From Vandiemenella viatica (lineage: Eukaryota; Arthropoda; Insecta; Orthoptera; Morabidae): 64,000 nucleotides of DNA. Shown here piece by piece: positions 1-64,000 of the stretch. Within the stretch, counting starts at the first letter, position 1. Each line of letters begins with the position of its first letter. Under the pieces are notes generated by a model. It searched no databases, was not told the origin of the DNA, and saw only the letters and a program-made list of their open reading frames with translations. A program made the position numbers and the translations under genes. Location of the stretch: NCBI GenBank assembly GCA_031002005.1, contig CM061920.1, forward strand, positions 115,248,095 to 115,312,094, read 5' to 3'.

Positions 1-309
1 TTTGCAAGCTCTGAGTAGCGCTACTAGCGCCACACTTATGCGCGAAGCGCGAAATTTGAATCGATGTCATCTTTCAGATGTATAAACACGCCTACCAAAT
101 TTCGTTTATCTAACACAAGTCTTTCTTGGTGTTGGGATTTTTTTTTTCCGTCTGTGTAATTTATTTTTTCAGTTTGTTCATCTGAGCCAAATTTCCTAAT
201 AACCGGATGGTTCTCCCATTTCCTGTAATGGTAACTTAAAAAATCACATGTGTCTTGATTTCTTTGATGAAATCCTTTATTTGTGACTATTGTCATCATA
301 ATCATGAAG
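1..309. other. Flank of the Copia insertion, no recognised gene
   Basis: An 89-codon open frame on the minus strand (305 to 36) is the only coding-like feature. It is rich in Lys, Asp and Asn, has no motif I recognise, and could be chance. The Copia element begins directly after the CTTAG at 310-314. Confidence 0.3.
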
Positions 310-314
310 CTTAG

Positions 315-556
315 TGTTAGAGTATCGTTTGTTTATACTTATTTAATTTGAATTACTGCCTTCTATACTTCAATAATATCTCTGTTATATCTCTAGCTTA
401 GTTTATACCCTGACCAATGTATGAACTGTTCAGTTGTTATTCCGTGATTAGCTGCTCTCGGCTACATTTCTGTTGTGCGGTTATATGTATTTCTAATACA
501 TAGTAAATACGTATCGTGTTCAATAATTGCTTGTATCATATTTAAAAATCTTAACA
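315..556 (+). repeat. Copia 5' LTR
   Basis: TG...CA bounded 242-bp repeat, preceded by target duplication CTTAG and followed directly by the primer site. It matches the 3' LTR except for five substitutions. The LTR should hold the promoter and polyadenylation signals; I do not assign them exactly. Confidence 0.95.
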
Positions 557-570
557 GGTTATGGGCCCAG
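557..570 (+). promoter_or_regulatory. Primer binding site matching the tRNA-iMet anticodon arm
   Basis: GGTTATGGGCCCAG lies directly after the 5' LTR. It is complementary to the anticodon stem-loop of initiator tRNA-Met rather than to a tRNA 3' end. Drosophila copia is known to prime from a half-tRNA-iMet in this way, so the same mechanism is inferred here. Confidence 0.8.
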
Positions 571-657
571 TAGCCAGGTATATGTAAAAGCGATAAATAT
601 CTGAGGAAAGTAAAACTTACAACCTAGGCAACACGCGGCATTTAAAAGTGCGAAAAT

Positions 658-2133
658 ATGAGCTCAAGCAATCAATTAACTTTGATAAAAAAACTCACTG
701 GTCGGGAAAACTACTCGACATGGAGATTTGCCGTCAAAACCTATCTGGAACACGAAGGACTGTGGAATTGCATTGAAAATGCGAGTGATGATCACTTTGA
801 TCCCAAACGCGATTTGAAAGCCAAGTCAAAAATTATTCTGCTAGTGGATTCAATCAACTACTTCCACATTCAGGAAGCAAAGACAGCGAAAGAAGTTTGG
901 AACAACTTAGCAAATGCTTTCGATGATTCTGGATTAATGCGTCAAGTGGGCTTACTTCGTGATCTGTGCACAACAACGCTAGTCGGATGTCGAAATGTAG
1001 AAGAGTATGTTAGCAAAATCATGACCACAGCACACAAGTTGAGAAATATTGGATTTAAAGTAGACGACGAGTGGCTTGGAACTCTGCTTCTCTCCAGTCT
1101 ACCAGATTCATACAAACCGATGATAATTGCCATCGAAAGTTCCGGTATGAAAATACGTGCTGACTCCGTAAAGGCTAAAATTTTACAAGATGTAAAAATA
1201 AATGATGGTGAAACATCAGCTTTTGCCGTAATTTATAAGAACAACAAAGGCTTCAAGAAACAATTTCAAAAAGGACCTTGTTGCTACACTTGTAATAAAC
1301 ATGGCCACTTGAGTGCACAGTGCAAGTCTAAAGCAAAGAAGAAACACAAAGTTGAAAATCAGGAAAGCTCAAGCTATGCCGCTGCTTTCATAGCTCCAGT
1401 GAGTAACAGTGATTCCTGGTATATAGACTCCAGTGCTTCTATGCACATGACCATGCACAGAAATATACTACAAGAAGAAACAGTACCATTCATCAACTCA
1501 ATTAAGGTTGCAAATGACAAATGCTTATCAGTAAAAGGCTCAGGTAAGCTGAGTTTAAATGTGTGTGACGCTAATGGCCAATGTAAGAAAATTTTGTTTC
1601 AAAATGTTCTGTATGTGCCAGAGTTGTCAACAAATCTATTATCTGTCAGTCAGATAATTAGAAATGGTGGTCAAGTAAAGTTCAATAGTAAGGGCTGTAT
1701 AATAATAAACAGGAATAATGAAATAGTTGGGACAGCCAGTTTAATCAACAATATGTATAGATTAAATGTATATAATCATCAAGCATACATATCTGATGTT
1801 GATGAGCAAGACATTTTCTTATGGCATCAAAGAATGGGTCATTTGAACTTTAATGATCTGAAGAAAATAGTGGAGAATGCAGAAGGTGTAAAATTGTCCA
1901 AGAAACCATACAAACTAGTTTGTACAACTTGCTTAGAAGGAAAACAAAACAGGTTACCTTTAAAATACAATGGATCCAAAGCTACAAGGTTACTTGAACT
2001 AGTACACTCTGACATTTTTGGTCCAATGGAAACCATGTCATTAGGAGGTGCTAAATATTTCATAACATTCATTGATGACTATTCAAGAAAGGTATTTGTT
2101 TATTTTCTCCATAAAAAGTCAGAAGCTTTTTAA
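658..2133 (+). pseudogene. Copia gag, protease and N-terminal integrase
   Basis: The 491-codon frame starts at the first ATG after the leader. Residues 1-190 resemble Copia Gag. A CCHC zinc knuckle (CYTCNKHGHLSAQC) lies near residue 210. The protease region near residue 256 reads WYIDSSASMHMT, where the family normally has D-S/T-G-A, so the catalytic glycine is replaced. The integrase zinc-binding domain (WHQRMGHL then CTTC) starts near residue 388 and the first catalytic Asp lies in HSDIFGP near residue 450. Translation ends at a TAA (2131-2133) inside the integrase core; the next segment continues in the same frame, so this is a nonsense substitution rather than a frameshift. Confidence 0.9.
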
Positions 2134-2619
2134 AAGTTCAAACATTTTAAAATGCAAGTTGAAAAACAATTAGAATGTAACATAAAATGTTTACGCTCAG
2201 ACAATGGCCTTGAATATGTTAACAACAACTTTTCTGAGTTCTTACAAGGTGCTGGAATAATCCATCAAACAACCACACCATACACTCCTGAACAAAATGG
2301 CATTGCTGAACGAATGAACTGGCCATTAGTGGAAAGAGCAAAATGTATGTTGATCAATTCTAATCTTCCTAAACTATACTGGGCTGAAGCTGTACATACT
2401 GCTGCTTACCTCATCAACAGAGCTCCAACTCGATCACTGACATTTAAAACACCAGAAGAAATGTGGTCAGGAAGAAAACCAGATGTGAGTAATTTAAAAA
2501 TATTTGGCTGTGATGCAATGATACATCTCCCTAAAGAAAAACGAAGCAAATGGGATCCTAAAGCAAAGAAAGCTAAATTTTTTGATACTGTGAGAATTCA
2601 AAAAGTTACAGATTTATAA
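2134..2619 (+). pseudogene. Copia integrase core, C-terminal half
   Basis: In frame with the preceding segment after the internal stop. LRSDNGLEY carries the second catalytic Asp, and TPEQNGIAERMN carries the Glu of the D,D-35-E triad. AYLINRAPTRSL and the IFGC block that follow are typical of Copia integrase. The frame ends at 2617-2619; the next recognisable segment is in another frame, so an indel lies between about 2580 and 2700. Confidence 0.88.
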
Positions 2620-2701
2620 TACCTCCTTCTCAGTTAGTAATTAAAACAGAGATGCTGTTTTTCTGGAATCTACTGTCAAAAGAAATTATCTCCCTGTTGA
2701 T

Positions 2702-3532
2702 TTGACAGAATCAATGTGTGATACATCATCTGAATTAAATGACAATCATACATCAGAGAGCTCTGGTGACAATTCAGATTCCACAATTACTACTGCTGAA
2801 TACTTTTCTGATACCAATACTAGCCATGAGCATAAATCAGAAGAGACTGTTGAGACACCTTTACCCTCAAATATGACTCTGAGACCTAGAAATAAACAAG
2901 TGCTCTCTAAAGATAAAGTTGAGAAGGATTACCTGTGCTACTGTGTAGATACAATAATTCCTATTCCACATAACTACAATGAAGCAATAACATCATCTGA
3001 TTCAGAAAAGTGGAAGATGTCTATAAACAAGGAATTAAAATCTTATCATCAAAATGGAACATGGACATTGGTAGAAAAGCCTCAGGATGCAAAAGTAACA
3101 GGATGTAAATGTGTGTTCTGCATTAAGGATGGACCAACTGGTCCAGGTTACAAATTCAAACTTTGTGCAAAGATATATACTCAAACTGAAGGAATTGATT
3201 ATGATGAGACTTTCTCAACAACAGTAAGTGAATTGAAAGAGAATATTCTTATGACACCACCAGAGGAACTAGACTGCAAACCAAATATGGTATGTAAAAC
3301 AAAATCTTTATATGCCTTAAAACAAGTTCCTAGGTGCTGGAATACAAAATTCAATCCAATTTTAAATAAATTTGGTTTTGTGAAAACCAAAGCAGATCAG
3401 TGTGTTTATACTGAACAAATCATTGACATCAATTGTTATCTTTGTCTGTATGTTGATGATGGCATTTTGATTTGTAGAGATAAGACTGTTTTGAATGAAG
3501 TAACTAATGATCTCCAAAGAATTTTGATTTGA
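2702..3532 (+). pseudogene. Copia linker and reverse transcriptase with internal deletion
   Basis: An acidic Ser/Thr-rich linker leads into RT. Recognisable blocks are GTWTLVEKP, TEGIDYDETF, SLYALKQVPRCW and YVDDGIL, the catalytic box. The region between the TEGIDYDETF block and LMTPPEELD is much shorter than in intact Copia RT, and the expected block with the first catalytic Asp (the DVKTAFL-type motif) is missing. The frame breaks at about 3530. Confidence 0.88.
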
Positions 3533-4047
3533 AGATTTACACTCTTACTAAATTTGTTGGCATGCAAATAGAGAGACCTAAAGACTGTATCTTTATACAC
3601 CAAACTAAGTATGTAGAACAATTATTGAGGAACTTTGATATGATTGATGCCAATCCTAACAGTATTCCTGCTGATCCACATGTGAGACTTTCAAAGGTTA
3701 ATGGAGTACCTGAGAAAAATCACCCCTACAGAGAAGCACTGGGATCACTTATCCATTCAGCAATAGTAAGCAGACCAGATGTTATGTTTGCTGTAAGTCA
3801 GGTGAATCGACTTCTACATTCTTATGATGATTCTCACTGGACTGTTGTCAAGCAAATACTAAAATATTTGAAAGAAAGCAAGAATAATGGATTGTGCTAC
3901 TTACTTAACACAAACACTACAGACTTAGTTGGGTACAGTGATGATGTCTTTGCCAGTGACATTTTATTTCTTAAAAAATACAGCAGCTGTTACTTGAACA
4001 ACACTGATATTAAACATTGGTTTATAATTGTTTCAAGAAGGCTGTAA
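3529..4047 (+). pseudogene. Copia RT C-terminus and truncated RNase H
   Basis: Starts with KFVGMQIER (RT connection) and includes HPYREALGSL and SRPDVMFAVSQVNR, conserved before RNase H. DLVGYSDDVFASD marks the start of RNase H, but the following sequence jumps to an unrelated-looking LKKYSSCYLNN tail, so most of RNase H is deleted. It is in the same frame as gag and out of frame with the RT segment before it. Confidence 0.86.
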
Positions 4048-4050
4048 TTT

Positions 4051-4058
4051 GGTGGGAG
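4051..4058 (+). promoter_or_regulatory. Copia polypurine tract
   Basis: GGTGGGAG sits immediately before the 3' LTR, the expected place for the plus-strand primer. It is short, and contains one T. Confidence 0.65.
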
Positions 4059-4300
4059 TGTTAGAGTATTGTTTGTTTATACTTATTTAATTTGAATTAC
4101 TGCCTTCTATACTTCAATAATATCTCTGTTATATTTCTAGCTTAGTTTATACCCTGACCAATGTATAAACTGTTCCGTTGTTATTCCGTGATTAGCTGCT
4201 CTCGGCTACATTTCTGTTGTGCGGTTATATGTATTTCTAATACATAATAAATACGTATCGTGTTCAATAATTGCTTGTATCATATTTAAAAATCTTAACA
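4059..4300 (+). repeat. Copia 3' LTR
   Basis: 242 bp, TG...CA, matching the 5' LTR at all but five positions, followed by CTTAG. Confidence 0.95.
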
Positions 4301-4305
4301 CTTAG

Positions 4306-4764
4306 GAAGGAGGAGGAAAATCTAATAATCAAGATAGTAAAAAGAAGTGAATATTGTAGGTATTATTGATCTAGGAGAAAGAAATGAGTTTTGGAGAAGG
4401 CGGTTAAAATTTTATGAAACATATTAACTATTTGTATCAAACATGTTATTTACAAATCATCCAAGATGAATATACACATTCAGGAGATAGTTGGAGCTTT
4501 ATAACACTATGGGTAAATGGAGAGCAAAAACTCTACTTTCCCAACAAGAAGGGCACCCCAGCAGTGGTGTAGAATCTGGCCGTGATTTGATAGTAATAAA
4601 TTGCAGAGCTAAATTCAAGAGAATAAAAAAGTTACAGGGTCAAAGTGAACAAACTAAAAGAATTTCTCATGAAAGAGAAAATTGTGTAAACTATAAATGC
4701 AAATCACAGCAAAAATTTTGAAGCTGATGGATCAGAGATAGTTCACAATTGCTTTACTTATTAA
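4306..4764. other. No recognised feature
   Basis: AT-rich sequence between the Copia element and the LINE tail. A 76-codon plus-strand frame at 4491-4721 is low complexity and unlike any family I know. Confidence 0.3.
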
Positions 4765-5285
4765 GTTTTAATTGTAATGGAGCACACACTCGGATGGAAA
4801 TTTCCTGTCAAATAATTACCCTATTTTTATTTTATTTTTATTATCTTATTTAATTTTAGTGTTAAATTCCTCCCCCATCTATTTTTGCTATTTACAGATT
4901 TTAAATTTCTTCAATTTTTTTTAGTAAATTATTCATCACTTTACTTGGTAATTTGTTCCAATTCATGACACCCTTACCAACAAAAGAAAATTTTCTGACT
5001 CATTTATGCATGAAATTGAGTGCCAGTTTGGGGTCATGGTCATCTTTCCGCTTCCATGCACTATTCCTAATTCTTCAACCAATATCCCTCCAAGCCCCAT
5101 CACCAACATATGCCTTGTAAATTCCAAGCACTCTCTTCACCCTCCTCCTGTCCTTCCGATGACTCCCAATCCAGCTCCTTTATCATATCAGATACTGACT
5201 GAGTCCCACAATAATTTCCACAAACAAATCTAGCTGCTCTTCTTTGTACACTCTCCAACTCCTGTATTTGATACATTTCCCTTGT
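4765..5285 (-). mobile_element. LINE family A, 3' fragment
   Basis: On the minus strand this aligns by eye with the 3' ends of the LINE A copies at 43.7 kb and 52.8 kb. Shared blocks include the GATATGATAAAGGAGCTGGA stretch, the CATGACC and TGACACCC segments and the terminal GGAGC...ATTACAATT end. Only the post-RT part remains, so it is strongly 5'-truncated, the usual fate of LINE copies. It is also more diverged than the other two and carries an AT-rich internal expansion near 4800-4900. Confidence 0.8.
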
Positions 5286-5444
5286 TACCTTGATCTGTGC
5301 TGCGGAAGGACATCTGAGAATTGAACATGTCATGCTTAATATATATACACAAAACAAAATGAATAATAATTGTAGTGAAAAAAAATAATAATACAGGTAT
5401 GTTACAAACACAAAAAACAAATAAAAAATAAACATTGATTTTTA

Positions 5445-6720
5445 TGAGGTAGGTCCGATAAATACTTATCCTCTCTTCCCGATGGTGCCACTGTCACCAG
5501 AGAAATTTTTTATCATTTAGTATATTATCTTAGACGGCTATTGTTAAAATTTCAGCCAAATCAGACTCATAGTTTTGTTTTGATGGCGTGTAAAAGTGGG
5601 TGTGTCCACGGATTTTAGAAAACCTGAAAAAGGAGCAATATTGGTCGGTGATTCGATTCTTGTTTTTGGAAGGAAAATCATGCAGGTGCTTGGATGCTGT
5701 GTACCGTGACTCTTCTCCTTCAATTGCGACTGTCAAAAATTGATCTAACAAGTTTAAACGTAGTCGCATGTTTGATGAGCCACGCCCAGTTGGCCCCGAA
5801 AACGGTTACCGTGAAGGATAACGTGACAAATTCCACGATCTCGTATTGGCAGACCACCAATTGAAGGTGCACAAGATTGCTGGGACAATAGGCATCTCAA
5901 AAGACCGCGTGGGTCATATCTTGCATGCAATTTTGGGCATGAGAAAGCTGTCGGCGCAATGGGTGCCGAATTTGCTCACTCCAGACAACAAGCGCAACCG
6001 TGAGATCACTTCACAGCAGTGTTTGACACTGTTTAAGCACAATCTGAAGGAGTTTCTGTGTCATTACATGACCGTCAACAAAACATGGATCCACTGGTAC
6101 ACACCAGAGATCAAGGAACAATCGAAACAGTGGACTTTACCTGCCAAACGTACTCCAAAAAAGGCGAAGACTGTTCAATCGGCCTGAAAGGTGATGGCCA
6201 TCGTTTTCTGGTATTCACAAGGTGTGATCTACATCGACTGCCTGGAGAAGAGCAAAACAATCACAAGGCTTTATTATGCCAAGTTATAGGACCGATACGA
6301 CACCGAATTGCAGAAAAAAGGCCCCATTTGGCGGGAAAAAAAGTGCTCTGTCACAACGACAACACACCGGCTCACACCTCCGCTGTCGCCACGGCCAAAT
6401 TGGTCGAATTGGGCTACGAACTGCTGCCCCATCCACCATATTCTCCAGATTTGGCCCCGTGCGACTTCTTTTTGTTTCCAAACTTGAAGAAGACACTCGC
6501 CGGGCAGAAATTTGAGTCGAATGAGGAGGTAATCGCCACCACGGAGGCCTATTTTGCAGATCTCCAAAAAACATTTTTTTTCAGACGGGTCAAAGAAGTT
6601 GGAGCATCGCAGGGTTAAGTGTATCAAGCTAAAAGGAGACTATGTTGAGAAATAAATCGCCACTTTTCAAACATTTTCATTTTTTCTTTTGCACGCTAAG
6701 TACTTATCGGACCGCCCTCG
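5445..6720 (+). mobile_element. mariner element 1 (1276 bp)
   Basis: Terminal inverted repeats are visible: left TGAGGTAGGTCCGATAAATA (5445) and, reading inward from the right end, CGAGGGCGGTCCGATAAGTA. TA flanks both sides (5443-5444, 6721-6722). The length and the enclosed DD34D-type transposase remnant fit mariner. The transposase is dead (see its entry). Confidence 0.93.
5618..6618 (+). pseudogene. mariner transposase, inactivated
   Basis: Recognisable from the helix-turn-helix region (VIRFLFLEGKS, SPSIATVKN, DEPRPVGPENG) through LSAQWVP, CHNDNTPAH and YSPDLAPCDFF. Stops replace expected codons near 5741 and 5820, another follows QSA at 6185-6187, and the reading frame shifts near 6285. 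The first catalytic Asp of the usual D-E-T-W motif is Asn here (NKTWIHWY). The other two Asp residues (in HNDN and APCD) are present. This copy could at most be mobilised in trans through its ends. Confidence 0.92.
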
Positions 6721-6722
6721 TA

Positions 6723-7274
6723 CAACAGAATTTTGCAAAAGTCATAAGTGTATAAGTTGTTTTTGTTTCTTTTATTGAAATTATGTCCTTGTGAATTTGA
6801 TGATCTCAAGTTAAAATGTTCTGTCATAAAGCATAGGGGATAGTATATACACTGATATCTTAAGATTATTGAGATTTTTAAAGATATGTCTGCAAGAAGC
6901 TCTTGGTTTGACATTGCACAGCATCCAATAGTTCTTTTCTTGGCCATGACATCTTTTTTTACTTTGTGACGAGTTCCCCCAAAACATTATGCCATTCAAT
7001 GTGACTCATTAAAATAAGATGAGTACAACTGTTTTGTTTATTGTAAATCTGCTGCTAAAGAAAGCGTTCTTATTGCAAAGGTAGTAATTGGATATTTTCT
7101 AGCCAACTGAGTTTATCATCTATTTGAATTTCAAGGAATTCCAAGATTGTGTTATGTTTTATCAATTTAATTTTAATGAGTTTGCTACTTCTCTAAGTTC
7201 TGCATTATATTCTAGGTTACTGTTAGGTGTTCCTGTAGTCAGGTTAGTGTAATATCATATATATTATTTCTATA
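6723..7274. other. No recognised feature
   Basis: AT-rich DNA between mariner 1 and the tandem repeat. The short minus-strand frames here show no motif and look like chance. Confidence 0.3.
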
Positions 7275-8515
7275 AAGTGTTTTTTTGTCACAAGCCATTA
7301 TCTCCCTTCATACTTAACCGAAATCAATGAATCAGAGGTCATATTAAAGCTTATAGTCGCCACTTTGGTCACATCATATTTTAAAAAAGGATTTTTTTCA
7401 GAATTCGACCCTTAAAGGTAAAAAATGTCAATATTTCTAAAATGCTTATCTGAATTCATTTAAGGTGGTATCATTTTAAATATTAAAATCTCCACTTTGG
7501 TGGCATCATATATTAAGACAGGAATTTTTCGGAATTATACCCTTAAAGGGCAAAAGTATTAAAATTTCTACAAACGCTTTTTTGTGTCACAATCTATTTA
7601 TCTCACTTCATATCTAACTGATATAGATAAATGAGGTATCATATTAAAGCTTAAGGTCTCCGCTGTGGTAACATTATATTTTAAGAAAGCAATTTTTCGT
7701 AATTTGACCCTTAAAGGGCAAAAATGTCAATATTTCTAAAATTCATTTTTTGTGTCTCGAGCCTTTTACATCCCTGGATATCTAACCGAAATCGATAAAT
7801 GAAGTAGGATTGTGAAGGAAAATGTCTCCGCTTTGGTGAAATCATACATTAAGAAAGAATTTTTTTTTTTTTAATTCAGCCCTTAAAGGGTACTTCAACG
7901 CATTTTTCTTTCACGAGTCATTTATCTCCATTAATATATAACCAAAATAGATAAATGAAGTATCATTCTAAAGAATAAGGTCTCCCTTAAGGGGCAAAAA
8001 TATGAGTATTTATAAATTGCTTTTTTGTATCTCCAGTCATTTATCTCCCTTGATCATTAAACAAAATTGATAAACAATATATCATTTAAATGACAGAGGC
8101 CTTCATAAGGTCTTCGGTTCCATTGCACCATATTTTAATAAAGGAATTTTTTTAAATTTGACCCTTAAAGGGAAAAAGTATTAATATTTCTAATATGCAT
8201 TTTTCTATCATGAGCCATTTATCTCCCTCAATACCTAACCGAAATTGATAAATGAGGTATCATTTTAAAGACCAAGGTGTCCGCTTTGGTCACGCCATAT
8301 TTTATAAAAGGAATTTTTTGAATTCAACACTTAAAGGGCAAAAGTATTAATATTATTACTACAATGTGGGGGGAAAAAAATTGAGTCATTTATCTCCTTC
8401 GATACTAACCGAAATCAATAAATGATGTATCATTTTGAAGATTAAGGTCTCCAATTAGGTAAAATCACAAATTAAGAAAGAATTTTTCGAAATTTGGTGC
8501 TTAAAGTGGTTATGC
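7275..8515. repeat. Degenerate tandem repeat, ~155-bp unit, about 8 copies
   Basis: A block of the form CATTTATCTCCCTT..ATA.CTAACCGAAAT.GATAAATGAGGTATCATT, then TCTCCGCTTTGGT.ACATCATATTTTAA, then a GACCCTTAAAGGGCAAAA.T core recurs with starts near 7300, 7450, 7590, 7770, 7925, 8045, 8218 and 8390. Spacing varies from about 120 to 180 bp and units differ by many substitutions and small indels. The TTAAAGGG segment is the most constant part. No open frame persists. Confidence 0.85.
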
Positions 8516-8759
8516 GTATGAGACTATTCAGAGGCAAGTCCCTAGATTGCAGCAGCAGATTTCAGAGAGATGTCAGTAAACTGTTTTGTTTTTTTTATAT
8601 ATAAAATAAGTAACTTCTCGGATATTTTTTTCTTTTATGGAAACATTTTTGTTTTGGTTTACAATTCCAATGTAAACATTTTACTTGCACAGCAACACAT
8701 ACAACAGAGATGTTGATATGCTGTGTGCATTTTGTTCAGGTTGGTTTTGTTCTGTTAAG

Positions 8760-9480
8760 GTTGGTGACAGTTTGTTATACATACACTGTGTTTTAAATTT
8801 TTCTGTTTTGTGATATGTTGTAAGTATTTTACACCTATTTCACTAAACAAAATAAATATTTGCTTACTATTGTATTTTCTCCCAGTGTTATTATGCATCT
8901 TCAGTGATTTTAGATTCAGAAAGGGAGACTTTTTGCAATTGTTTTTCCATGTATGAATTACCCACAGTTCAATAAATACCACAATATTCCATTTTACCCC
9001 AAAAATTATGATTAACACAGTCAAATGCTATTGCAAGATTGCAAAAAATCATATAAGGCACATTTTATTACCCATTTCCTCAGATGTATTTCTTATAAAT
9101 TTATACAGCCATTCCTGTGGATGGCCCTTTTTGGAATTCAAACTGTGATGTAGTGAGAATATTATAGCGTGTAACATGCTTTATTAAGCAGTGATAGTGA
9201 ATTTTTCAAAAGTGATGGAATAGTAGTTATCACTACATGTCACTTCTCATTGTTTAAATGATGTTTTTACAACTGTGTATTTTATTGTATTTTAAAATGT
9301 ACCTTGCGTTAAGAGTGTGTTACAGATGTAAGCAAGTACATGACTGATTCAATCTGAATATATTTTCAGTAGTTTACTTGAAACATTGTCACAGCCATAA
9401 GAATTTTTAGTTTTTAATTGCTTCACGAGTTCATTCATTTCTGAGACTTAATGGTGGCAATTGCATGCCTAGAAATCAGT
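8760..9480 (-). pseudogene. LINE reverse transcriptase fragment
   Basis: Minus-strand translation in shifting frames gives RT-like blocks in the correct order: KNSYGCDNVSSKLLK, YICNTLLTQGTF, a KGPST block and IAFDCVNHNFWGKMEYCGIY, which matches the KAFDxVNHxxLxxKMExxG core of Jockey/CR1-type RT. Several stops and shifts separate the blocks, so this is an old fragment. It is not family A, B or C of this window as far as I can see. Confidence 0.65.
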
Positions 9481-9799
9481 TTGGAAAAGCAGTCTGAAGA
9501 AGCTTCAGGGCAGTATGTAAAGATTATTTTTCTGTGCCTGCTATCTTTACAATTGAAGTAAAATGGTTAAATATTTTACAAACTTTCCCTACTTTACTGG
9601 GCACAGATCCATAAGAGTGAAGTTTATAGTTTTTTTATGTTCTTACATAGAAGTCTTTTTTTTTCATTTTACAGGATACTCTAATACCCTTTGTAATCCA
9701 TCCCTCGCCCAGTTCACTGTTCGGCAAGTTAACAACTAGAAAGGAATCAAATTTTGTATTACCCTCTGAAATGTACACTTGTTACCAATGTTCAATATT
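9481..9799. other. No recognised feature
   Basis: AT-rich; may be upstream debris of the adjacent minus-strand LINE, but I see no clear motif. Confidence 0.25.
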
Positions 9800-9808
9800 T
9801 AATGAATC

Positions 9809-10052
9809 ACCGAGCGTGGTGCTGTAACGGATAGCGTTCTGGCCTTGCATTCGGGAGGACGGCGGTTCGAATCCCCGTCCGGGCATCTAGGTTTGGGTTT
9901 TCCATGGTTTCCCAAATCACTCCAGGCAAATGCCGGGATGCTTCCTTAAAAAGGCCATGGCCGAATTCCTTCCCATTCCTTGCCCCCATCCTTTCCCATC
10001 TCTAAAGACCTCGCTGTTGGGAGACGTAAAGCAGTTAAAAAAATAATAATAA
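9809..10052 (+). mobile_element. tRNA-derived SINE, copy 1
   Basis: The head has a Pol III-like B box (GGTTCGAATCC at 9864-9874) and an A-box-like GTAACGGATAGCG. A conserved core follows (CAGGCAAATGCCGGGATG, GGCCATGGCCGAATTCC) and the tail is an AAATAATAATAAT run. TAATGAATC occurs at both ends (9800-9808 and 10053-10061), a plausible 9-bp target duplication although part is low complexity. A second copy of the same family lies at 56957-57199 on the other strand. Confidence 0.85.
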
Positions 10053-10061
10053 TAATGAATC

Positions 10062-10843
10062 TATTAAATGTTTTTTGTTGTTTTCATTAATGTTTCTTCT
10101 AATAAAATTTGTAATTATTGTTAAACACAACATCAAAGCTTCCATATCTAGTCTCTCATTGCTGTGATTAATAAAGTATAAATGTAATCCTCCATATAAC
10201 ATTATTTGTTATTTTTGGAAAATAATAGCATTGACTCAGTAATAAAACAGGCTGAAATTTCCTGATGGGGCCCTGTAGACTGATCTAACTGCGAGCTGTT
10301 CTTTACTATATTCCAATTTTGTAACACAGCATTTTAAGTGTTGTTCTATTCAATACTCCACAGGGGCCTGGTATACTAGTTCCAGGTCTGCCTGGAGTAG
10401 TGAGTGTCAAGTATATCTTGAAGATACTGGAGTTGAGGATCAAAAAGTGAATACCTCAAGAATGACAAGTCGCATGCTGTTCCAAACTTCGTAACTAGCT
10501 TCACTAAGATGGTTTCAGCTCCCATCAGGAAAAGTTTTGCTACTCGGACATCCATTTCAGACATGAGCACAAGCACAACATGCTCATGTCAAAGCAGATG
10601 TGACACAAGATGGCCCCATCTTTTGTGAACACGATTGGTATGTCACATTCTTTCATTTCCAATGAAAGGTGTTACTCAGGAGCATACCAATCGGAAATGG
10701 CGCCTAGGGCAATCATTGAAGTAGCTCCCTTTCGTAAATTATCTAAATATAAAATAAACAGATACACTAAATAAAACAAGCATAAATCTTAATATACACT
10801 TTTACTTTATGTTTTAGAACAAAATTATTTCATAATCTTAAAT
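10062..10843. other. Intergenic, short inverted repeat only
   Basis: No coding signal. At about 10634-10694 an inverted pair (GATTGGTATG / CATACCAATC) encloses a second one (CTTTCATT / AATGAAAG); this could be the end of a decayed DNA transposon, but I cannot pair it with another end. Confidence 0.3.
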
Positions 10844-13340
10844 TTAAAATTGCGCCTTCCTAGCCTTCTGTGATGCAAATAGATTAATAACTTTTTTGAA
10901 ATCTGTTTCTTCAGTTTCGTCTCGCTTTATACTGAGCAAAGCTAGGTTGCTCAACCATTCTTGACCCTTTATAGCCCTCAAATACTAAAGTATTAGGTTT
11001 AGCTTACTGAAAGATTGCTCGCAACTTTCGATGCATATTGCAGTGGTAAGCAAAATCTGAAATGAAATGTGAAGATTCAGAAAGTAGCTCTCAAGATTCT
11101 CTCATCTCCATGAATTCAAGAAGCTGTCAGATGTTTTTATGTTTACAGTTTTTCTTGTGGATATTAGCATTTGACCATCCAGTATTTCTTCATATCTCTT
11201 CTCCGTTAACATCACAATCCTAGACGTGTCAAAATTCTTTAGATTTCTTTTTTAAATTGTCAATGCCGTATCACAGACTTTTATATATAGGAGAAATCCA
11301 AATTTTACACTGTTTGACGCAGACGACTGAACCTCTCGCTCATTTCACACACAACACGATCCAGCGATTCATTCATAACTCGTTCTATTTCTTCCTCAGC
11401 ACTCTACCCAGCGTCGTTCACATCCTCTTCAGTTATACGTTTTGTTCGTCTTTGACATCTTTCAATCACTACATCCCAGTCCTGGAAAAGTTTTAAACCT
11501 TTCTCGTGTGCATCATTAGCCAACCACTCTGTTTCATTAGTAAAATGGTGTCTGAGGATTTTTATATCATGAAAATTCATGCTAGGTTCCTGGAGCCACT
11601 TTTGAAGACGGTCAATAAAACACATTCAGAGAATCGTTGGACAACATGCCATTATATGGAAGTCTTGCCTCATTTCTTGTTTCACTAGTTCACATCTGTA
11701 ATGTCTAGGAGAATTTTCTCAAGGTATTTGTTAACTGGCTTAACTGCTCCAACCCTTGCACTCCATCTTGTTTCAGACTCGGAGTTCATGAGTTTTTCCC
11801 AATGCATAGTAGAACGAGAAAAGAATACATAAATTATTCAAAAAATGTTACCATTATAGTATCATGCTTAGCTGCAGGTACACCAACCAAATTGAGTAAA
11901 TGATTATGACAATTTATAAATATCGGCAGATTATCTAATCATTTTCACTTATTCTTTTGTGAATGCTAGTTCAGTGCCCATCCATCATAGCAGCATTGTA
12001 ATGACATTGTGAACGACAATTCTGTATATACATACCACCTTTCTATAGCTGTTTAAACATTTCATTAATCAAGCTTCCATCGTCCTTTTGACTCATCTGA
12101 ATGAAAACAAAAAAGGACTTTCTAATGTGGACTAATTTCCTCTCAAAATCAACTTCTACATATCTCACTACTTCAGACATCTGCTCACAATGTGCATGGT
12201 GAGGAGTAGAGTCAAACAAGAGACCATAGTATTTTGATTTGTGAATGTTTGACAATAAACTTTAGCGAACAGTGGTTGCTATCAGATGAATGAACTCATT
12301 TTGAACACGAGGTGAAATGTAAGATGTGGTGCCACGATTTTTTTTAACCTGAGCAAGATAGTTACTTATGATGGGGTCAAATATGTCCAGGAGCTTTATT
12401 AAACCAAGGAAATTACCAACATTATTGGATTCGGAACCATCACATGTACTAAGTGACTCTCTGTGACCTCATAATGCAAGATTTTCAGAGGCAAGAAATT
12501 TTATGCAGTGAAAGATTTTCTTTAATACATTATGCCACTTTTGTTTTTCTGTCTTGATCTGGGTTCAGGTCCAGCGATAGTGATCCCTTTAGTTGCTGCA
12601 AAATTTCTTTCCACTGGGCGAAGCACTCACGATTATTCTTCGCAAGTTCATGACCAGTGAGCCATTCAGGTGCTTTCCGGTGGGTAAGTTAGTCTTCATG
12701 CTCTATTGAAGATGCTTATTTAGTTATGAAAAGATAAGACAACAAATGCCAAAAGCAGATATTTTAGACGGGGAATAGGCTGGTCATAAGAAAGTTACTT
12801 CTCCACCGTAATTTCCTAGTTTCTTCTTAAACCAGCTTCTGTTCATACAACAGTTATTTGTAGGTATGATAGGACCGTCAGTAGTTTGGAAATATTTAGA
12901 ACCAATTTTACTTATTTCAGTTTTAAATTATCTGACAGAACTGATTACCTTGTTATCTTATCAAAACGTCCAATATCATGCTGCTTAATTACTTCTGGTA
13001 CAGCAGTAATTGAATTTTCTACATAGTCCACCATATCGCCTCCACCAACTTTTTCTCCTACTAAAGTACCAATTTTTAAGTAGCCTTAGAACTCATAGCC
13101 TCACTGCTCTTAATCTCGTCACACTCAGTATTATCTAAAGTTATATCCTCCTCATCTTGTGATGTATTAGTGTTGGATACTTTGTATTTTACTGTACATG
13201 TTGATGTATGCAATTCCTTAGGGCATGTCGAACTTCCAGTAGTGGACTTCTCAAGCAGTAGTACTTGCTGGATCCTGCAATTTTCATTTTTTCCGTCCCT
13301 CAGGTCCTCTTTTGAAAACAATCGTTTCTTACTGTGTTGG
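10844..13340 (-). pseudogene. hAT-type transposase, ZMYM1-like, decayed
   Basis: Read on the minus strand through many shifts, blocks occur in the order expected for zinc-finger MYM-type/hAT dimerisation proteins. They are an N-terminal acidic region, NRSWFKKK, APEWLTGHE, LGLIKLLDIFDP, then IHKSKYYGLLFDSTPHHAHC (the conserved D in a DSTP context), EQMSEVVRYV, CHNHLLNLVGVP-like residues, and a C-terminal dimerisation segment ICIESCEQSFSKLNLI followed by ALLSIKRDE and ending at 10844. At least ten stops and shifts are present. Terminal inverted repeats and target duplication were not found. Confidence 0.75.
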
Positions 13341-14447
13341 TTCTATTGCAAAATAAAGTAGTTTCACGCTTACTCGTGATGCATGCAATGCAAATAAATC
13401 ACACAATTGCGCAACTTAAGTGACCTCATCAGCAATTATGCAATGTCTTATATCCTTAGAACAAAATTTGCCAGTACGGGCGCAGAGCAGGGTCCGCTGC
13501 AATTTGTCCATTCAAAGACATCTCGACAGGGCACGCAATATTCCTTCCCATCATGTTGTGATTCACTGTTTACTCATTACTTCTTGCCCAATTAATAAAA
13601 TTATCACTTTGTCCCCAAAGTTCAAAACCTGGGATATTGTTAAAAGTATTTTCTAACTTTAAGTTTCACACAAAACAATGTTCCTACGTCTATTCCGGGA
13701 GGCAAAACAGGAATGTCAACTTCCGCAAACAAAAAGTCACTATCAGGATTACAAATTCACACTACGTTCACACAGGATTATAAGTTACATTATTGGTATT
13801 TAAGTCACTGCTCCACTTGATACTAATATCCATATCATAACTGGGTATATCGGTTACATTTGCTAAGTTACTATTATTGTCAAATTCATTAATTACTACA
13901 TCATCATTCACTTCATCACACAAATTGGTACTTTTTAAATTACTTTTACCACTTAATACCATCATTATTAAACTATCAGTTTTTATCATCAACATATTCA
14001 TTATCCGTATTATTTTCCACAATAAGCTCTCAGATATTTTCTTCATTAGTTACACTACCAATAGTATTAACCACAACAAGCTCTTGGCTTTCAATATTAT
14101 AATCTTCTACTGAAGTCATTAAATTACTGCTCTCAATACTATATTCATTACATCATTTTAAAAAATACCCTTTTTCAGCATGCATTATCACATCACAGTG
14201 TTTCTTTAACATCCATTGTCATTTCCTAACACATTTGAGAATTAATTTTTTAAGATGCAAGAATAACTAATGCATTATTATCAAAATCATTATTTTCATT
14301 ACTTACACTTGTAAGATTGTCAACATTATTAACCAATATGTCATTATCAGACATTTCCACTATTGTTTTGTATTGCATTGTATTGAACCACTAGCTCAAC
14401 AAACTCCATATCAATTACTTCATTAGACAGTCTGAATATAGTTATTA
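13341..14447. other. AT-rich region with Asn/Asp-rich coding-like remnants
   Basis: Minus-strand frames (for example 14046-13768) encode Asn-, Asp-, Ile- and Ser-rich peptides with recurring N-N-D and V-I-N patterns. The composition suggests a decayed low-complexity acidic protein or simple AT-rich sequence; I do not recognise a family. Confidence 0.3.
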
Positions 14448-14509
14448 CTAGCAGTTACCCGCGACTGCGTCCGCGTGGAAGAGTGTTGTAATATAAGATT
14501 TTGTTGAGA

Positions 14510-14800
14510 GGTCTGGTCGCTCAGTGGTTAAGGCGTCCAACTGGGCATGGAAAAGTCCCCAGCTTGAGTCCCAGTCTCACAGAGGATTTTCATAGGTCCT
14601 TGCTCGAGCTTCACCTCTGGCACAGGTTGTTGTGTGATGTGAAGTGCGCCAGAATGCTCACATGGTTCTGATTCCACGTTGAACTGTAGGTCCTCTATGC
14701 CCAGTAGGATTACTGCGTTAGGTTAAGTGGCTACAAAAGAGGCTGATTGCGTAGGCGTAATGAAGCCTTGCCACCAGGTCAATACGACCATACAATTAAT
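14510..14800 (+). mobile_element. tRNA-derived SINE, second family
   Basis: TGGTCGCTCAGTGGTTAAGG (A box region, 14514) and GCTTGAGTCCC (B box, about 14572) are spaced as in a tRNA with a long variable arm. The downstream tRNA-unrelated body continues to about 14800. It lies within the 3' noncoding part of Helitron A. The acceptor stem and anticodon arm do not form properly, so it is not a tRNA gene. Confidence 0.7.
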
Positions 14801-14932
14801 TTTAGAGCTATTTTTATTGGTGATAGTAGTAATAAATACTGCAATAAAATAACAAAAATGTATGTGTTCCAAACAACTTCATCGAACTTTTAAAACAATA
14901 AAATTATTCTGTATGTTAGTAGTATTTTCAGT

Positions 14933-15484
14933 TTAATACATAGGTATATATATTGTAGGACTTGTTATTTTCTGAAAAACATGTAAAGTTTTTGCACTCG
15001 ATACCCGCGAGCAGGCAACATATAGTTGACCAAAGGAAAAGCAGTGAGTATCCAAGTGTATTCCCACCAATTTCAACGTTTGACCTTGCGATTTATTAAT
15101 TGTCATTGAAAATGAAATTTTTAATGGGAACTGTACTGTTTTAAATTCAAAGGGAAAATTACTGGGAATAATTGGGATACGCGGAATTATAACGGCTTCC
15201 TCTTTAGATGCACCGGTAAGAATTGTCGCCTTCACAATGTTTCTTCCTAGTTCAGTGATGTGTAATCTGGTGCCATTGCAATACCTTGAGGGGAGGGGTC
15301 GAGATTACGCATCAAGAGAACTCGAGTGCCAACCTTAAGCTCGAATTTATGGGACGATAGCCCAGATAACTCGAAGGAATTTGAAAACTCGGCGGGGTAG
15401 GTAGCAGCATCGTCAGTTAACATTACTGTATCGATGGAAGAGTGTGTTGTCACTTCCCCGACTATTTCCTCTAATATATACATA
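14933..15484 (-). pseudogene. Helitron PIF1-like helicase, C-terminal part
   Basis: Contains YPAEFSNSFELSGLSSHKFE, LKVGTRVLLMRNLDP, IPRIPIIPSNFPFEFKTVQF, MTINKSQGQT and LYVACSRVSS, the late motifs of the Helitron helicase (superfamily 1, PIF1-like) that uses ATP to unwind DNA during rolling-circle transposition. A frameshift lies near 15245 in the stretch after RNLDP. Upstream codons are separated by Helitron B and resume at 17324. Confidence 0.9.
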
Positions 15485-17323
15485 CTAGCTGGTACCCACG
15501 ACTTCGTTCGTGATTGTAAAGAATTCATATTGACAGCTATAGACATCTAACCACCATAGTGCACGATGGGAGACTCGATACTATTACCACACACAAATAC
15601 CAGTCTTCTGCGCGATGTAGTTCCAGCAGCAAAGTAAAATTTACGGATACACACAAGTCTTTGGATGAAATACGAAAATATTCATGATCGACCAATTTCA
15701 AACACCATATCTCACACACTCCCACAGTTACCGAATTTCGGCCAACGCTGTGATCGATGGGAGACTCTGTGTTACTACCACACACAAACGCCAGTGATCT
15801 GCGATTGATACTTTTCATTTATAAGTGATACACCGTGACACATGCGTCTTTGGCAGAAATATGAAATTGCCGCAGGTCGACCATTTTCATCCCCCATAGC
15901 TACAGACATCTAACAACCATAGTGCACGACAATAGACACGATTCTACTACCACACATAAACACCAATGCTATGTAGTCGTGGCAGAAAAGTGAAATTTGC
16001 GGAGACACATGCCTATCGTCGAAATACGAAAATATCCTGGTCGACCACTTACAACCACCATATTTCCCACACAACCACAGTTTCTGAAATTCGGCCGCTG
16101 TTGTGATCGAAAGGTGACTCTGTGTTACTACCACACACAAACGCCAGAGATCTGTGATCGATAGTTTTCGCTGAAAAGTGATATACCATGACACTTTTGT
16201 CTTTGGCAGAAATATGAAATTGCCACAGGTCGACCACTTTCAACCCCCATTTCTCCCACACCCCTATAGCTACCGACATCTAACAACCATAGTGCACTAC
16301 ATGAGATACGATTCTACTACCAAACACAAACACCAATGCTCTATGCTATGTAGTTGTGGCAGAAATGTGACATATGCGGAGACAGTCGAAATACGAAAAT
16401 ATCCTTGGTCGGCCACTTACAACCACCATATCCACCACAGTTTCTGAAATTCGGCCGCTGTTGTGATCGAAAGGTGACTCTGTGCTACTACTACACACAA
16501 ACGCCAGTTATCTGTGATCTATAGTTTTCGCTGAAAAGTGATACACCATGACACTTTTGTCTTTGGCCGAAGTATGAAATTGCCACAGGTCGACCACTTT
16601 CAACCCCCATATCTCCCACACCCCCATAGCTACCGACATCTAACAACCATAGTGCACGACAGGAAAGACGATTCTACTACCACACACAAACACCAATGCT
16701 CTATGCTATGTAGTTGTGGCAGAAAAGTGACATATGCGGAGACAGTCTAAATACGAAAATATCCTTGGTCGGCCACTTACAACCACCATATCTACCACAG
16801 TTTCTGAAATTCGGCCGCTGTTGTGATCGAAAGGTGACTCTGTGCTACTACTACACACAAACGCCAGTTATCTGTGATCTATAGTTTTCGCTGAAAAGTG
16901 ATACACCATGACACTTTTGTCTTTGGCCGAAGTATCAAATTGCCACAGGTCGACCACTTTCAACCCCCATATCTCCCACACCCCCATAGCTACCGACATC
17001 TAACAACCATAGTGCACGACAGGAAAGACGATTCTACTACCACACACAAACACCAAAGGTCTATGTTATGTAGTTGTGGCAGGAAAGATAAGTATACGGG
17101 GATACGAATTTTTGGTCGAAATATGAAAACGCCCTGCACTGACCAACTTTAATCATTATATCTCCCACATCCCCACAGCTATCGGCATTCGGCCAACGTT
17201 GTGCACGACAGGAAACTCCATGCTACTTCCACCCACAAACATCAGTGATCTGTGCTAGGTAGCGGTGGCTGAAAACTGAAATATAGGAAAAAAACACGTC
17301 TATTTTTATATATATATATAAGA
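15485..17323 (-). mobile_element. Helitron B, non-autonomous, inserted in the helicase frame of Helitron A
   Basis: Minus-strand 5' end TCTTATATATATAT at 17323, preceded by host A; 3' end CTAG at 15485-15488 followed by host T. Before the CTAG is a hairpin, CACGAACGAAGTCGTG. Joining the two flanks gives an uninterrupted in-frame helicase (...GAKK then N-MYILEE...), which is direct empty-site evidence for both ends and for insertion between A and T without duplication. The 1839-bp element has no coding capacity and consists mostly of tandem repeats. Confidence 0.9.
15540..17280. repeat. ~360-bp tandem repeat built of two ~180-bp half-units
   Basis: The block TTTCTGAAATTCGGCCGCTG starts at 16081, 16441 and 16801, exactly 360 bp apart, with more diverged equivalents near 15728 and 17176. 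Each 360-bp unit holds two related halves that align with each other (both contain ACTACCACACACAAACRCCA, then a GCTGAAAAGTGA or GGCAGAAAAGTGA block, then GGTCG.CCACTT.CAAC). The central units are nearly identical while the edge units are diverged, as in satellites homogenised by unequal exchange. Long open frames here are periodicity effects. Confidence 0.92.
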
Positions 17324-17746
17324 TTTTTTTTTGCTCCAGAATCATTTTTTGGGGCAAGTATTTTTCTCTCACATAACCAGTTTTCGTCATTGATAATATT
17401 TAGTTGAATGCTCGGGGAAACATTAGAAATGAGCTCGCGTTTGTTCAGGTGTTTCAGCAACTCGTTGCAATGCCAAATATGTGGCGTATTGTTGTTGCCG
17501 TCTTTTTGTTTGCTTCGGTGTTTCAGAAGCTTTTGAGATCGATTGCCAATCCTCTTGCTCTTAGCACCGAGCTCGCGATTTTCCCGGTATGATCTTCCAG
17601 ACACCAAGTGTTCATTTTGGTGTTGTCGCTCAACTTGTGACTGCTGTGCAGCTCTGCTAGAGGATTTGTTCCTGGGTTTTGGCTTTTTTCACAGCCGTAG
17701 TTTTCTTACATTTCATTGAAAGATTTGAATTTCGTTTACCCAGCAT
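17324..17746 (-). pseudogene. Helitron A protein: N-terminal region fused to mid-helicase
   Basis: A start codon at 17746 is followed by a Lys/Arg-rich region. One frame then reads ASETPKQTKRRQQQYAT and VAETPEQTRAH, the repeated ETPEQTRxRxQ pattern at the N-terminus of insect Helitron proteins. Within about 25 codons this passes into NDENWLCERKILAPKND, a helicase segment that normally lies over a thousand residues later. The Rep (HUH nuclease) domain and early helicase motifs are therefore deleted. Several frame changes are present. Confidence 0.75.
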
Positions 17747-19947
17747 CTCTTAAAATTACTAATTTCAAGACTTGCGAATAAAAATTAATATAGTTTTAAT
17801 TAATGGAAACTCAAAACGTCAAAATATGATGGAAGCGACTAAACATCCAAAAAAATTTACTAACATTCAAAGAGCAAATAAATACCTAAGTGGCCCAAGG
17901 ACGTTGATCTCGTTAAAAAATTGTGAAACCTAAAATGTATATTTTGATTTGCGCTGAGTATCTGAAAATTACATTTATAAATTTCAAAAATTTACTTCGA
18001 GCAATGCCGTGTGTTTTGCTAAATCATTGAAGCTTATTATATATTTTTTGATACAATATCATTATAAAGCGATACATGACGTCACTAAAATGGCGCTCGT
18101 GAAAGAAGCTTAAACTATTAATAATGTTTCAGTTCTCATTTTGGTCCAGGCTGCATTTCAACAAAGTGACAAACTCTGCTAATAATACCGCTAGAAAATC
18201 AAAGCTTCTATAACTCGCGCATTAATACATTAGTAACGTGAATTATTATTTCAGATCGCAGGAAAATAAATCCTGAATACATATGAAACTACATTCATTA
18301 TTGCAGTTACGTAATTAAAAAATTTATACTATAATGCTTGTAAATTACAGTGTACAACGGAAAGTTCATAATTCTCTACAACTCTAAGACAATTTTTGTT
18401 AATATTGCTGGTTAAGCTTACATCGCGATATAGTGACTGTTACTGCTCGTGATGTAGTAAGGCGTATAGTGAAATTAATTGTGATAGTAATTTATGCTAC
18501 ACTAATTAGGAATCTTGATATAGAAAGTTCTGTTACTATTCGAAATCCAGTTCCAATGCATTTAATATGTTTAGGTGTGTTCATAAAGTTTGATTTTGTA
18601 GCGGCAATGTTAGCAGAGATAGTGGTTAGGTTGAAATGCTTCCTGGACCAGAATGTTTTTGTTACAGTATAAGGCAGAAGTTATTTAGTTATTATTAGTA
18701 ATAAATAAGCAGCTTTCATAAGCTCCGTGTAAATGAGGTGTATCGCGTTGTAAACGACTTGCAATATTGCTTCATGAAACATTAAGTCTCTACGTTAGGC
18801 CATTGAATACATTCGTTTTAAATGAAGGATTTACTGGAGTAGTTTACGTGGCGATACATAACGTCACAACGTGACATAGTGCTTATGATATTTGCTTAAA
18901 TAACTGATAACTAAATTTCTCATGCCATTGGCTGTGACAAAAAGATTCAGTTTTCATTATGGTCCAGGCTGAATATCAATGTAACCACAATCTCCGCTAA
19001 TATTGGCGCTACAAATTCAAAACCTCAACCACACGCGCATTGAAACAATTATTTGATCCTAAGTTAACATCGTCGTGTATCGCGACATAAACTTGAACCG
19101 GATTTATTAGATATTTGTAGAAATTGAACACTAACTAAAAAGCACTGTTTCCTAAATCATAGTCTACTATTTGTATTGATTTATACAAAAATTTTGAACA
19201 AAATAGGGTTAGTTAATAATTTGTAATATTACAGAGAATGTATAGTGGAAAAAAAGAAGACATACAGGAAATAAATTAAACCGAGATAGAATGGAATCCG
19301 TAACATTTTTATAAATACGACATTTGGAGCACCGGCATTTTACACTTTTAGTAAATCGACTTCCGTGCTGGTATAATCATAGCATTTTACGTTGTTTTTT
19401 TTCCAAGCTCTGATTTTTCACATTTAGTATATTACGTTTCAAATTATGGTGCAATATTTGAGATGTCATACTATTTTATGTACGCAAATGAAAAAATCTC
19501 TTAACAACAGTACCTACCTTTTTTAATTTAAGGTTAAGTACATATTTATAATTCCTGCTTCCAAACTATTGTTTGTCAAGTGCATCGGTTTTATGGCTTT
19601 TAAACTAAACACAAACTTGCATATGTAAGGTTTTCAATTTATTTATTAAAAGCAGTGTTTGCGATTTATGTAAAAAGCGAAGAGTAAACGTTGCACGGCT
19701 GTCTACGAAGTAGGAAACTCTTTGTTGTTTGAGAATTGATATTAATGGCAATTTCTAAAAGAACTATGAGTTTTTGTGGGATAAAATCTATCCTATTGCA
19801 CTTCGCACGCAATTAACTGACTTCATGCCAAATTTCATTTAAATATGTTGAGTTATTAAGGCTTGATTGATTGCAGACGTACATCCAAACACACATCCGA
19901 ACTTTCTCATTTTCTCATTTATAGATATATAGATATATATAGATAGA
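17747..19947 (-). other. Helitron A 5' noncoding region
   Basis: AT-rich, without a credible gene. Near 19760-19900 the minus strand carries a conserved-looking leader (GAAAGTTCGGATGTGTGTTT, then GTACGTCTGCAATC), which I associate with the 5' region of insect Helitrons. Two loosely similar segments occur near 18060-18200 and 18850-19030 (CGATACATRACGTCACAA, then TTTGGTCCAGGCTG-type blocks), indicating an internal duplication. Confidence 0.5.
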
Positions 19948-19952
19948 TTATC

Positions 19953-20158
19953 CATGAGCGCCGGGAGGGGGGTGCAAGAGGATGCACTTGCACCCCCTGC
20001 TATAAAAGAAAATACACAGAAAAGGATTAAGAAGCAAAAAATTTATTATTAAATTCACTGTTTTAATAATAACTTAAGACGCCTAGGCTTTTGTCCAAAT
20101 TTGTTCTATATATACAAACCGGTTGCACCTCCCTTAAAGAAATCCTGCCGGCGCCCAT
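19953..20158. mobile_element. Short MITE-like element, ~206 bp
   Basis: CATGAGCGCCGGGAGG at the left is mirrored by CCTGCCGGCGCCCATG at the right, with GGGTGCAA / TTGCACCTCC just inside. The interior is AT-rich and noncoding. The target duplication is unclear (TTAT occurs on both sides), so the superfamily is not assigned. Confidence 0.55.
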
Positions 20159-20237
20159 GTTATTATCAGTTGCTATGACTGTACTCAGTTCTTTACAGTT
20201 ACCGGTATTATAGTCTCTAAGCTCATCATGGTTCCTA

Positions 20238-20837
20238 TTACAGGTTCACGTTACAGGTAGCAGGGATAAGGCAGCTTCTGAAGTAATTCTCGATTTGTTG
20301 TCAGATAACCATCTCGAGCAGCTAATTAATGAACCTATGTGGTGTCATAACTGTAGTGAAAATATTTTAGATCTGCTGGTTACCAACAGGCCAGAATTAT
20401 TCACTGACATTTCAACAACCACAGGAATAAGCGATCACAAAGCGGTAATTGTGACTATAAAACTAATGACCAAGCGAAAAAGGAGAAAATGGTAGATTCC
20501 ATATAGATTCAGTAAGGCCTCAAAGGAGTGTTTTAGAACCTACCTGAGGAATAATTACCACAACTTCAAGTCAGCAAAGGACACTATTGAAGAGATGTGG
20601 CATCGATTTATAAGAATAGTCAGGGAAGGTATGGATATACATATACTGAAGTAAAAAATAAATTGGGAGGATGATCCACCGTGGTACACATGCGAAGTCA
20701 AAAGATTACTCAAAAAACAAAGGGGGACATACGCACACTCAAGAAGGAAGGGATGTCGCAGCGATTTAGAAATGCTACCTGAGTTAAGAGGACATATGAA
20801 GAATGTAATGCGCGAGGCGTTCAACGATTTTCATTCC

Positions 20838-20906
<69 letters not shown>

Positions 20907-21270
20907 AGAGTCTCACAGAAAACCCCCAAAAAATTTGGTCGTATGTACGAAAAGTCAATTGTACCGATAGCAATATTCCAGCACTAATTCGTGAAGGTTC
21001 CGAGGTTAATGAAAGCCGCGATAAAGCTAATGTACTAAATACTGTATTAAAAAAATTCATTTACTGATGAAAATAAGAATAGAATTTTCGTTTTCCCACG
21101 CCGTGTCGAGTTGGTGATGGAATCATTACGAATAGATACTGCAGATAGCGTAAAGCAATTAGAGCTAGTGAAGTGGGGGGAAAGCACCGGGTCCGGATGG
21201 AATTCCAGTAAGAGTATTTTCAGAGTATGCGGTGGAAATTGGACCATTTCTGTCTGATATATTTAGTTTT
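20238..21270 (+). pseudogene. LINE family B, copy 1 (endonuclease end to early RT)
   Basis: Begins in the endonuclease C-terminus (ENILDLLVTNRPELFTDI, then GISDHKAVI) and runs through the linker (CEVKRLLKKQR, ELRGHMKNVM, NPKKFW-like) to just before the RT core (GPFLSDIF-like, near 21245). It is 5'-truncated at about 20238 and stops abruptly at about 21270 where LINE C begins. Several frame changes are present, and a (CT)n expansion lies in the linker. It matches the minus-strand copy B2 at 24337-25311 and 34972-35935. Confidence 0.85.
20841..20905 (+). repeat. (CT)n microsatellite inside LINE B
   Basis: 65 bp of pure TC/CT repeat. The paralogous site in the other LINE B copy (near 25110) has only about four CT units, so the tract expanded in this copy. 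Confidence 0.97.
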
Positions 21271-21274
21271 TGAA

Positions 21275-23900
21275 CTTCCCTACCCATGTTCTTTTTCCAA
21301 ATTAGAGTGTGTCACCATAAATATTATTAAAAAGAACTCTCCTCCTCTCCTAGTAGCTTGTATCTATAACCATCGCTCTGACCCACTCCCTACAGACATT
21401 CTTCATTACTTCTCCTCCTTCCCTTACTTCATAATTCTCGGTGATTTCAACACACTTTCAATTTCCCAATTAGGCACATGTTTTTTACAGCCCTTCTCTC
21501 CATGAAACTTTATCCTCTGCGCGCCTAGCCGAGTCTATCTCAAGTGACCATTTTATTCTCTTCCGGTTTCATTAAAATTAAATCCTCGCAACCTTCTAAA
21601 TTCGTTATAGATTATAAAAAAAGTAGACTGGTCCAAATTCAATTCCGTATTACAATCATTTTTATTCCGGCCTCTCCAAATTACCTCCCCTTCTGTTATA
21701 GACTATGTCACATCCGAAATTCACTCATCGTTTTCGGCAGCTCTCAACACCATTCCCAACAAAAAGATTTTCCCACACTCACCCCATATCCCACCAGACC
21801 CGTAACCCTCATTAATATTAAAAGAAAGCTTTATAGACGCTTCAAATAAGACTATAAACCTATTCTTAAAACTGAATGGAACAGACTAAACGCAAACATA
21901 AAGAAAACAGTAAATCTTCACGGGGAAAACAGTGGCGTCAGACAGCAGTCTTTTTTTGGAAAAAGTTTAAATTCATCACCGGCCAATGCTTTCATCCAAA
22001 TCAACCATTCTCTACTTAGAATAAAACGTCGACATCTGACGAAGAAAAAGCAGCAATTTTCGCTGACAAACTGCGTTGAGTGTACTCATCTCCGTCGGAC
22101 CCCATCTTTAACAACAGTTTCAAACATACAGTTGAATCTTCTCTCCCTTCACTTCTTTCAGTCCCAATAGCTCCTACACCACTAAAATCACAGACTCCGA
22201 AATACAATCTGCTATACTTTTCGGTCGCAACTCTATTCCCGGTTATGACAAAATAACTCTTTTCATATCCGGAGAGTGTCTAAACATATTATTATGCCTC
22301 TATTCTACCTCATTTTTAACGCTTGTCTTCATTTTTCCTACTTTCCTAGCCTCTGGAAACGAGCTGAAATAGTCATGATTCCGAAACCGACTAAACCTCT
22401 CTCCTCCCTTTCATAATATCGCCCGATTTCACTTCTTCCAGTTATCGGAAATTTGTTTGAAAATCCTTCAGATCCGCATCGAACATTTCTGCATTTCATT
22501 GTCCCTAATTCCCGCAATCCAATCTGTCTTTCGTCCACACCATTCCACCACTGACCCTCTATTACGTCTTCCGTCAGCTGTTATTAATCCTTAAATGCTG
22601 GTAATTGCATCTAGCCATATTTTTTTTACTTCGATCGGGCCTTCGACACAGTCTGGCACTCAGGTCTGATTTACAAGTTACTTCACCTCGGATTTCCACC
22701 TCACTTTGCAAAGTTAATAAACAGATTCCCTACTAATAGATCACCCCACAAGCCGGCGTTCCACAAGGAGCCAGAATTACTCCTCCTCTCTATTCATTAT
22801 AGAATTCATATCTTACCACACCACAACTTTTAGCCGAAGATATGGCTCTATTTGCTGATGATGTTTCTTACTGGATATCTCACAAAAATTCCACAAACAT
22901 AAATAGTAAAGCCAACAGATTTCTATCCACCTTCCAAGCTTATCGGCAGAAATGGCGCATCAAGCCGAACCGTCAAAGACACAGGCAATTCTATTTACAC
23001 ATCAACACAAGCCTCCACCTATGCCGAAAAAGAAGATAATATACAATTCAAAATTTAGAATAGCCCTGTTTGCTTCAGCCCCAGGGTCAAATATCTCGGT
23101 TTCCACCTCGACAAAACCCTCAATTTCGGCCAACACATTTCACACCTTAGATACAGACTCTTCAGCCGCCTTAACCTTCTAAAACTCCTCCGTCCAAAAT
23201 TGTCAATCATTTCACCTTATAACTTTAAAATTCTGGTTCAAACCGAGGGCACGATTATCAGAAACATCCTAAGATATTCAAATGTCGTTTATCAATTAAC
23301 AATCCTTCTCCCCTTCAAAATAGACTCTTTAATCTCAGGAAAAAATATGCCACCCACCTTCTCCTCCACCGTCGCGATCTACTCCCCCTATTAGAGATTC
23401 ACTTGCCCTACCATCCCACCCCAAAGCATAAATATGCCTATCCTCCGCATATCCTTGTTCACTCGCTTCTCTCAGACGAAACCATAGATCCGCAGACAAG
23501 ACTAAAACTATTTACACTAAAAATCACTCCAGTTCTCGGCCATTGCTACCCGCATCCGGTTCATAAACAGTACTTTTTCCCAATTCCTCATCCTTTAGTG
23601 TCTTCAATCCTTTCCTGATCCTACCACAATACTTTTACAATTTCAGAATGCAAACGGTCCCTGAGGTGCAATAACTGATCCAAATAATGTTTAACTACAA
23701 ACCATAAACCTGCTCCCGTCATTTGAACAAAAACCAGAATAAGATCAAACTACAAGTGATTCTGTCTAAATCACTTTATCCTCACCATTTTATTTCACAT
23801 CCATCATTTTAAACCATCATCATCATCTAGATTTTAAGTTAATTATAAGATACAAGCAACAGCTCGCCTTCGGCCTTCAGCCGAAGGTGTAAAAAAAGAA
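21275..23900 (+). pseudogene. LINE family C, Jockey-like, decayed
   Basis: Read in shifting frames: LVACIYNHRSDP and IILGDFN of an APE-type endonuclease (21340-21460), a central region, then RT blocks RAFDTVWHSGLIYKLLHLGF (about 22640), an AGVPQGARITP-like block (22755) and MALFADDVSYW with the catalytic F-A-D-D (about 22850). YNFKILVQ and RLKLFTLKI follow in the C-terminal region. The 3' end has a hairpin and a short A tail. No intact frame longer than about 100 codons remains. Confidence 0.8.
23867..23887 (+). other. 3'-terminal hairpin of LINE C
   Basis: CCTTCGGC, a 5-nt loop and GCCGAAGG form a perfect 8-bp stem just before GTGTAAAAAAAG. Its position next to the tail suggests an RNA structure recognised by the element's own reverse transcriptase; that role is inferred. 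Confidence 0.7.
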
Positions 23901-24336
23901 TTGTAGCATATTTCAATATTTTTGTAGTTAGATGCAGTATTCTAGTGCAGTACAAGCCAGACTCAGTGAGCTACCGTCCTGGTCCTGGGAAAGCGCGAAA
24001 CACGAAATTGCGTATGCAGATACTTGAATCCCTCATACAAAACCACAGAGCTAGCAGTTTCACCGTGGGAGACCCTGTCCGTAAGGATCTGGAACCTCCC
24101 AGGAAGACGTCTCCAACTGGCCAATTAAAACTATGCATTCACATCTCGTGATGCAAGCCAGCGAATAGAAAACAGTCACCTCACTATGGAGCTACAGTGC
24201 GGAGGCCAGTCCCGTACAGGCTCTCATCGCAGTGTTTTTTCTGAAGATCACACAGTAAACGTGCCACTCTGTGACCCAATGATTTAGGCAGTATTAGGAA
24301 AATTAACCGCAATTAGAGTAAGTTGCCACTCAGCGC
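23901..24336. other. No recognised feature
   Basis: Moderately GC-rich noncoding DNA between LINE C and LINE B copy 2. The 68-codon plus frame at 23945-24151 shows no motif. Confidence 0.3.
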
Positions 24337-25311
24337 ACCAGTTAGAAAATCGTTTATCCATTCACAAAGATGATCCCATATACCGTACGCTCGAAACTTC
24401 GCTAAAAGGCGGTAGTGTGGCACAGAGTCAAAGGCTTTCTGAAAATCTAACAGAATTGTATCTACTTGTGAACCTGCATCAATAACTTTCACGTCGTGCG
24501 TAAATAGTGCCAGCTGTGTTTCACATGATCTTTTCTTCCGAAATTCGTGTTGATTTGTTGTAAACAAATTATTTTCATCTAGAAATTTCATAATGTTGGG
24601 GCATGTAATATGCTCCATAACTCTACTACAAACAGATGTTATAGATATGGGACAATAGTTTCCAGGATCACTTCGATCACCTTTCTTGAAAATCGGAGTT
24701 ACTTGCGCGATTTTCCAGTCTGAAGGAACTTTTCGCTCTTCTAATTATTTACTGAATATATCAGACAGAAATGGTCCGATTTCCGCCGCATACTCTGAAA
24801 ATTCTCTTACTGGAATTCCATCCGGGCCCGGTGCTTTCCACCTCTTCAAGAGCTCAAATTGCTTTATGCTACCTGCAGTATCTATTCGTAATGATTCCAT
24901 CACCAAGTCGACACGGCGTGGGAAAACGGAAATTCTATCCTTATTTTCATCAGTAAATGAATTTTTTAATACAGTTTTTAGTACGTTAGCTTTATCGCGG
25001 CTTTAATTAACCTCGGAACCATCACAAATTATTGCTGGAATATTGCTATTGGAACAATTGACTTTTCGTACATACGACCAAAATTTCTTTGGGTTTTTTA
25101 TGAGAATCTTAGAGAGAGAGTTGGAATGAAAATCGTTGAAGTCCGCGCGCATTATCTTTTTAATACGTCCTCTTAACTCAGCTAACGTTTCTAAATTGCT
25201 GCGCCACCCCTTCCTTCTTGAGCGTGCGCGTATCCTCCTTTGTTTTTTGAGTAATCTTTTGACTTCGCATATGTACCTCCCCATTTATTGTCCGCTGCGG
25301 TATATGTAACT
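24337..25311 (-). pseudogene. LINE family B, copy 2, linker and RT part
   Basis: Minus strand: CEVKRLLKKQRRIRARSRRK, ELRGRIKKIMRADF, NPKKFWSYVRKV, then after frame changes SGPGWNSSKRIF-like, VTPIFKKGDRSDP-like, MEHITCPNIMKFLDENNLF and ILLDFQKAFDSVPHYRLLAK with the first catalytic Asp of a CR1/Jockey-type RT. The sequence stops at 24337 before the catalytic F-A-D-D box, so it is truncated at its 3' side. Its upstream half lies at 34972-35935, separated by the LTR array. Confidence 0.88.
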
Positions 25312-25893
25312 TGTCACATTACAGTAGGCTTGCCTCCTTCAGTAATTAACTTATTTTTAATTACTATATTTATTCTATGCCAAGTACCGAATGCTATGAG
25401 AATCGGTGACTTGGGAGACTGACAGTTGATGGTGAGATCAGAGAGAGTGTGGAGTCGTGAAGAGAACGTCGTGTGTATCGTTCCTCTGGTTTTGTGAAAG
25501 TGATGGAAAGAATTGTTTTTTTTTGTTTTTTTTTTTTTACACTCTGAAGAACCTTCATCTTAGGATTATATAGTCACTACAAGTAACTTTAATTGTATGT
25601 GCTTTAATTACTTTTTGCATTGGTGGCCGGGTACATTTGTGCAGTTCAAAACGATGAATAAATCTTTGGTTTGTGTTCTGCATACAAGTGGAGTTATTTG
25701 AAGAAACTTTTCATTATATAAGTATTGATTTGTACCCTAGCCAGCTAATGGTGGCGGCCGAGAATTAATTATAACGAAGTCTGATCGTCCTTACATTAGG
25801 TGGTAAAAACTAATTATAAAGGGGACTAATTAGCAAGTCGGAAGGAACTGCTGTGATCATCCCGATACACTATTTCAAGCTTGTTCTCCGACA
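25312..25893 (+). repeat. LTR A
   Basis: 582 bp, TGTCACATTACAG at the start and TTCTCCGACA at the end. ATTATATAAG near 25714 could be a TATA box and GAATAAATC near 25665 a polyadenylation signal; both are inferred. It is the longest of the three copies because of a longer T tract near 25520. Confidence 0.93.
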
Positions 25894-26204
25894 TGTCGAC
25901 CGTAAATACAGGACTTGTGAGAATAATAGACGGTTAAAGTGATTATAAAGGCCGTCTAAATCACAAAAAGAGTTTTAAGTGCGTCGCATAAGACTAAACA
26001 GTTGAACAACTGTTAAGAATTGCGAAGCGGATTCTACCAAAGACGGTACGCGCGAGAAGAATTACTCGGCGAACAGCAAGCTTGTGCAAAGACGGTAGCG
26101 CAAGAGAGTCAACACAGATAACCAGAGACGATTACTTCAGCAGTGGATACAGCGATGCAGTACCTGTGAATAACGCAACGCAGATAGCAGAACAAAAAAT
26201 CGTG
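25894..26204 (+). other. Leader of the LTR element, unit 1
   Basis: Directly after LTR A the sequence is TGTCGACCGTAAATACAGG. It does not start with the usual TGG of a primer site for a tRNA 3' end, so the primer is unclear. A 64-codon frame at 26082 is not recognised and runs into the MITE. Confidence 0.4.
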
Positions 26205-26212
26205 GATCAGCG

Positions 26213-26990
26213 TAGGGATGGCGATTCTCTCCGAAAAAGATCGATTCTTGAATCGATCCGAATCGAAGTTAGATAAATCGATTCACAAAATAATCGAGTT
26301 CTAAAAGATCGATTTACTAAAAATCGATCTTTTTCGATTTTTTTCCGTGTTCATACTTTTAATACAATTCCAATCATGGAAAACAAAAAGGACACTATAA
26401 TAATCGATCTTTTATCATTTTTAAACTAATTAAAAATTTGTTTTGCAACTAAATGAAAGTATCAGGTATACAAAGAGACATTTTTGTCACAAATTTGTTG
26501 GTTACATAAAACAGTTTTGAAATGATATAGTTTACAGTTCCCAGTGCTTAATGTCCTAGCTTTTCAGGAACAACCGTCTGTCCAGTCTAATAGGATCAAT
26601 GCAGTTCCGCTCATCACTTGCGATGCTGCCGGAAAAAAAAGGTGCTCGCAAGGTGCTGATGATCCCACTGTACAGATATACGTCTTGGCTGTTGAGTAAA
26701 AGTGAAGATAATTTTTTTTCTTTTTTTTTTTTGTTCTTGCCAGTAAAGCATATGATCATACTTCAGGTACACAACTGCTTGCAATAAATAGTGTTTAAAT
26801 TGTTTGTTTAAACGCTGACTTTCATGTGCAAGTGCATTACAAGTAGAAAGTGGTTTTTTCACATTCGATTTTCACGGGTAAAATATCGATTCACTGGATC
26901 GATTCAGTACTATAAATCGATTTAAAAAATCGATTTTTTGGGTATAAAAGATCAATTCTTCGATTAATCGATCTCAGATCGCCATCCCTA
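26213..26990. mobile_element. hAT-type MITE, copy in internal unit 1
   Basis: TAGGGATGGCGAT at the left and ATCGCCATCCCTA at the right form terminal inverted repeats. GATCAGCG occurs on both sides (26205-26212, 26991-26998) as an 8-bp duplication, the hAT signature. Subterminal regions are dense in ATCGAT/AATCGATT motifs; the 778-bp interior codes for nothing recognisable. Confidence 0.93.
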
Positions 26991-27805
26991 GATCAGCGTT
27001 GCAGAAAATAGCGGCAGGAGTTGAGAAGACATCTAACAGGCAACATTATACTATTAAACAACCGGGAAATATTTTTTAAGTATGATAATTTTGACTAAAA
27101 GAATAGCAGATTAACGGGATTTTGTTTCAAAGATCTGTACCATCGGTTGTTATTTACCGGAGCTTCTGGAAAATCTATAGCCTAATAGTAAGAGTTTATA
27201 CTCGCGGAAAATTTTATTTCGCTCTCCCATAACATTTTATTATGTACAGAAATTTCAAATTTCAGTTCTACTTACGAATGAAGTTTTTTTCCTTTCTGGA
27301 AAAATAAAATAAAATAGATTGCAATTATTTACATTTTTCAAAGACATTAATTGCGGGAGGAACACGCGAAAACTTTTACGTTAACAAGTTTAACTTTTTC
27401 TGTGCATGACATTTTCAGGTGGCAGTACCATTGAGCGACGAGACAGTATAGTCTACATATGTGGTTCGACACCACAGTCAGCAGTAGTAAATAAAAGTAT
27501 AATTACTGTATTATCTACATGTGTTTTATTCACAGCAGGAGATTGGAGAAGTGAAATTAACTGTTTTAAGAGCCAGTCTACGTTGTTTTTTTTTTCTCTT
27601 TGGTGCAAATCTGTTTTTGGTTGTGGAATATATATACTGTGTTGTTTCATTTCATTTGACGAGTTATCACGGCGTTGTTGTGAGTTGATTTGAAACTGAG
27701 AGGATATATCTTTGACCTGTTTATCTAAGTTTGGGGAATAGGTAGCCTATTGCTAGAGTAACTTATTGTCCTCATATCCTCATTCAAGTTTGGTTTTGCT
27801 TTTGA

Positions 27806-27807
<2 letters not shown>

Positions 27808-27856
<49 letters not shown>
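27808..27856 (+). repeat. Long T tract before the internal open frame
   Basis: About 49 consecutive T residues end three bases before an ATG. The equivalent tract in unit 2 (32372-32409) is about 38 long, so it varies between copies. Confidence 0.95.
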
Positions 27857-27858
<2 letters not shown>

Positions 27859-27860
<2 letters not shown>

Positions 27861-28884
27861 GGAGACCAAGCAACCTGCAATGGAAGGGGTAGCAGAGCAA
27901 GGTGATATGCCACCCGGAACGGAAATGTTGGTGAAGTTAATGGAAGAGATGAATAAAAACTTTAAAGAACTTAAAGATGAAATAAATGGCGTTCAGGATA
28001 ATGTGAATGCTCTTAAAGCTGAAATTTCTGAAAACAGCAATGCTCTTAAAGCTGAAATTGGAGCAAAAAGTGAAGCTCTTCGCTCTCAAATCACGGCTCA
28101 TTTTGATGATAGACTCTTGGAATTAAGGGTCGAGTTAGTGCAATTACGACAAGATTGTTTCGTGAGGAATGAAGATCAGTTCAAGGAGGAGAGTAATTTG
28201 AAACCTCTTAATGAGTCACAGGAGGGACTACGAGTACCAGGAATAGATAAGAGCTTTGTTTTGGTCCAGGAAGCAACTCCGGTTTCCAATGATGCTTTGC
28301 GAATTGACTCTCAAACTAGTGTTCAAATGGAACCGGTTAGTGTTCGGTCAATTTCAGAAAGTCCTTGTCCAGTTACAAGTATTCATGTAAGTAATGTTCT
28401 TACAATTTCTCTGAAGGAGAGCAAGCTGGCTATGCCCAGAGCAATTTTCAAACGCCGCAAAACAACTTGTGTCACTAAGTTTGCGAACCAAATTTATAAT
28501 TTAATGTTTCCTTTCGGGAATGACCTTGAATTCTCCACTCACCGCAGTACGAAAGTATTGGCAAATGATATTCCCATTGGGAATAAGCAACTTGTACACA
28601 TTGAACAGTTCCTCAGTACTTGCCCATATGATCATACTGTTGGTTTTTCAACCAACCTAATGAAATGTGTCATTCTCCAACGTTCATTTGAGACTTTTGA
28701 AAAGTGTAATTCCCCAGTGCGAGGAAGGAAACGTAGGAAGAAGAAGGATAGGAGGCAAGAACCAGGAGTACATGTTAAGAAAAAGGAAATAATCTCTCTT
28801 TGGTCCAAGGGGAAACTGGACTTATTTCATGAGGGCATCAACATACTTAAATTAAAATACAACCATCCTTCTTTTAGCAATTAA
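27859..28884 (+). CDS. 341-aa coiled-coil protein of the LTR element, Gag-like
   Basis: Begins at the first ATG after the T tract. Residues 25-100 form a heptad-rich coiled coil with repeated NALKAEI segments (VNALKAEISENSNALKAEIG). A Ser/Pro-rich middle follows, then a basic stretch near residue 285 (RGRKRRKKKDRR). Coiled-coil N-termini and basic tails are seen in Gag proteins of some Gypsy elements, and this is the only long frame between the LTRs. I therefore infer a Gag-like or remnant Gag-Pol product, perhaps with a large internal deletion. No zinc knuckle, protease or RT motif is visible. The copy in unit 2 is broken, so this frame may be a survivor rather than a selected gene. Confidence 0.6.
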
Positions 28885-29870
28885 GGGATTCACATTACTC
28901 ATGTACTACATTTTTAATTGTATTTTTAAGTGACTTATGTTGGGTAAAGTGATTTTCACAAAGCTGAAGTTTGAAATGTCTCTTCAACAAAAAAAAACTT
29001 TGATTTTTTTTCTTAAAGTACCTTGTATCTTGTAGGGTTGTTTAGTTTAATATTTATTGGTAGATGTTCTCTTTTGTTTAAGACAAATCACAAACATACT
29101 TGATATAGATAGTGAGTTAGGGAACAAATGTTTTGAGTGACATTAAGTAACTTATATCTTAAGTCAGTATCACTTTCTTAAGGCTTGGAGGGTGTGCCCT
29201 GGAGTGCTTAAGGGTAGTCCCTATCCCGAACACCCAGTAACCTTTCAAGGATGTGTAGAAATCATAGATGCCGTTGTGTGTTAATAACAGAACTATAAAT
29301 ATGTTCTTTTAGTGTTTGGTGTAGTCCTAATTCGATTTTCTTGGAAGGGGTAGTAAGTGTAAATGCAATTGTTGAAGGCTAGGTTGACAAACCTTCAGGT
29401 CATTGACCTCATTTTTAACCGAGCATCTCCAAAAAAAAGGAAAGTTACCTTATCATGGGAAGCTCTGGTAATAACAATCTGGTGTTTCACTGACAAAGAT
29501 GTATCCTGGATAGAGAGATGTTCTATCCACAGAAAAAAAAACTATTACTGATGTAATGATGTTAATGTTCATGTGCGTTTGAGTGAGGAACAGACGTTTA
29601 ACCTCAATTAATTATTATTTGTAATTTTGTGCTTTCTTTCCAGGGAGATACAATTGTATGTGAAGATATAATTGTATGTGAATGAAATTTTGTGAATATG
29701 TTTGTAATTTTGTTCGATAGGGACCGGCCACCAATAATCTTGTATAGTAATTTAATTCACGGTGTTCTTGTATCAGGTAGCGACTTTTTGTGTAACTACC
29801 TACTAACAACTAACCTAAAATATGTCCCAGGTTCAAATGTCTTGCCTGCGGCTTCACATTAGAACCGTGA
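28885..29870 (+). other. 3' noncoding part of internal unit 1
   Basis: AT-rich with no persistent frame. It contains a CTTAAGG...CCTTTCAAGG stretch near 29180-29250 and a doubled ATACAATTGTATGTGAA / ATATAATTGTATGTGAA pair near 29646-29680. Confidence 0.5.
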
Positions 29871-29871
29871 C

Positions 29872-29881
29872 ATGGAAGGGG
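29872..29881 (+). promoter_or_regulatory. Polypurine tract before LTR B
   Basis: TGGAAGGGGT lies just before TGTCAC. The same tract precedes LTR C at 34388-34397. It fixes the element on the plus strand. Confidence 0.8.
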
Positions 29882-29882
29882 T

Positions 29883-30457
29883 TGTCACATTACAGTAGGC
29901 TTGCCTCCTTCAGTAATTAACTTATTTTTAATTACTATATTTATTCTATGCCAAGTACCGAATGTTATGAGAATCGGTGACTTGGGAGACTGACAGTTGA
30001 TGGTGAGATCAGAGAGAGTGAGGAGTCGTGAAGAGAACGTCGTGTGTATCGTTCCTCTGGTTTTGTGAAAGTGATGGAAAGAATTTTTTTTTTTTTTTTT
30101 ACACTCTGAAGAACCTGCATCTTAGGATTATATAGTCACTACAAGTAACTTTAATTGTATGTGCTTTAATTACTTTTTGCATTGGTGGCCGGGTACATTT
30201 GTGCAGTTCAAAACGGTGAATAAATCTTTGGTTTGTGTTCTGCATACAAGTGGAGTTATTTGAAGAAACTTTTCATTATATAAGTATTGATTTGTACCCT
30301 AGCCAGCTAATGGTGGCGGCCGAGATTAATTTAATATACGAAGTCTGATCGTCCTTACATTAGGTGGTAAAAACTAATTATAAAGGGGACTAATTAGCAA
30401 GTCGGAAGGAACTGCTGTGATCATCCCGATACACTATTTCAAGCTTGTTCTCCGACA
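29883..30457 (+). repeat. LTR B, shared by both internal units
   Basis: 575 bp, same ends as LTR A. It serves as 3' LTR of unit 1 and 5' LTR of unit 2; no target duplication separates the units. Confidence 0.93.
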
Positions 30458-30776
30458 TGTCGACCGTAAATACAGGACTTGTGAGAATAATAGACGGTTA
30501 AAGTGATTATAAAGGCCGTCTAAATCACAAAAAGAGTTTTAAGTGCGTCGCATAAGACTAAACAGTTGAACAACTGTTAAGAATTGCGAAGCGGATTCTA
30601 CCAAAGACGGTACGCGCGAGAAGAATTACTCGGCGAACAGCAAGCTTGTGCAAAGACGGTAGCGCAAGAGAGTCAACACAGATAACCAGAGACGATTACT
30701 TCAGCAGTGGATACAGCGATGCAGTACCTGTGAATAACGCAACGCAGATAGCAGAACAAAAAATCGTGGATCAGCG

Positions 30777-31554
30777 TAGGGATGGCGATTCTCTCCGAAA
30801 AAGATCGATTCTTGAATCGATCCGAATCGAAGTTAGATAAATCGATTCACAAAATAATCGAGTTCTAAAAGATCGATTTACTAAAAATCGATCTTTTTCG
30901 ATTTTTTTCCGTGTTCATACTTTTAATACAATTCCAATCATGGAAAACAAAAAGGACACTATAATAATCGATCTTTTATCATTTTTAAACTAATTAAAAA
31001 TTTGTTTTGCAACTAAATGAAAGTATCAGGTATACAAAGAGACATTTTTGTCACAAATTTGTTGGTTACATAAAACAGTTTTGAAATGATATAGTTTACA
31101 GTTCCCAGTGCTTAATGTCCTAGCTTTTCAGGAACAACCGTCTGTCCAGTCTAATAGGATCAATGCAGTTCCGCTCATCACTTGCGATGCTGCCGGAAAA
31201 AAAAGGTGCTCGCAAGGTGCTGATGATCCCACTGTACAGATATACGTCTTGGCTGTTGAGTAAAAGTGAAGATAATTTTTTTTCTTTTTTTTTTTTGTTC
31301 TTGCCAGTAAAGCATATGATCATACTTCAGGTACACAACTGCTTGCAATAAATAGTGTTTAAATTGTTTGTTTAAACGCTGACTTTCATGTGCAAGTGCA
31401 TTACAAGTAGAAAGTGGTTTTTTCACATTCGATTTTCACGGGTAAAATATCGATTCACTGGATCGATTCAGTACTATAAATCGATTTAAAAAATCGATTT
31501 TTTGGGTATAAAAGATCGATTCTTCGATTAATCGATCTCAGATCGCCATCCCTA
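30777..31554. mobile_element. hAT-type MITE, copy in internal unit 2
   Basis: Same 778-bp length, same ends and same GATCAGCG duplication (30769-30776, 31555-31562) as the copy in unit 1, at the identical site. It was therefore inherited by duplication of the internal region, not inserted twice. Confidence 0.93.
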
Positions 31555-32370
31555 GATCAGCGTTGCAGAAAATAGCGGCAGGAGTTGAGAAGACATCTAA
31601 CAGGCAACATTATACTATTAAACAACCGGGAAATATTTTTTAAGTATGATAATTTTGACTAAAAGAATAGCAGATTAACGGGATTTTGTTTCAAAGATCT
31701 GTACCATCGGTTGTTATTTACCGGAGCTTCTGGAAAATCTATAGCCTAATAGTAAGAGTTTATACTCGCGGAAAATTTTATTTCGCTCTCCCATAACATT
31801 TTATTATGTACAGAAATTTCAAATTTCAGTTCTACTTACGAATGAAGTTTTTTTCCTTTCTGGAAAAATAAAATAAAATAGATTGCAATTATTTACATTT
31901 TTCAAAGACATTAATTGCGGGAGGAACACGCGAAAACTTTTACGTTAACAAGTTTAACTTTTTCTGTGCATGACATTTTCAGGTGGCAGTACCATTGAGC
32001 GACGAGACAGTATAGTCTACATATGTGGTTCGACACCAACAGTCAGCAGTAGTAAATAAAAGTATAATTACTGTATTATCTACATGTGTTTTATTCACAG
32101 CAGGAGATTGGAGAAGTGAAATTAACTGTTTTAAGAGCCAGTCTACGTTGTTTTTTTTTTCTCTTTGGTGCAAATCTGTTTTTGGTTGTGGAATATATAT
32201 ACTGTGTTGTTTCATTTCATTTGACGAGTTATCACGGCGTTGTTGTGAGTTGATTTGAAACTGAGAGGATATATCTTTGACCTGTTTATCTAAGTTTGGG
32301 GAATAGGTAGCCTATTGCTAGAGTAACTTATTGTCCTCATATCCTCATTCAAGTTTGGTTTTGCTTTTGA

Positions 32371-32411
<41 letters not shown>

Positions 32412-32413
<2 letters not shown>

Positions 32414-33390
32414 GGAGACCAAGCAACCTGCAATGGAAGGGGTAGCAGAGCAAGGTGATATGCCACCCGGAACGGAAATGTTGGTGAAGTTAATGGAAGA
32501 GATGAATAAAAACTTTAAAGAACTTAAAGATGAAATAAATGCGTTCAGGATAATGTGAATGCTCTTAAAGCTGAAATTTCTGAAAACAGCAATGCTCTTA
32601 AAGCTGAAATTGGAGCAAAAAGTGAAGCTCTTCGCTCTCAAATCACGGCTCATTTTGATGATAGACTCTTGGAATTAAGGGTCGAGTTAGTGCAATTACG
32701 ACAAGATTGTTTCGTGAGGAATGAAGATCAGTTCAAGGAGGAGAGTAATTTGAAACCTCTTAATGAGTCACAGGAGGGACTACGAGTACCAGGAATAGAT
32801 AAGAGCTTTGTTTTGGTCCAGGAAGCAACTCCGGTTTCCAATGATGCTTTGCGAATTGACTCTCAAACTAGTGTTCGGTCAATTTCAGAAAGTCCTTGTC
32901 CAGTTACAAGTATTCATGTAAGTAATGTTCTTACAATTTCTCTCCCAGAGCAATTTTCAAACGCCGCAAAACAACTTGTGTCACTAAGTTTGCGAACCAA
33001 ATTTATAATTTAATGTTTCCTTTCGAGGAAGACCTTGAATTCTCCACTCACCGCAGTACGAAAGTATTGGCAAATGATATTCCCATTGGGAATAAGCAAC
33101 TTGTACACATTGAACAGTTCCTCAGTACTTGCCCATATGATCATACTGTTGGTTTTTCAACCAACCTAATGAAATGTGTCATTCTCCAACGTTCATTTGA
33201 GACTTTTGAAAAGTGTAATTCCCCAGTGCGAGGAAGGAAACGTAGGAAGAAGAAGGATAGGAGGCAAGAACCAGGAGTACATGTTAAGAAAAAAGGAAAT
33301 AATCTCTCTTTGGTCCAAGGGGAAACTGGACTTATTTCATGAGGGCATCAACATACTTAAATTAAAATACAACCATCCTTCTTTTAGCAT
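32412..33390 (+). pseudogene. Broken copy of the coiled-coil frame, unit 2
   Basis: Nearly identical to the 341-codon frame of unit 1 but lacks one G after AATAAAT near 32541, which shifts the frame and leaves a 152-codon remainder from 32555. A deletion of about 20 bp near 32877, a second near 32943, and an extra A near 33291 further separate the copies. The second indel means the two copies use different frames for the C-terminal half; which is ancestral is unclear. Confidence 0.85.
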
Positions 33391-34398
33391 AAGGGATTCA
33401 CATTACTCATGTACTACATTTTTAATTGTATTTTTAAGTGACTTATGTTGGGTAAAGTGATTTTCACAAAGCTGAAGTTTGAAATGTCTCTTCAACAAAA
33501 AAAAAAAAAAAAACTTTGATTTTTTTTCTTAAAGTACCTTGTATCTTGTAGGGTTGTTTAGTTTAATATTTATTGGTAGATGTTCTCTTTTGTTTAAGAC
33601 AAATCACAAACATACTTGATATAGATAGTGAGTTAGGGAACAAATGTTTGAGTGACATTAAGTAACTTATATCTTAAGTCAGTATCACTTTCTTAAGGCT
33701 TGGAGGGTGTGCCCTGGAGTGCTTAAGGGTAGTCCCTATCCCGAACACCCAGTAACCTTTCAAGGATGTGTAGAAATCATAGATGCCGTTGTGTGTTAAT
33801 AACAGAACTATAAATATGTTCTTTTAGTGTTTGGTGTAGTCCTAATTCGATTTTCTTGGAAGGGGTAGTAAGTGTAAATGCAATTGTTGAAGGCTAGGTT
33901 GACAAACCTTCAGGTCATTGACCTCATTTTTAACCGAGCATCTCCAAAAAAAGGAAATGATTACCTTATCATGGGAAGCTCTGGTAATAACAATCTGGTG
34001 TTTCACTGACAAAGATGTATCCTGGATAGAGAGATGTTCTATCCACAGAAAAAAAAACTATTACTGATGTAATGATGTTAATGTTCATGTGCGTTTGAGT
34101 GAGGAACAGACGTTTAACCTCAATTAATTATTATTTGTAATTTTGTGCTTTCTTTCCAGGGAGATACAATTGTATGTGAAGATATAATTGTATGTGAATG
34201 AAATTTTGTGAATATGTTTGTAATTTTGTTCGATAGGGACCGGCCACCAATAATCTTGTATAGTAATTTAATTCACGGTGTTCTTGTATCAGGTAGCGAC
34301 TTTTTGTGTAACTACCTACTAACAACTAACCTAAAATATGTCCCAGGTTCAAATGTCTTGCCTGCGGCTTCACATTAGAACCGTGACATGGAAGGGGT

Positions 34399-34967
34399 TG
34401 TCACATTACAGTAGGCTTGCCTCCTTCAGTAATTAACTTATTTTTAATTACTATATTTATTCTATGCCAAGTACCGAATGTTATGAGAATCGGTGACTTG
34501 GGAGACTGACAGTTGATGGTGAGATCAGAGAGTGTGGTCGTGAAGAGAACGTCGTGTGTATCGTTCCTCTGGTTTTGTGAAAGTGATGGAAAGAATTTTT
34601 TTTTTTTTTTACACTCTGAAGAACCTGCATCTTAGGATTATATAGTCACTACAAGTAACTTTAATTGTATGTGCTTTAATTACTTTTTGCATTGGTGGCC
34701 GGGTACATTTGTGCAGTTCAAAACGGTGAATAAATCTTTGGTTTGTGTTCTGCATACAAGTGGAGTTATTTGAAGAAACTTTTCATTATATAAGTATTGA
34801 TTTGTACCCTAGCCAGCTAATGGTGGCGGCCGAGATTAATTTAATATACGAAGTCTGATCGTCCTTACATTAGGTGGTAAAAACTAATTATAAAGGGGAA
34901 TAATTAGCAAGTCAGAAGGAACTGCTGTGATCATCCCGATACACTATTTCAAGCTTGTTCTCCGACA
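34399..34967 (+). repeat. LTR C
   Basis: 569 bp. It ends ...TCTCCGACA and is followed by AACT and then LINE B sequence. It carries small deletions relative to LTRs A and B near 34530. Confidence 0.93.
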
Positions 34968-34971
34968 AACT

Positions 34972-35935
34972 CCGCACCTTCCATGACTATTCGTATAAAT
35001 CGATGCCACATCTCTTCAACGGTGTCCTTTTTTGACTTGAAGTTATGGTAATTATTCCTTAGGTAGGTTTTAAAACACTCCTTTGAGGTCTTATTGACTC
35101 TGTATACAATCCGCCCTTTTCTCCTTTTTCGCTTGGTTATTAGTTTGATAGTCGCAATTACCACTTTGTGATCGCTTATTCCAGTGGACGTTGAAATGTC
35201 AGTGAATAATTCTGGCCTGTTGGTAACCAGCAGATCTAAAATATTTTCGCTACCGTTATGAGACCACGCAGTTTCATTAACTAGCTGCTCTTGATGATTA
35301 TCTGAAAACAAATCGTGAATTACTTCAGAAGCTGCCTTATCCCTGATACCTGTAATGTGAAAGTAATTACTCAAGTGAATATAAGGCAGAAGGAAGTCGC
35401 CTCCTAGAACCATAGCATGATCCTGAAAACGGCTAGCTATACTATTTACATTATTTCTTAACTCTTCGGCGATAGCTATGTCTGAATCGTGTGGATGGTA
35501 GAAGGCGACATTGAGTTTGATCCATATGATTTCACAGATTTTATCGACGTCTATTTCATTACATGGGAGTAATTTACTCACAGCTATAAATACTCTACCT
35601 CAATGATAATGTAATCTGCCTTTACGAAAAACGTTCATGCTATCTTTAAGAGATTCGGCGGAACTTATTTCCGGTTTCAGCCAACTTTCTGTACCGATAA
35701 CGATATCCGCTTCTGTGCTACAAATAACCCTTTCAAATTCCGGTTGTATATTACAAACGCTTCTACAGCTAATTACGAGAAATTTTAACTGTCGAGATTC
35801 TTTTACATTCCTCCTACATTCTAGTGTTGCATCTGTTTGGGGTGCCCGTAACTGTATTTGGTGTTTCGGTTCTTCCTCCCTTAGCCTAAAAAACCGCCCA
35901 GTGCACGTAAGATTTTATTTATGAACTATGTACAC
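34972..35935 (-). pseudogene. LINE family B, copy 2, endonuclease part
   Basis: Minus strand, from about 35800: RQLKFLVISCRSV, IVIGTESWLKPEISSAES (the catalytic Glu of APE endonucleases lies in GTESWL), an in-frame stop near 35597, then NVAFYHPHDSD, GGDFLLPYI (GDFN-type motif with the Asn altered), ENILDLLVTNRPELFTDI and GISDHKVVI (S-D-H motif). A long open frame covers 35581-34972 and its last codons run into the LTR. The remainder is at 24337-25311. Confidence 0.9.
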
Positions 35936-35995
35936 TACGGAAAAATATTGTAAATATAGCGAAAATATGCTTCATCACTTGGTTTTAGATAAAAT

Positions 35996-36790
35996 ATGCA
36001 ATATCCGCTGAAAATGGGCTTAATATGCAAACATGCAAATGCATATAATCCAGTCTCTAGTTATTATACTTTGGCTTCAAATACAGGTCATAACAATGGT
36101 GTCTGTGTGTTTCTTGAATCAAAACTTACTAGAGATTTGCTTATTTTTGCCGACCGCCATTATGTCGATGAATTGATCTTAAAAAGTGTGTTTGAAGTAA
36201 AAATGAGTCACGTTACTACAAATCCTGATATTCCACTCCGCAAAAAGTACCGAGATAACTGGAAAAATGTATATCCTGACAAAATACAGAGCTTTGAAGA
36301 AAAGCTCTCCAAACATTTGACTCCTTCAAAAATTAACAATGTGTTTGAGCTTTACCAAACTGAACTGACCAAAGAAATAGTCAGAGATGACTATCAAGGG
36401 TCGATAGGGCTTTCTGTTATATGTATTCATAGCCAGAGATACGCAGAGTTAAAAATTCGAACTCCACGTGCCATGCACCAAGCTCGATGGCGATTACTTA
36501 GTGTACAATTCAAAATTACCAACAAGGATAAGGCTCTGTTAGACGTTTGCCTGATCATCGTGACATCCTACGTCAATCCATGGCTCCAATGAATTTTGGC
36601 ATTAAAATCACCTTACAAAGATTTGTGCTTCTTGAAGTTGACGAAGACTTACGAAGAAATTGATAAAAACCTATCAAAGGCAGCTTGACCGAAGATAAGC
36701 CAGCATTTATGGTTTTTGGCTGATGGAATTTTTATCAACGATGACGTGGATCATGAAAGTAAAATAAAAATGATTGAAAATTAACCAAAG
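35996..36790 (+). pseudogene. Orphan TE-like protein with an APRAMHQARW-type motif, decayed
   Basis: A 198-codon frame contains RDDYQ, IRTPRAMHQARWRLLS, VQFKIT and VCLIIVTSYVNPWLQ. After a stop and a shift it continues with SPYKDLCFL and KISQHLWFLADGIFINDDVD. I recall a multicopy arthropod and cnidarian protein family with an RxPGAMHxARW core followed by a K..xHLWYL.....FD block. The order and spacing fit, but the assignment is from memory and the function of that family is not known to me. Probably a transposon-borne gene that has decayed. Confidence 0.55.
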
Positions 36791-36839
36791 ATAATTTATA
36801 AAATAAAAATGATTGAAAATTTAACCAAAGATAATTTAT
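36761..36839 (+). repeat. 39/40-bp tandem duplication
   Basis: AAAATAAAAATGATTGAAAA followed by TTAACCAAAGATAATTTAT occurs twice in a row; the second copy has one extra T. Confidence 0.95.
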
Positions 36840-38354
36840 CAACTCATGCTAAACGTTACATACCTTCAAAGGAAGTTAGTTTTGTTTTTAGATATAATTT
36901 TGTTAACTGGATTCTCTTTTTTATATTTCAGAGAAAAACATCTACTTCATTTCAGTCAGAAGCAAGTCACTGTTCGATCATCTTAAAATTGATAAGGCCC
37001 TCCACAAATGGCACGATCCACGAGCGATGCAGCCTCGTCTCGTACTCGTCGTGTCAGAACTTCTTAGGCAAGGCAGTGGGGGCGATTCCTGTGCGATCAG
37101 TACTCGGCACGAACCCGTCTCGTGCATGGAGGAAAGAAATATATGGAGACGAAATACCGCTTATTCTGCGACGTCGCCTCTAAACTCTCTGCTGAAATTG
37201 ATCATGCGGGGCGGCGTCCATATTACGTATCCATACAATTGCTATGTTCACATTGTACTTGAAGCTGTGATTATTTCATTTTATAATATGTCTAAGTTTT
37301 TTTGTAATGCCATCTAGTGCTGCATATGGTTGCACAAATAGGCCAAATAGGATAGAACCTGGAATATCATTTCATAAGTAACTTCCATTGTAATTATTGT
37401 TCTCGAAGTGTGCAGTAGGTATTCGCAATCGTGTACGGCTACAGGGTTCACATTTGTTAATCCAAGGCTTCTGTTCCATGTCCGGAGAGAGGACAAAAAA
37501 CTGGCTTTTTCCGTGGCGAGAGAAGACGACGCCATGATAGAGGACTTGCTGTTCCGACGAGCTGAAGTACAGACGTGTCGCCCGACACTCTCCTAGCTGT
37601 TGGTCGATGATTGCATCTGGACGCATTCTGGCTCAGATGTGGCCGGAAACTGAGCGTTTCACCTGCTAGAGGCAATCAGCTGATGTGCTAGCGCGGATGA
37701 GTCCGTAAACTGGCATTTCAACAGTGATACAGAGCGTGTCACACCTCGTCGAGCAGATGCGACAACGGTAACGACCAACACAAAGGTCCACGGTTACATA
37801 GGGTTTTAACGAGGCTTGCTAACCTGTAAACGGCTTCTGAGATAAGACTCTGCTCTGATCACGATAATTACTGAGCTAACCAACATTTCCATGATCATTA
37901 ACCTCAAATTTTGAACATCTTGATCATTGTATTTAATTCAAATGATGTTTTTTTTCCCTTCACTTTAAATGGCGCCCCTGGGATTGTTTTGTAAATGTTA
38001 ATTTTAATTCGTTGGCCTGCGATGCCACATTAATGTATGTTGACTTTTGCAAAATTCTTTGAGATATTTAAATCACTTTATGTTTGCATTTATCCGGCAA
38101 ATTGTAAACGCCAGGTATTGCTTGCTCATTTTCTTTGAATATTGTGTTTAACGTAATGTTAAATATTCCCGGCCTTGTATAAGCCAGAAGACCGAATAAA
38201 TTAAATATTATTTTGTGTAACTTAAATTCTTGCAGCATTCAAGGTTCTAGTTCACCAATTTTAACAGTAAATTAATATTAAAATTCTTAACAAAAGTATC
38301 GGATGTAGTGAAGGACTCCCTTCTCCCCCTCAGTGGCCATGCACACACTGGATA
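36840..38354. other. No recognised feature
   Basis: Mixed-composition noncoding DNA. Frames at 36809-37317 and 37314-37675 overlap on both strands and show no family motif. Confidence 0.3.
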
Positions 38355-38720
38355 TTAATATGGGAGGGGTAAAGGGGGAGGGGATGGGGTTGGGCAAACT
38401 GAATGTAAGCAGTATTTTACTGTTTGTTTTAAAGAATACATGTGCAAACTTCCATCAAAACTGTAGTTTTGTATAAAAATACATTCACAATAATAAAGGG
38501 GTGGAAAAGGTGAGAGGGATTGGGTTTTTGCAAAATTAATGTCTACAGTATTGTTCTGTCTTTTCTGAAAGTATACGTGTGCAAAGTTCCATCGATGTTG
38601 GATAAAAACTGTGGGTTTGTATAAAAATTTAAGGGGGTCGGAAGGTGGAGAGGAGATGGGTTTTTGGAAACCATATATAATCAATATTTTTCTGTTTGTT
38701 TTACAGTATACATGTGCAAA
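38355..38720. repeat. ~140-bp tandem repeat, 2.6 units
   Basis: A unit of the form GGGGTGGAA.GGGGAGGGATTGGGTTTTTGCAAA, then CAGTATT.TWCTGTTT, then TACATGTGCAAA.TTCCAT and AAACTGTGGGTTTGTATAAA recurs with starts near 38360, 38500 and 38640. Confidence 0.8.
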
Positions 38721-38924
38721 TTTCGGTAAAAATCTGTTGGGTTGTTTTAATTATTGCGTGTTATGGGGAAGAACGGGTGGATTTTTTTAATTTATTTTTT
38801 TCAGGAACCTTCGCAGACGCGCACTCTACAGCTCACCAAAGTTTCACCGTAATCAGTTGAACGGTTTTGGAGTGTATGGAGGACAAACAGACAGACATTG
38901 ATATTTATATATCTATATATATAA
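38721..38924. other. Short spacer
   Basis: Contains CACCAAAGTTTCACCGTAAT and GGACAAACAGACAGACATTG, phrases that commonly occur near the ends of insect LINE copies; not assigned. Confidence 0.3.
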
Positions 38925-39438
38925 ACATGAATGTTTGTATGTTCTTCATACAAATCCACAGTTTTCATACGATGGAATTTTGAACACTTATCCTTCGAAA
39001 CAAGGAGAAAATTACTGTCTACATATGGTTGAAATTATCTGTATAAATAATACATGTTGACTTATAATGTCGAAAAATTACTGTCCGGTGATAGACAGAC
39101 GCGTTGGATGTGGAGGTCTCTGTACAGTTATTCCATGTAGCGGTCAGGTAGCTAAGTGGTTAAAGCGCTTCCTTCCTGATGTTTCGGCCTCGGAACTATG
39201 GTTCAAATCTTATTGGAGGCTAAGATTTTAAAAATTGTTTTTGATCGTCACAGTCACGCCTGGGCCGTGGGTTATTCGGAATGAATGTTAAACTGTAGAT
39301 ATCACATACTTAGGGGTGCAATGGGAGGCAGATCGTAGGTAGTCTTGCAATGCTGCAGGTATATACTTTCTTAACTTATATTGATCCCGCAGAGGTGTTT
39401 CGCAGTCAGTGTGTGTGTGATCTGCAGTAGTCTATATA

Positions 39439-40743
39439 CCAGGGTGAGTCAAATGAAAACCTTAAATTTGTAATAGAAAATCTAAATTTCGCGCCGTTAT
39501 CCTGTAAGTTGGTAAGTGTGATAGAAGCAACGTGCAGAATGGCCTGTAGGTGGTAGCATAGTGCAGATGCACAAATACTATCGCAGTATCAGTATAAAGA
39601 TGGCTGCCTCACTTGAAACTTGCACCAGGGAAGAACAGGGTTCTGTTATTCGGTTTTTGAGTAGTGAAGGTGTGAAACCTATTGAAATTCATCGAAGAAT
39701 GAAGGTTCAGTACGGTGATGCATGTTTGTCACAGCAGCAAGTCTACGAATGGAGTAGGAAGTTCGCAAATGGTGTGACTTCAGTGGAAGATGCTCCTCGT
39801 CCAGGTCAGGCACAACGAGTTGTGACTCCACAGAACATTGCAGCAGTTGAAGCCATAGTGATGGAAAACTGCCAAGTGACACTGATTGACATTGCAGCAT
39901 GTTTAAAGATTAGTCATGGTTCAGCACACCACATTGTGCATGATGTGCTCCAGTTTCACAAAGTGTCTGCAAGATGGGTGCCATGGCAGCTGATTCCTGA
40001 AATGAGAGACCGACGTGTTGATGCTTGTGAAGAACTTCTTCGGCGCTTTGAACGAGAAGGTGATGGCTTGCTTGCAAGAATTGTTACTGGGGACGAAACC
40101 TGGGTTCACTTCCACCAACCGGAAATGAAGAGAGCGAGCGAGGAATGGCGCCATTCCTCATCACCAAAACCAAAGAAGTTTCGAACAGAACCATCAGCAA
40201 GGAAGGTTATGCTGACTCTCTTTTGGGATGAAAAAGGCGTCATTATGGAGCATTACAAGCCTAGAGAGACCACTGTCACCAGTGCTTCATACACAGATCT
40301 CCTAAAAAATAATCTTCGGCCTGCAATCAAATCAAAGCGACGTGGATTGCTGTCATCAGGTGTCCTTTTGAAACATGACAATGCAAGGCCCCACACTGCC
40401 CGTACAACAGTTGCAACAATCACAGACCTGCATTTTGAATGTCTTCCTCATCCACCATACTCTCCAGACCTTGCCCCAACTGATTTCCATATGTTTGGAC
40501 CACTCAAAGAGGGAGGAAAGAAGTTCCGTTCTGATGAAGAGGTACGCCACGCAGTGCATGAGTGGTTGAGCGGACTACCAAAAGAATTTTTTTTCTAAAG
40601 GAATTTATGCACTTTGTAAGCGCTGGAGGACTTGCATTGAGCGTGGGGGAGATTATGTTGAAAACTGATACAGCTCTGTACCACTTCTGCACAGTAAATA
40701 ATATTTAATAAAATATTTAAGGTTTTCATTTGACTCACCCCCG
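39439..40743 (+). mobile_element. mariner element 2 (1305 bp), nearly intact
   Basis: Terminal inverted repeats: left CCAGGGTGAGTCAAATGAAA and, from the right end, CGGGGGTGAGTCAAATGAAA, each continuing with ACCTTAAAT. TA flanks both sides (39437-39438, 40744-40745) in the TATATA segment of an array unit. It encloses a long transposase frame with all three catalytic Asp residues. It differs in end sequence from mariner 1, so it is a different subfamily. Confidence 0.96.
39600..40598 (+). CDS. mariner transposase, C-terminally frameshifted
   Basis: An upstream ATG exists at 39561, but MAASLETCTREEQ at 39600 fits mariner N-termini better. An N-terminal helix-turn-helix (SVIRFLSSEGVKPIEIHRRM, QQQVYEWSRKF) precedes the catalytic domain: GDETWVHF (Asp near residue 165), KHDNARPHTA (near 260) and YSPDLAPTDF (near 294). 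I count 34 residues between the last two Asp, giving DD34D. ARWVPWQL replaces the usual WVPHEL. Translation ends at FFF-stop in a run of eight T; the frame one base over continues with SKGIYALCKRW to a natural stop near 40669, so a 1-base slip removes about 24 residues. Confidence 0.93.
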   Translation: MAASLETCTREEQGSVIRFLSSEGVKPIEIHRRMKVQYGDACLSQQQVYEWSRKFANGVTSVEDAPRPGQAQRVVTPQNIAAVEAIVMENCQVTLIDIAACLKISHGSAHHIVHDVLQFHKVSARWVPWQLIPEMRDRRVDACEELLRRFEREGDGLLARIVTGDETWVHFHQPEMKRASEEWRHSSSPKPKKFRTEPSARKVMLTLFWDEKGVIMEHYKPRETTVTSASYTDLLKNNLRPAIKSKRRGLLSSGVLLKHDNARPHTARTTVATITDLHFECLPHPPYSPDLAPTDFHMFGPLKEGGKKFRSDEEVRHAVHEWLSGLPKEFFF

Positions 40744-40891
40744 TATGTAAAGATGTATGTACGTATGTTTGTTTGTTTGTTTGTTGGTTGGTTTGTTCTT
40801 CATACAAACCACAGTTTTCATACGATCTCGGTGAAACTTTGAAACAGGGAGTAAAATACTATCTAAATTTGATTGAAAAACTATCTGTATT

Positions 40892-41098
40892 GTTTGAAGA
40901 TCTCTCGGGCGTGCAGCCGGGTCATTTGGTCATAGATGTACGAATTTTCGATGGCGTAACGTGCCATCATCTGGACGCTACCTGAAGATGATGGCACGTT
41001 ACGCCATCGAAAATTCGTACTTCTTTGACCAAATGACCCGACTGCACGCCCGAGAGATCTTCAAACATCAGATCCGCCAGGAAAACTCATGATTACAC
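40892..41098 (+). mobile_element. Fold-back element 1, Penelope-related, with hammerhead-like core
   Basis: Two ~82-bp arms (40891-40972 and 40986-41067) are near-perfect inverted copies around a 13-nt loop. A 31-bp tail follows on the right. The 13-bp AACTATCTGTATT lies on both sides (40879-40891, 41099-41111); other array units show the uninterrupted site. The tail shares AGATNCGCCARGAAA with the tail of Penelope 1, whose duplication is also 13 bp. At 40982-41012 the sequence is CTGAAGA-T-GATGGC-N7-GCCATC-GAAA, matching the conserved core of a hammerhead ribozyme around a 6-bp stem II. Confidence 0.82.
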
Positions 41099-42894
41099 AA
41101 CTATCTGTATTAATAATACATGCTGTCTTATAATTTCGAAAAACTACTGACCGGCGATAGACAGACGATTGGATGTGGAGGTACCTGTACTGTTTTTCCA
41201 TGTAGCGTTCAGGTAGCACAGTGGTTAATGCGCTTGCTTACTAATGACTGGGTCGTGGTCTCCGGTTTTAATCTTCGTGAAGGCTAAGATTTAAAAAATT
41301 GTTTTTGATCGTAAGAGTAACGCCTGTGCAGTCGGTTATTCGGATTGAATGTTAATCTCTAGATTTCACAAAGTTAGGGGTGAAATGCGAAGGAAATTGT
41401 AGGTAGTCTTGCAATGCTGTAGGTGTCTACTTTTTTACGTTATATTGATCCCTCAGGGGTGATTCGCAGTCGGTGTGTGTATGATCTGTAGTAATCTTTA
41501 TACATAAAGATTAATGTATGTATGTTTGTTCTTCATACAAATCCACAGTTTTCATACATGTCGAAGAAACTTTGGACACTTATCCTTTGAAACAAGGAGA
41601 AAAATACTGTCTACATTTGGTTGAAAAATTATCTGTATAAATGACACATGTTCTTATTATTTCAAAAATTACTGAAAGGCGATAGACAGACGCGTTGGAT
41701 GTGGAGGTCTCTGTATTTTCCATGTAGCGATCAGGTATCTCAGTGGTTAAAGCGATTGTTTACTGATGTTTTGGTCGCGGTCTCCGTTTCAAATCTCTGT
41801 GGAGGCGAAGAATTTAAAAAATTGTTTTTAATCGTAAGAGTCACACTTGGGACGTCGGTTATTCGGATTTAATGTTAAATTATAGATATCACAAATTTAG
41901 GGGTGCAATGCCAGGCAAATCGTAGGTAGGTATTCTTGCAATGCTGTAAATTGTATTGATACCTCAGGGATTGTTCGCAGTCAGTGTGTCTGTGATATAC
42001 AGTAATCTATATATCTACGAGTTGTTATTGATCGGAAGAGTCACGCTTGGGCGGTCAGTTATTCGGATTGAATATTAAACTGTAGATTTCACAAAGTTAG
42101 GGGTTCAATGCCAAGCAAATCGTAGGTAGTCTCGCAATGCTGTAGGTGTTCACTTTTTTACGATATATTGATCCCTCAGGGGTGATTCGCAGTCAGTGTG
42201 TGGGTGATCTGCAGTAATCTATATACATAAAGATGAATGTTCGTATGTTTGTTTTTCATACAAATCCATAGTTTTCATATGATCTCGATGAAACTTTGCA
42301 CACTTATCCTTTGAGACACGGAGAAAAATACTGTCTATATTTGGTTGAAAAATTATCTGCATAAATAATACATGTTGTCTTGAAATATCGGAAAATTACT
42401 GAACGGCGATAGACAGACGCGTTGGATGTGGAGGTCTCTGTACTATTTCTCCATGTGGCGGTCAGGTAACTCAGTGGTTAAAGCGCTTGCTTACTGATGT
42501 TTTGGTCGTAGTTCTCAGTTGAAATCTCAATGAAGGCTCAGATTTTAAAAATTGTTTTTGATCGTCACGCCTGGGCCATCGGTTACTTGGATTGAATTGT
42601 AAACCATAAATATTACATAGTTAGGGGTGAAATGCGAGGCAAATCGTAGGTAGTCTAGCAATGCTGTATGTGGATCCTTTCTCACGTCACATTGATCCCT
42701 CAGGGGTGATTCACAGTTTGTGTGTGTGTCATCTGCAATAATTTTCAAATATAAAGATGAATGTAAGTGTGACTGTTTGTTGGTTTATACGTTCTTCATA
42801 CAAATCCATATTTCTCATCCGATCTCGATTCAACTTTTCACTTATCCTCTGAAACAAAGAGAAAAATACTGCCTGAATTTGGTTAAAAAATTAC

Positions 42895-43278
42895 ACTGTT
42901 GTAAACATAAAAAAATATTTGTTTTTTCTTAAAAAAATACCTTGTTCCTAGTTGTACTTAGAGCACTGAATTAAAACTTGCTTTTAGTTTCTTTGTGTCA
43001 GGGATAGATTGCGAGTAATCGCGAGTTTATTTATTTTTTTCTGCTATAGTGCAGAACTCATTATCTGAAATTCAAGAAACAAATAACATGTTTATGATAT
43101 TAAGGACATTGAGGAAGGTGGGGATCTAACATATAACAAAGTATACGTACTTAGTGTATTCGCTTTGTAGCATTTATTTTGCATTTCACAGAAAATTGAC
43201 AAAAAATGAGTCACCATATAGTAGTTCCGTCTCTTTTTTTCTCTTGTATTGACAATCTCCTTTCTCTCGAATGATATT
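42895..43278. other. Left terminal region of the CACT-ended element
   Basis: Noncoding, AT-rich, with the subterminal TGTCAGGGATA at 42996-43006. Confidence 0.5.
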
Positions 43279-43453
43279 TCAACAATAATCTGCTAAAATT
43301 GATTGTACCCATTTCCCTTCATAACGCCTTTCTATTGTAGATAAGTCTATGGAATCTTTCACCATGTTTATCCGATACATCACTACAACTCTCTGTGAAG
43401 TAGTACAGGTGAGAGTCCATCGTATATACCTTCAGAGACATATTGCACCCAAG
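43279..43453 (-). pseudogene. Orphan transposon protein, C-terminal piece
   Basis: Minus strand from 43453: LGCNMSLKVYTMDSHLYYF, then SDKHGERFH, a frame change, and ERRYEGKW with ILADYC, ending at a TGA where Trp is usual. These are the closing blocks of the family whose N-terminal and middle pieces lie at 53084-52884 and 50590-49420. An AG just before the ATCTTGGG at about 43458 could be an intron acceptor. Confidence 0.7.
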
Positions 43454-43672
43454 ATCTTAATATACTCTGATTACTGTTGCAAATTAAATTTTTTTTTCTT
43501 CAGATTTGTGAAAAAAAGCATGAAAAAAACCTAGCACCCTTGTTTTTTTTCTAAATTTGTTGTTTTTTCTTTCAGAAAACAATATATTTGATAAATTATA
43601 GTTTTATTTATGAACTTAAAGTTTACATGTGTGTTTTAAAACTTACTAATTCATATAATGTCTTACATAATG

Positions 43673-45611
43673 ATTTAATTAATTTAATTTAATTTAACTG
43701 CAATGGAGCACAGGCTCCGGTGGCAATTTCCCTACCCACCCATCTTCCCCCCATTCCTGCACCTACCTACATTAGCCCTCTACAAATTTTATCTTTAAAT
43801 TCTTTCAAAGTTTTCGGTAAATTATTCATCATTTCTTTTGGTAACTCATTCCAATCCCTGACACCCTTACCTAAAAAAGGGAATCTTCCTACACCCTTGT
43901 GCCTGAAATCGAGTGCCAGCTTGTTGTCATGGTCATCTTTTCCCTTCCATGCACTGCTTTTCATACCTATTGCAATATCTTTCCATGCCTCATCGCCAGT
44001 ATATGCCCTGTACACTCCCATGACCCTCATTCTCCTCCTGTCTTGCAATGAATCCCATTCCAGCTCCTTTATCATATCCGTCACTGATTGCATTCAGCGA
44101 TAATTTCCAGAAACAAATTTCGCAGCCCTTTTTTGCACCCTCTCCAACTCCTGTATTTGATACGTAAAATGAGGGTCCCATACTACACTACCATATTCGA
44201 GCAATGGTCTGATCAAAGTTTTGTAACCCAATTCCTTGACTTCTCTCGTACATCCCCTCATCACTCTCTCCAACAAGTGCAGAACTATGAAACCTTTTCC
44301 TACCACCTGTCCTATGTGTCCTGCCCAGTTAAGCTTGTTATCAAAAGTAATGCCAAGATATTTAAATTTCAAGTCTTCAGCAAGCAATTCTTTCCCCACC
44401 TTATATTCATAATTAACATTTTGTTTTTTATTTGTGTATCTAATAAGCTGACTCTTCTTTGCAATTATATTCATTCCATGTTTACCAACCCAATTAGATA
44501 TCCTGTCCAGATCACCCTGCAACTGTTTACAATCCTCTATCGTTTTGATTCTTTTATACAGCATTATGTCATCTGCAAACAATCTAATTTCAGATAGTAA
44601 ACAATCAACACAATTATTCATTAGAATAACGAATAGCAATGGTTCCAATACGCTACCCTGTGGCACACCCATTTTTACTTCCACTTCTTTTGATACTACA
44701 TTTCCTACCCTAACTTTCTGTTTTCTACCTTTTAAAAATTCTTCTACCCAGCAAATCACTTTCTCATCCACTCCAATGGTTTTTACCTTATTTACTACCA
44801 TTTTAAGGCTTACTCTGTCAAAGGCCTTTGACAGATCTAGTGCTACACTATCAATTTGGCCTCCCTTGTTCATTTCATCTGAAATATCTTGCATATATCC
44901 CACCAACTGAGATTCGCATGAATATCCCTGCCTGGACCCCTTGTTGCCTGCTTGAAAACCACTTACGTTCCTCACATATATTTCTGATGTGGTTGCATAT
45001 CAATCTTTCCATTAATTTACCTACCACTGATGTCAAACTGATTGGCCTGTAATTCTCAACTCTATTTCTCACCCCTCCCTTATGTACCGGTACTACTATT
45101 GCACTTTTCCAGTCCTGTGGTAAGCAGCAAGTGTCTAGACTCAATTTAAATAATATTTCAAGATATGGTACGATGTCACATCCGGCTATCTTTAAGATAT
45201 CTGTAGTAATATTATCTTCACCAGCCCCTTTATTTTTTTTTTTTCAGCTTTCTTATTTCCTTCATGATTTCCTCAGGATGGATATCAAATTTTTTACTAT
45301 CGTCATTTCTAATTGTGTTGTTAAGCTCATTCTCCGAATTAGACCCTCCTGTTTCTGATTCATTGTCCCTACTGAACCAGTTACTTAAAATCTCTGCCTT
45401 TTTCAAATCGTCAGTAACTTCTTCTCCATCCATATCTATAAGTGTCTGTACACCCTCCCTTCCCCTCAGTTTCCTGATATAGCCATAGAAATTTCTAGAA
45501 GCATCAGTCAATGGTCCTCCTGCACTGACAATACTCTTCATAAACCCATCTTTAGCCACTTTCTTTGCTGTTATTAGGTCCTTGTTTAGTTGTTTTAAAT
45601 ATTCCCTACTA
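43673..45611 (-). mobile_element. LINE family A, copy 1, 3' part
   Basis: Minus strand; an AATTA-repeat tail lies at 43673-43700. It continues upstream of Penelope 1 at 48357-48632, giving a copy of about 2.2 kb without the endonuclease. The 13-bp ATATTCCCTACTA is duplicated around Penelope 1, and LINE A copy 2 shows the intact site. Confidence 0.93.
44094..45559 (-). pseudogene. LINE A reverse transcriptase, copy 1
   Basis: Blocks in order: KDGFMKSIVSAGGPLTDA, GGVRNRVENYRPISLTSVVG, LDLSKAFDRVS (catalytic Asp), KMGVPQGSVLEPLLF, RLFADDIML (catalytic F-A-D-D), KFKYLGITFDNKLNW and LLEYGSVVWDPHFT. The 293-codon frame 44975-44094 is the longest; earlier blocks are in other frames, and GPLLF is changed to EPLLF. 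It ends at a TGA where copy 2 has Arg. CR1-type non-LTR RT, which reverse-transcribes its own RNA at the target site. Confidence 0.93.
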
Positions 45612-45866
45612 TATAAATTCTTCTCGGGTTTGCCGCCGAATTACATTTTCTACTGTCAAGCTTTCGGCGACTTTCACTGCCGCCATCATCAGGTCTGTTG
45701 TATCTGAAGGAACAACAAAAACTGGACTGAATAACGGAACTGAACGAGCCAGGAACGTTGTCGACTTCCGATTGGCTGACTCCAATGACGTAACCATTCC
45801 GTGACTGCGATTGGTCGGTTGCGGAACCAGGCGTAGATATACACCAGCGTTGTACTGATAGTTGGC
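45612..45866 (+). repeat. Penelope 1 left pseudo-LTR, inverted relative to the right one
   Basis: 255 bp that reappear in reverse complement at 48071-48326. The segment 45662-45692 is the complement of a hammerhead-like core. Confidence 0.92.
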
Positions 45867-47677
45867 AATTGAAATAGTTGCTAGAAAGCTTCCTGGGGAT
45901 GCGGCTGAAGAAGTCCGAAGGGAAACGTGCAGAGTTCTGGAGAAAGCCAAACCACCTAGGCCCAACATCACAAAATCGGAACGCTTCTTTCTCCGTGCGT
46001 TGCGTCGGAACGAAGAAGTGGTTGTGTTACCTGCGGACAAAGGGAATGCCACAGTCTTGCTTACATCTGATATGTATGAATCCAAAATACAAAATATGCT
46101 TGATGACACCGCTTATAAGCCCCTTAATGGTGACCCTACTTCCAGAGTTGAGAGGAAAGTGTCAGCTCTTGTTAAGAAGGCCGGATTTACGCCTGATGTC
46201 GTCAAGTACCTTCGTCCTCGTGCAGCCAGACCACCTAGGCTTTACGGCCTGCCAAAGATACACAAGGAGGATGTGCCTTTACGACCGATTGTAAGTACTA
46301 TTGGTAGTCCCACATATAACTTGGCCAAGCATTTGTCTAAGATGCTTAGACCTTTCGTAGGTAATTGTCCGCACCATGTTAAAAACTCGACACAGTTTGT
46401 CGATACGCTCCGAAAGATGCGGTTGTCAGAGTCTGATATTATGGTCAGTTTTGATGTTGTCTCGCTCTTCACCAAGGTTCCTTTGAGAGACACACTGCAG
46501 CTGTTACAAGGTCTTTTTGAACCTACCTTGGTGGATCTGTTCGAACTAGTCCTAACTTCTACTTGTTTTACCTATGGTGGGAGTTTTTATGAACAGACTG
46601 ATGGTGTGGCAATGGGGTCTCCATTATCTCCTGTAGTAGCCGACCTGTGTATGGAACACTTTGAAGAGCAATTGAAACCTCCTTCCTCAAACCAACATAC
46701 TTCTATCGTTATGTGGACGATACATTTGTTGTTTGGCCCCATGCGATCCAGGGTCTTTATGAATTCATGGACCATCTCAATAGCATTCATGAAAACATCA
46801 GATTCACTATGGAGCTAGAGAAAGATGGTAGATTGCCCTTTCTAGATATTTTAATCCAGCGGAGACCTGATGGTACCCTATCACATAGTGTGTACAGGAA
46901 AATAACACACACGGACCGTTATTTACATGCCGATAGTTTCCACCATCTGGCGCAGAAGAACACGGTGTTATACACGCTTGTACACAGAGCAAAGGCAATT
47001 TCAGACGCTGACAATCTGCAAGACGAACTCGAACATCTCCGCCATACCTTCATGCAGAATGGATACCCGATCCCATTGATAGAAGGGGCATTTCGAAAGA
47101 AAAAGGCAGATATACGTAATATTGAGGAAGAAGAACAGCCTAAAGATCTTGCCTTCATCCCGTATGCAGGTAGCATCTCTGGGAAAATCGGCAGGATTTT
47201 AAAACGATATGGAATCAAGTGCATTTTCCTGCCAAAATACGGGATTTGCTGCGTCCTGTGAAGGATGATTTGGGTTTAAAAACACCGGGAGTGTACAGCA
47301 TACCGTGCCAATGTGGTAAGAGTTATATTGGTCAAACCATCCGCACTATCCAGGCCCGTGTGACTGAACACCAACGCAACATCCGGTTGTTCCAACTAGA
47401 AAAGTTGGCACAACACGTGATCGAAAATGGTCACAGTATGGATTTCGATAAGGTGAAAGTTTTAGCCAAGTGTTCCTTCTTCTGGGAATCTGTGATTAAA
47501 GAGGCGATTGAGATACGCCTGAATAATAATAATATGAACAGGGACTTGGGTGTATGGCTCAGTGACGCATGGAAGCCAGTTTTTGCCATTCTTAAACAAC
47601 CAAGTGTCTCGCTGACGGACGATAGGAGAGTGGAGCACGGCGTATCGGTCCGACTACATCTACAGCTGAATCTTTAG
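45862..47677 (+). pseudogene. Penelope 1 RT and GIY-YIG endonuclease
   Basis: First frame (45862-46690): RRNEEVVVLPADKGN, RLYGLPKIHK, PLRPIVSTIGSP, VSFDVVSLFTKVP (first catalytic Asp) and TDGVAMGSPLSPVVAD. A frameshift near 46680 leads to YVDDTFVVWP (46710-46721 encode Y-V-D-D) and GRLPFLDILI, YRKITHTDRYLH. A second shift near 47230 leads to the endonuclease: GVYSIPCQCGKSYIGQT, ARVTEHQRN, with GVY and YIG as the GIY-YIG pair. Penelope RTs are related to telomerase; the endonuclease nicks the target. The two frameshifts make this copy inactive. Confidence 0.95.
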
Positions 47678-47699
47678 CCGACCAATCACAGACAAGTAT

Positions 47700-47960
47700 T
47701 ACAGAACCGGGGTTATAGTCAGCCAATCGGAAGACCGCATGGCTCCCTATGCATTTCTCGAGTTAAACATCATAATCAATGATAGTAAATGTTTTTTAAG
47801 AATATATAATGTGGGGTCTTTCATTAAAGAAGTCTTGGATTTTTCTGTGTGAGAATAATGTGAACGATGACGCTATGAGAACAGTTATTGTGTCAGCCAA
47901 TCAGAATACCGCTTGGCTCCCTAAGGATTATCGAGATTATACATCATGATTAATAGTGGT
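47700..47960 (+). repeat. Direct repeat in the Penelope 1 3' region
   Basis: GTCAGCCAATCGGAAGACCG...GGCTCCCTA at about 47703 recurs diverged at about 47884 (GTCAGCCAATCAGAATACCG...GGCTCCCTA), a spacing of about 181 bp. Confidence 0.8.
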
Positions 47961-48070
47961 GAATAATGTAATTAATGATTCAATATGAACAGTGACGTTA
48001 TGCGAACATTGACGTAGGTAATCCATCGTCTTTCTATTTTTAACAACCTCGGCTTTGGTTTCGCTGTGGA

Positions 48071-48326
48071 GCCAACTATCAGTACAACGCTGGTGTATAT
48101 CTACGCCTGGTTCCGCAACCGACCAATCGCAGTCACGGAATGGTTACGTCATTGGAGTCAGCCAATCGGAAGTCGACAACGTTCCTGGCCCGTTCAGTTC
48201 CGCTATTCAGTCCAGTTTTTGTTGTTCCTTCAGATACAACAGACCTGATGATGGCGGCAGTGAAAGTCGCCGAAAGCTTGACAGTAGAAAATGTAATTCG
48301 GCGGCAAACCCGAGAAGAATTTATAT
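48071..48326 (+). repeat. Penelope 1 right pseudo-LTR
   Basis: Inverted copy of the left pseudo-LTR. At 48245-48275 it reads CTGATGA-T-GGCGGC-N7-GTCGCC-GAAA, which fits the hammerhead ribozyme core with a 6-bp stem II containing one G-U pair. Hammerheads in Penelope pseudo-LTRs are established; stems I and III are not resolved here. Confidence 0.85.
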
Positions 48327-48356
48327 CGAAGATACGCCAAGAAAGACTTATATCTC

Positions 48357-48632
48357 ATATTCCCTACTACCCTGCTGTCTCTTAACTCTGTTATGTTCTT
48401 TTCTTACCAACCCCTTTAACCTCCTCACTTCCCTATTATAGTACATAGGTTCTCTACTTCTCTTTATTTTCTGTCTTGGAATAAATTTTTCTTCCCCCTT
48501 TCTTATTATCTCCTTGAACTCTTCCCACCTTGACTCTACTGTACTTGAGCCTTCCTTCCATTTGCTGAATTGTTCTCTGAAATATCTCTTCAAATTTGAA
48601 ACCTGTGCCTTTTTATAATTGTACCTATATTC
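48357..48632 (-). mobile_element. LINE family A, copy 1, upstream part
   Basis: Continuation of copy 1 beyond Penelope 1: minus-strand YNYKKAQVSNLKRYFREQF, FIPRQKIKRSREPMYY and NREVRRLKGLVRKEHNRV. It ends near 48632 at GTACAATTATAAAAAGGC, about where similarity with copy 2 fades. Confidence 0.92.
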
Positions 48633-49419
48633 ATAAATGTATCTATATAGGTAACATAATTTTTTATTCATCGTCTATGTCGGTACCACATTCACTAGTA
48701 GCAGTACTACCAACACTAGTTCGGTTGGAGTCGGAATTTTCTATTTCTTATTCTGTCTCCTCTAGATCCATAACTTCTGAAATAGTTATGTTTTTTTTAC
48801 TGGTTGTGACTGCGTCGATAGTTCTGTATTATGGTATTTTAAGTTTGAATTTACATCATACAAAATAGGAGCTTTATTTGTTTTCAATCGTTGGTTTGTG
48901 CCAACGGTTGCAAGGAAATGATTCATAATTACTGACAATGACTCAGTATCACTATACGATGCGAGTTTAACAAGTACACGAATATAAGGAAAAAACAATA
49001 AGTAATAAAAAGAGGCAAAAAACTGTAGTTAAATTTAATAATTTTTTTGAAAAGATTCGTAGGTCTATAGATAAATTTGTAGGGCCTGGCAACACTAGTT
49101 CAAATAGCGAGTATCAATCCAAACAATGGGGAATGGGGATTCCTTGTCACGCAACCTAGTCTTTTCGGGAAGTCCCCATTCATAAAAGAAAACTTCAGTC
49201 AATGTTGCCAATATTTTTGTAATTTTTTTTTGTACTGAACCATAATAAAATATAGTAGATTTAAAAGTAAGTTAAGTACTTAGTATAAACTCTAAAACAG
49301 TCATACTAAACGATAAATGCCTTAAAAATTTGAAATTTAGTAGTTATCAAAAAAACATGTCCCAGAAAAAAACATGTTTTTTTTTCACAGTTTTTTTTCA
49401 AGTCAGAAAAAATTTTTTT
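48633..49419 (-). other. Interior of the CACT-ended element, possible intron
   Basis: Lies between the middle and C-terminal pieces of the orphan gene. A 70-codon frame (48998-48786) and an acidic stretch with ISEVMDLEETE and DSNRTSVGST below it could be a second short protein; neither is recognised. Could be intron, or another inserted fragment. Confidence 0.4.
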
Positions 49420-50600
49420 TTTTACAACACTAGATCTGATCATGTCATTCACGATTTCTTTGTAGCTGGAAGCTCTTCTTCTGACACCTTCTTGAAACAT
49501 TCCCATGCTCTCTTTTCTTTGGCTGATAAGTGTGCTTCAAAAATTTTATCTTTCTGCAGCTGCTTGATTTGAGGTCCACAAATACACCTTCCTTTATTTT
49601 GGCAGCTGAAAGCCGGAGAAATCTGACGGCTAGATATGCAAATCTACTGCCTGCTGGATCCATGGCCTTTACAAACTGCTTGATTAGACCAAGTTTTATG
49701 TGAAGTGGTGGAAGTAGTATATCTTAGGAGCTACCAAACTTGCACGTTGCACATTTTTTTCACCCACTTTCCATTTCCGCTTAGGCCATTTCTTCTTCAC
49801 ATAGTGAGAATTTCTGTCACAACTATCCCACTCGCAAAGAAAACATGCATAATTTGTGTAGCCTTGTTGCATTCCCAATGTTATAGCAATTACTTTGAAA
49901 TCTCCACATATTTTCCATTTGTGTTCATTGTGTTGTAAAGAATTTATCATCCCCGTAAGATTTCGTAATTCTCTTTAGTTAAGCTGGCGTAAGCAACTGG
50001 AACAGCGGGCATTTTATTTCCATTGAGGAGCAAACCACCCTAGAGACTTGTTTTAGATGCATCTTTGAAAAGTCTCCATTCCTCTGAACAATAGCTGAAG
50101 TTCAGAACCTTGATTAGACCAGCAACGTCATTGCAAAATAAGGAATAAAGGCATGTTCTCGGTGCCTAAATACACTAATTTTAGTGCTTTGGTGGAGTAC
50201 ATTATTCTCTTGTAACCTCGAAACAAGTAGTTGCGCCTTTTGTTTACTTAGTCCTAGATCACGCACTAAACCATTTAAATCTGCTTGAGTTAGTAAATGT
50301 GGCAATGACTCACATGAACACTGATACAGAGAATCATCTGCTGCAGTACAAGTGATTTCTTCAACACAGTTAACGCCACTGTCACTCTGAATTTCATCTG
50401 TAGGTCTTGAAGGTACTGTAAGTCCGTCAGAATGCTTCACTGGCTTTCTCGCTGAAGGTAGATCGGGATAAACAATGTGTCTCTTAGATTTTTTGTTAGG
50501 AAAACTCTGAATTTTGGTTAGACAGAAATAACAATCAGTAACGTGGTCCTTTGGCTCTCTCCATACCATGGGCACAACGAACAGCACCACATTATCTTTA
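49420..50600 (-). pseudogene. Orphan transposon protein, middle piece
   Basis: Minus strand in order: VVPMVWREPKDHVTDCYFCL (C-x2-C pair), VYPDLPSARKPVKHSDGL, LNGLVRDLGLSKQKAQLL, VFRHREHAFIPYF, ND(V)AGLIKVL, WRLFKDASKTSL, LLLNGNKMPAVPVAYA, KWKICGDFKVIAITLGMQQ, GYTNYACFLCEWDS (C-x2-C), SRFAYLAVRFLRLSAAKIKE, GVFVD and SSYKEIVNDMI. I associate these blocks with a multicopy arthropod protein family of unknown function. Several stops and shifts are present (including TGA after NEW near 50610 and a stop after KTSL), so it is not translatable as it stands. The cysteine pairs suggest zinc binding. Confidence 0.75.
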
Positions 50601-50632
50601 CCTTTTCACCATTCAATTAGTTTACAGTAACA

Positions 50633-52887
50633 TAGTGATCATGAAGCAGTTCTGATGGATATTAGAGGATTCAGTAAACCAGCAGTCAAAATTGAAGGGG
50701 GAAATAGGTACAATTATAAAAAGGCCCGGATTTCAAATTTGAAGAGATATTTCAGACAACAATTCAGCAAATGGAAGGAAGGCTCAAGTACAGTAGAGTC
50801 AAGGTGGGAAGAGTTCAAGGAGATAGTAACAAAGGGGGAAGAAAAATTTATTCCAAGACAGAAAATAAAGAGAAGTAGAGAACCTATGTACTATAATAGG
50901 GAAGTGAGGAGGTTAAAGAGGTTGGTAAGAAAAGAACATAACCGAGTTAAGAGACAGCAGGGTAGTAAGGAATATTTAAAACAACTAAACAAGGACTTAA
51001 TAACAGCAAAGAAAATGGCTAAAGATGGGTTTATTAAGAGTATTGTCAGTACAGGAGGACCATTGACTGATGCATTTAGAAATTTCTATGGCTATATCAG
51101 GAAACTGAGGGGAAGGGAGAGTGTAGAGACACTTATAGATATGGATGGAGAAGAAGTTACTGACGATTTGAAAAAGGCAGAGATTTTAAGTAACTGTTTC
51201 AGTGAAAGCATTAGGGGCAATGAATCAGAAACAGGAGGGTCTAATTCGGAGAACGAGCTTAACAACACAATTAGAAATGACGATAGAAAAAATTTGATAT
51301 TCATCCTGAGGAAATCATGAAGGTAATAAGAAAGCTGAAAAAAAAAATAAAGGGGCTGGTGAAGATAATATTACTACAGATATCTTAAAGATAGCCGGAT
51401 GTGACATTGTACCTTATCTTGAAATATTATTTAAATTGAGTCTAGACACTTGCTGCTTACCACAGGACTGGAAAAGTGCAATAGTAGTACCGGTACATAA
51501 GGGAGGGGTGAGAAATAGAGTTGAGAATTACAGGCCAATCAGTTTGACATCAGTGGTAGGTAAATTAATGGAAAGATTGATATGCAACCACATCAGAAAT
51601 ATATGTGAGGAACGTAAGTGGTTTTCAAGCAGGCAACAAGGGGTCCAGGCAGGGATATTCATGCGAATCTCAGTTGGTGGGATATATGCAAGATATTTCA
51701 GATGAAATGAACAAGGGAGGCCAAATTGATAGTGTAGCACTAGATCTGTCAAAGGCCTTTGACAGAGTAAGCCATAAAATGGTAGTAAATAAGGTAAAAA
51801 CCATTGGAGTGGATGAGAAAGTGATTTGCTGGGTAGAAGAATTTTTAAAAGGTAGAAAACAGAAAGTTAGGGGAGGAAACGTAGTATCAAAAGAAGTGGA
51901 AGTAAAAATGGGTGTGCCACAGGGTAGCGTATTGGGACCATTGCTATTCATTATTCTAATGAATAATTGTGTTGATTGTTTACTATCTGAAATTAGATTG
52001 TTTGCAGATGACATAATGCTGTATAAAAGAATCAAAACGATAGAGGATTGTAAACAGTTGCAGGGTGATCTGGACAGGATATCTAATTGGGTTGGTAAAC
52101 ATGGAATGAATATAAATGCAAAGAAGAGTCAGCTTATTAGATACACAAATTAAAAAGAAAAGGTTAATTATGAATATAAGTTGGGGAAAGAATTGCTTGC
52201 TGAAGACTTGAAATTTAAATATCTTGGCATTACTTTTGATAACAAGCTTAACTGGGCAGGACACATTGGACAGGTGGTAGGAAAAGGTTTCAAAGTTCTG
52301 CACTTGTTGGAGAGAGTGATGAGGGGATGTACGAGAGAAGTAAAGGAATTGGGTTACAAAACTTTGGTCAGACCATTGCTCGAATAAGGTAGTGTAGTAT
52401 GGAACCCTCATTTTACGTGTCAAATACAGGAGTTGGGGAGGGTGCAAAAAAGGGCTGCTAGATTTGTTTCTGGAAATTATCGCAGAATGCAATCAGTGAT
52501 GGATATGATAAAGGAGCTGGAATGGGATTTTTGCAAGACAGGAGGAGAATGAGGAGGGTCATGGGAGTGTACAGGGCATATACTGGTGATGAGGCAAGGA
52601 ATGATATTGCAATAGGTATGGAAAGTAGTGCGTGGAAGGGAAAAGATGACCATGACCACAAGCTGACACTCGATTTCAGGCACAAAGGTGTGAGAAGATT
52701 CTCTTTTTTAGGTAAGGGTGTCAGGGATTTTAATGAGTTACCAAGAGAAATGATGAATAATTTACCGAAAACTTTGAAAGAATTTATAGATAAAATTTGT
52801 AGAGGGCAAATGTACGTGGGTGCAGGATAGGGGGAAGATGGGTGTGTAGAGAAATTGCCACCGGAGCCTGTGCTCCATTGCAATTAA
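50633..52887 (+). mobile_element. LINE family A, copy 2
   Basis: Plus strand. Begins in the last endonuclease codons (SDHEAVLMDI at about 50637) and runs to the CCATTGCAATTAAATTGAATT tail near 52887. It is inserted into the orphan transposon gene between the codons for CATCF (about 52890) and NEW-x-KGKD (about 50615). It is inverted relative to copy 1, with about 2 kb of high similarity. Confidence 0.93.
50655..52830 (+). pseudogene. LINE A reverse transcriptase, copy 2
   Basis: Segments: linker 50655-51320 (ISNLKRYFRQQFSKWKEGSS to EEVTDDLKKAEIL), 51436-51600 (GGVRNRVENYRPISLTSVVG), 51605-52153 (LDLSKAFDRVSHKMVV, KMGVPQGSVLGPLLF, RLFADDIML), 52181-52387 (KFKYLGITFDNKLNW) and 52390-52830 (C-terminal WDPHF-like to RFSFLGKGVRDFN). 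Frame changes near 51290 and 51620, a TAA near 52152 and another at 52385 inactivate it. RT motifs are better preserved than in copy 1 (GPLLF intact). Confidence 0.92.
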
Positions 52888-53084
52888 ATTGAATTAAAAC
52901 ATGTGGCACAACAGAAATGTGGTGCCCATTCCTTATCATGGTCTGCTACCTTTACTCCGAAGTAATGTTTATATGCGTTCTTTATGATTGCAGAAATTTT
53001 CTTCCGATTTCTTGCAAGGGTGAACTTCCCACAAATGTAACAGAAGTTGTCTGGCTTATATTGACAAGTACAACGATGAGGCAT
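52884..53084 (-). pseudogene. Orphan transposon protein, N-terminal piece
   Basis: Starts with ATG at 53084: MPHRCTCQYKPDNFCYICGK, then AYKHYFGVKVADHDKEWAPH and FCCATCF. Four Cys in two C-x2-C-like pairs and the WAPH-x2-C-x2-C ending look like a zinc-binding N-terminal domain. The reading runs into LINE A copy 2; the following codons resume at about 50615 and the two flanks fit together with the expected spacing to the Trp-x2-Gly-Lys block. Confidence 0.75.
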
Positions 53085-53112
53085 TTTCTAAAAATTTAAA
53101 AATCATTGTTAT

Positions 53113-53114
<2 letters not shown>

Positions 53115-53138
<24 letters not shown>
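53115..53138. repeat. (TA)n microsatellite, left of Penelope 2
   Basis: Pure TA repeat abutting the left end of Penelope 2; a matching tract lies at 54990-55022 on the right, so the element probably inserted into a TA tract. Confidence 0.95.
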
Positions 53139-53139
<1 letters not shown>

Positions 53140-53143
<4 letters not shown>

Positions 53144-54985
53144 CGCTAAGTAGCGGAAAGGAATCAAATTAGGATAGGAAAATGAGCCACCACTTACCTT
53201 TAGATGATGGATGTGGGGCGCGAACACACATAAAAGACACAAACACAAACAATAAAGAAATTTCTGGGAAAAAACCCCTTCGTCAACAAGAGAACATTAT
53301 GAGAGGTGGGTGTAGCCGGAGATTGCCTCACAGTAAGACCGCCGGTCGAGAAAATGGTGGGGGTAAATTCAAACATCGGAAAAGTAGAGGGGCTGTGAAT
53401 CAGAGCTAATACCCGAGCAAAAATAAATATCCAAACTAATTTCTGGTTGGTGGGAAGATCAAAATATAATTAGAACTAAATATATATTGTAAAAAAAGTT
53501 ATTATAAAAAATATTATACAAAAAAATAATATTTATAAATTAAACATCACCTCAGATTAGTGGTGGTTCAGTATAGTTAACGGAAAGGAGAGGAATAAAA
53601 AATAGGTTAAACATATGTACTACTAATAATAATGACAGGGTATTATCTTAAGTTGAGACCAGGTGGTTGCCTTGTGCCAAGTTTGTACTGGAAGGCAAGT
53701 TCCCACCTTTTGAGTTCAGAGAAACTGCTGCTATTGGGGAGAACTCTGATAGCACGGACTGTGTAGCAAGAGTTGAAATTATTCAAGTCGTGGGTTATGG
53801 CATGGGCAGCAACTGGGTGCTTTGGGTTCTGTGTGAACACCGTCTGACGGTGGCCATTCATTCTAATGGAAAGTGCATTAGTGGTCACACCTATATATGA
53901 AGCCAGGCAGTGGTTGCATGTTAACTGGTATATTACATGCGTGGTTTCACAGGTGGCGTGTCCTATGATAGGGAAGCTTTCCCCTGTGACCGGGTTGATG
54001 AAAGTGGTGGAAGCATGGTGTATGTCACACATCTTGCAGCGTGGTCTGTTACATGGGAAAGAGCCTTGGGGTTGACTGTTAGGAAGAGGAAGATTGTATT
54101 TGTGGACTAGAAGTTCGCTGAGGTTAGGAGGTCTGCTGAAACAAGTTCTAGGAGGGGCAAGGAGGATTTTTAGGAAGAATGGATCTCATTTCAGGGCATG
54201 TTTGTAAGAAATCATAGCCCTGCCGGAGGATTCTGTTGATGGATTTGAGGCCTCGGTAGTACTGTGTGACCAAGACTGGATTGTGGTTGGTTTTTGCGGG
54301 TCTGGGATGATTGATTGGCTGATTCAGTTGTGACGTAGCATGTGAAAGCTGTTTGTTAACCAAAGCTGGAGGGTAGTTGCGAGATATTAATGCTTCTGAA
54401 ATACTGTTTGAATAATCAATGAGAGACTGTGGGTTAGAGCATATGCGACTACCTCGAATGCCAAGACTGTAGGGGAGTGAACGTTTGGTATGGTATGGGT
54501 GGCAACTGTCGAAATGGAGATACTGTTGAAGATTGGTTGGTTTGATGTGAACTGAAGAGTTGAGATAGCCATTGGATAGGGACAAATCAACATCCAAGAA
54601 TGTGGCCTGGGTGTGGGAGTAGGACCAAGTGAATTTCAGCATGCTAAAGTTATTGAGATGGTTCAGGAAATTTAGCAGTTCATTTTCTCCATGCGTCCAA
54701 ATCATAAATATGTCATTAATGAAACGAAGCCAAAGGGGTATTAGCTCTGATTCACTGCCCCTCTACTTTTCCGATGTTTGAATTTACCCGCACCATTTTC
54801 TCGACCGGCGGTCTTTCTGTGAGGCAATCTCCGGCTGCACCCACCTCTCATAATGTTCTCTTCTTGACGAAGGGTTTTTTTCCCGAAAATTTCTTTATTG
54901 TTTGTGTTTGTGTCTTTTATGTGTGATCGCGCCCCACATCCATCATCTAAAGGTAAGTGGTGGCTCATTTCCCTATCCTGATTTG
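53140..54985 (-). mobile_element. Penelope-like element 2, 5'-truncated
   Basis: Inverted pseudo-LTRs at about 53163-53410 and 54737-54985 (for example GTAGAGGGGCTGTGAATCAG against CTGATTCACTGCCCCTCTAC) enclose minus-strand Penelope coding sequence. The RT begins in mid-domain directly at the pseudo-LTR border, so it is truncated. CTTGACGA-AGGG-T7-CCC-GAAA at 54863-54888 and TTGACGA-AGGGG-T6-CCC-AGAAA inverted at 53261-53286 resemble a hammerhead core with changes. Confidence 0.9.
53643..54705 (-). pseudogene. Penelope 2 RT C-terminus and GIY-YIG endonuclease
   Basis: Upstream of the 185-codon frame (54705-54148) the reading is WLRFINDIFMIWTHG, where the RT box normally reads Y-V-D-D, so F-I-N-D replaces it. 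FTWSYSHTQATFLDVDLSL and YLHFDSCHPYHTKRSLPYS follow. A shift near 54100 leads to the endonuclease frame (54032-53643): HVIYQLTCNHCLASYIGVT with the GIY-YIG-like Y...YIG pair and RMNGHRQ. Missing N-terminal RT and a broken active site make it inactive. Confidence 0.92.
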
Positions 54986-54986
54986 A

Positions 54987-54989
<3 letters not shown>

Positions 54990-55022
<33 letters not shown>
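54990..55022. repeat. (TA)n microsatellite, right of Penelope 2
   Basis: Pure AT repeat adjoining the right pseudo-LTR. Confidence 0.95.
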
Positions 55023-55026
<4 letters not shown>

Positions 55027-55140
55027 GAAATTACGCAAAAAGTATCCCTGACAACGAAATTCAGATTAGAATTTCTCTTCATAAATTGGTTTAGAATCTC
55101 ACATTTTAATATCAGTAAGAGAACCCTCATCATAGTGTTA

Positions 55141-58100
55141 TCTGTATAAATACTACATATTGTCTTATAATTTCAAAAAATTACTGAACGGCGTAGACGC
55201 TTTTGATGAGGAGATTGTCATACTGTTTTTCCATATAGCGGTAAGGTAGCTCAGTTATTAAAGTGCTTGCTTACTGATGTTTGGATCGTGTTCTTCGAAT
55301 CAAATCACCGTGGAGGTGAAGATTTTAAAAAAAAACGTTTTTGATCATAAGAGTCACGCCTGGACTGTTGGTTATTTGGAATGAATGTTAAACTGTAGAT
55401 ATCACAAAGTTAGGAGAGCAATAGGAGGCAAATCGTAGATAGTCTTGCAATGCTGTAGTTGTACACTTTTTTACGTTATAATGATCCCTAAGGGATAAGT
55501 TCGCAGTCAGTGTGTGTGTGACCCGCAGTAATCTATATATACATAAAGATGAACATACGTATGTTTGTTTGTTGGTTGGTATGTTCTTCATAAAAATCTA
55601 CAGTTTTCATACGATCTCGATGAAACATTGCACACTTATCCTCAGAAGCGAGGAGAAAAATACTGTCTACATTTGGTAGACAAATTGTCTGTATAAATAA
55701 TACATGTTGTCTTACAATTTCGAAAACTTACTGAATGGCAATAGACAGGGGTGTTAGATGTGGAGGTCTCTGCACTGTTTTTCCACGTTGCGGTCAAGTA
55801 GCTCAGTGGTTAATGCGCTTTCTTACTAATGTTTGGTTCGTGGTCTCTGGTTTTAATCTCCGTGGAGGTAAGATTTTTAAAAATTGTTTTTGATCGTAAG
55901 AGTCATGGCTGGCCCGTGGGTTATTACTATTGAATGTTAAACAGTAGATATCACAATGTTAGTGGTGCAGTGCGAAGCAAATCGTAGGTAATCTTTCAAT
56001 GCTGTACACTATTTTACGCTATATTGTTCCCTCAGGGGTGATGCGCTGTCAGTGTGTGTGATCTGCAGTAATCTATATTTATATAAAGATGAATTTATGT
56101 ATGTTTGTTTCTTCTTCATACAAATCCACAGTTTTCAAATGATCTCGATGAAACTTTGCACAATTAACCTCTGAACAAGGAGAAAAATACTGTCTACATT
56201 TGGTTGAAATATTATCAGCGTAATAATACATGTTACCTTATAATTTCGAAAAATTACTGAACGGTGATAGATATACGCGTTGGATGTGCAGGCCTCTGTA
56301 CACTTTTTCCATGTAGTAGTCAGGTATCTCAGTGCTTAAAGCACTTGCTTACTGATGTTTGATTTGTAGTATCTGGTTCATATCACCGTGCAGGCTAAGA
56401 TTTTCAAAAATTGTTTTTGACTGTAAGATTCACGCCTGGGGCGTTGGTTATTCAGATTGTTTGCTAAACTGTAGATATCAAGTTAGGGGCGCAATCCGAG
56501 TTAAATCGTAGGTAGTCTTGCAATGCAGTAGCTGTACACTTTTTTACATTATATTGATCCCTAAGGGGTGATTCACAGTCAGTGCGTGTGTGATACTGTC
56601 TACATTTGGTTGAAAAGGTATCTTCATAAATAATACATGTTATCTTATAATTTAAAAAAATTACTGAACGGCAATAGACAGACGCGTTGTATGTGGAGCT
56701 CTCTGTACAGTTTTTCCATGTAGCGGTCAGGTAGCTCAGTGGATAAAGTGCTTACTTACTGAAGGTTTGGTCGTTGTCTGCGGTTCAAATCTCTGTGGAG
56801 ACAAAGATTTTTAAATAATTTTTTTGATCGTAGGAGTCATGCCTGGGCCATCGATTATTCGGATTGAATGTTAAACTGTAGTTATAAAAAATTGAGGGGT
56901 GCATAGCGAGGCAAATCATAGGTAGGTAGTCTTGCAATGCTGTAAATTGTATCGATTTTTTTTTTAACTGCTTTACGTCTCTTTTTAACATCGAGGTCTT
57001 TGGAGACGGGAAAGGATGGGGGGCAAGGAATGGGAAGGAATTCGGCCATGGCCTTTTTGAAGGAAGCATCCCGGCATTTGCCTGGAGTGATTTGGGGAAA
57101 CCATGGAAATTCCAAATCTGGATGCCCGGACGGGGATTCGAACCGCCGTCCTCCCGAATGCGAGGCGAGAACGCTAACCGTTACACCGCCCCGCTCGGTA
57201 ATTGTATTGATACCTCAGGGATTGTTCGCTGTCAGTGTGTGTGTGATATGCAGTAATCTATATATCTGTTATATATAAAGAAGAATGTATATGTGTTTGT
57301 TTGTTTGCTGTTTTGTTTGTTCTTCATAGAAATACGCAGTTTACAAAACTATCTTGATGAAATCTTGCACCCCTTTCCTCTGAAACAAGGAGAAAAATAC
57401 TGTTTACATTTGGTTGAAAAATTATGTGTATAAATAATACGTGTAGTAATACAATTTCGAATAGTTACTGAACGGCGATAGACAGGAACGTTGGATGTGG
57501 AGGGCTCTGTACTTTTTCTCCATGTAGCGGTCAGGTACGTCAGTGGTTAAAGCGCATGCTTACTGATGTTTTGGTCGTGGTTTTCGGTTCAAATCTCAGT
57601 GAATGCTCAGATTTTTAAGAATTGTTTTTGATCGTAAGAGTCACGCCTGGGCCGTCGGTTACTCGGACTGAATGGTAAACTATAGATATCACAAAGTTAG
57701 GGGTGAATTGTGAGGCAAATCGTAGGTAGTCTTGCAGTGCTGTAGGTGTATACTTTCTCACGTCATATTAATCCCTCAAGGATGATTCGCAGTTTGTGTG
57801 TGCGTCAACTGCAGTAATCAATATATATAAAGATGAATGTATGTGTGTTTGTTTGTTCTTCATACAAATCCACAGTTTTCATCCGATCTCAATGTAATTT
57901 TGCACACTTATCCTTTGAAACAAGGAGAAAAATACTGCCAGCATTTGGTTAAAAAAATTGTCTGTATAAATAATACATGTTGTCTTAAAATTTCGAAAAA
58001 TTACTGAACAGCGATAGACAGTTACGTTGGATGTGGAGATCTCTGTACTGTTTTTCCATATAGCGGTCGGGTAGCTCAGTGGTTTAAGCGCTTGCTTACT

Positions 58101-59062
58101 GATGTTTGGATCGTGTTCGCTGGTTCAAATCACCGTGGAGGCGAAGATTTAAAAAGAAATTTTTTGATCGTAAGAGTCACGCCTAGGCAGTCGGTTATTC
58201 GGATTGAGTGTTAAACTGTAGATATCACAAAGTTAGGGGAGAAATGGGAGGCATATCGTAGCTAGTCTTGCAATGCTGTAGGTGTACACTATTTTATGTT
58301 ATATTGATCCATCAGGGATGATTCTCAGCCAGTGTGTGTGTGTGTGTGTGTGATATACATAAAGATGACCGTATGTTTGTTTGATGGTTGGTATGTTCTT
58401 CATTTAAATGCACAGTTTTCATACGATCTCAATGAAACGTTGCACACTTATCCTATGAACTGAAGAAAAAAATACTGTCTACATTTGTTGGAAAAATTAT
58501 CTGTATATGTAATACATGTTGTTTTACAATTTCAAAAACTTACTGAATGGAGATAGACAGAGGTGTTGGATGTGGAGTTCTCTGTGCTGCTTTTCCGCCT
58601 TGTGTTCAGGTAGCCCAGTGGGTAATGCGCTTTTTTACTTTTGTTTGGTTCGTGGTCTCTTGTTTTAATCTCCGTGGAGCTTAAGAATTTTAAAAATTGT
58701 TTTTGATCGTAAGAGTCATGCCTGCGCCGTAGGTTATTCCTATAGATTGTTAAACTTTAGATATCGCAATGTTAGTGGTGCAGTGCGAAGCAAATCGTAG
58801 GTCGTCTTGCAATGCTGTTGGTGTACACTAATTTATGTTATTATGTTCCTTCAGGTGTAATTCACTGTCAGTGTGTGTGGTGTACAGTAATCTATATATA
58901 TAAAGATGAAGGTATGTGGGTTTGTTGTTTTGTTTCTTCATAAAAATCCACAGTTTTCATACAATCTCGATGAAACTTTGCGCACTTATCCATTGAAATA
59001 AGGAGAAATACTGTCTAAATTTTGTTGAAAAATTATCTCTATAAATGATATATGTTTTGTAA
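55141..59062 (+). repeat. ~535-bp tandem array with tRNA-like heads, block 2
   Basis: Continues in phase from block 1 (the unit cut at 42893 resumes at TCTGTATAAATA). ATATAAAGATGAA-type unit starts lie near 55545, 56083, 57268, 57822, 58353 and 58895, spaced 531-554 bp except where a SINE and a fused unit lengthen one interval. tRNA-like heads (GGTAGCTCAGTGGTTAA...GGTTCAAATC) occur near 55237, 55790, 56320, 56720, 57525, 58060 and 58600. Units differ by roughly 10-20% by eye. Confidence 0.9.
56957..57199 (-). mobile_element. tRNA-derived SINE, copy 2
   Basis: Minus-strand copy of the SINE at 9809-10052: CGAGCGGGGCGGTGTAACGG start, GGTTCGAATCC B box, GGCAAATGCCGGGATGCTTC core and an A-rich tail at 56957. 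AATTGTATYGAT lies on both sides (56945-56956, 57200-57211), a 12-bp duplication with one mismatch, inside an array unit. Confidence 0.92.
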
Positions 59063-59224
59063 TCGTAGGCTTCCGCGGCCAGAGTCAGTTGATTCTTGGC
59101 TGTCCGGGTGGCGCCGCGTCATGTTGATCGTAGCCGACGTTTCGACCCTCATTCTGGGGTCGAAACGTCGGCTACGATGAATATGACGTGGCGCCACCCA
59201 GAGAGCCAAGAATCAACTGATACA
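59063..59224 (-). mobile_element. Fold-back element 2, Penelope-related
   Basis: Arms 59085-59147 and 59158-59220 are inverted copies (TCAGTTGATTCTTGGC... / ...GCCAAGAATCAACTGA) around CTCATTCTGG. The ~20-bp stretch left of the arms, read on the minus strand (GGCCGCGGAAGCCTACGATT), resembles the tail of fold-back 1 (CGCCAGGAAAACTCATGATT). A GGTCGAAACG motif sits at the centre. Its far side is cut by the Gypsy LTR. Confidence 0.7.
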
Positions 59225-59529
59225 TGTGAAGTGAACTACACTTAACGGTTCCTTGAAGTTTATTACTCGGTACACAATACAACAGGTAAACCATAAACAA
59301 ATGTGGGTACAGTTATCAGAAGACCGTCGAGAATTTCAGCCTGGTCCTGATCCGGGGTAGAGTGACGGCTTCTAATTCTCGCGAACTTCCGGTGGTCTTC
59401 TGTAGTTGACGCTGGTTCAGCGGTCAGGCTGGAACTGGCGGTGGAGCGGCCGGCTACGCTTATATAGGCGGCCTGGCGCAGGAATTCCGTTGTGTGGTAG
59501 TACGGCGACCTCTGTAAGAAATAGTCCCA
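59225..59529 (-). repeat. Gypsy 3' LTR (probable limits)
   Basis: Minus strand from TGGGACTATTTC (59529) to CACTTCACA (59225). It includes GCCTATATAAGCG near 59460 as a TATA-box candidate and GTAATAAAC near 59260 as a polyadenylation signal candidate. The paired LTR is outside the window, so the limits rest on TG...CA and context only. Confidence 0.55.
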
Positions 59530-59537
59530 CTTAGCTT

Positions 59538-60480
59538 CTAGATGATTCTATTTGTTTTCCTGGTTTGTTTTGATGCCTCTGCGCCTGTTTGGAGTCGTGC
59601 AGGCGCGTTGTGTGTGAGGTCTGCCTGGCAGGGGCCTTTACTGGCAGACTGAACATACCTCCCTCCCTGGGGGGGGGGGGGGGGAGCGATGTCTGCGACG
59701 TCTGCGAGGTCGTCTGCCGCGGCGCCCTGGAGCAGACTATGAAGGCTACCTCCAGGGGAGTACGGAGCTGTTCCCCTGGCGATGCGTGCCGACCTGCGTC
59801 GTGGTGCAGGTTGTGGTGGAGGTACTTGTGGAGCTAACGGCATCGGTTCGTCGGCGTCGATGGCCGGGGGCTGTACGGGGGGCGCTGAAGATGGTCCCCG
59901 CAGGTGGTCGAGAGGCTGCGGCTGAAGGGTGTCGGAGCGACCGACAGGTTGTGGCGTCGTTGGTGGCGCTGTAACTGTCCCTGAGCAACGGTTAGACGGC
60001 AGGAGTGGTGGAGGTGGCAGGGAAGGAGAGGAAGAAGTGGATGGCCGTGCCGTGGTGGAAGAGGACGGTGCCGTGGGGTAGCGGGGACGTAGTTGGTTTC
60101 GATGGTGTCGCACTATCCGGCCATCCAGGCTGACGTCGAACAGTTGGCGGCCCCGGGGCCGCTGGATGACCCCCGGAAGCCAACCGGCCCGGGAGCCAAA
60201 CCCGCGGGCCCAGACTAGGGAGCCCGGGGTGAAACGGAATGGGCCCGAAGGTACCTGTACTTTGGGCGGGGGTAAGAGGAGATGGAGGAGAGTGCGAGGT
60301 TGGCGGCCATGCAGCAATTCCGCCGGGCTTTTGGCCCCCACTGGAGTGGTTCGATAGGAACTGAGGAAGAGTGTCAATGCCTCTTCGAGTTTGTGACTTG
60401 TTGTGTATTTGGTCATTTGGGTTTTGAATGTTCTGACTAGCCGTTCCGCCTCCCCGTTAGATTGGGGGGTGGAAGGGCGG
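59538..60480 (-). pseudogene. Gypsy integrase C-terminus and Pro-rich tail
   Basis: Continues the integrase in another frame: QSNGEAERLVRTFKTQM carries the catalytic Glu, and FLSSYRTTPVGAKSPAELL follows. A GPF/Y-type module (GPFRFTPGSLVWARGFG, HHRNQLRPRY) comes next, then about 150 residues rich in Pro, Ser and Ala. No chromodomain is visible. The break from the upstream frame lies in a run of seven C residues (seven G on the plus strand near 60466). Confidence 0.9.
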
Positions 60481-63400
60481 GGTGAGGAGGTGTTGGATAT
60501 TGTTGGCGGTACAGAAGGATAGGAAGTCCCGACTTCGAAATTGCGGTCCGTTATCTGTGACGATAGCGTATGGTAATCCTTCGATGGAAAAGATCTTCGT
60601 GAGGGCTGAAATGGTGACCTCTGTGGTGATTGTGGAGCAACGGACGACATATGGGAAGTGGGAAAAGGCATCCGTCACTAGGAGCCACTGGTGGCCTAGG
60701 AATGGGCCAGCGAAGTCGAGGTGAATGCGTTCCCAGGGTCCGGACGGTGCCGGCCAGGAAAGGAACTTTTGAGGGGGGCGGGGCAGTTGTTGGGCACAGA
60801 TGGTACAGCGCCGCACCATCTCCGTGACATCCGTGGTAAGGCCGATCCAGAATACATGGCGTCTGGCAAGGGATTTGGTGCGGGCAATTCCCCAGTGTCC
60901 TTGGTGGAGAGTTTGGAGGATTGTCGGTTGTAGGGATCTCGGAACGACGACCCTCGGGGTGGAATTTGGTTCTGTGCGGAGGAGCACTCCCTCTACTACT
61001 GAGAGCTGGTGGCGGATGGAGTAGTAGAACTTGAGGTCTTGATGATGGCGTGGAGGGGAACGTGTTTGCCACCCGTGTTGGATGTGGTGTCGGATGACAC
61101 GGAGGAGGGGGTCCTCCCCTGTGGCTGCCGCGACTTTTGAGGCCGTGACTGGAAATGTCTTCAGTGCTTCTTGTATGTCATCGTCGATCTGGAACACCAG
61201 AAGTTCCGACTTGTCGAAGGCAAGGTCTGGTCCCTGCGGTAGTCTGGATAAGGCGTCTGCATTGGCATGCCTGGAGGTGGTACGGAAATGCATGGTATAT
61301 CTGAACTGGGACAGGAATAGTGCCCAACGCTGGATGCGGTGGGATGTTTTGGTAGGCAGACGTGTGGACGGATCAAATAGTGATAGGAGTGGCTTGTGGT
61401 CGGTAATGAGATGAAAAGAAATCCCATATAAAAGGGAATAGAATTTGGAGCAGGCAAAAACAATAGCTAGCGCCTCTTTCTCGATTTGAGAATATTTAAG
61501 CTGAGCAGCCGATAGGGCTTTGGAGATGTAAGCTACGGGGCGTTCCGTGCCATCTGGTAATTTATGAGACAGAACTGCCCCCACACCGTAATCGGATGCA
61601 TCTGTGGCAAGTATCAAGGGGAGGTTTGGAGTGTATGGCATGAGGCATGCTGCGGACTTGAGCTGCTGTTTAAGGGTGTGGAATGCGGTCTCGCAAGCTG
61701 GGATCCAACGGAACGGGACATTCTTGCGACAGAGGTGGTACAGGGGTGCTGCCACTTGTGCTGCTGAGGGTATAAATTTTCTGTAGTATGAAATCTTGCC
61801 TAAAAAAGATTTCAACTGATGTAGATCCTGAGGCCGAGGTAAGTTGGAAATAGCGTCCACATAGGAAAATGCTGGGGAAATGCCTTCCTGAGTGATGATG
61901 TGACCCAGGTACGAAATGGATTGTTGAAAAAATTGACACTTGGAAAGGTTGCATTTCAATCCTGCTGCACGGAGGCGGAGGAAGAGTAGGCGGAGGTTGG
62001 TCATGTGTTCGGCAGCGGAGGGTCCCGTGACGACTATGTCGTCGAGATAGTTGATGCATCCCGGAATATCCTGGAGAAGTTGTTCGAGATACCGTTGAAA
62101 AATCGCTGGAGCACTGGCCAAGCCGAACATGAGCCGGTTGAGTTGGAAGAGGCCAGAGGGAGTGTTGATGACTGTGTATTGTCGGGACTGGATATCCAAA
62201 GGGATTTGAAGGTATGCTTCTGCCAGGTCAATTTTTGTAAAGTAGGTACCTCCTGCTAGTTTACGGAAGAGGTCGTCCGGTCTCGGAAGTGGATAATCGT
62301 CTACCAGCAGATGCGGGTTGACGGTGGTCTTAAAGTCACCACAGAGACGTAAGCGGCGTCCTGGCTTCTGAACTATGACCAACGGCGTGGCCCAGGGGCT
62401 GAACCGCACCGGCTGGAGGATCCCTTCGTCTTGGAGATGTTGAAGTTCTTCCTGAAGTGGTTGTTGAAGCGCTACGGGTACCTGGCGTGCCCAGAAGTAT
62501 CGAGGCCGTACGTCCGGCCGGAGTTGGAGTGATGCTTCGAAGTCCTTTGCACAGCCGACGCCTGGTGAGAACAGGTCCTGAAACTCGGTGCAAAGGGCGT
62601 CCACTTCAGGAAAAGGAACATGCTGAGATATGAGGTGTATGTTATCCTCAATTGAAAATCCGAATAAGCGGAAAGCGTCCAGTCCAAATAAGTCTGCTGT
62701 GAGAGAACTGTTAACTACTAAAAAGGGGACTGAACGATGTACAGACTTATACATGACGTTTGCTGTGAATTGTCCCAGGAGTGCTATTTCCTGTTTGTTG
62801 TATGTCAGGAGGCGCTTGGGGGCCGGCGAGAGGGGGAGCGAGCCAATTTGCACATAAGTAGTATAATTAAGCAATGAGACTGCTGCTCCTGTGTCGACTT
62901 GTAGGCGCAGAGGCTTGCCATTGACCGTAACGTCAATAAAAAGTTTGGATGCAGTGGAAGTGTCTACCTGATTGATATCCATAGGTGCGCCGCTCAACCT
63001 GTCTTGGTAAGACCCTGGGCGGCGAGAGCCGGGATTGGCATTGGTGGTGTTGGTGCGGCAGACGGACGCCAGGTGTCCTTCCTTACCGCAACGTGAGCAT
63101 TCAGCCCAACGATCCGGACAATTTTCCCTCTCATGTGCTGAATAACAGGCGGGGCAGGAGGGTAGGCGGAGCGGGCTGCGGCGTCGGCGCTGCGGGATCC
63201 GCTGCTGCTGCCGAGACTTGGTGCCCCTGCCGGAACGGGCCGGTTCGATGTCCTTCTGAGGAAGCGGTCCCCGGTTGTGGTGTCGGGAGGATCGCGACTG
63301 GGAGCTCTGGATGGCGGCGACGTCCTGTGTGTCCTCTACGTCGGTTCGGATTGCGGCCACATCCGCCCAGGACTCCAGGCGGCGATCTGCGGCCGTAGAT

Positions 63401-63759
63401 ATTTCTAATTTGTAGGCAAGTTCGATGACCTGCTCCAGGGATGGGTCCTCTAACTTGAGGGCGTCATGCCGGAGTGCGGCATCTGGTGCAGCCTGTATGA
63501 TGTGATCACGCACCATGTCGTCGGCGTAGGATTCGTGGGAACAACGAGTTTGAAACTTACATTTTCTGCTAAGGCCTTGGAGTTCGGCCGCCCACTGGCG
63601 ATACGTCTGATCGGGCTTCTTCCGGCATTGATAGAATTCGACGCGGGCCGCGACGACATGGTACCGGCGTCTGTAGTATGCATTCAGTGTCGTACAGATG
63701 GTCGTGAAGGTGAGGGTGTCGGGGTCTTGTGGCTGAAGTTTGGTGAGCAAGACATACAT
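60457..63759 (-). CDS. Gypsy gag-pol, 1100-codon frame
   Basis: Gag capsid region (RVEFYQCRKKPDQTYRQWAA) at the start; zinc knuckle CSRCGKEGHLASVC near residue 223; aspartic protease LQVDTGAAVSLL near 289. RT blocks include GDFKTTVNPHLLVDDYPLPR, FTKIDLAEAYLQI and INYLDDIVV (catalytic box near 573). RNase H is marked by LATDASDYGVGAVL near 721, and the integrase zinc domain by HQGHWGIARTKSLAR with CTICAQQ. The integrase core follows with HLDFAGPF and VTDNGPQF near 1071. One frame encodes gag and pol together. It is closed off by frameshifts at both ends (near 63838 and 60466) but is otherwise open, so decay is recent. Confidence 0.95.
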   Translation of the reverse strand: MYVLLTKLQPQDPDTLTFTTICTTLNAYYRRRYHVVAARVEFYQCRKKPDQTYRQWAAELQGLSRKCKFQTRCSHESYADDMVRDHIIQAAPDAALRHDALKLEDPSLEQVIELAYKLEISTAADRRLESWADVAAIRTDVEDTQDVAAIQSSQSRSSRHHNRGPLPQKDIEPARSGRGTKSRQQQRIPQRRRRSPLRLPSCPACYSAHERENCPDRWAECSRCGKEGHLASVCRTNTTNANPGSRRPGSYQDRLSGAPMDINQVDTSTASKLFIDVTVNGKPLRLQVDTGAAVSLLNYTTYVQIGSLPLSPAPKRLLTYNKQEIALLGQFTANVMYKSVHRSVPFLVVNSSLTADLFGLDAFRLFGFSIEDNIHLISQHVPFPEVDALCTEFQDLFSPGVGCAKDFEASLQLRPDVRPRYFWARQVPVALQQPLQEELQHLQDEGILQPVRFSPWATPLVIVQKPGRRLRLCGDFKTTVNPHLLVDDYPLPRPDDLFRKLAGGTYFTKIDLAEAYLQIPLDIQSRQYTVINTPSGLFQLNRLMFGLASAPAIFQRYLEQLLQDIPGCINYLDDIVVTGPSAAEHMTNLRLLFLRLRAAGLKCNLSKCQFFQQSISYLGHIITQEGISPAFSYVDAISNLPRPQDLHQLKSFLGKISYYRKFIPSAAQVAAPLYHLCRKNVPFRWIPACETAFHTLKQQLKSAACLMPYTPNLPLILATDASDYGVGAVLSHKLPDGTERPVAYISKALSAAQLKYSQIEKEALAIVFACSKFYSLLYGISFHLITDHKPLLSLFDPSTRLPTKTSHRIQRWALFLSQFRYTMHFRTTSRHANADALSRLPQGPDLAFDKSELLVFQIDDDIQEALKTFPVTASKVAAATGEDPLLRVIRHHIQHGWQTRSPPRHHQDLKFYYSIRHQLSVVEGVLLRTEPNSTPRVVVPRSLQPTILQTLHQGHWGIARTKSLARRHVFWIGLTTDVTEMVRRCTICAQQLPRPPQKFLSWPAPSGPWERIHLDFAGPFLGHQWLLVTDAFSHFPYVVRCSTITTEVTISALTKIFSIEGLPYAIVTDNGPQFRSRDFLSFCTANNIQHLLTPPFHPPI

Positions 63760-64000
63760 CTTCGATTGGTTCCAGGAAAGGAAATATGCACGCTGGTCTT
63801 CTTCTTTGGTTATGTGGTGAATTGCGAAGTGGTCTTATGCGCTTCTCGTAGGTCTCCCATTCCTCGACGTCGTTGTTGAATGCTGGGAACGGAGGCGGGG
63901 CCGTGGGTTGGCGGAGATTCCTGACTTCCGCAATCAGTTGTCTCTGAGATTCGAAGAACTGATGTAGAAGTCCTTGGAGGAACTGTTGCCATTCCGTAGG
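63760..64000 (-). pseudogene. Gypsy gag N-terminal part, continuing off the window
   Basis: Minus strand from the window edge: LLHQFFESQRQLIAEVRNLR and FPAFNNDVEEWETYEKR fit a Gypsy Gag. After a frame change near 63838, HFAIHHITKEEDQRAYFL leads in frame into the 1100-codon segment. The start codon is beyond the window. Confidence 0.85.

Follow-up and report, generated by a model that had tools for sequence, protein, structure and literature searches.

A 64,000-nucleotide stretch of the Vandiemenella viatica genome (the window; contig CM061920.1) contains an interval, 42894–55137, that begins with CACT, ends with AGTG and has TTA flanking each terminus. The original prediction described this interval as a transposon that was buried under four nested retroelements and carried, in three minus-strand pieces, an orphan gene of unknown function that was perhaps its transposase. 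The question raised by this locus is whether the ends and the gene belong to one family of DNA transposons and, if so, to which kind. The window element is, with high confidence, a Chapaev3 transposon of the family here called F1 that is old and no longer alive; in its live state it encoded a single RAG1/Transib-type DDE transposase of ~550 aa. The window copy itself is ordinary, a decayed representative of an already known kind of insect transposon that moves by cut and paste.

Outline of the element in the window

The left junction reads A-TTA-CACTGTTG at 42894 and the right junction reads CATAGTG-TTA-T at 55137, which confirms the predicted CACT...AGTG ends with TTA on both sides. The features of the locus, in window positions, are as follows.

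42891–42893, no strand: left 3-bp target duplication TTA, with A before it (sequence; array units cross the site)
42894–43233, minus strand: left end, CACTGTTG..., with adjoining non-coding DNA, downstream of the gene (150-bp genome matches)
42996–43006, plus strand: left subterminal block TGTCAGGGATA, exact (left block in 20/20 copies)
43234–43474, minus strand: C-terminal gene piece, residues ~473–551 of F1 relative (tblastn, 78–87 % identity)
43472–49432, no strand: insertion 1, unclassified TIR element with ends TAGTGTTGTAAA and TACTGTTGCAAA (inverted ends, shared hexamer, genome matches)
43683–48628, minus strand: insertion 2, LINE A1, split by Penelope 1 (95.9–96.7 % identical to LINE A2)
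45611–48326, plus strand: insertion 3, Penelope-like element 1 (RVT_1, E 3.6e-8)
49433–50638, minus strand: central gene piece, F1 residues ~60–458 (tblastn with F1 protein)
50638–52902, plus strand: insertion 4, LINE A2 (RVT_1, E 9.7e-24; boundaries from sequence, plus or minus a few bases)
52899–53084, minus strand: gene piece for the N terminus, including the start codon and CxxC pairs 1 and 2 of the zinc domain (76 % to F1 residues 1–69)
53113–55023, minus strand: insertion 5, Penelope-like element 2, within a TA-repeat (inverted flanking repeats)
55024–55137, minus strand: right end, upstream of the gene (matches fetched copies, 103/114 bases, 79–86 %)
55043–55053, minus strand: right subterminal block TGTCAGGGATA, exact (13/13 copies with a found right end)
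55138–55140, no strand: right 3-bp target duplication TTA, with T after it (sequence)

The element sits within one unit of a satellite-like array. When the flanks were joined and one TTA was kept, the resulting empty site aligned with the array at 57365–58550 over 1,212 columns (83.7 % identity), and a 120-bp join could be aligned across the site at 10 array places, several of which read AAAAATTATCTG; an array unit does read across the empty site, as had been claimed. The window flanks and several array units have A-TTA-T at the site.

The right terminus in the window is decayed (...CATAGTG); where a right end was located in other copies, it mostly reads ...CAAACAGTG. Plain alignment of the window's two ends gave a score of 35, which is not above that of shuffled sequences (200 shuffles, mean 31.8, maximum 54). 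Despite this shuffle-level alignment, TGTCAGGGATA is a family feature because it recurs near both ends of other copies: with at most one mismatch, it was located 96–111 bp from the left end in 20/20 other copies and 93 bp inside the right terminus in all 13 copies for which that end was found, the window distances being 102 bp (left) and 84 bp (right). The inverted subterminal blocks of the original prediction correspond to an exact 11-mer, inverted near both ends and kept across family copies. These blocks are likely transposase-binding sites.

The two LINEs and two Penelope-like elements account for the four predicted retroelements, but a fifth insertion (43472–49432) had been missed. This insertion 1, which contains LINE A1 and Penelope 1, has inverted ends that match imperfectly (score 105, compared with at most 87 among 300 shuffles) and flanks with ATCAGA in common. 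Its first 193 bp gave at least 40 matches (40 scored of 192 genome candidates, window included); 35 of the 40 scored extend to the terminal base, but as the query itself began at that base these matches indicate a dispersed repeat and are not proof of the boundary. Insertion 1 is perhaps hAT-like. An intron in its place was ruled out by the shared hexamer, the inverted ends and the 40 scored genome matches, and by an open frame that runs unbroken through the same position in copy L048. Penelope-like elements 1 and 2 are presumably of the Penelope class: Penelope 1 has inverted flanking repeats (45611–45866 and 48071–48326) that are 99.2 % identical when inverted, while those of Penelope 2 (53114–53414 and 54736–55023) are 90.7 % identical and this element had no Pfam match up to E 0.001. 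LINE or Penelope sequence as the origin of the element's ends was rejected. Because the fifth insertion had been overlooked, the predicted length of ~3.2 kb was too large; without its insertions the window copy is ~2.1 kb, with the boundaries adopted here, and the family is ~2.3 kb.

Copies of the ends and gene in the genome

All three predicted gene pieces were found, with limits extended to 53084–52899, 50638–49433 and 43474–43234. The alignment of the N-terminal piece to F1 runs slightly into the LINE tail. The central piece comprises the end of the N-terminal zinc domain, both catalytic D residues, C(2)C and LH; it has frame changes inside and matches the F1 protein at 81–84 % in four pieces (tblastn), with a 205-residue stretch through frame changes at 45 % identity. 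H(4)H, the catalytic E region and the protein end are in the C-terminal piece. The window copy belongs to F1, with 76–87 % amino acid identity in seven of the eight matched pieces.

Two samples, with five copies in common, were drawn from the 3.72 Gb genome. The window's left 150 bp had at least 40 matches (40 scored of 72 genome candidates, window included), and 21 other copies matched from base 1; 20 of these 21 form the left-end sample, in which left ends are present by selection and the right end was examined only inside the fetched copies. The starts were CACTGTT (18/20) or CACAGTT (2/20), and a right end was recognised in 13/20. Identical 3-bp flanks were found in 10 of these 13 copies (TAA in six and TTA in four, all TWA) and differing flanks in three; the ten identical-flank copies had A before in nine cases and T after in all ten. 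At least part of the gene was present in 19/20 left-end copies (L026 has a short piece only). One identical-flank copy, L016, has 520 bp without the gene and is a non-autonomous copy, while the other nine range from 2.1 to 2.7 kb.

For the gene sample, scoring of 79 of the 7,341 first-look genome candidates yielded 83 matches, of which the 30 best were extracted. In 19/30 of these gene-found copies both ends fitted one family motif (at most two mismatches), and in 27/30 at least one end did. Flanks were identical in 15 of the 19 both-end copies (14 TWA, one ATA), and wherever both flanks were TWA they agreed (14 agreeing, 0 disagreeing). The end motifs used for the 19/30 count were derived from the same loci, so the count of bare CACTG/CAGTG ends with matched TWA flanks (13/30, compared with 1/600 with shuffled flanks) is the freer one. 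In a mispaired-flank control, TWA matched in 219/870 pairs. Since the element targets TWA, matched TWA flanks by themselves are frequent, and this preference explains part of the matching; the case for duplication is carried by the empty site and by the TWA pairs, of which 14 agree and none disagrees.

The tests set beforehand, whether homologues of the gene elsewhere have such ends and whether the two ends co-occur in other copies, were run, and ends and gene were found together (at least part of the gene in 19/20 left-end copies; both ends in 19/30 gene-found copies). This supports the original prediction that the multicopy protein is the product of a CACT-ended DNA transposon family, with a length of ~2.3 kb in place of the predicted ~3.2 kb.

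Three families, F1, F2 and F3, were distinguished in the genome, with 50–55 % amino acid identity between single representatives. Their ends are CACTGTTTGACAAG and TTTGTAGAACAGTG for F1, the window's family, CACTGTTCAACAAT and TTTGTTGTTCAGTG for F2, and CACTGGTCTACAGG and TTTGTAGGCCAGTG for F3. Copies were 98.0–99.5 % identical in F2 (8 of the 10 extracted copies that have an F2 end), 98.1–99.2 % in F3 (five copies; L076, with a right-end match only, was left out) and 87–98 % in F1 (seven copies; L050, L052, L054 and L072 were left out). No in-frame stop was present in 9 of the 13 compared F2 and F3 copies, a proportion in which intact copies are favoured since they were drawn from the best 30 matches. 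Given the 98–99.5 % identity and the copies without stops, F2 and F3 were probably active recently, recent movement being the simplest reading of these sequences.

Transposase features and placement

One protein search gave 1,067 matches, the named ones including insects, mantis shrimp and frog, with the nearest named relatives from Schistocerca. A relative of 552 aa has a predicted RAG1/Transib-type DDE transposase fold, closest to Transib and RAG1 structures; RAG1 is the enzyme by which human antibody genes are rearranged. Conservation was counted in alignment columns over the 120 listed relatives, using P0001 numbering. D260, D314, C333, C336, L380 and H381 were kept in 120/120, H489 and H494 in 119/120, E508 in 118/120 and E511 in 119/120, and three N-terminal CxxC pairs were conserved in 116–118. 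Strict text patterns matched fewer of the 120 (C2C 103, LH 118, H4H 101) as they also fixed neighbouring residues. The check proposed for the predicted transposase was to look for conserved acidic residues in an RNase H-like fold; structure prediction gave such a fold, with D, D and E kept in at least 118/120, which supports a transposase as the gene product.

No Pfam match over the cut-off was obtained for 56 proteins, and Transposase_21 and DUF1280, the latter a family with which RAG1 has been grouped (PMC3985635), were absent among the 25 Pfam families listed out of 30 that had matches at up to E 10. Query A1 found no relatives in viral contigs and genome contigs; against PDB sequences it gave six rows (E 0.38–2.1), none a transposase, and the viral structure library gave nothing at E <0.001.

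In the databases, named relatives bear the label 'uncharacterized protein' or 'hypothetical protein', as might be the case for a host gene or passenger captured by a transposon with its transposase elsewhere. However, each of the three families, at 50–55 % amino acid identity, has the gene between its own CACTG ends, the gene fills most of the element (as one open frame in several copies), and the predicted fold and conserved residues are of transposase type. A host gene or passenger is extremely improbable on this evidence and was rejected.

Chapaev3 elements are described as having CAC/GTG ends, a 3-bp duplication of TWA with A before and T after it, and the motifs C(2)C, LH and H(4)H; Garfield_BM of silkworm has 2,289 bp and encodes 556 aa (PMC4079192). 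The same features were found here: CAC...GTG ends in the window and, as both ends, in 19/30 gene-found copies; a TWA duplication between A and T (window A-TTA...TTA-T; 10/13 left-end copies; 14 against 0); and C(2)C, LH, H(4)H and DDE across the 120 listed relatives. The 'orphan' gene is accordingly of a known kind, since Chapaev3 as published (PMC4079192, PMC4411706) agrees with it in ends, duplication, size and motifs, and the predicted resemblance to the CACTA/Mirage/Chapaev group was right in kind.

A CACTA/EnSpm (or Mirage) transposon would share some of these features, as EnSpm/CACTA also show CAC...GTG ends and 3-bp duplications and the CMCT lineages have C(2)C and H(3-4)H in common (PMC12730594). 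This assignment is unlikely: the A/T-flanked TWA duplication, protein size, LH and length of 2.3–2.6 kb fit the Chapaev3 description, and the fold is nearest to Transib/RAG1, though no CACTA structure was among those compared. Transposase_21 is absent among the 25 listed of 30 matched Pfam families, which does not decide between the two assignments. A separate superfamily between Transib and CMC, outside Chapaev3, might be suggested by the Pfam result and by the nearness of the structure to Transib/RAG1, but the published Chapaev3 ends, duplication, size and motifs were all found here, making this very improbable. Chapaev3 is the preferred placement, and the group has been placed with Transib, TransibSU, RAG1 and Chapaev (PMC4411706). 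As this RAG-like kinship was already known for the group, the addition here is limited to a structural model of the family.

A Chapaev3 transposase of this kind may bind the TGTCAGGGATA blocks ~95–105 bp inside each end and could then pair both ends. Cutting would adjoin CACTG/CAGTG, with two metal ions held by D, D and E. RAG and Transib form a hairpin on flanking DNA, and cleavage here would probably proceed in the same way. The element would be joined into A-TWA-T targets with a 3-bp stagger. After the window copy had inserted into a unit of the satellite-like array, it was broken up by later insertions: the TIR element, both LINEs and both Penelope-like elements.

The N-terminal domain and comparison with known systems

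The N-terminal zinc domain of Chapaev3, Chapa, has been described as occurring in the N-terminal part of RAG1 as well (PMC4411706). We tentatively suggest that Chapa might be a ZAD domain and that ZAD might share its origin with, or even derive from, a RAG/Transib-group transposase, a proposal that is at present rather doubtful. The AlphaFold model of the N-terminal domain has a pLDDT of 91. In a Foldseek search of the PDB, the six best of nine rows were all ZAD chains, from three proteins, with weak scores (best E 0.25). ZAD (zf-AD) was also the most frequent sub-threshold Pfam match of this domain (6/32 slices, best E 0.017), the first slice reaching 12.5 bits against a cut-off of 28, while RAG1_imp_bd matched below threshold at residues 40–114 of P0008 (E 0.54). 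Profile-profile comparison with ZAD scored 22.0, with 60 column shuffles reaching 16.5 at most; the probability was only 22.7 %, and the alignment keeps the second Cys pair in register. With N-terminal profile A3, no match among PDB sequences was obtained up to E 10, which says little because a true ZAD query finds PDB ZADs at E 0.023–1.1 only. A protein search with the L029 ZAD gave no match.

In one of the largest families of insect transcription factors, ZAD serves as the dimerisation domain; if the proposal were true, a major regulator domain of insects would be linked in origin to the transposon group that gave vertebrates RAG1. Assignment of a widely deposited 'uncharacterized protein' as a transposase aids arthropod genome annotation, and V. 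viatica joins the insects with Chapaev3, two of its families having probably been active recently.

Compared with known systems, the N-terminal domain has the CxxC...CxxC pattern of the ZADs of M1BP (7po9) and Grauzone (1pzw), and its predicted fold may resemble theirs, at weak Foldseek scores. The Transib/RAG1 catalytic fold is present on the predicted model, with 13 % identity between HzTransib (6pqx) and the protein here; the Transib target duplication is 5 bp, whereas the duplications here are 3 bp. In the RAG1 core (6oeo, 6xnx) the spacing from first to second D is 108, compared with 54 here, and, unlike RAG1, the gene here is carried by a mobile element, with no second gene seen inside. 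Chapaev3 (Merrow, Garfield and Conan), compared by its published description, has the same ends, the TWA duplication, a length of ~2.3 kb and a ~556-aa transposase; Garfield and Merrow have two exons, whereas the gene here is a single open frame in several copies, and host and sequence differ.

Further Chapaev3 families and a short copy

Two additional Chapaev3 families, F2 and F3, were found in the source genome beside F1, the family of the window copy. The copies compared were as follows.

F2: L055, L057-L060, L062, L064, L067
F3: L056, L063, L066, L070, L071

Identity among the compared copies was 98-99.5 % and nine of the 13 were free of stops, so both families have probably moved recently. 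L016 is a MITE-like, non-autonomous Chapaev3 copy of 520 bp, flanked by a TAA duplication. Both of its ends are retained, as are the two subterminal blocks, and no gene match was found in it.

The contigs C7, C8, C4537 and C7729 of the source assembly, G000, are near-equal in size (388,957,591 to 388,957,675 bases), as if chromosomes had been split into equal pieces.

The array and other features of the window

An array with repeat units of approximately 0.54 kb, as estimated from alignment offsets, occupies 38903-59056 and is broken by both the Chapaev3 element and a mariner-type copy. The Chapaev3 copy in turn contains a dispersed TIR element, for which 40 scored matches were obtained in the genome.

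39525-40598: open frame of the mariner-type copy
43472-49432: dispersed TIR element, ends TAGTGTTGTAAA / TACTGTTGCAAA

A decayed copia-type element at 313-4300 has 244-bp direct terminal repeats that are 98 % identical. At 25311-34967, two tandem units of approximately 4.6 kb, 98 % identical and with common terminal repeats of approximately 0.58 kb, have an arrangement like that expected of an LTR element duplicated via its LTR. On the minus strand at 60457-63834, a 1,125-aa open frame encodes protease, RT, RNase H and integrase domains and is gypsy-like.

The zinc domain of the transposase and ZAD

The insect zinc-finger-protein domain ZAD (zf-AD) is encoded in full in the frame of one genomic locus, L029 (1426-2295, minus strand). 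The remaining 17 zf-AD matches of the genome start at profile position 24 or later, and these late starts give the appearance of a domain split by an intron. The N-terminal zinc domain of the transposase is numbered here in the relative P0001, and the window piece that belongs to it is listed below.

52899-53084: piece of the N-terminal zinc domain (the whole domain is P0001 residues 1-146)

The predicted fold of residues 1-146 somewhat resembles that of the insect ZAD domain.
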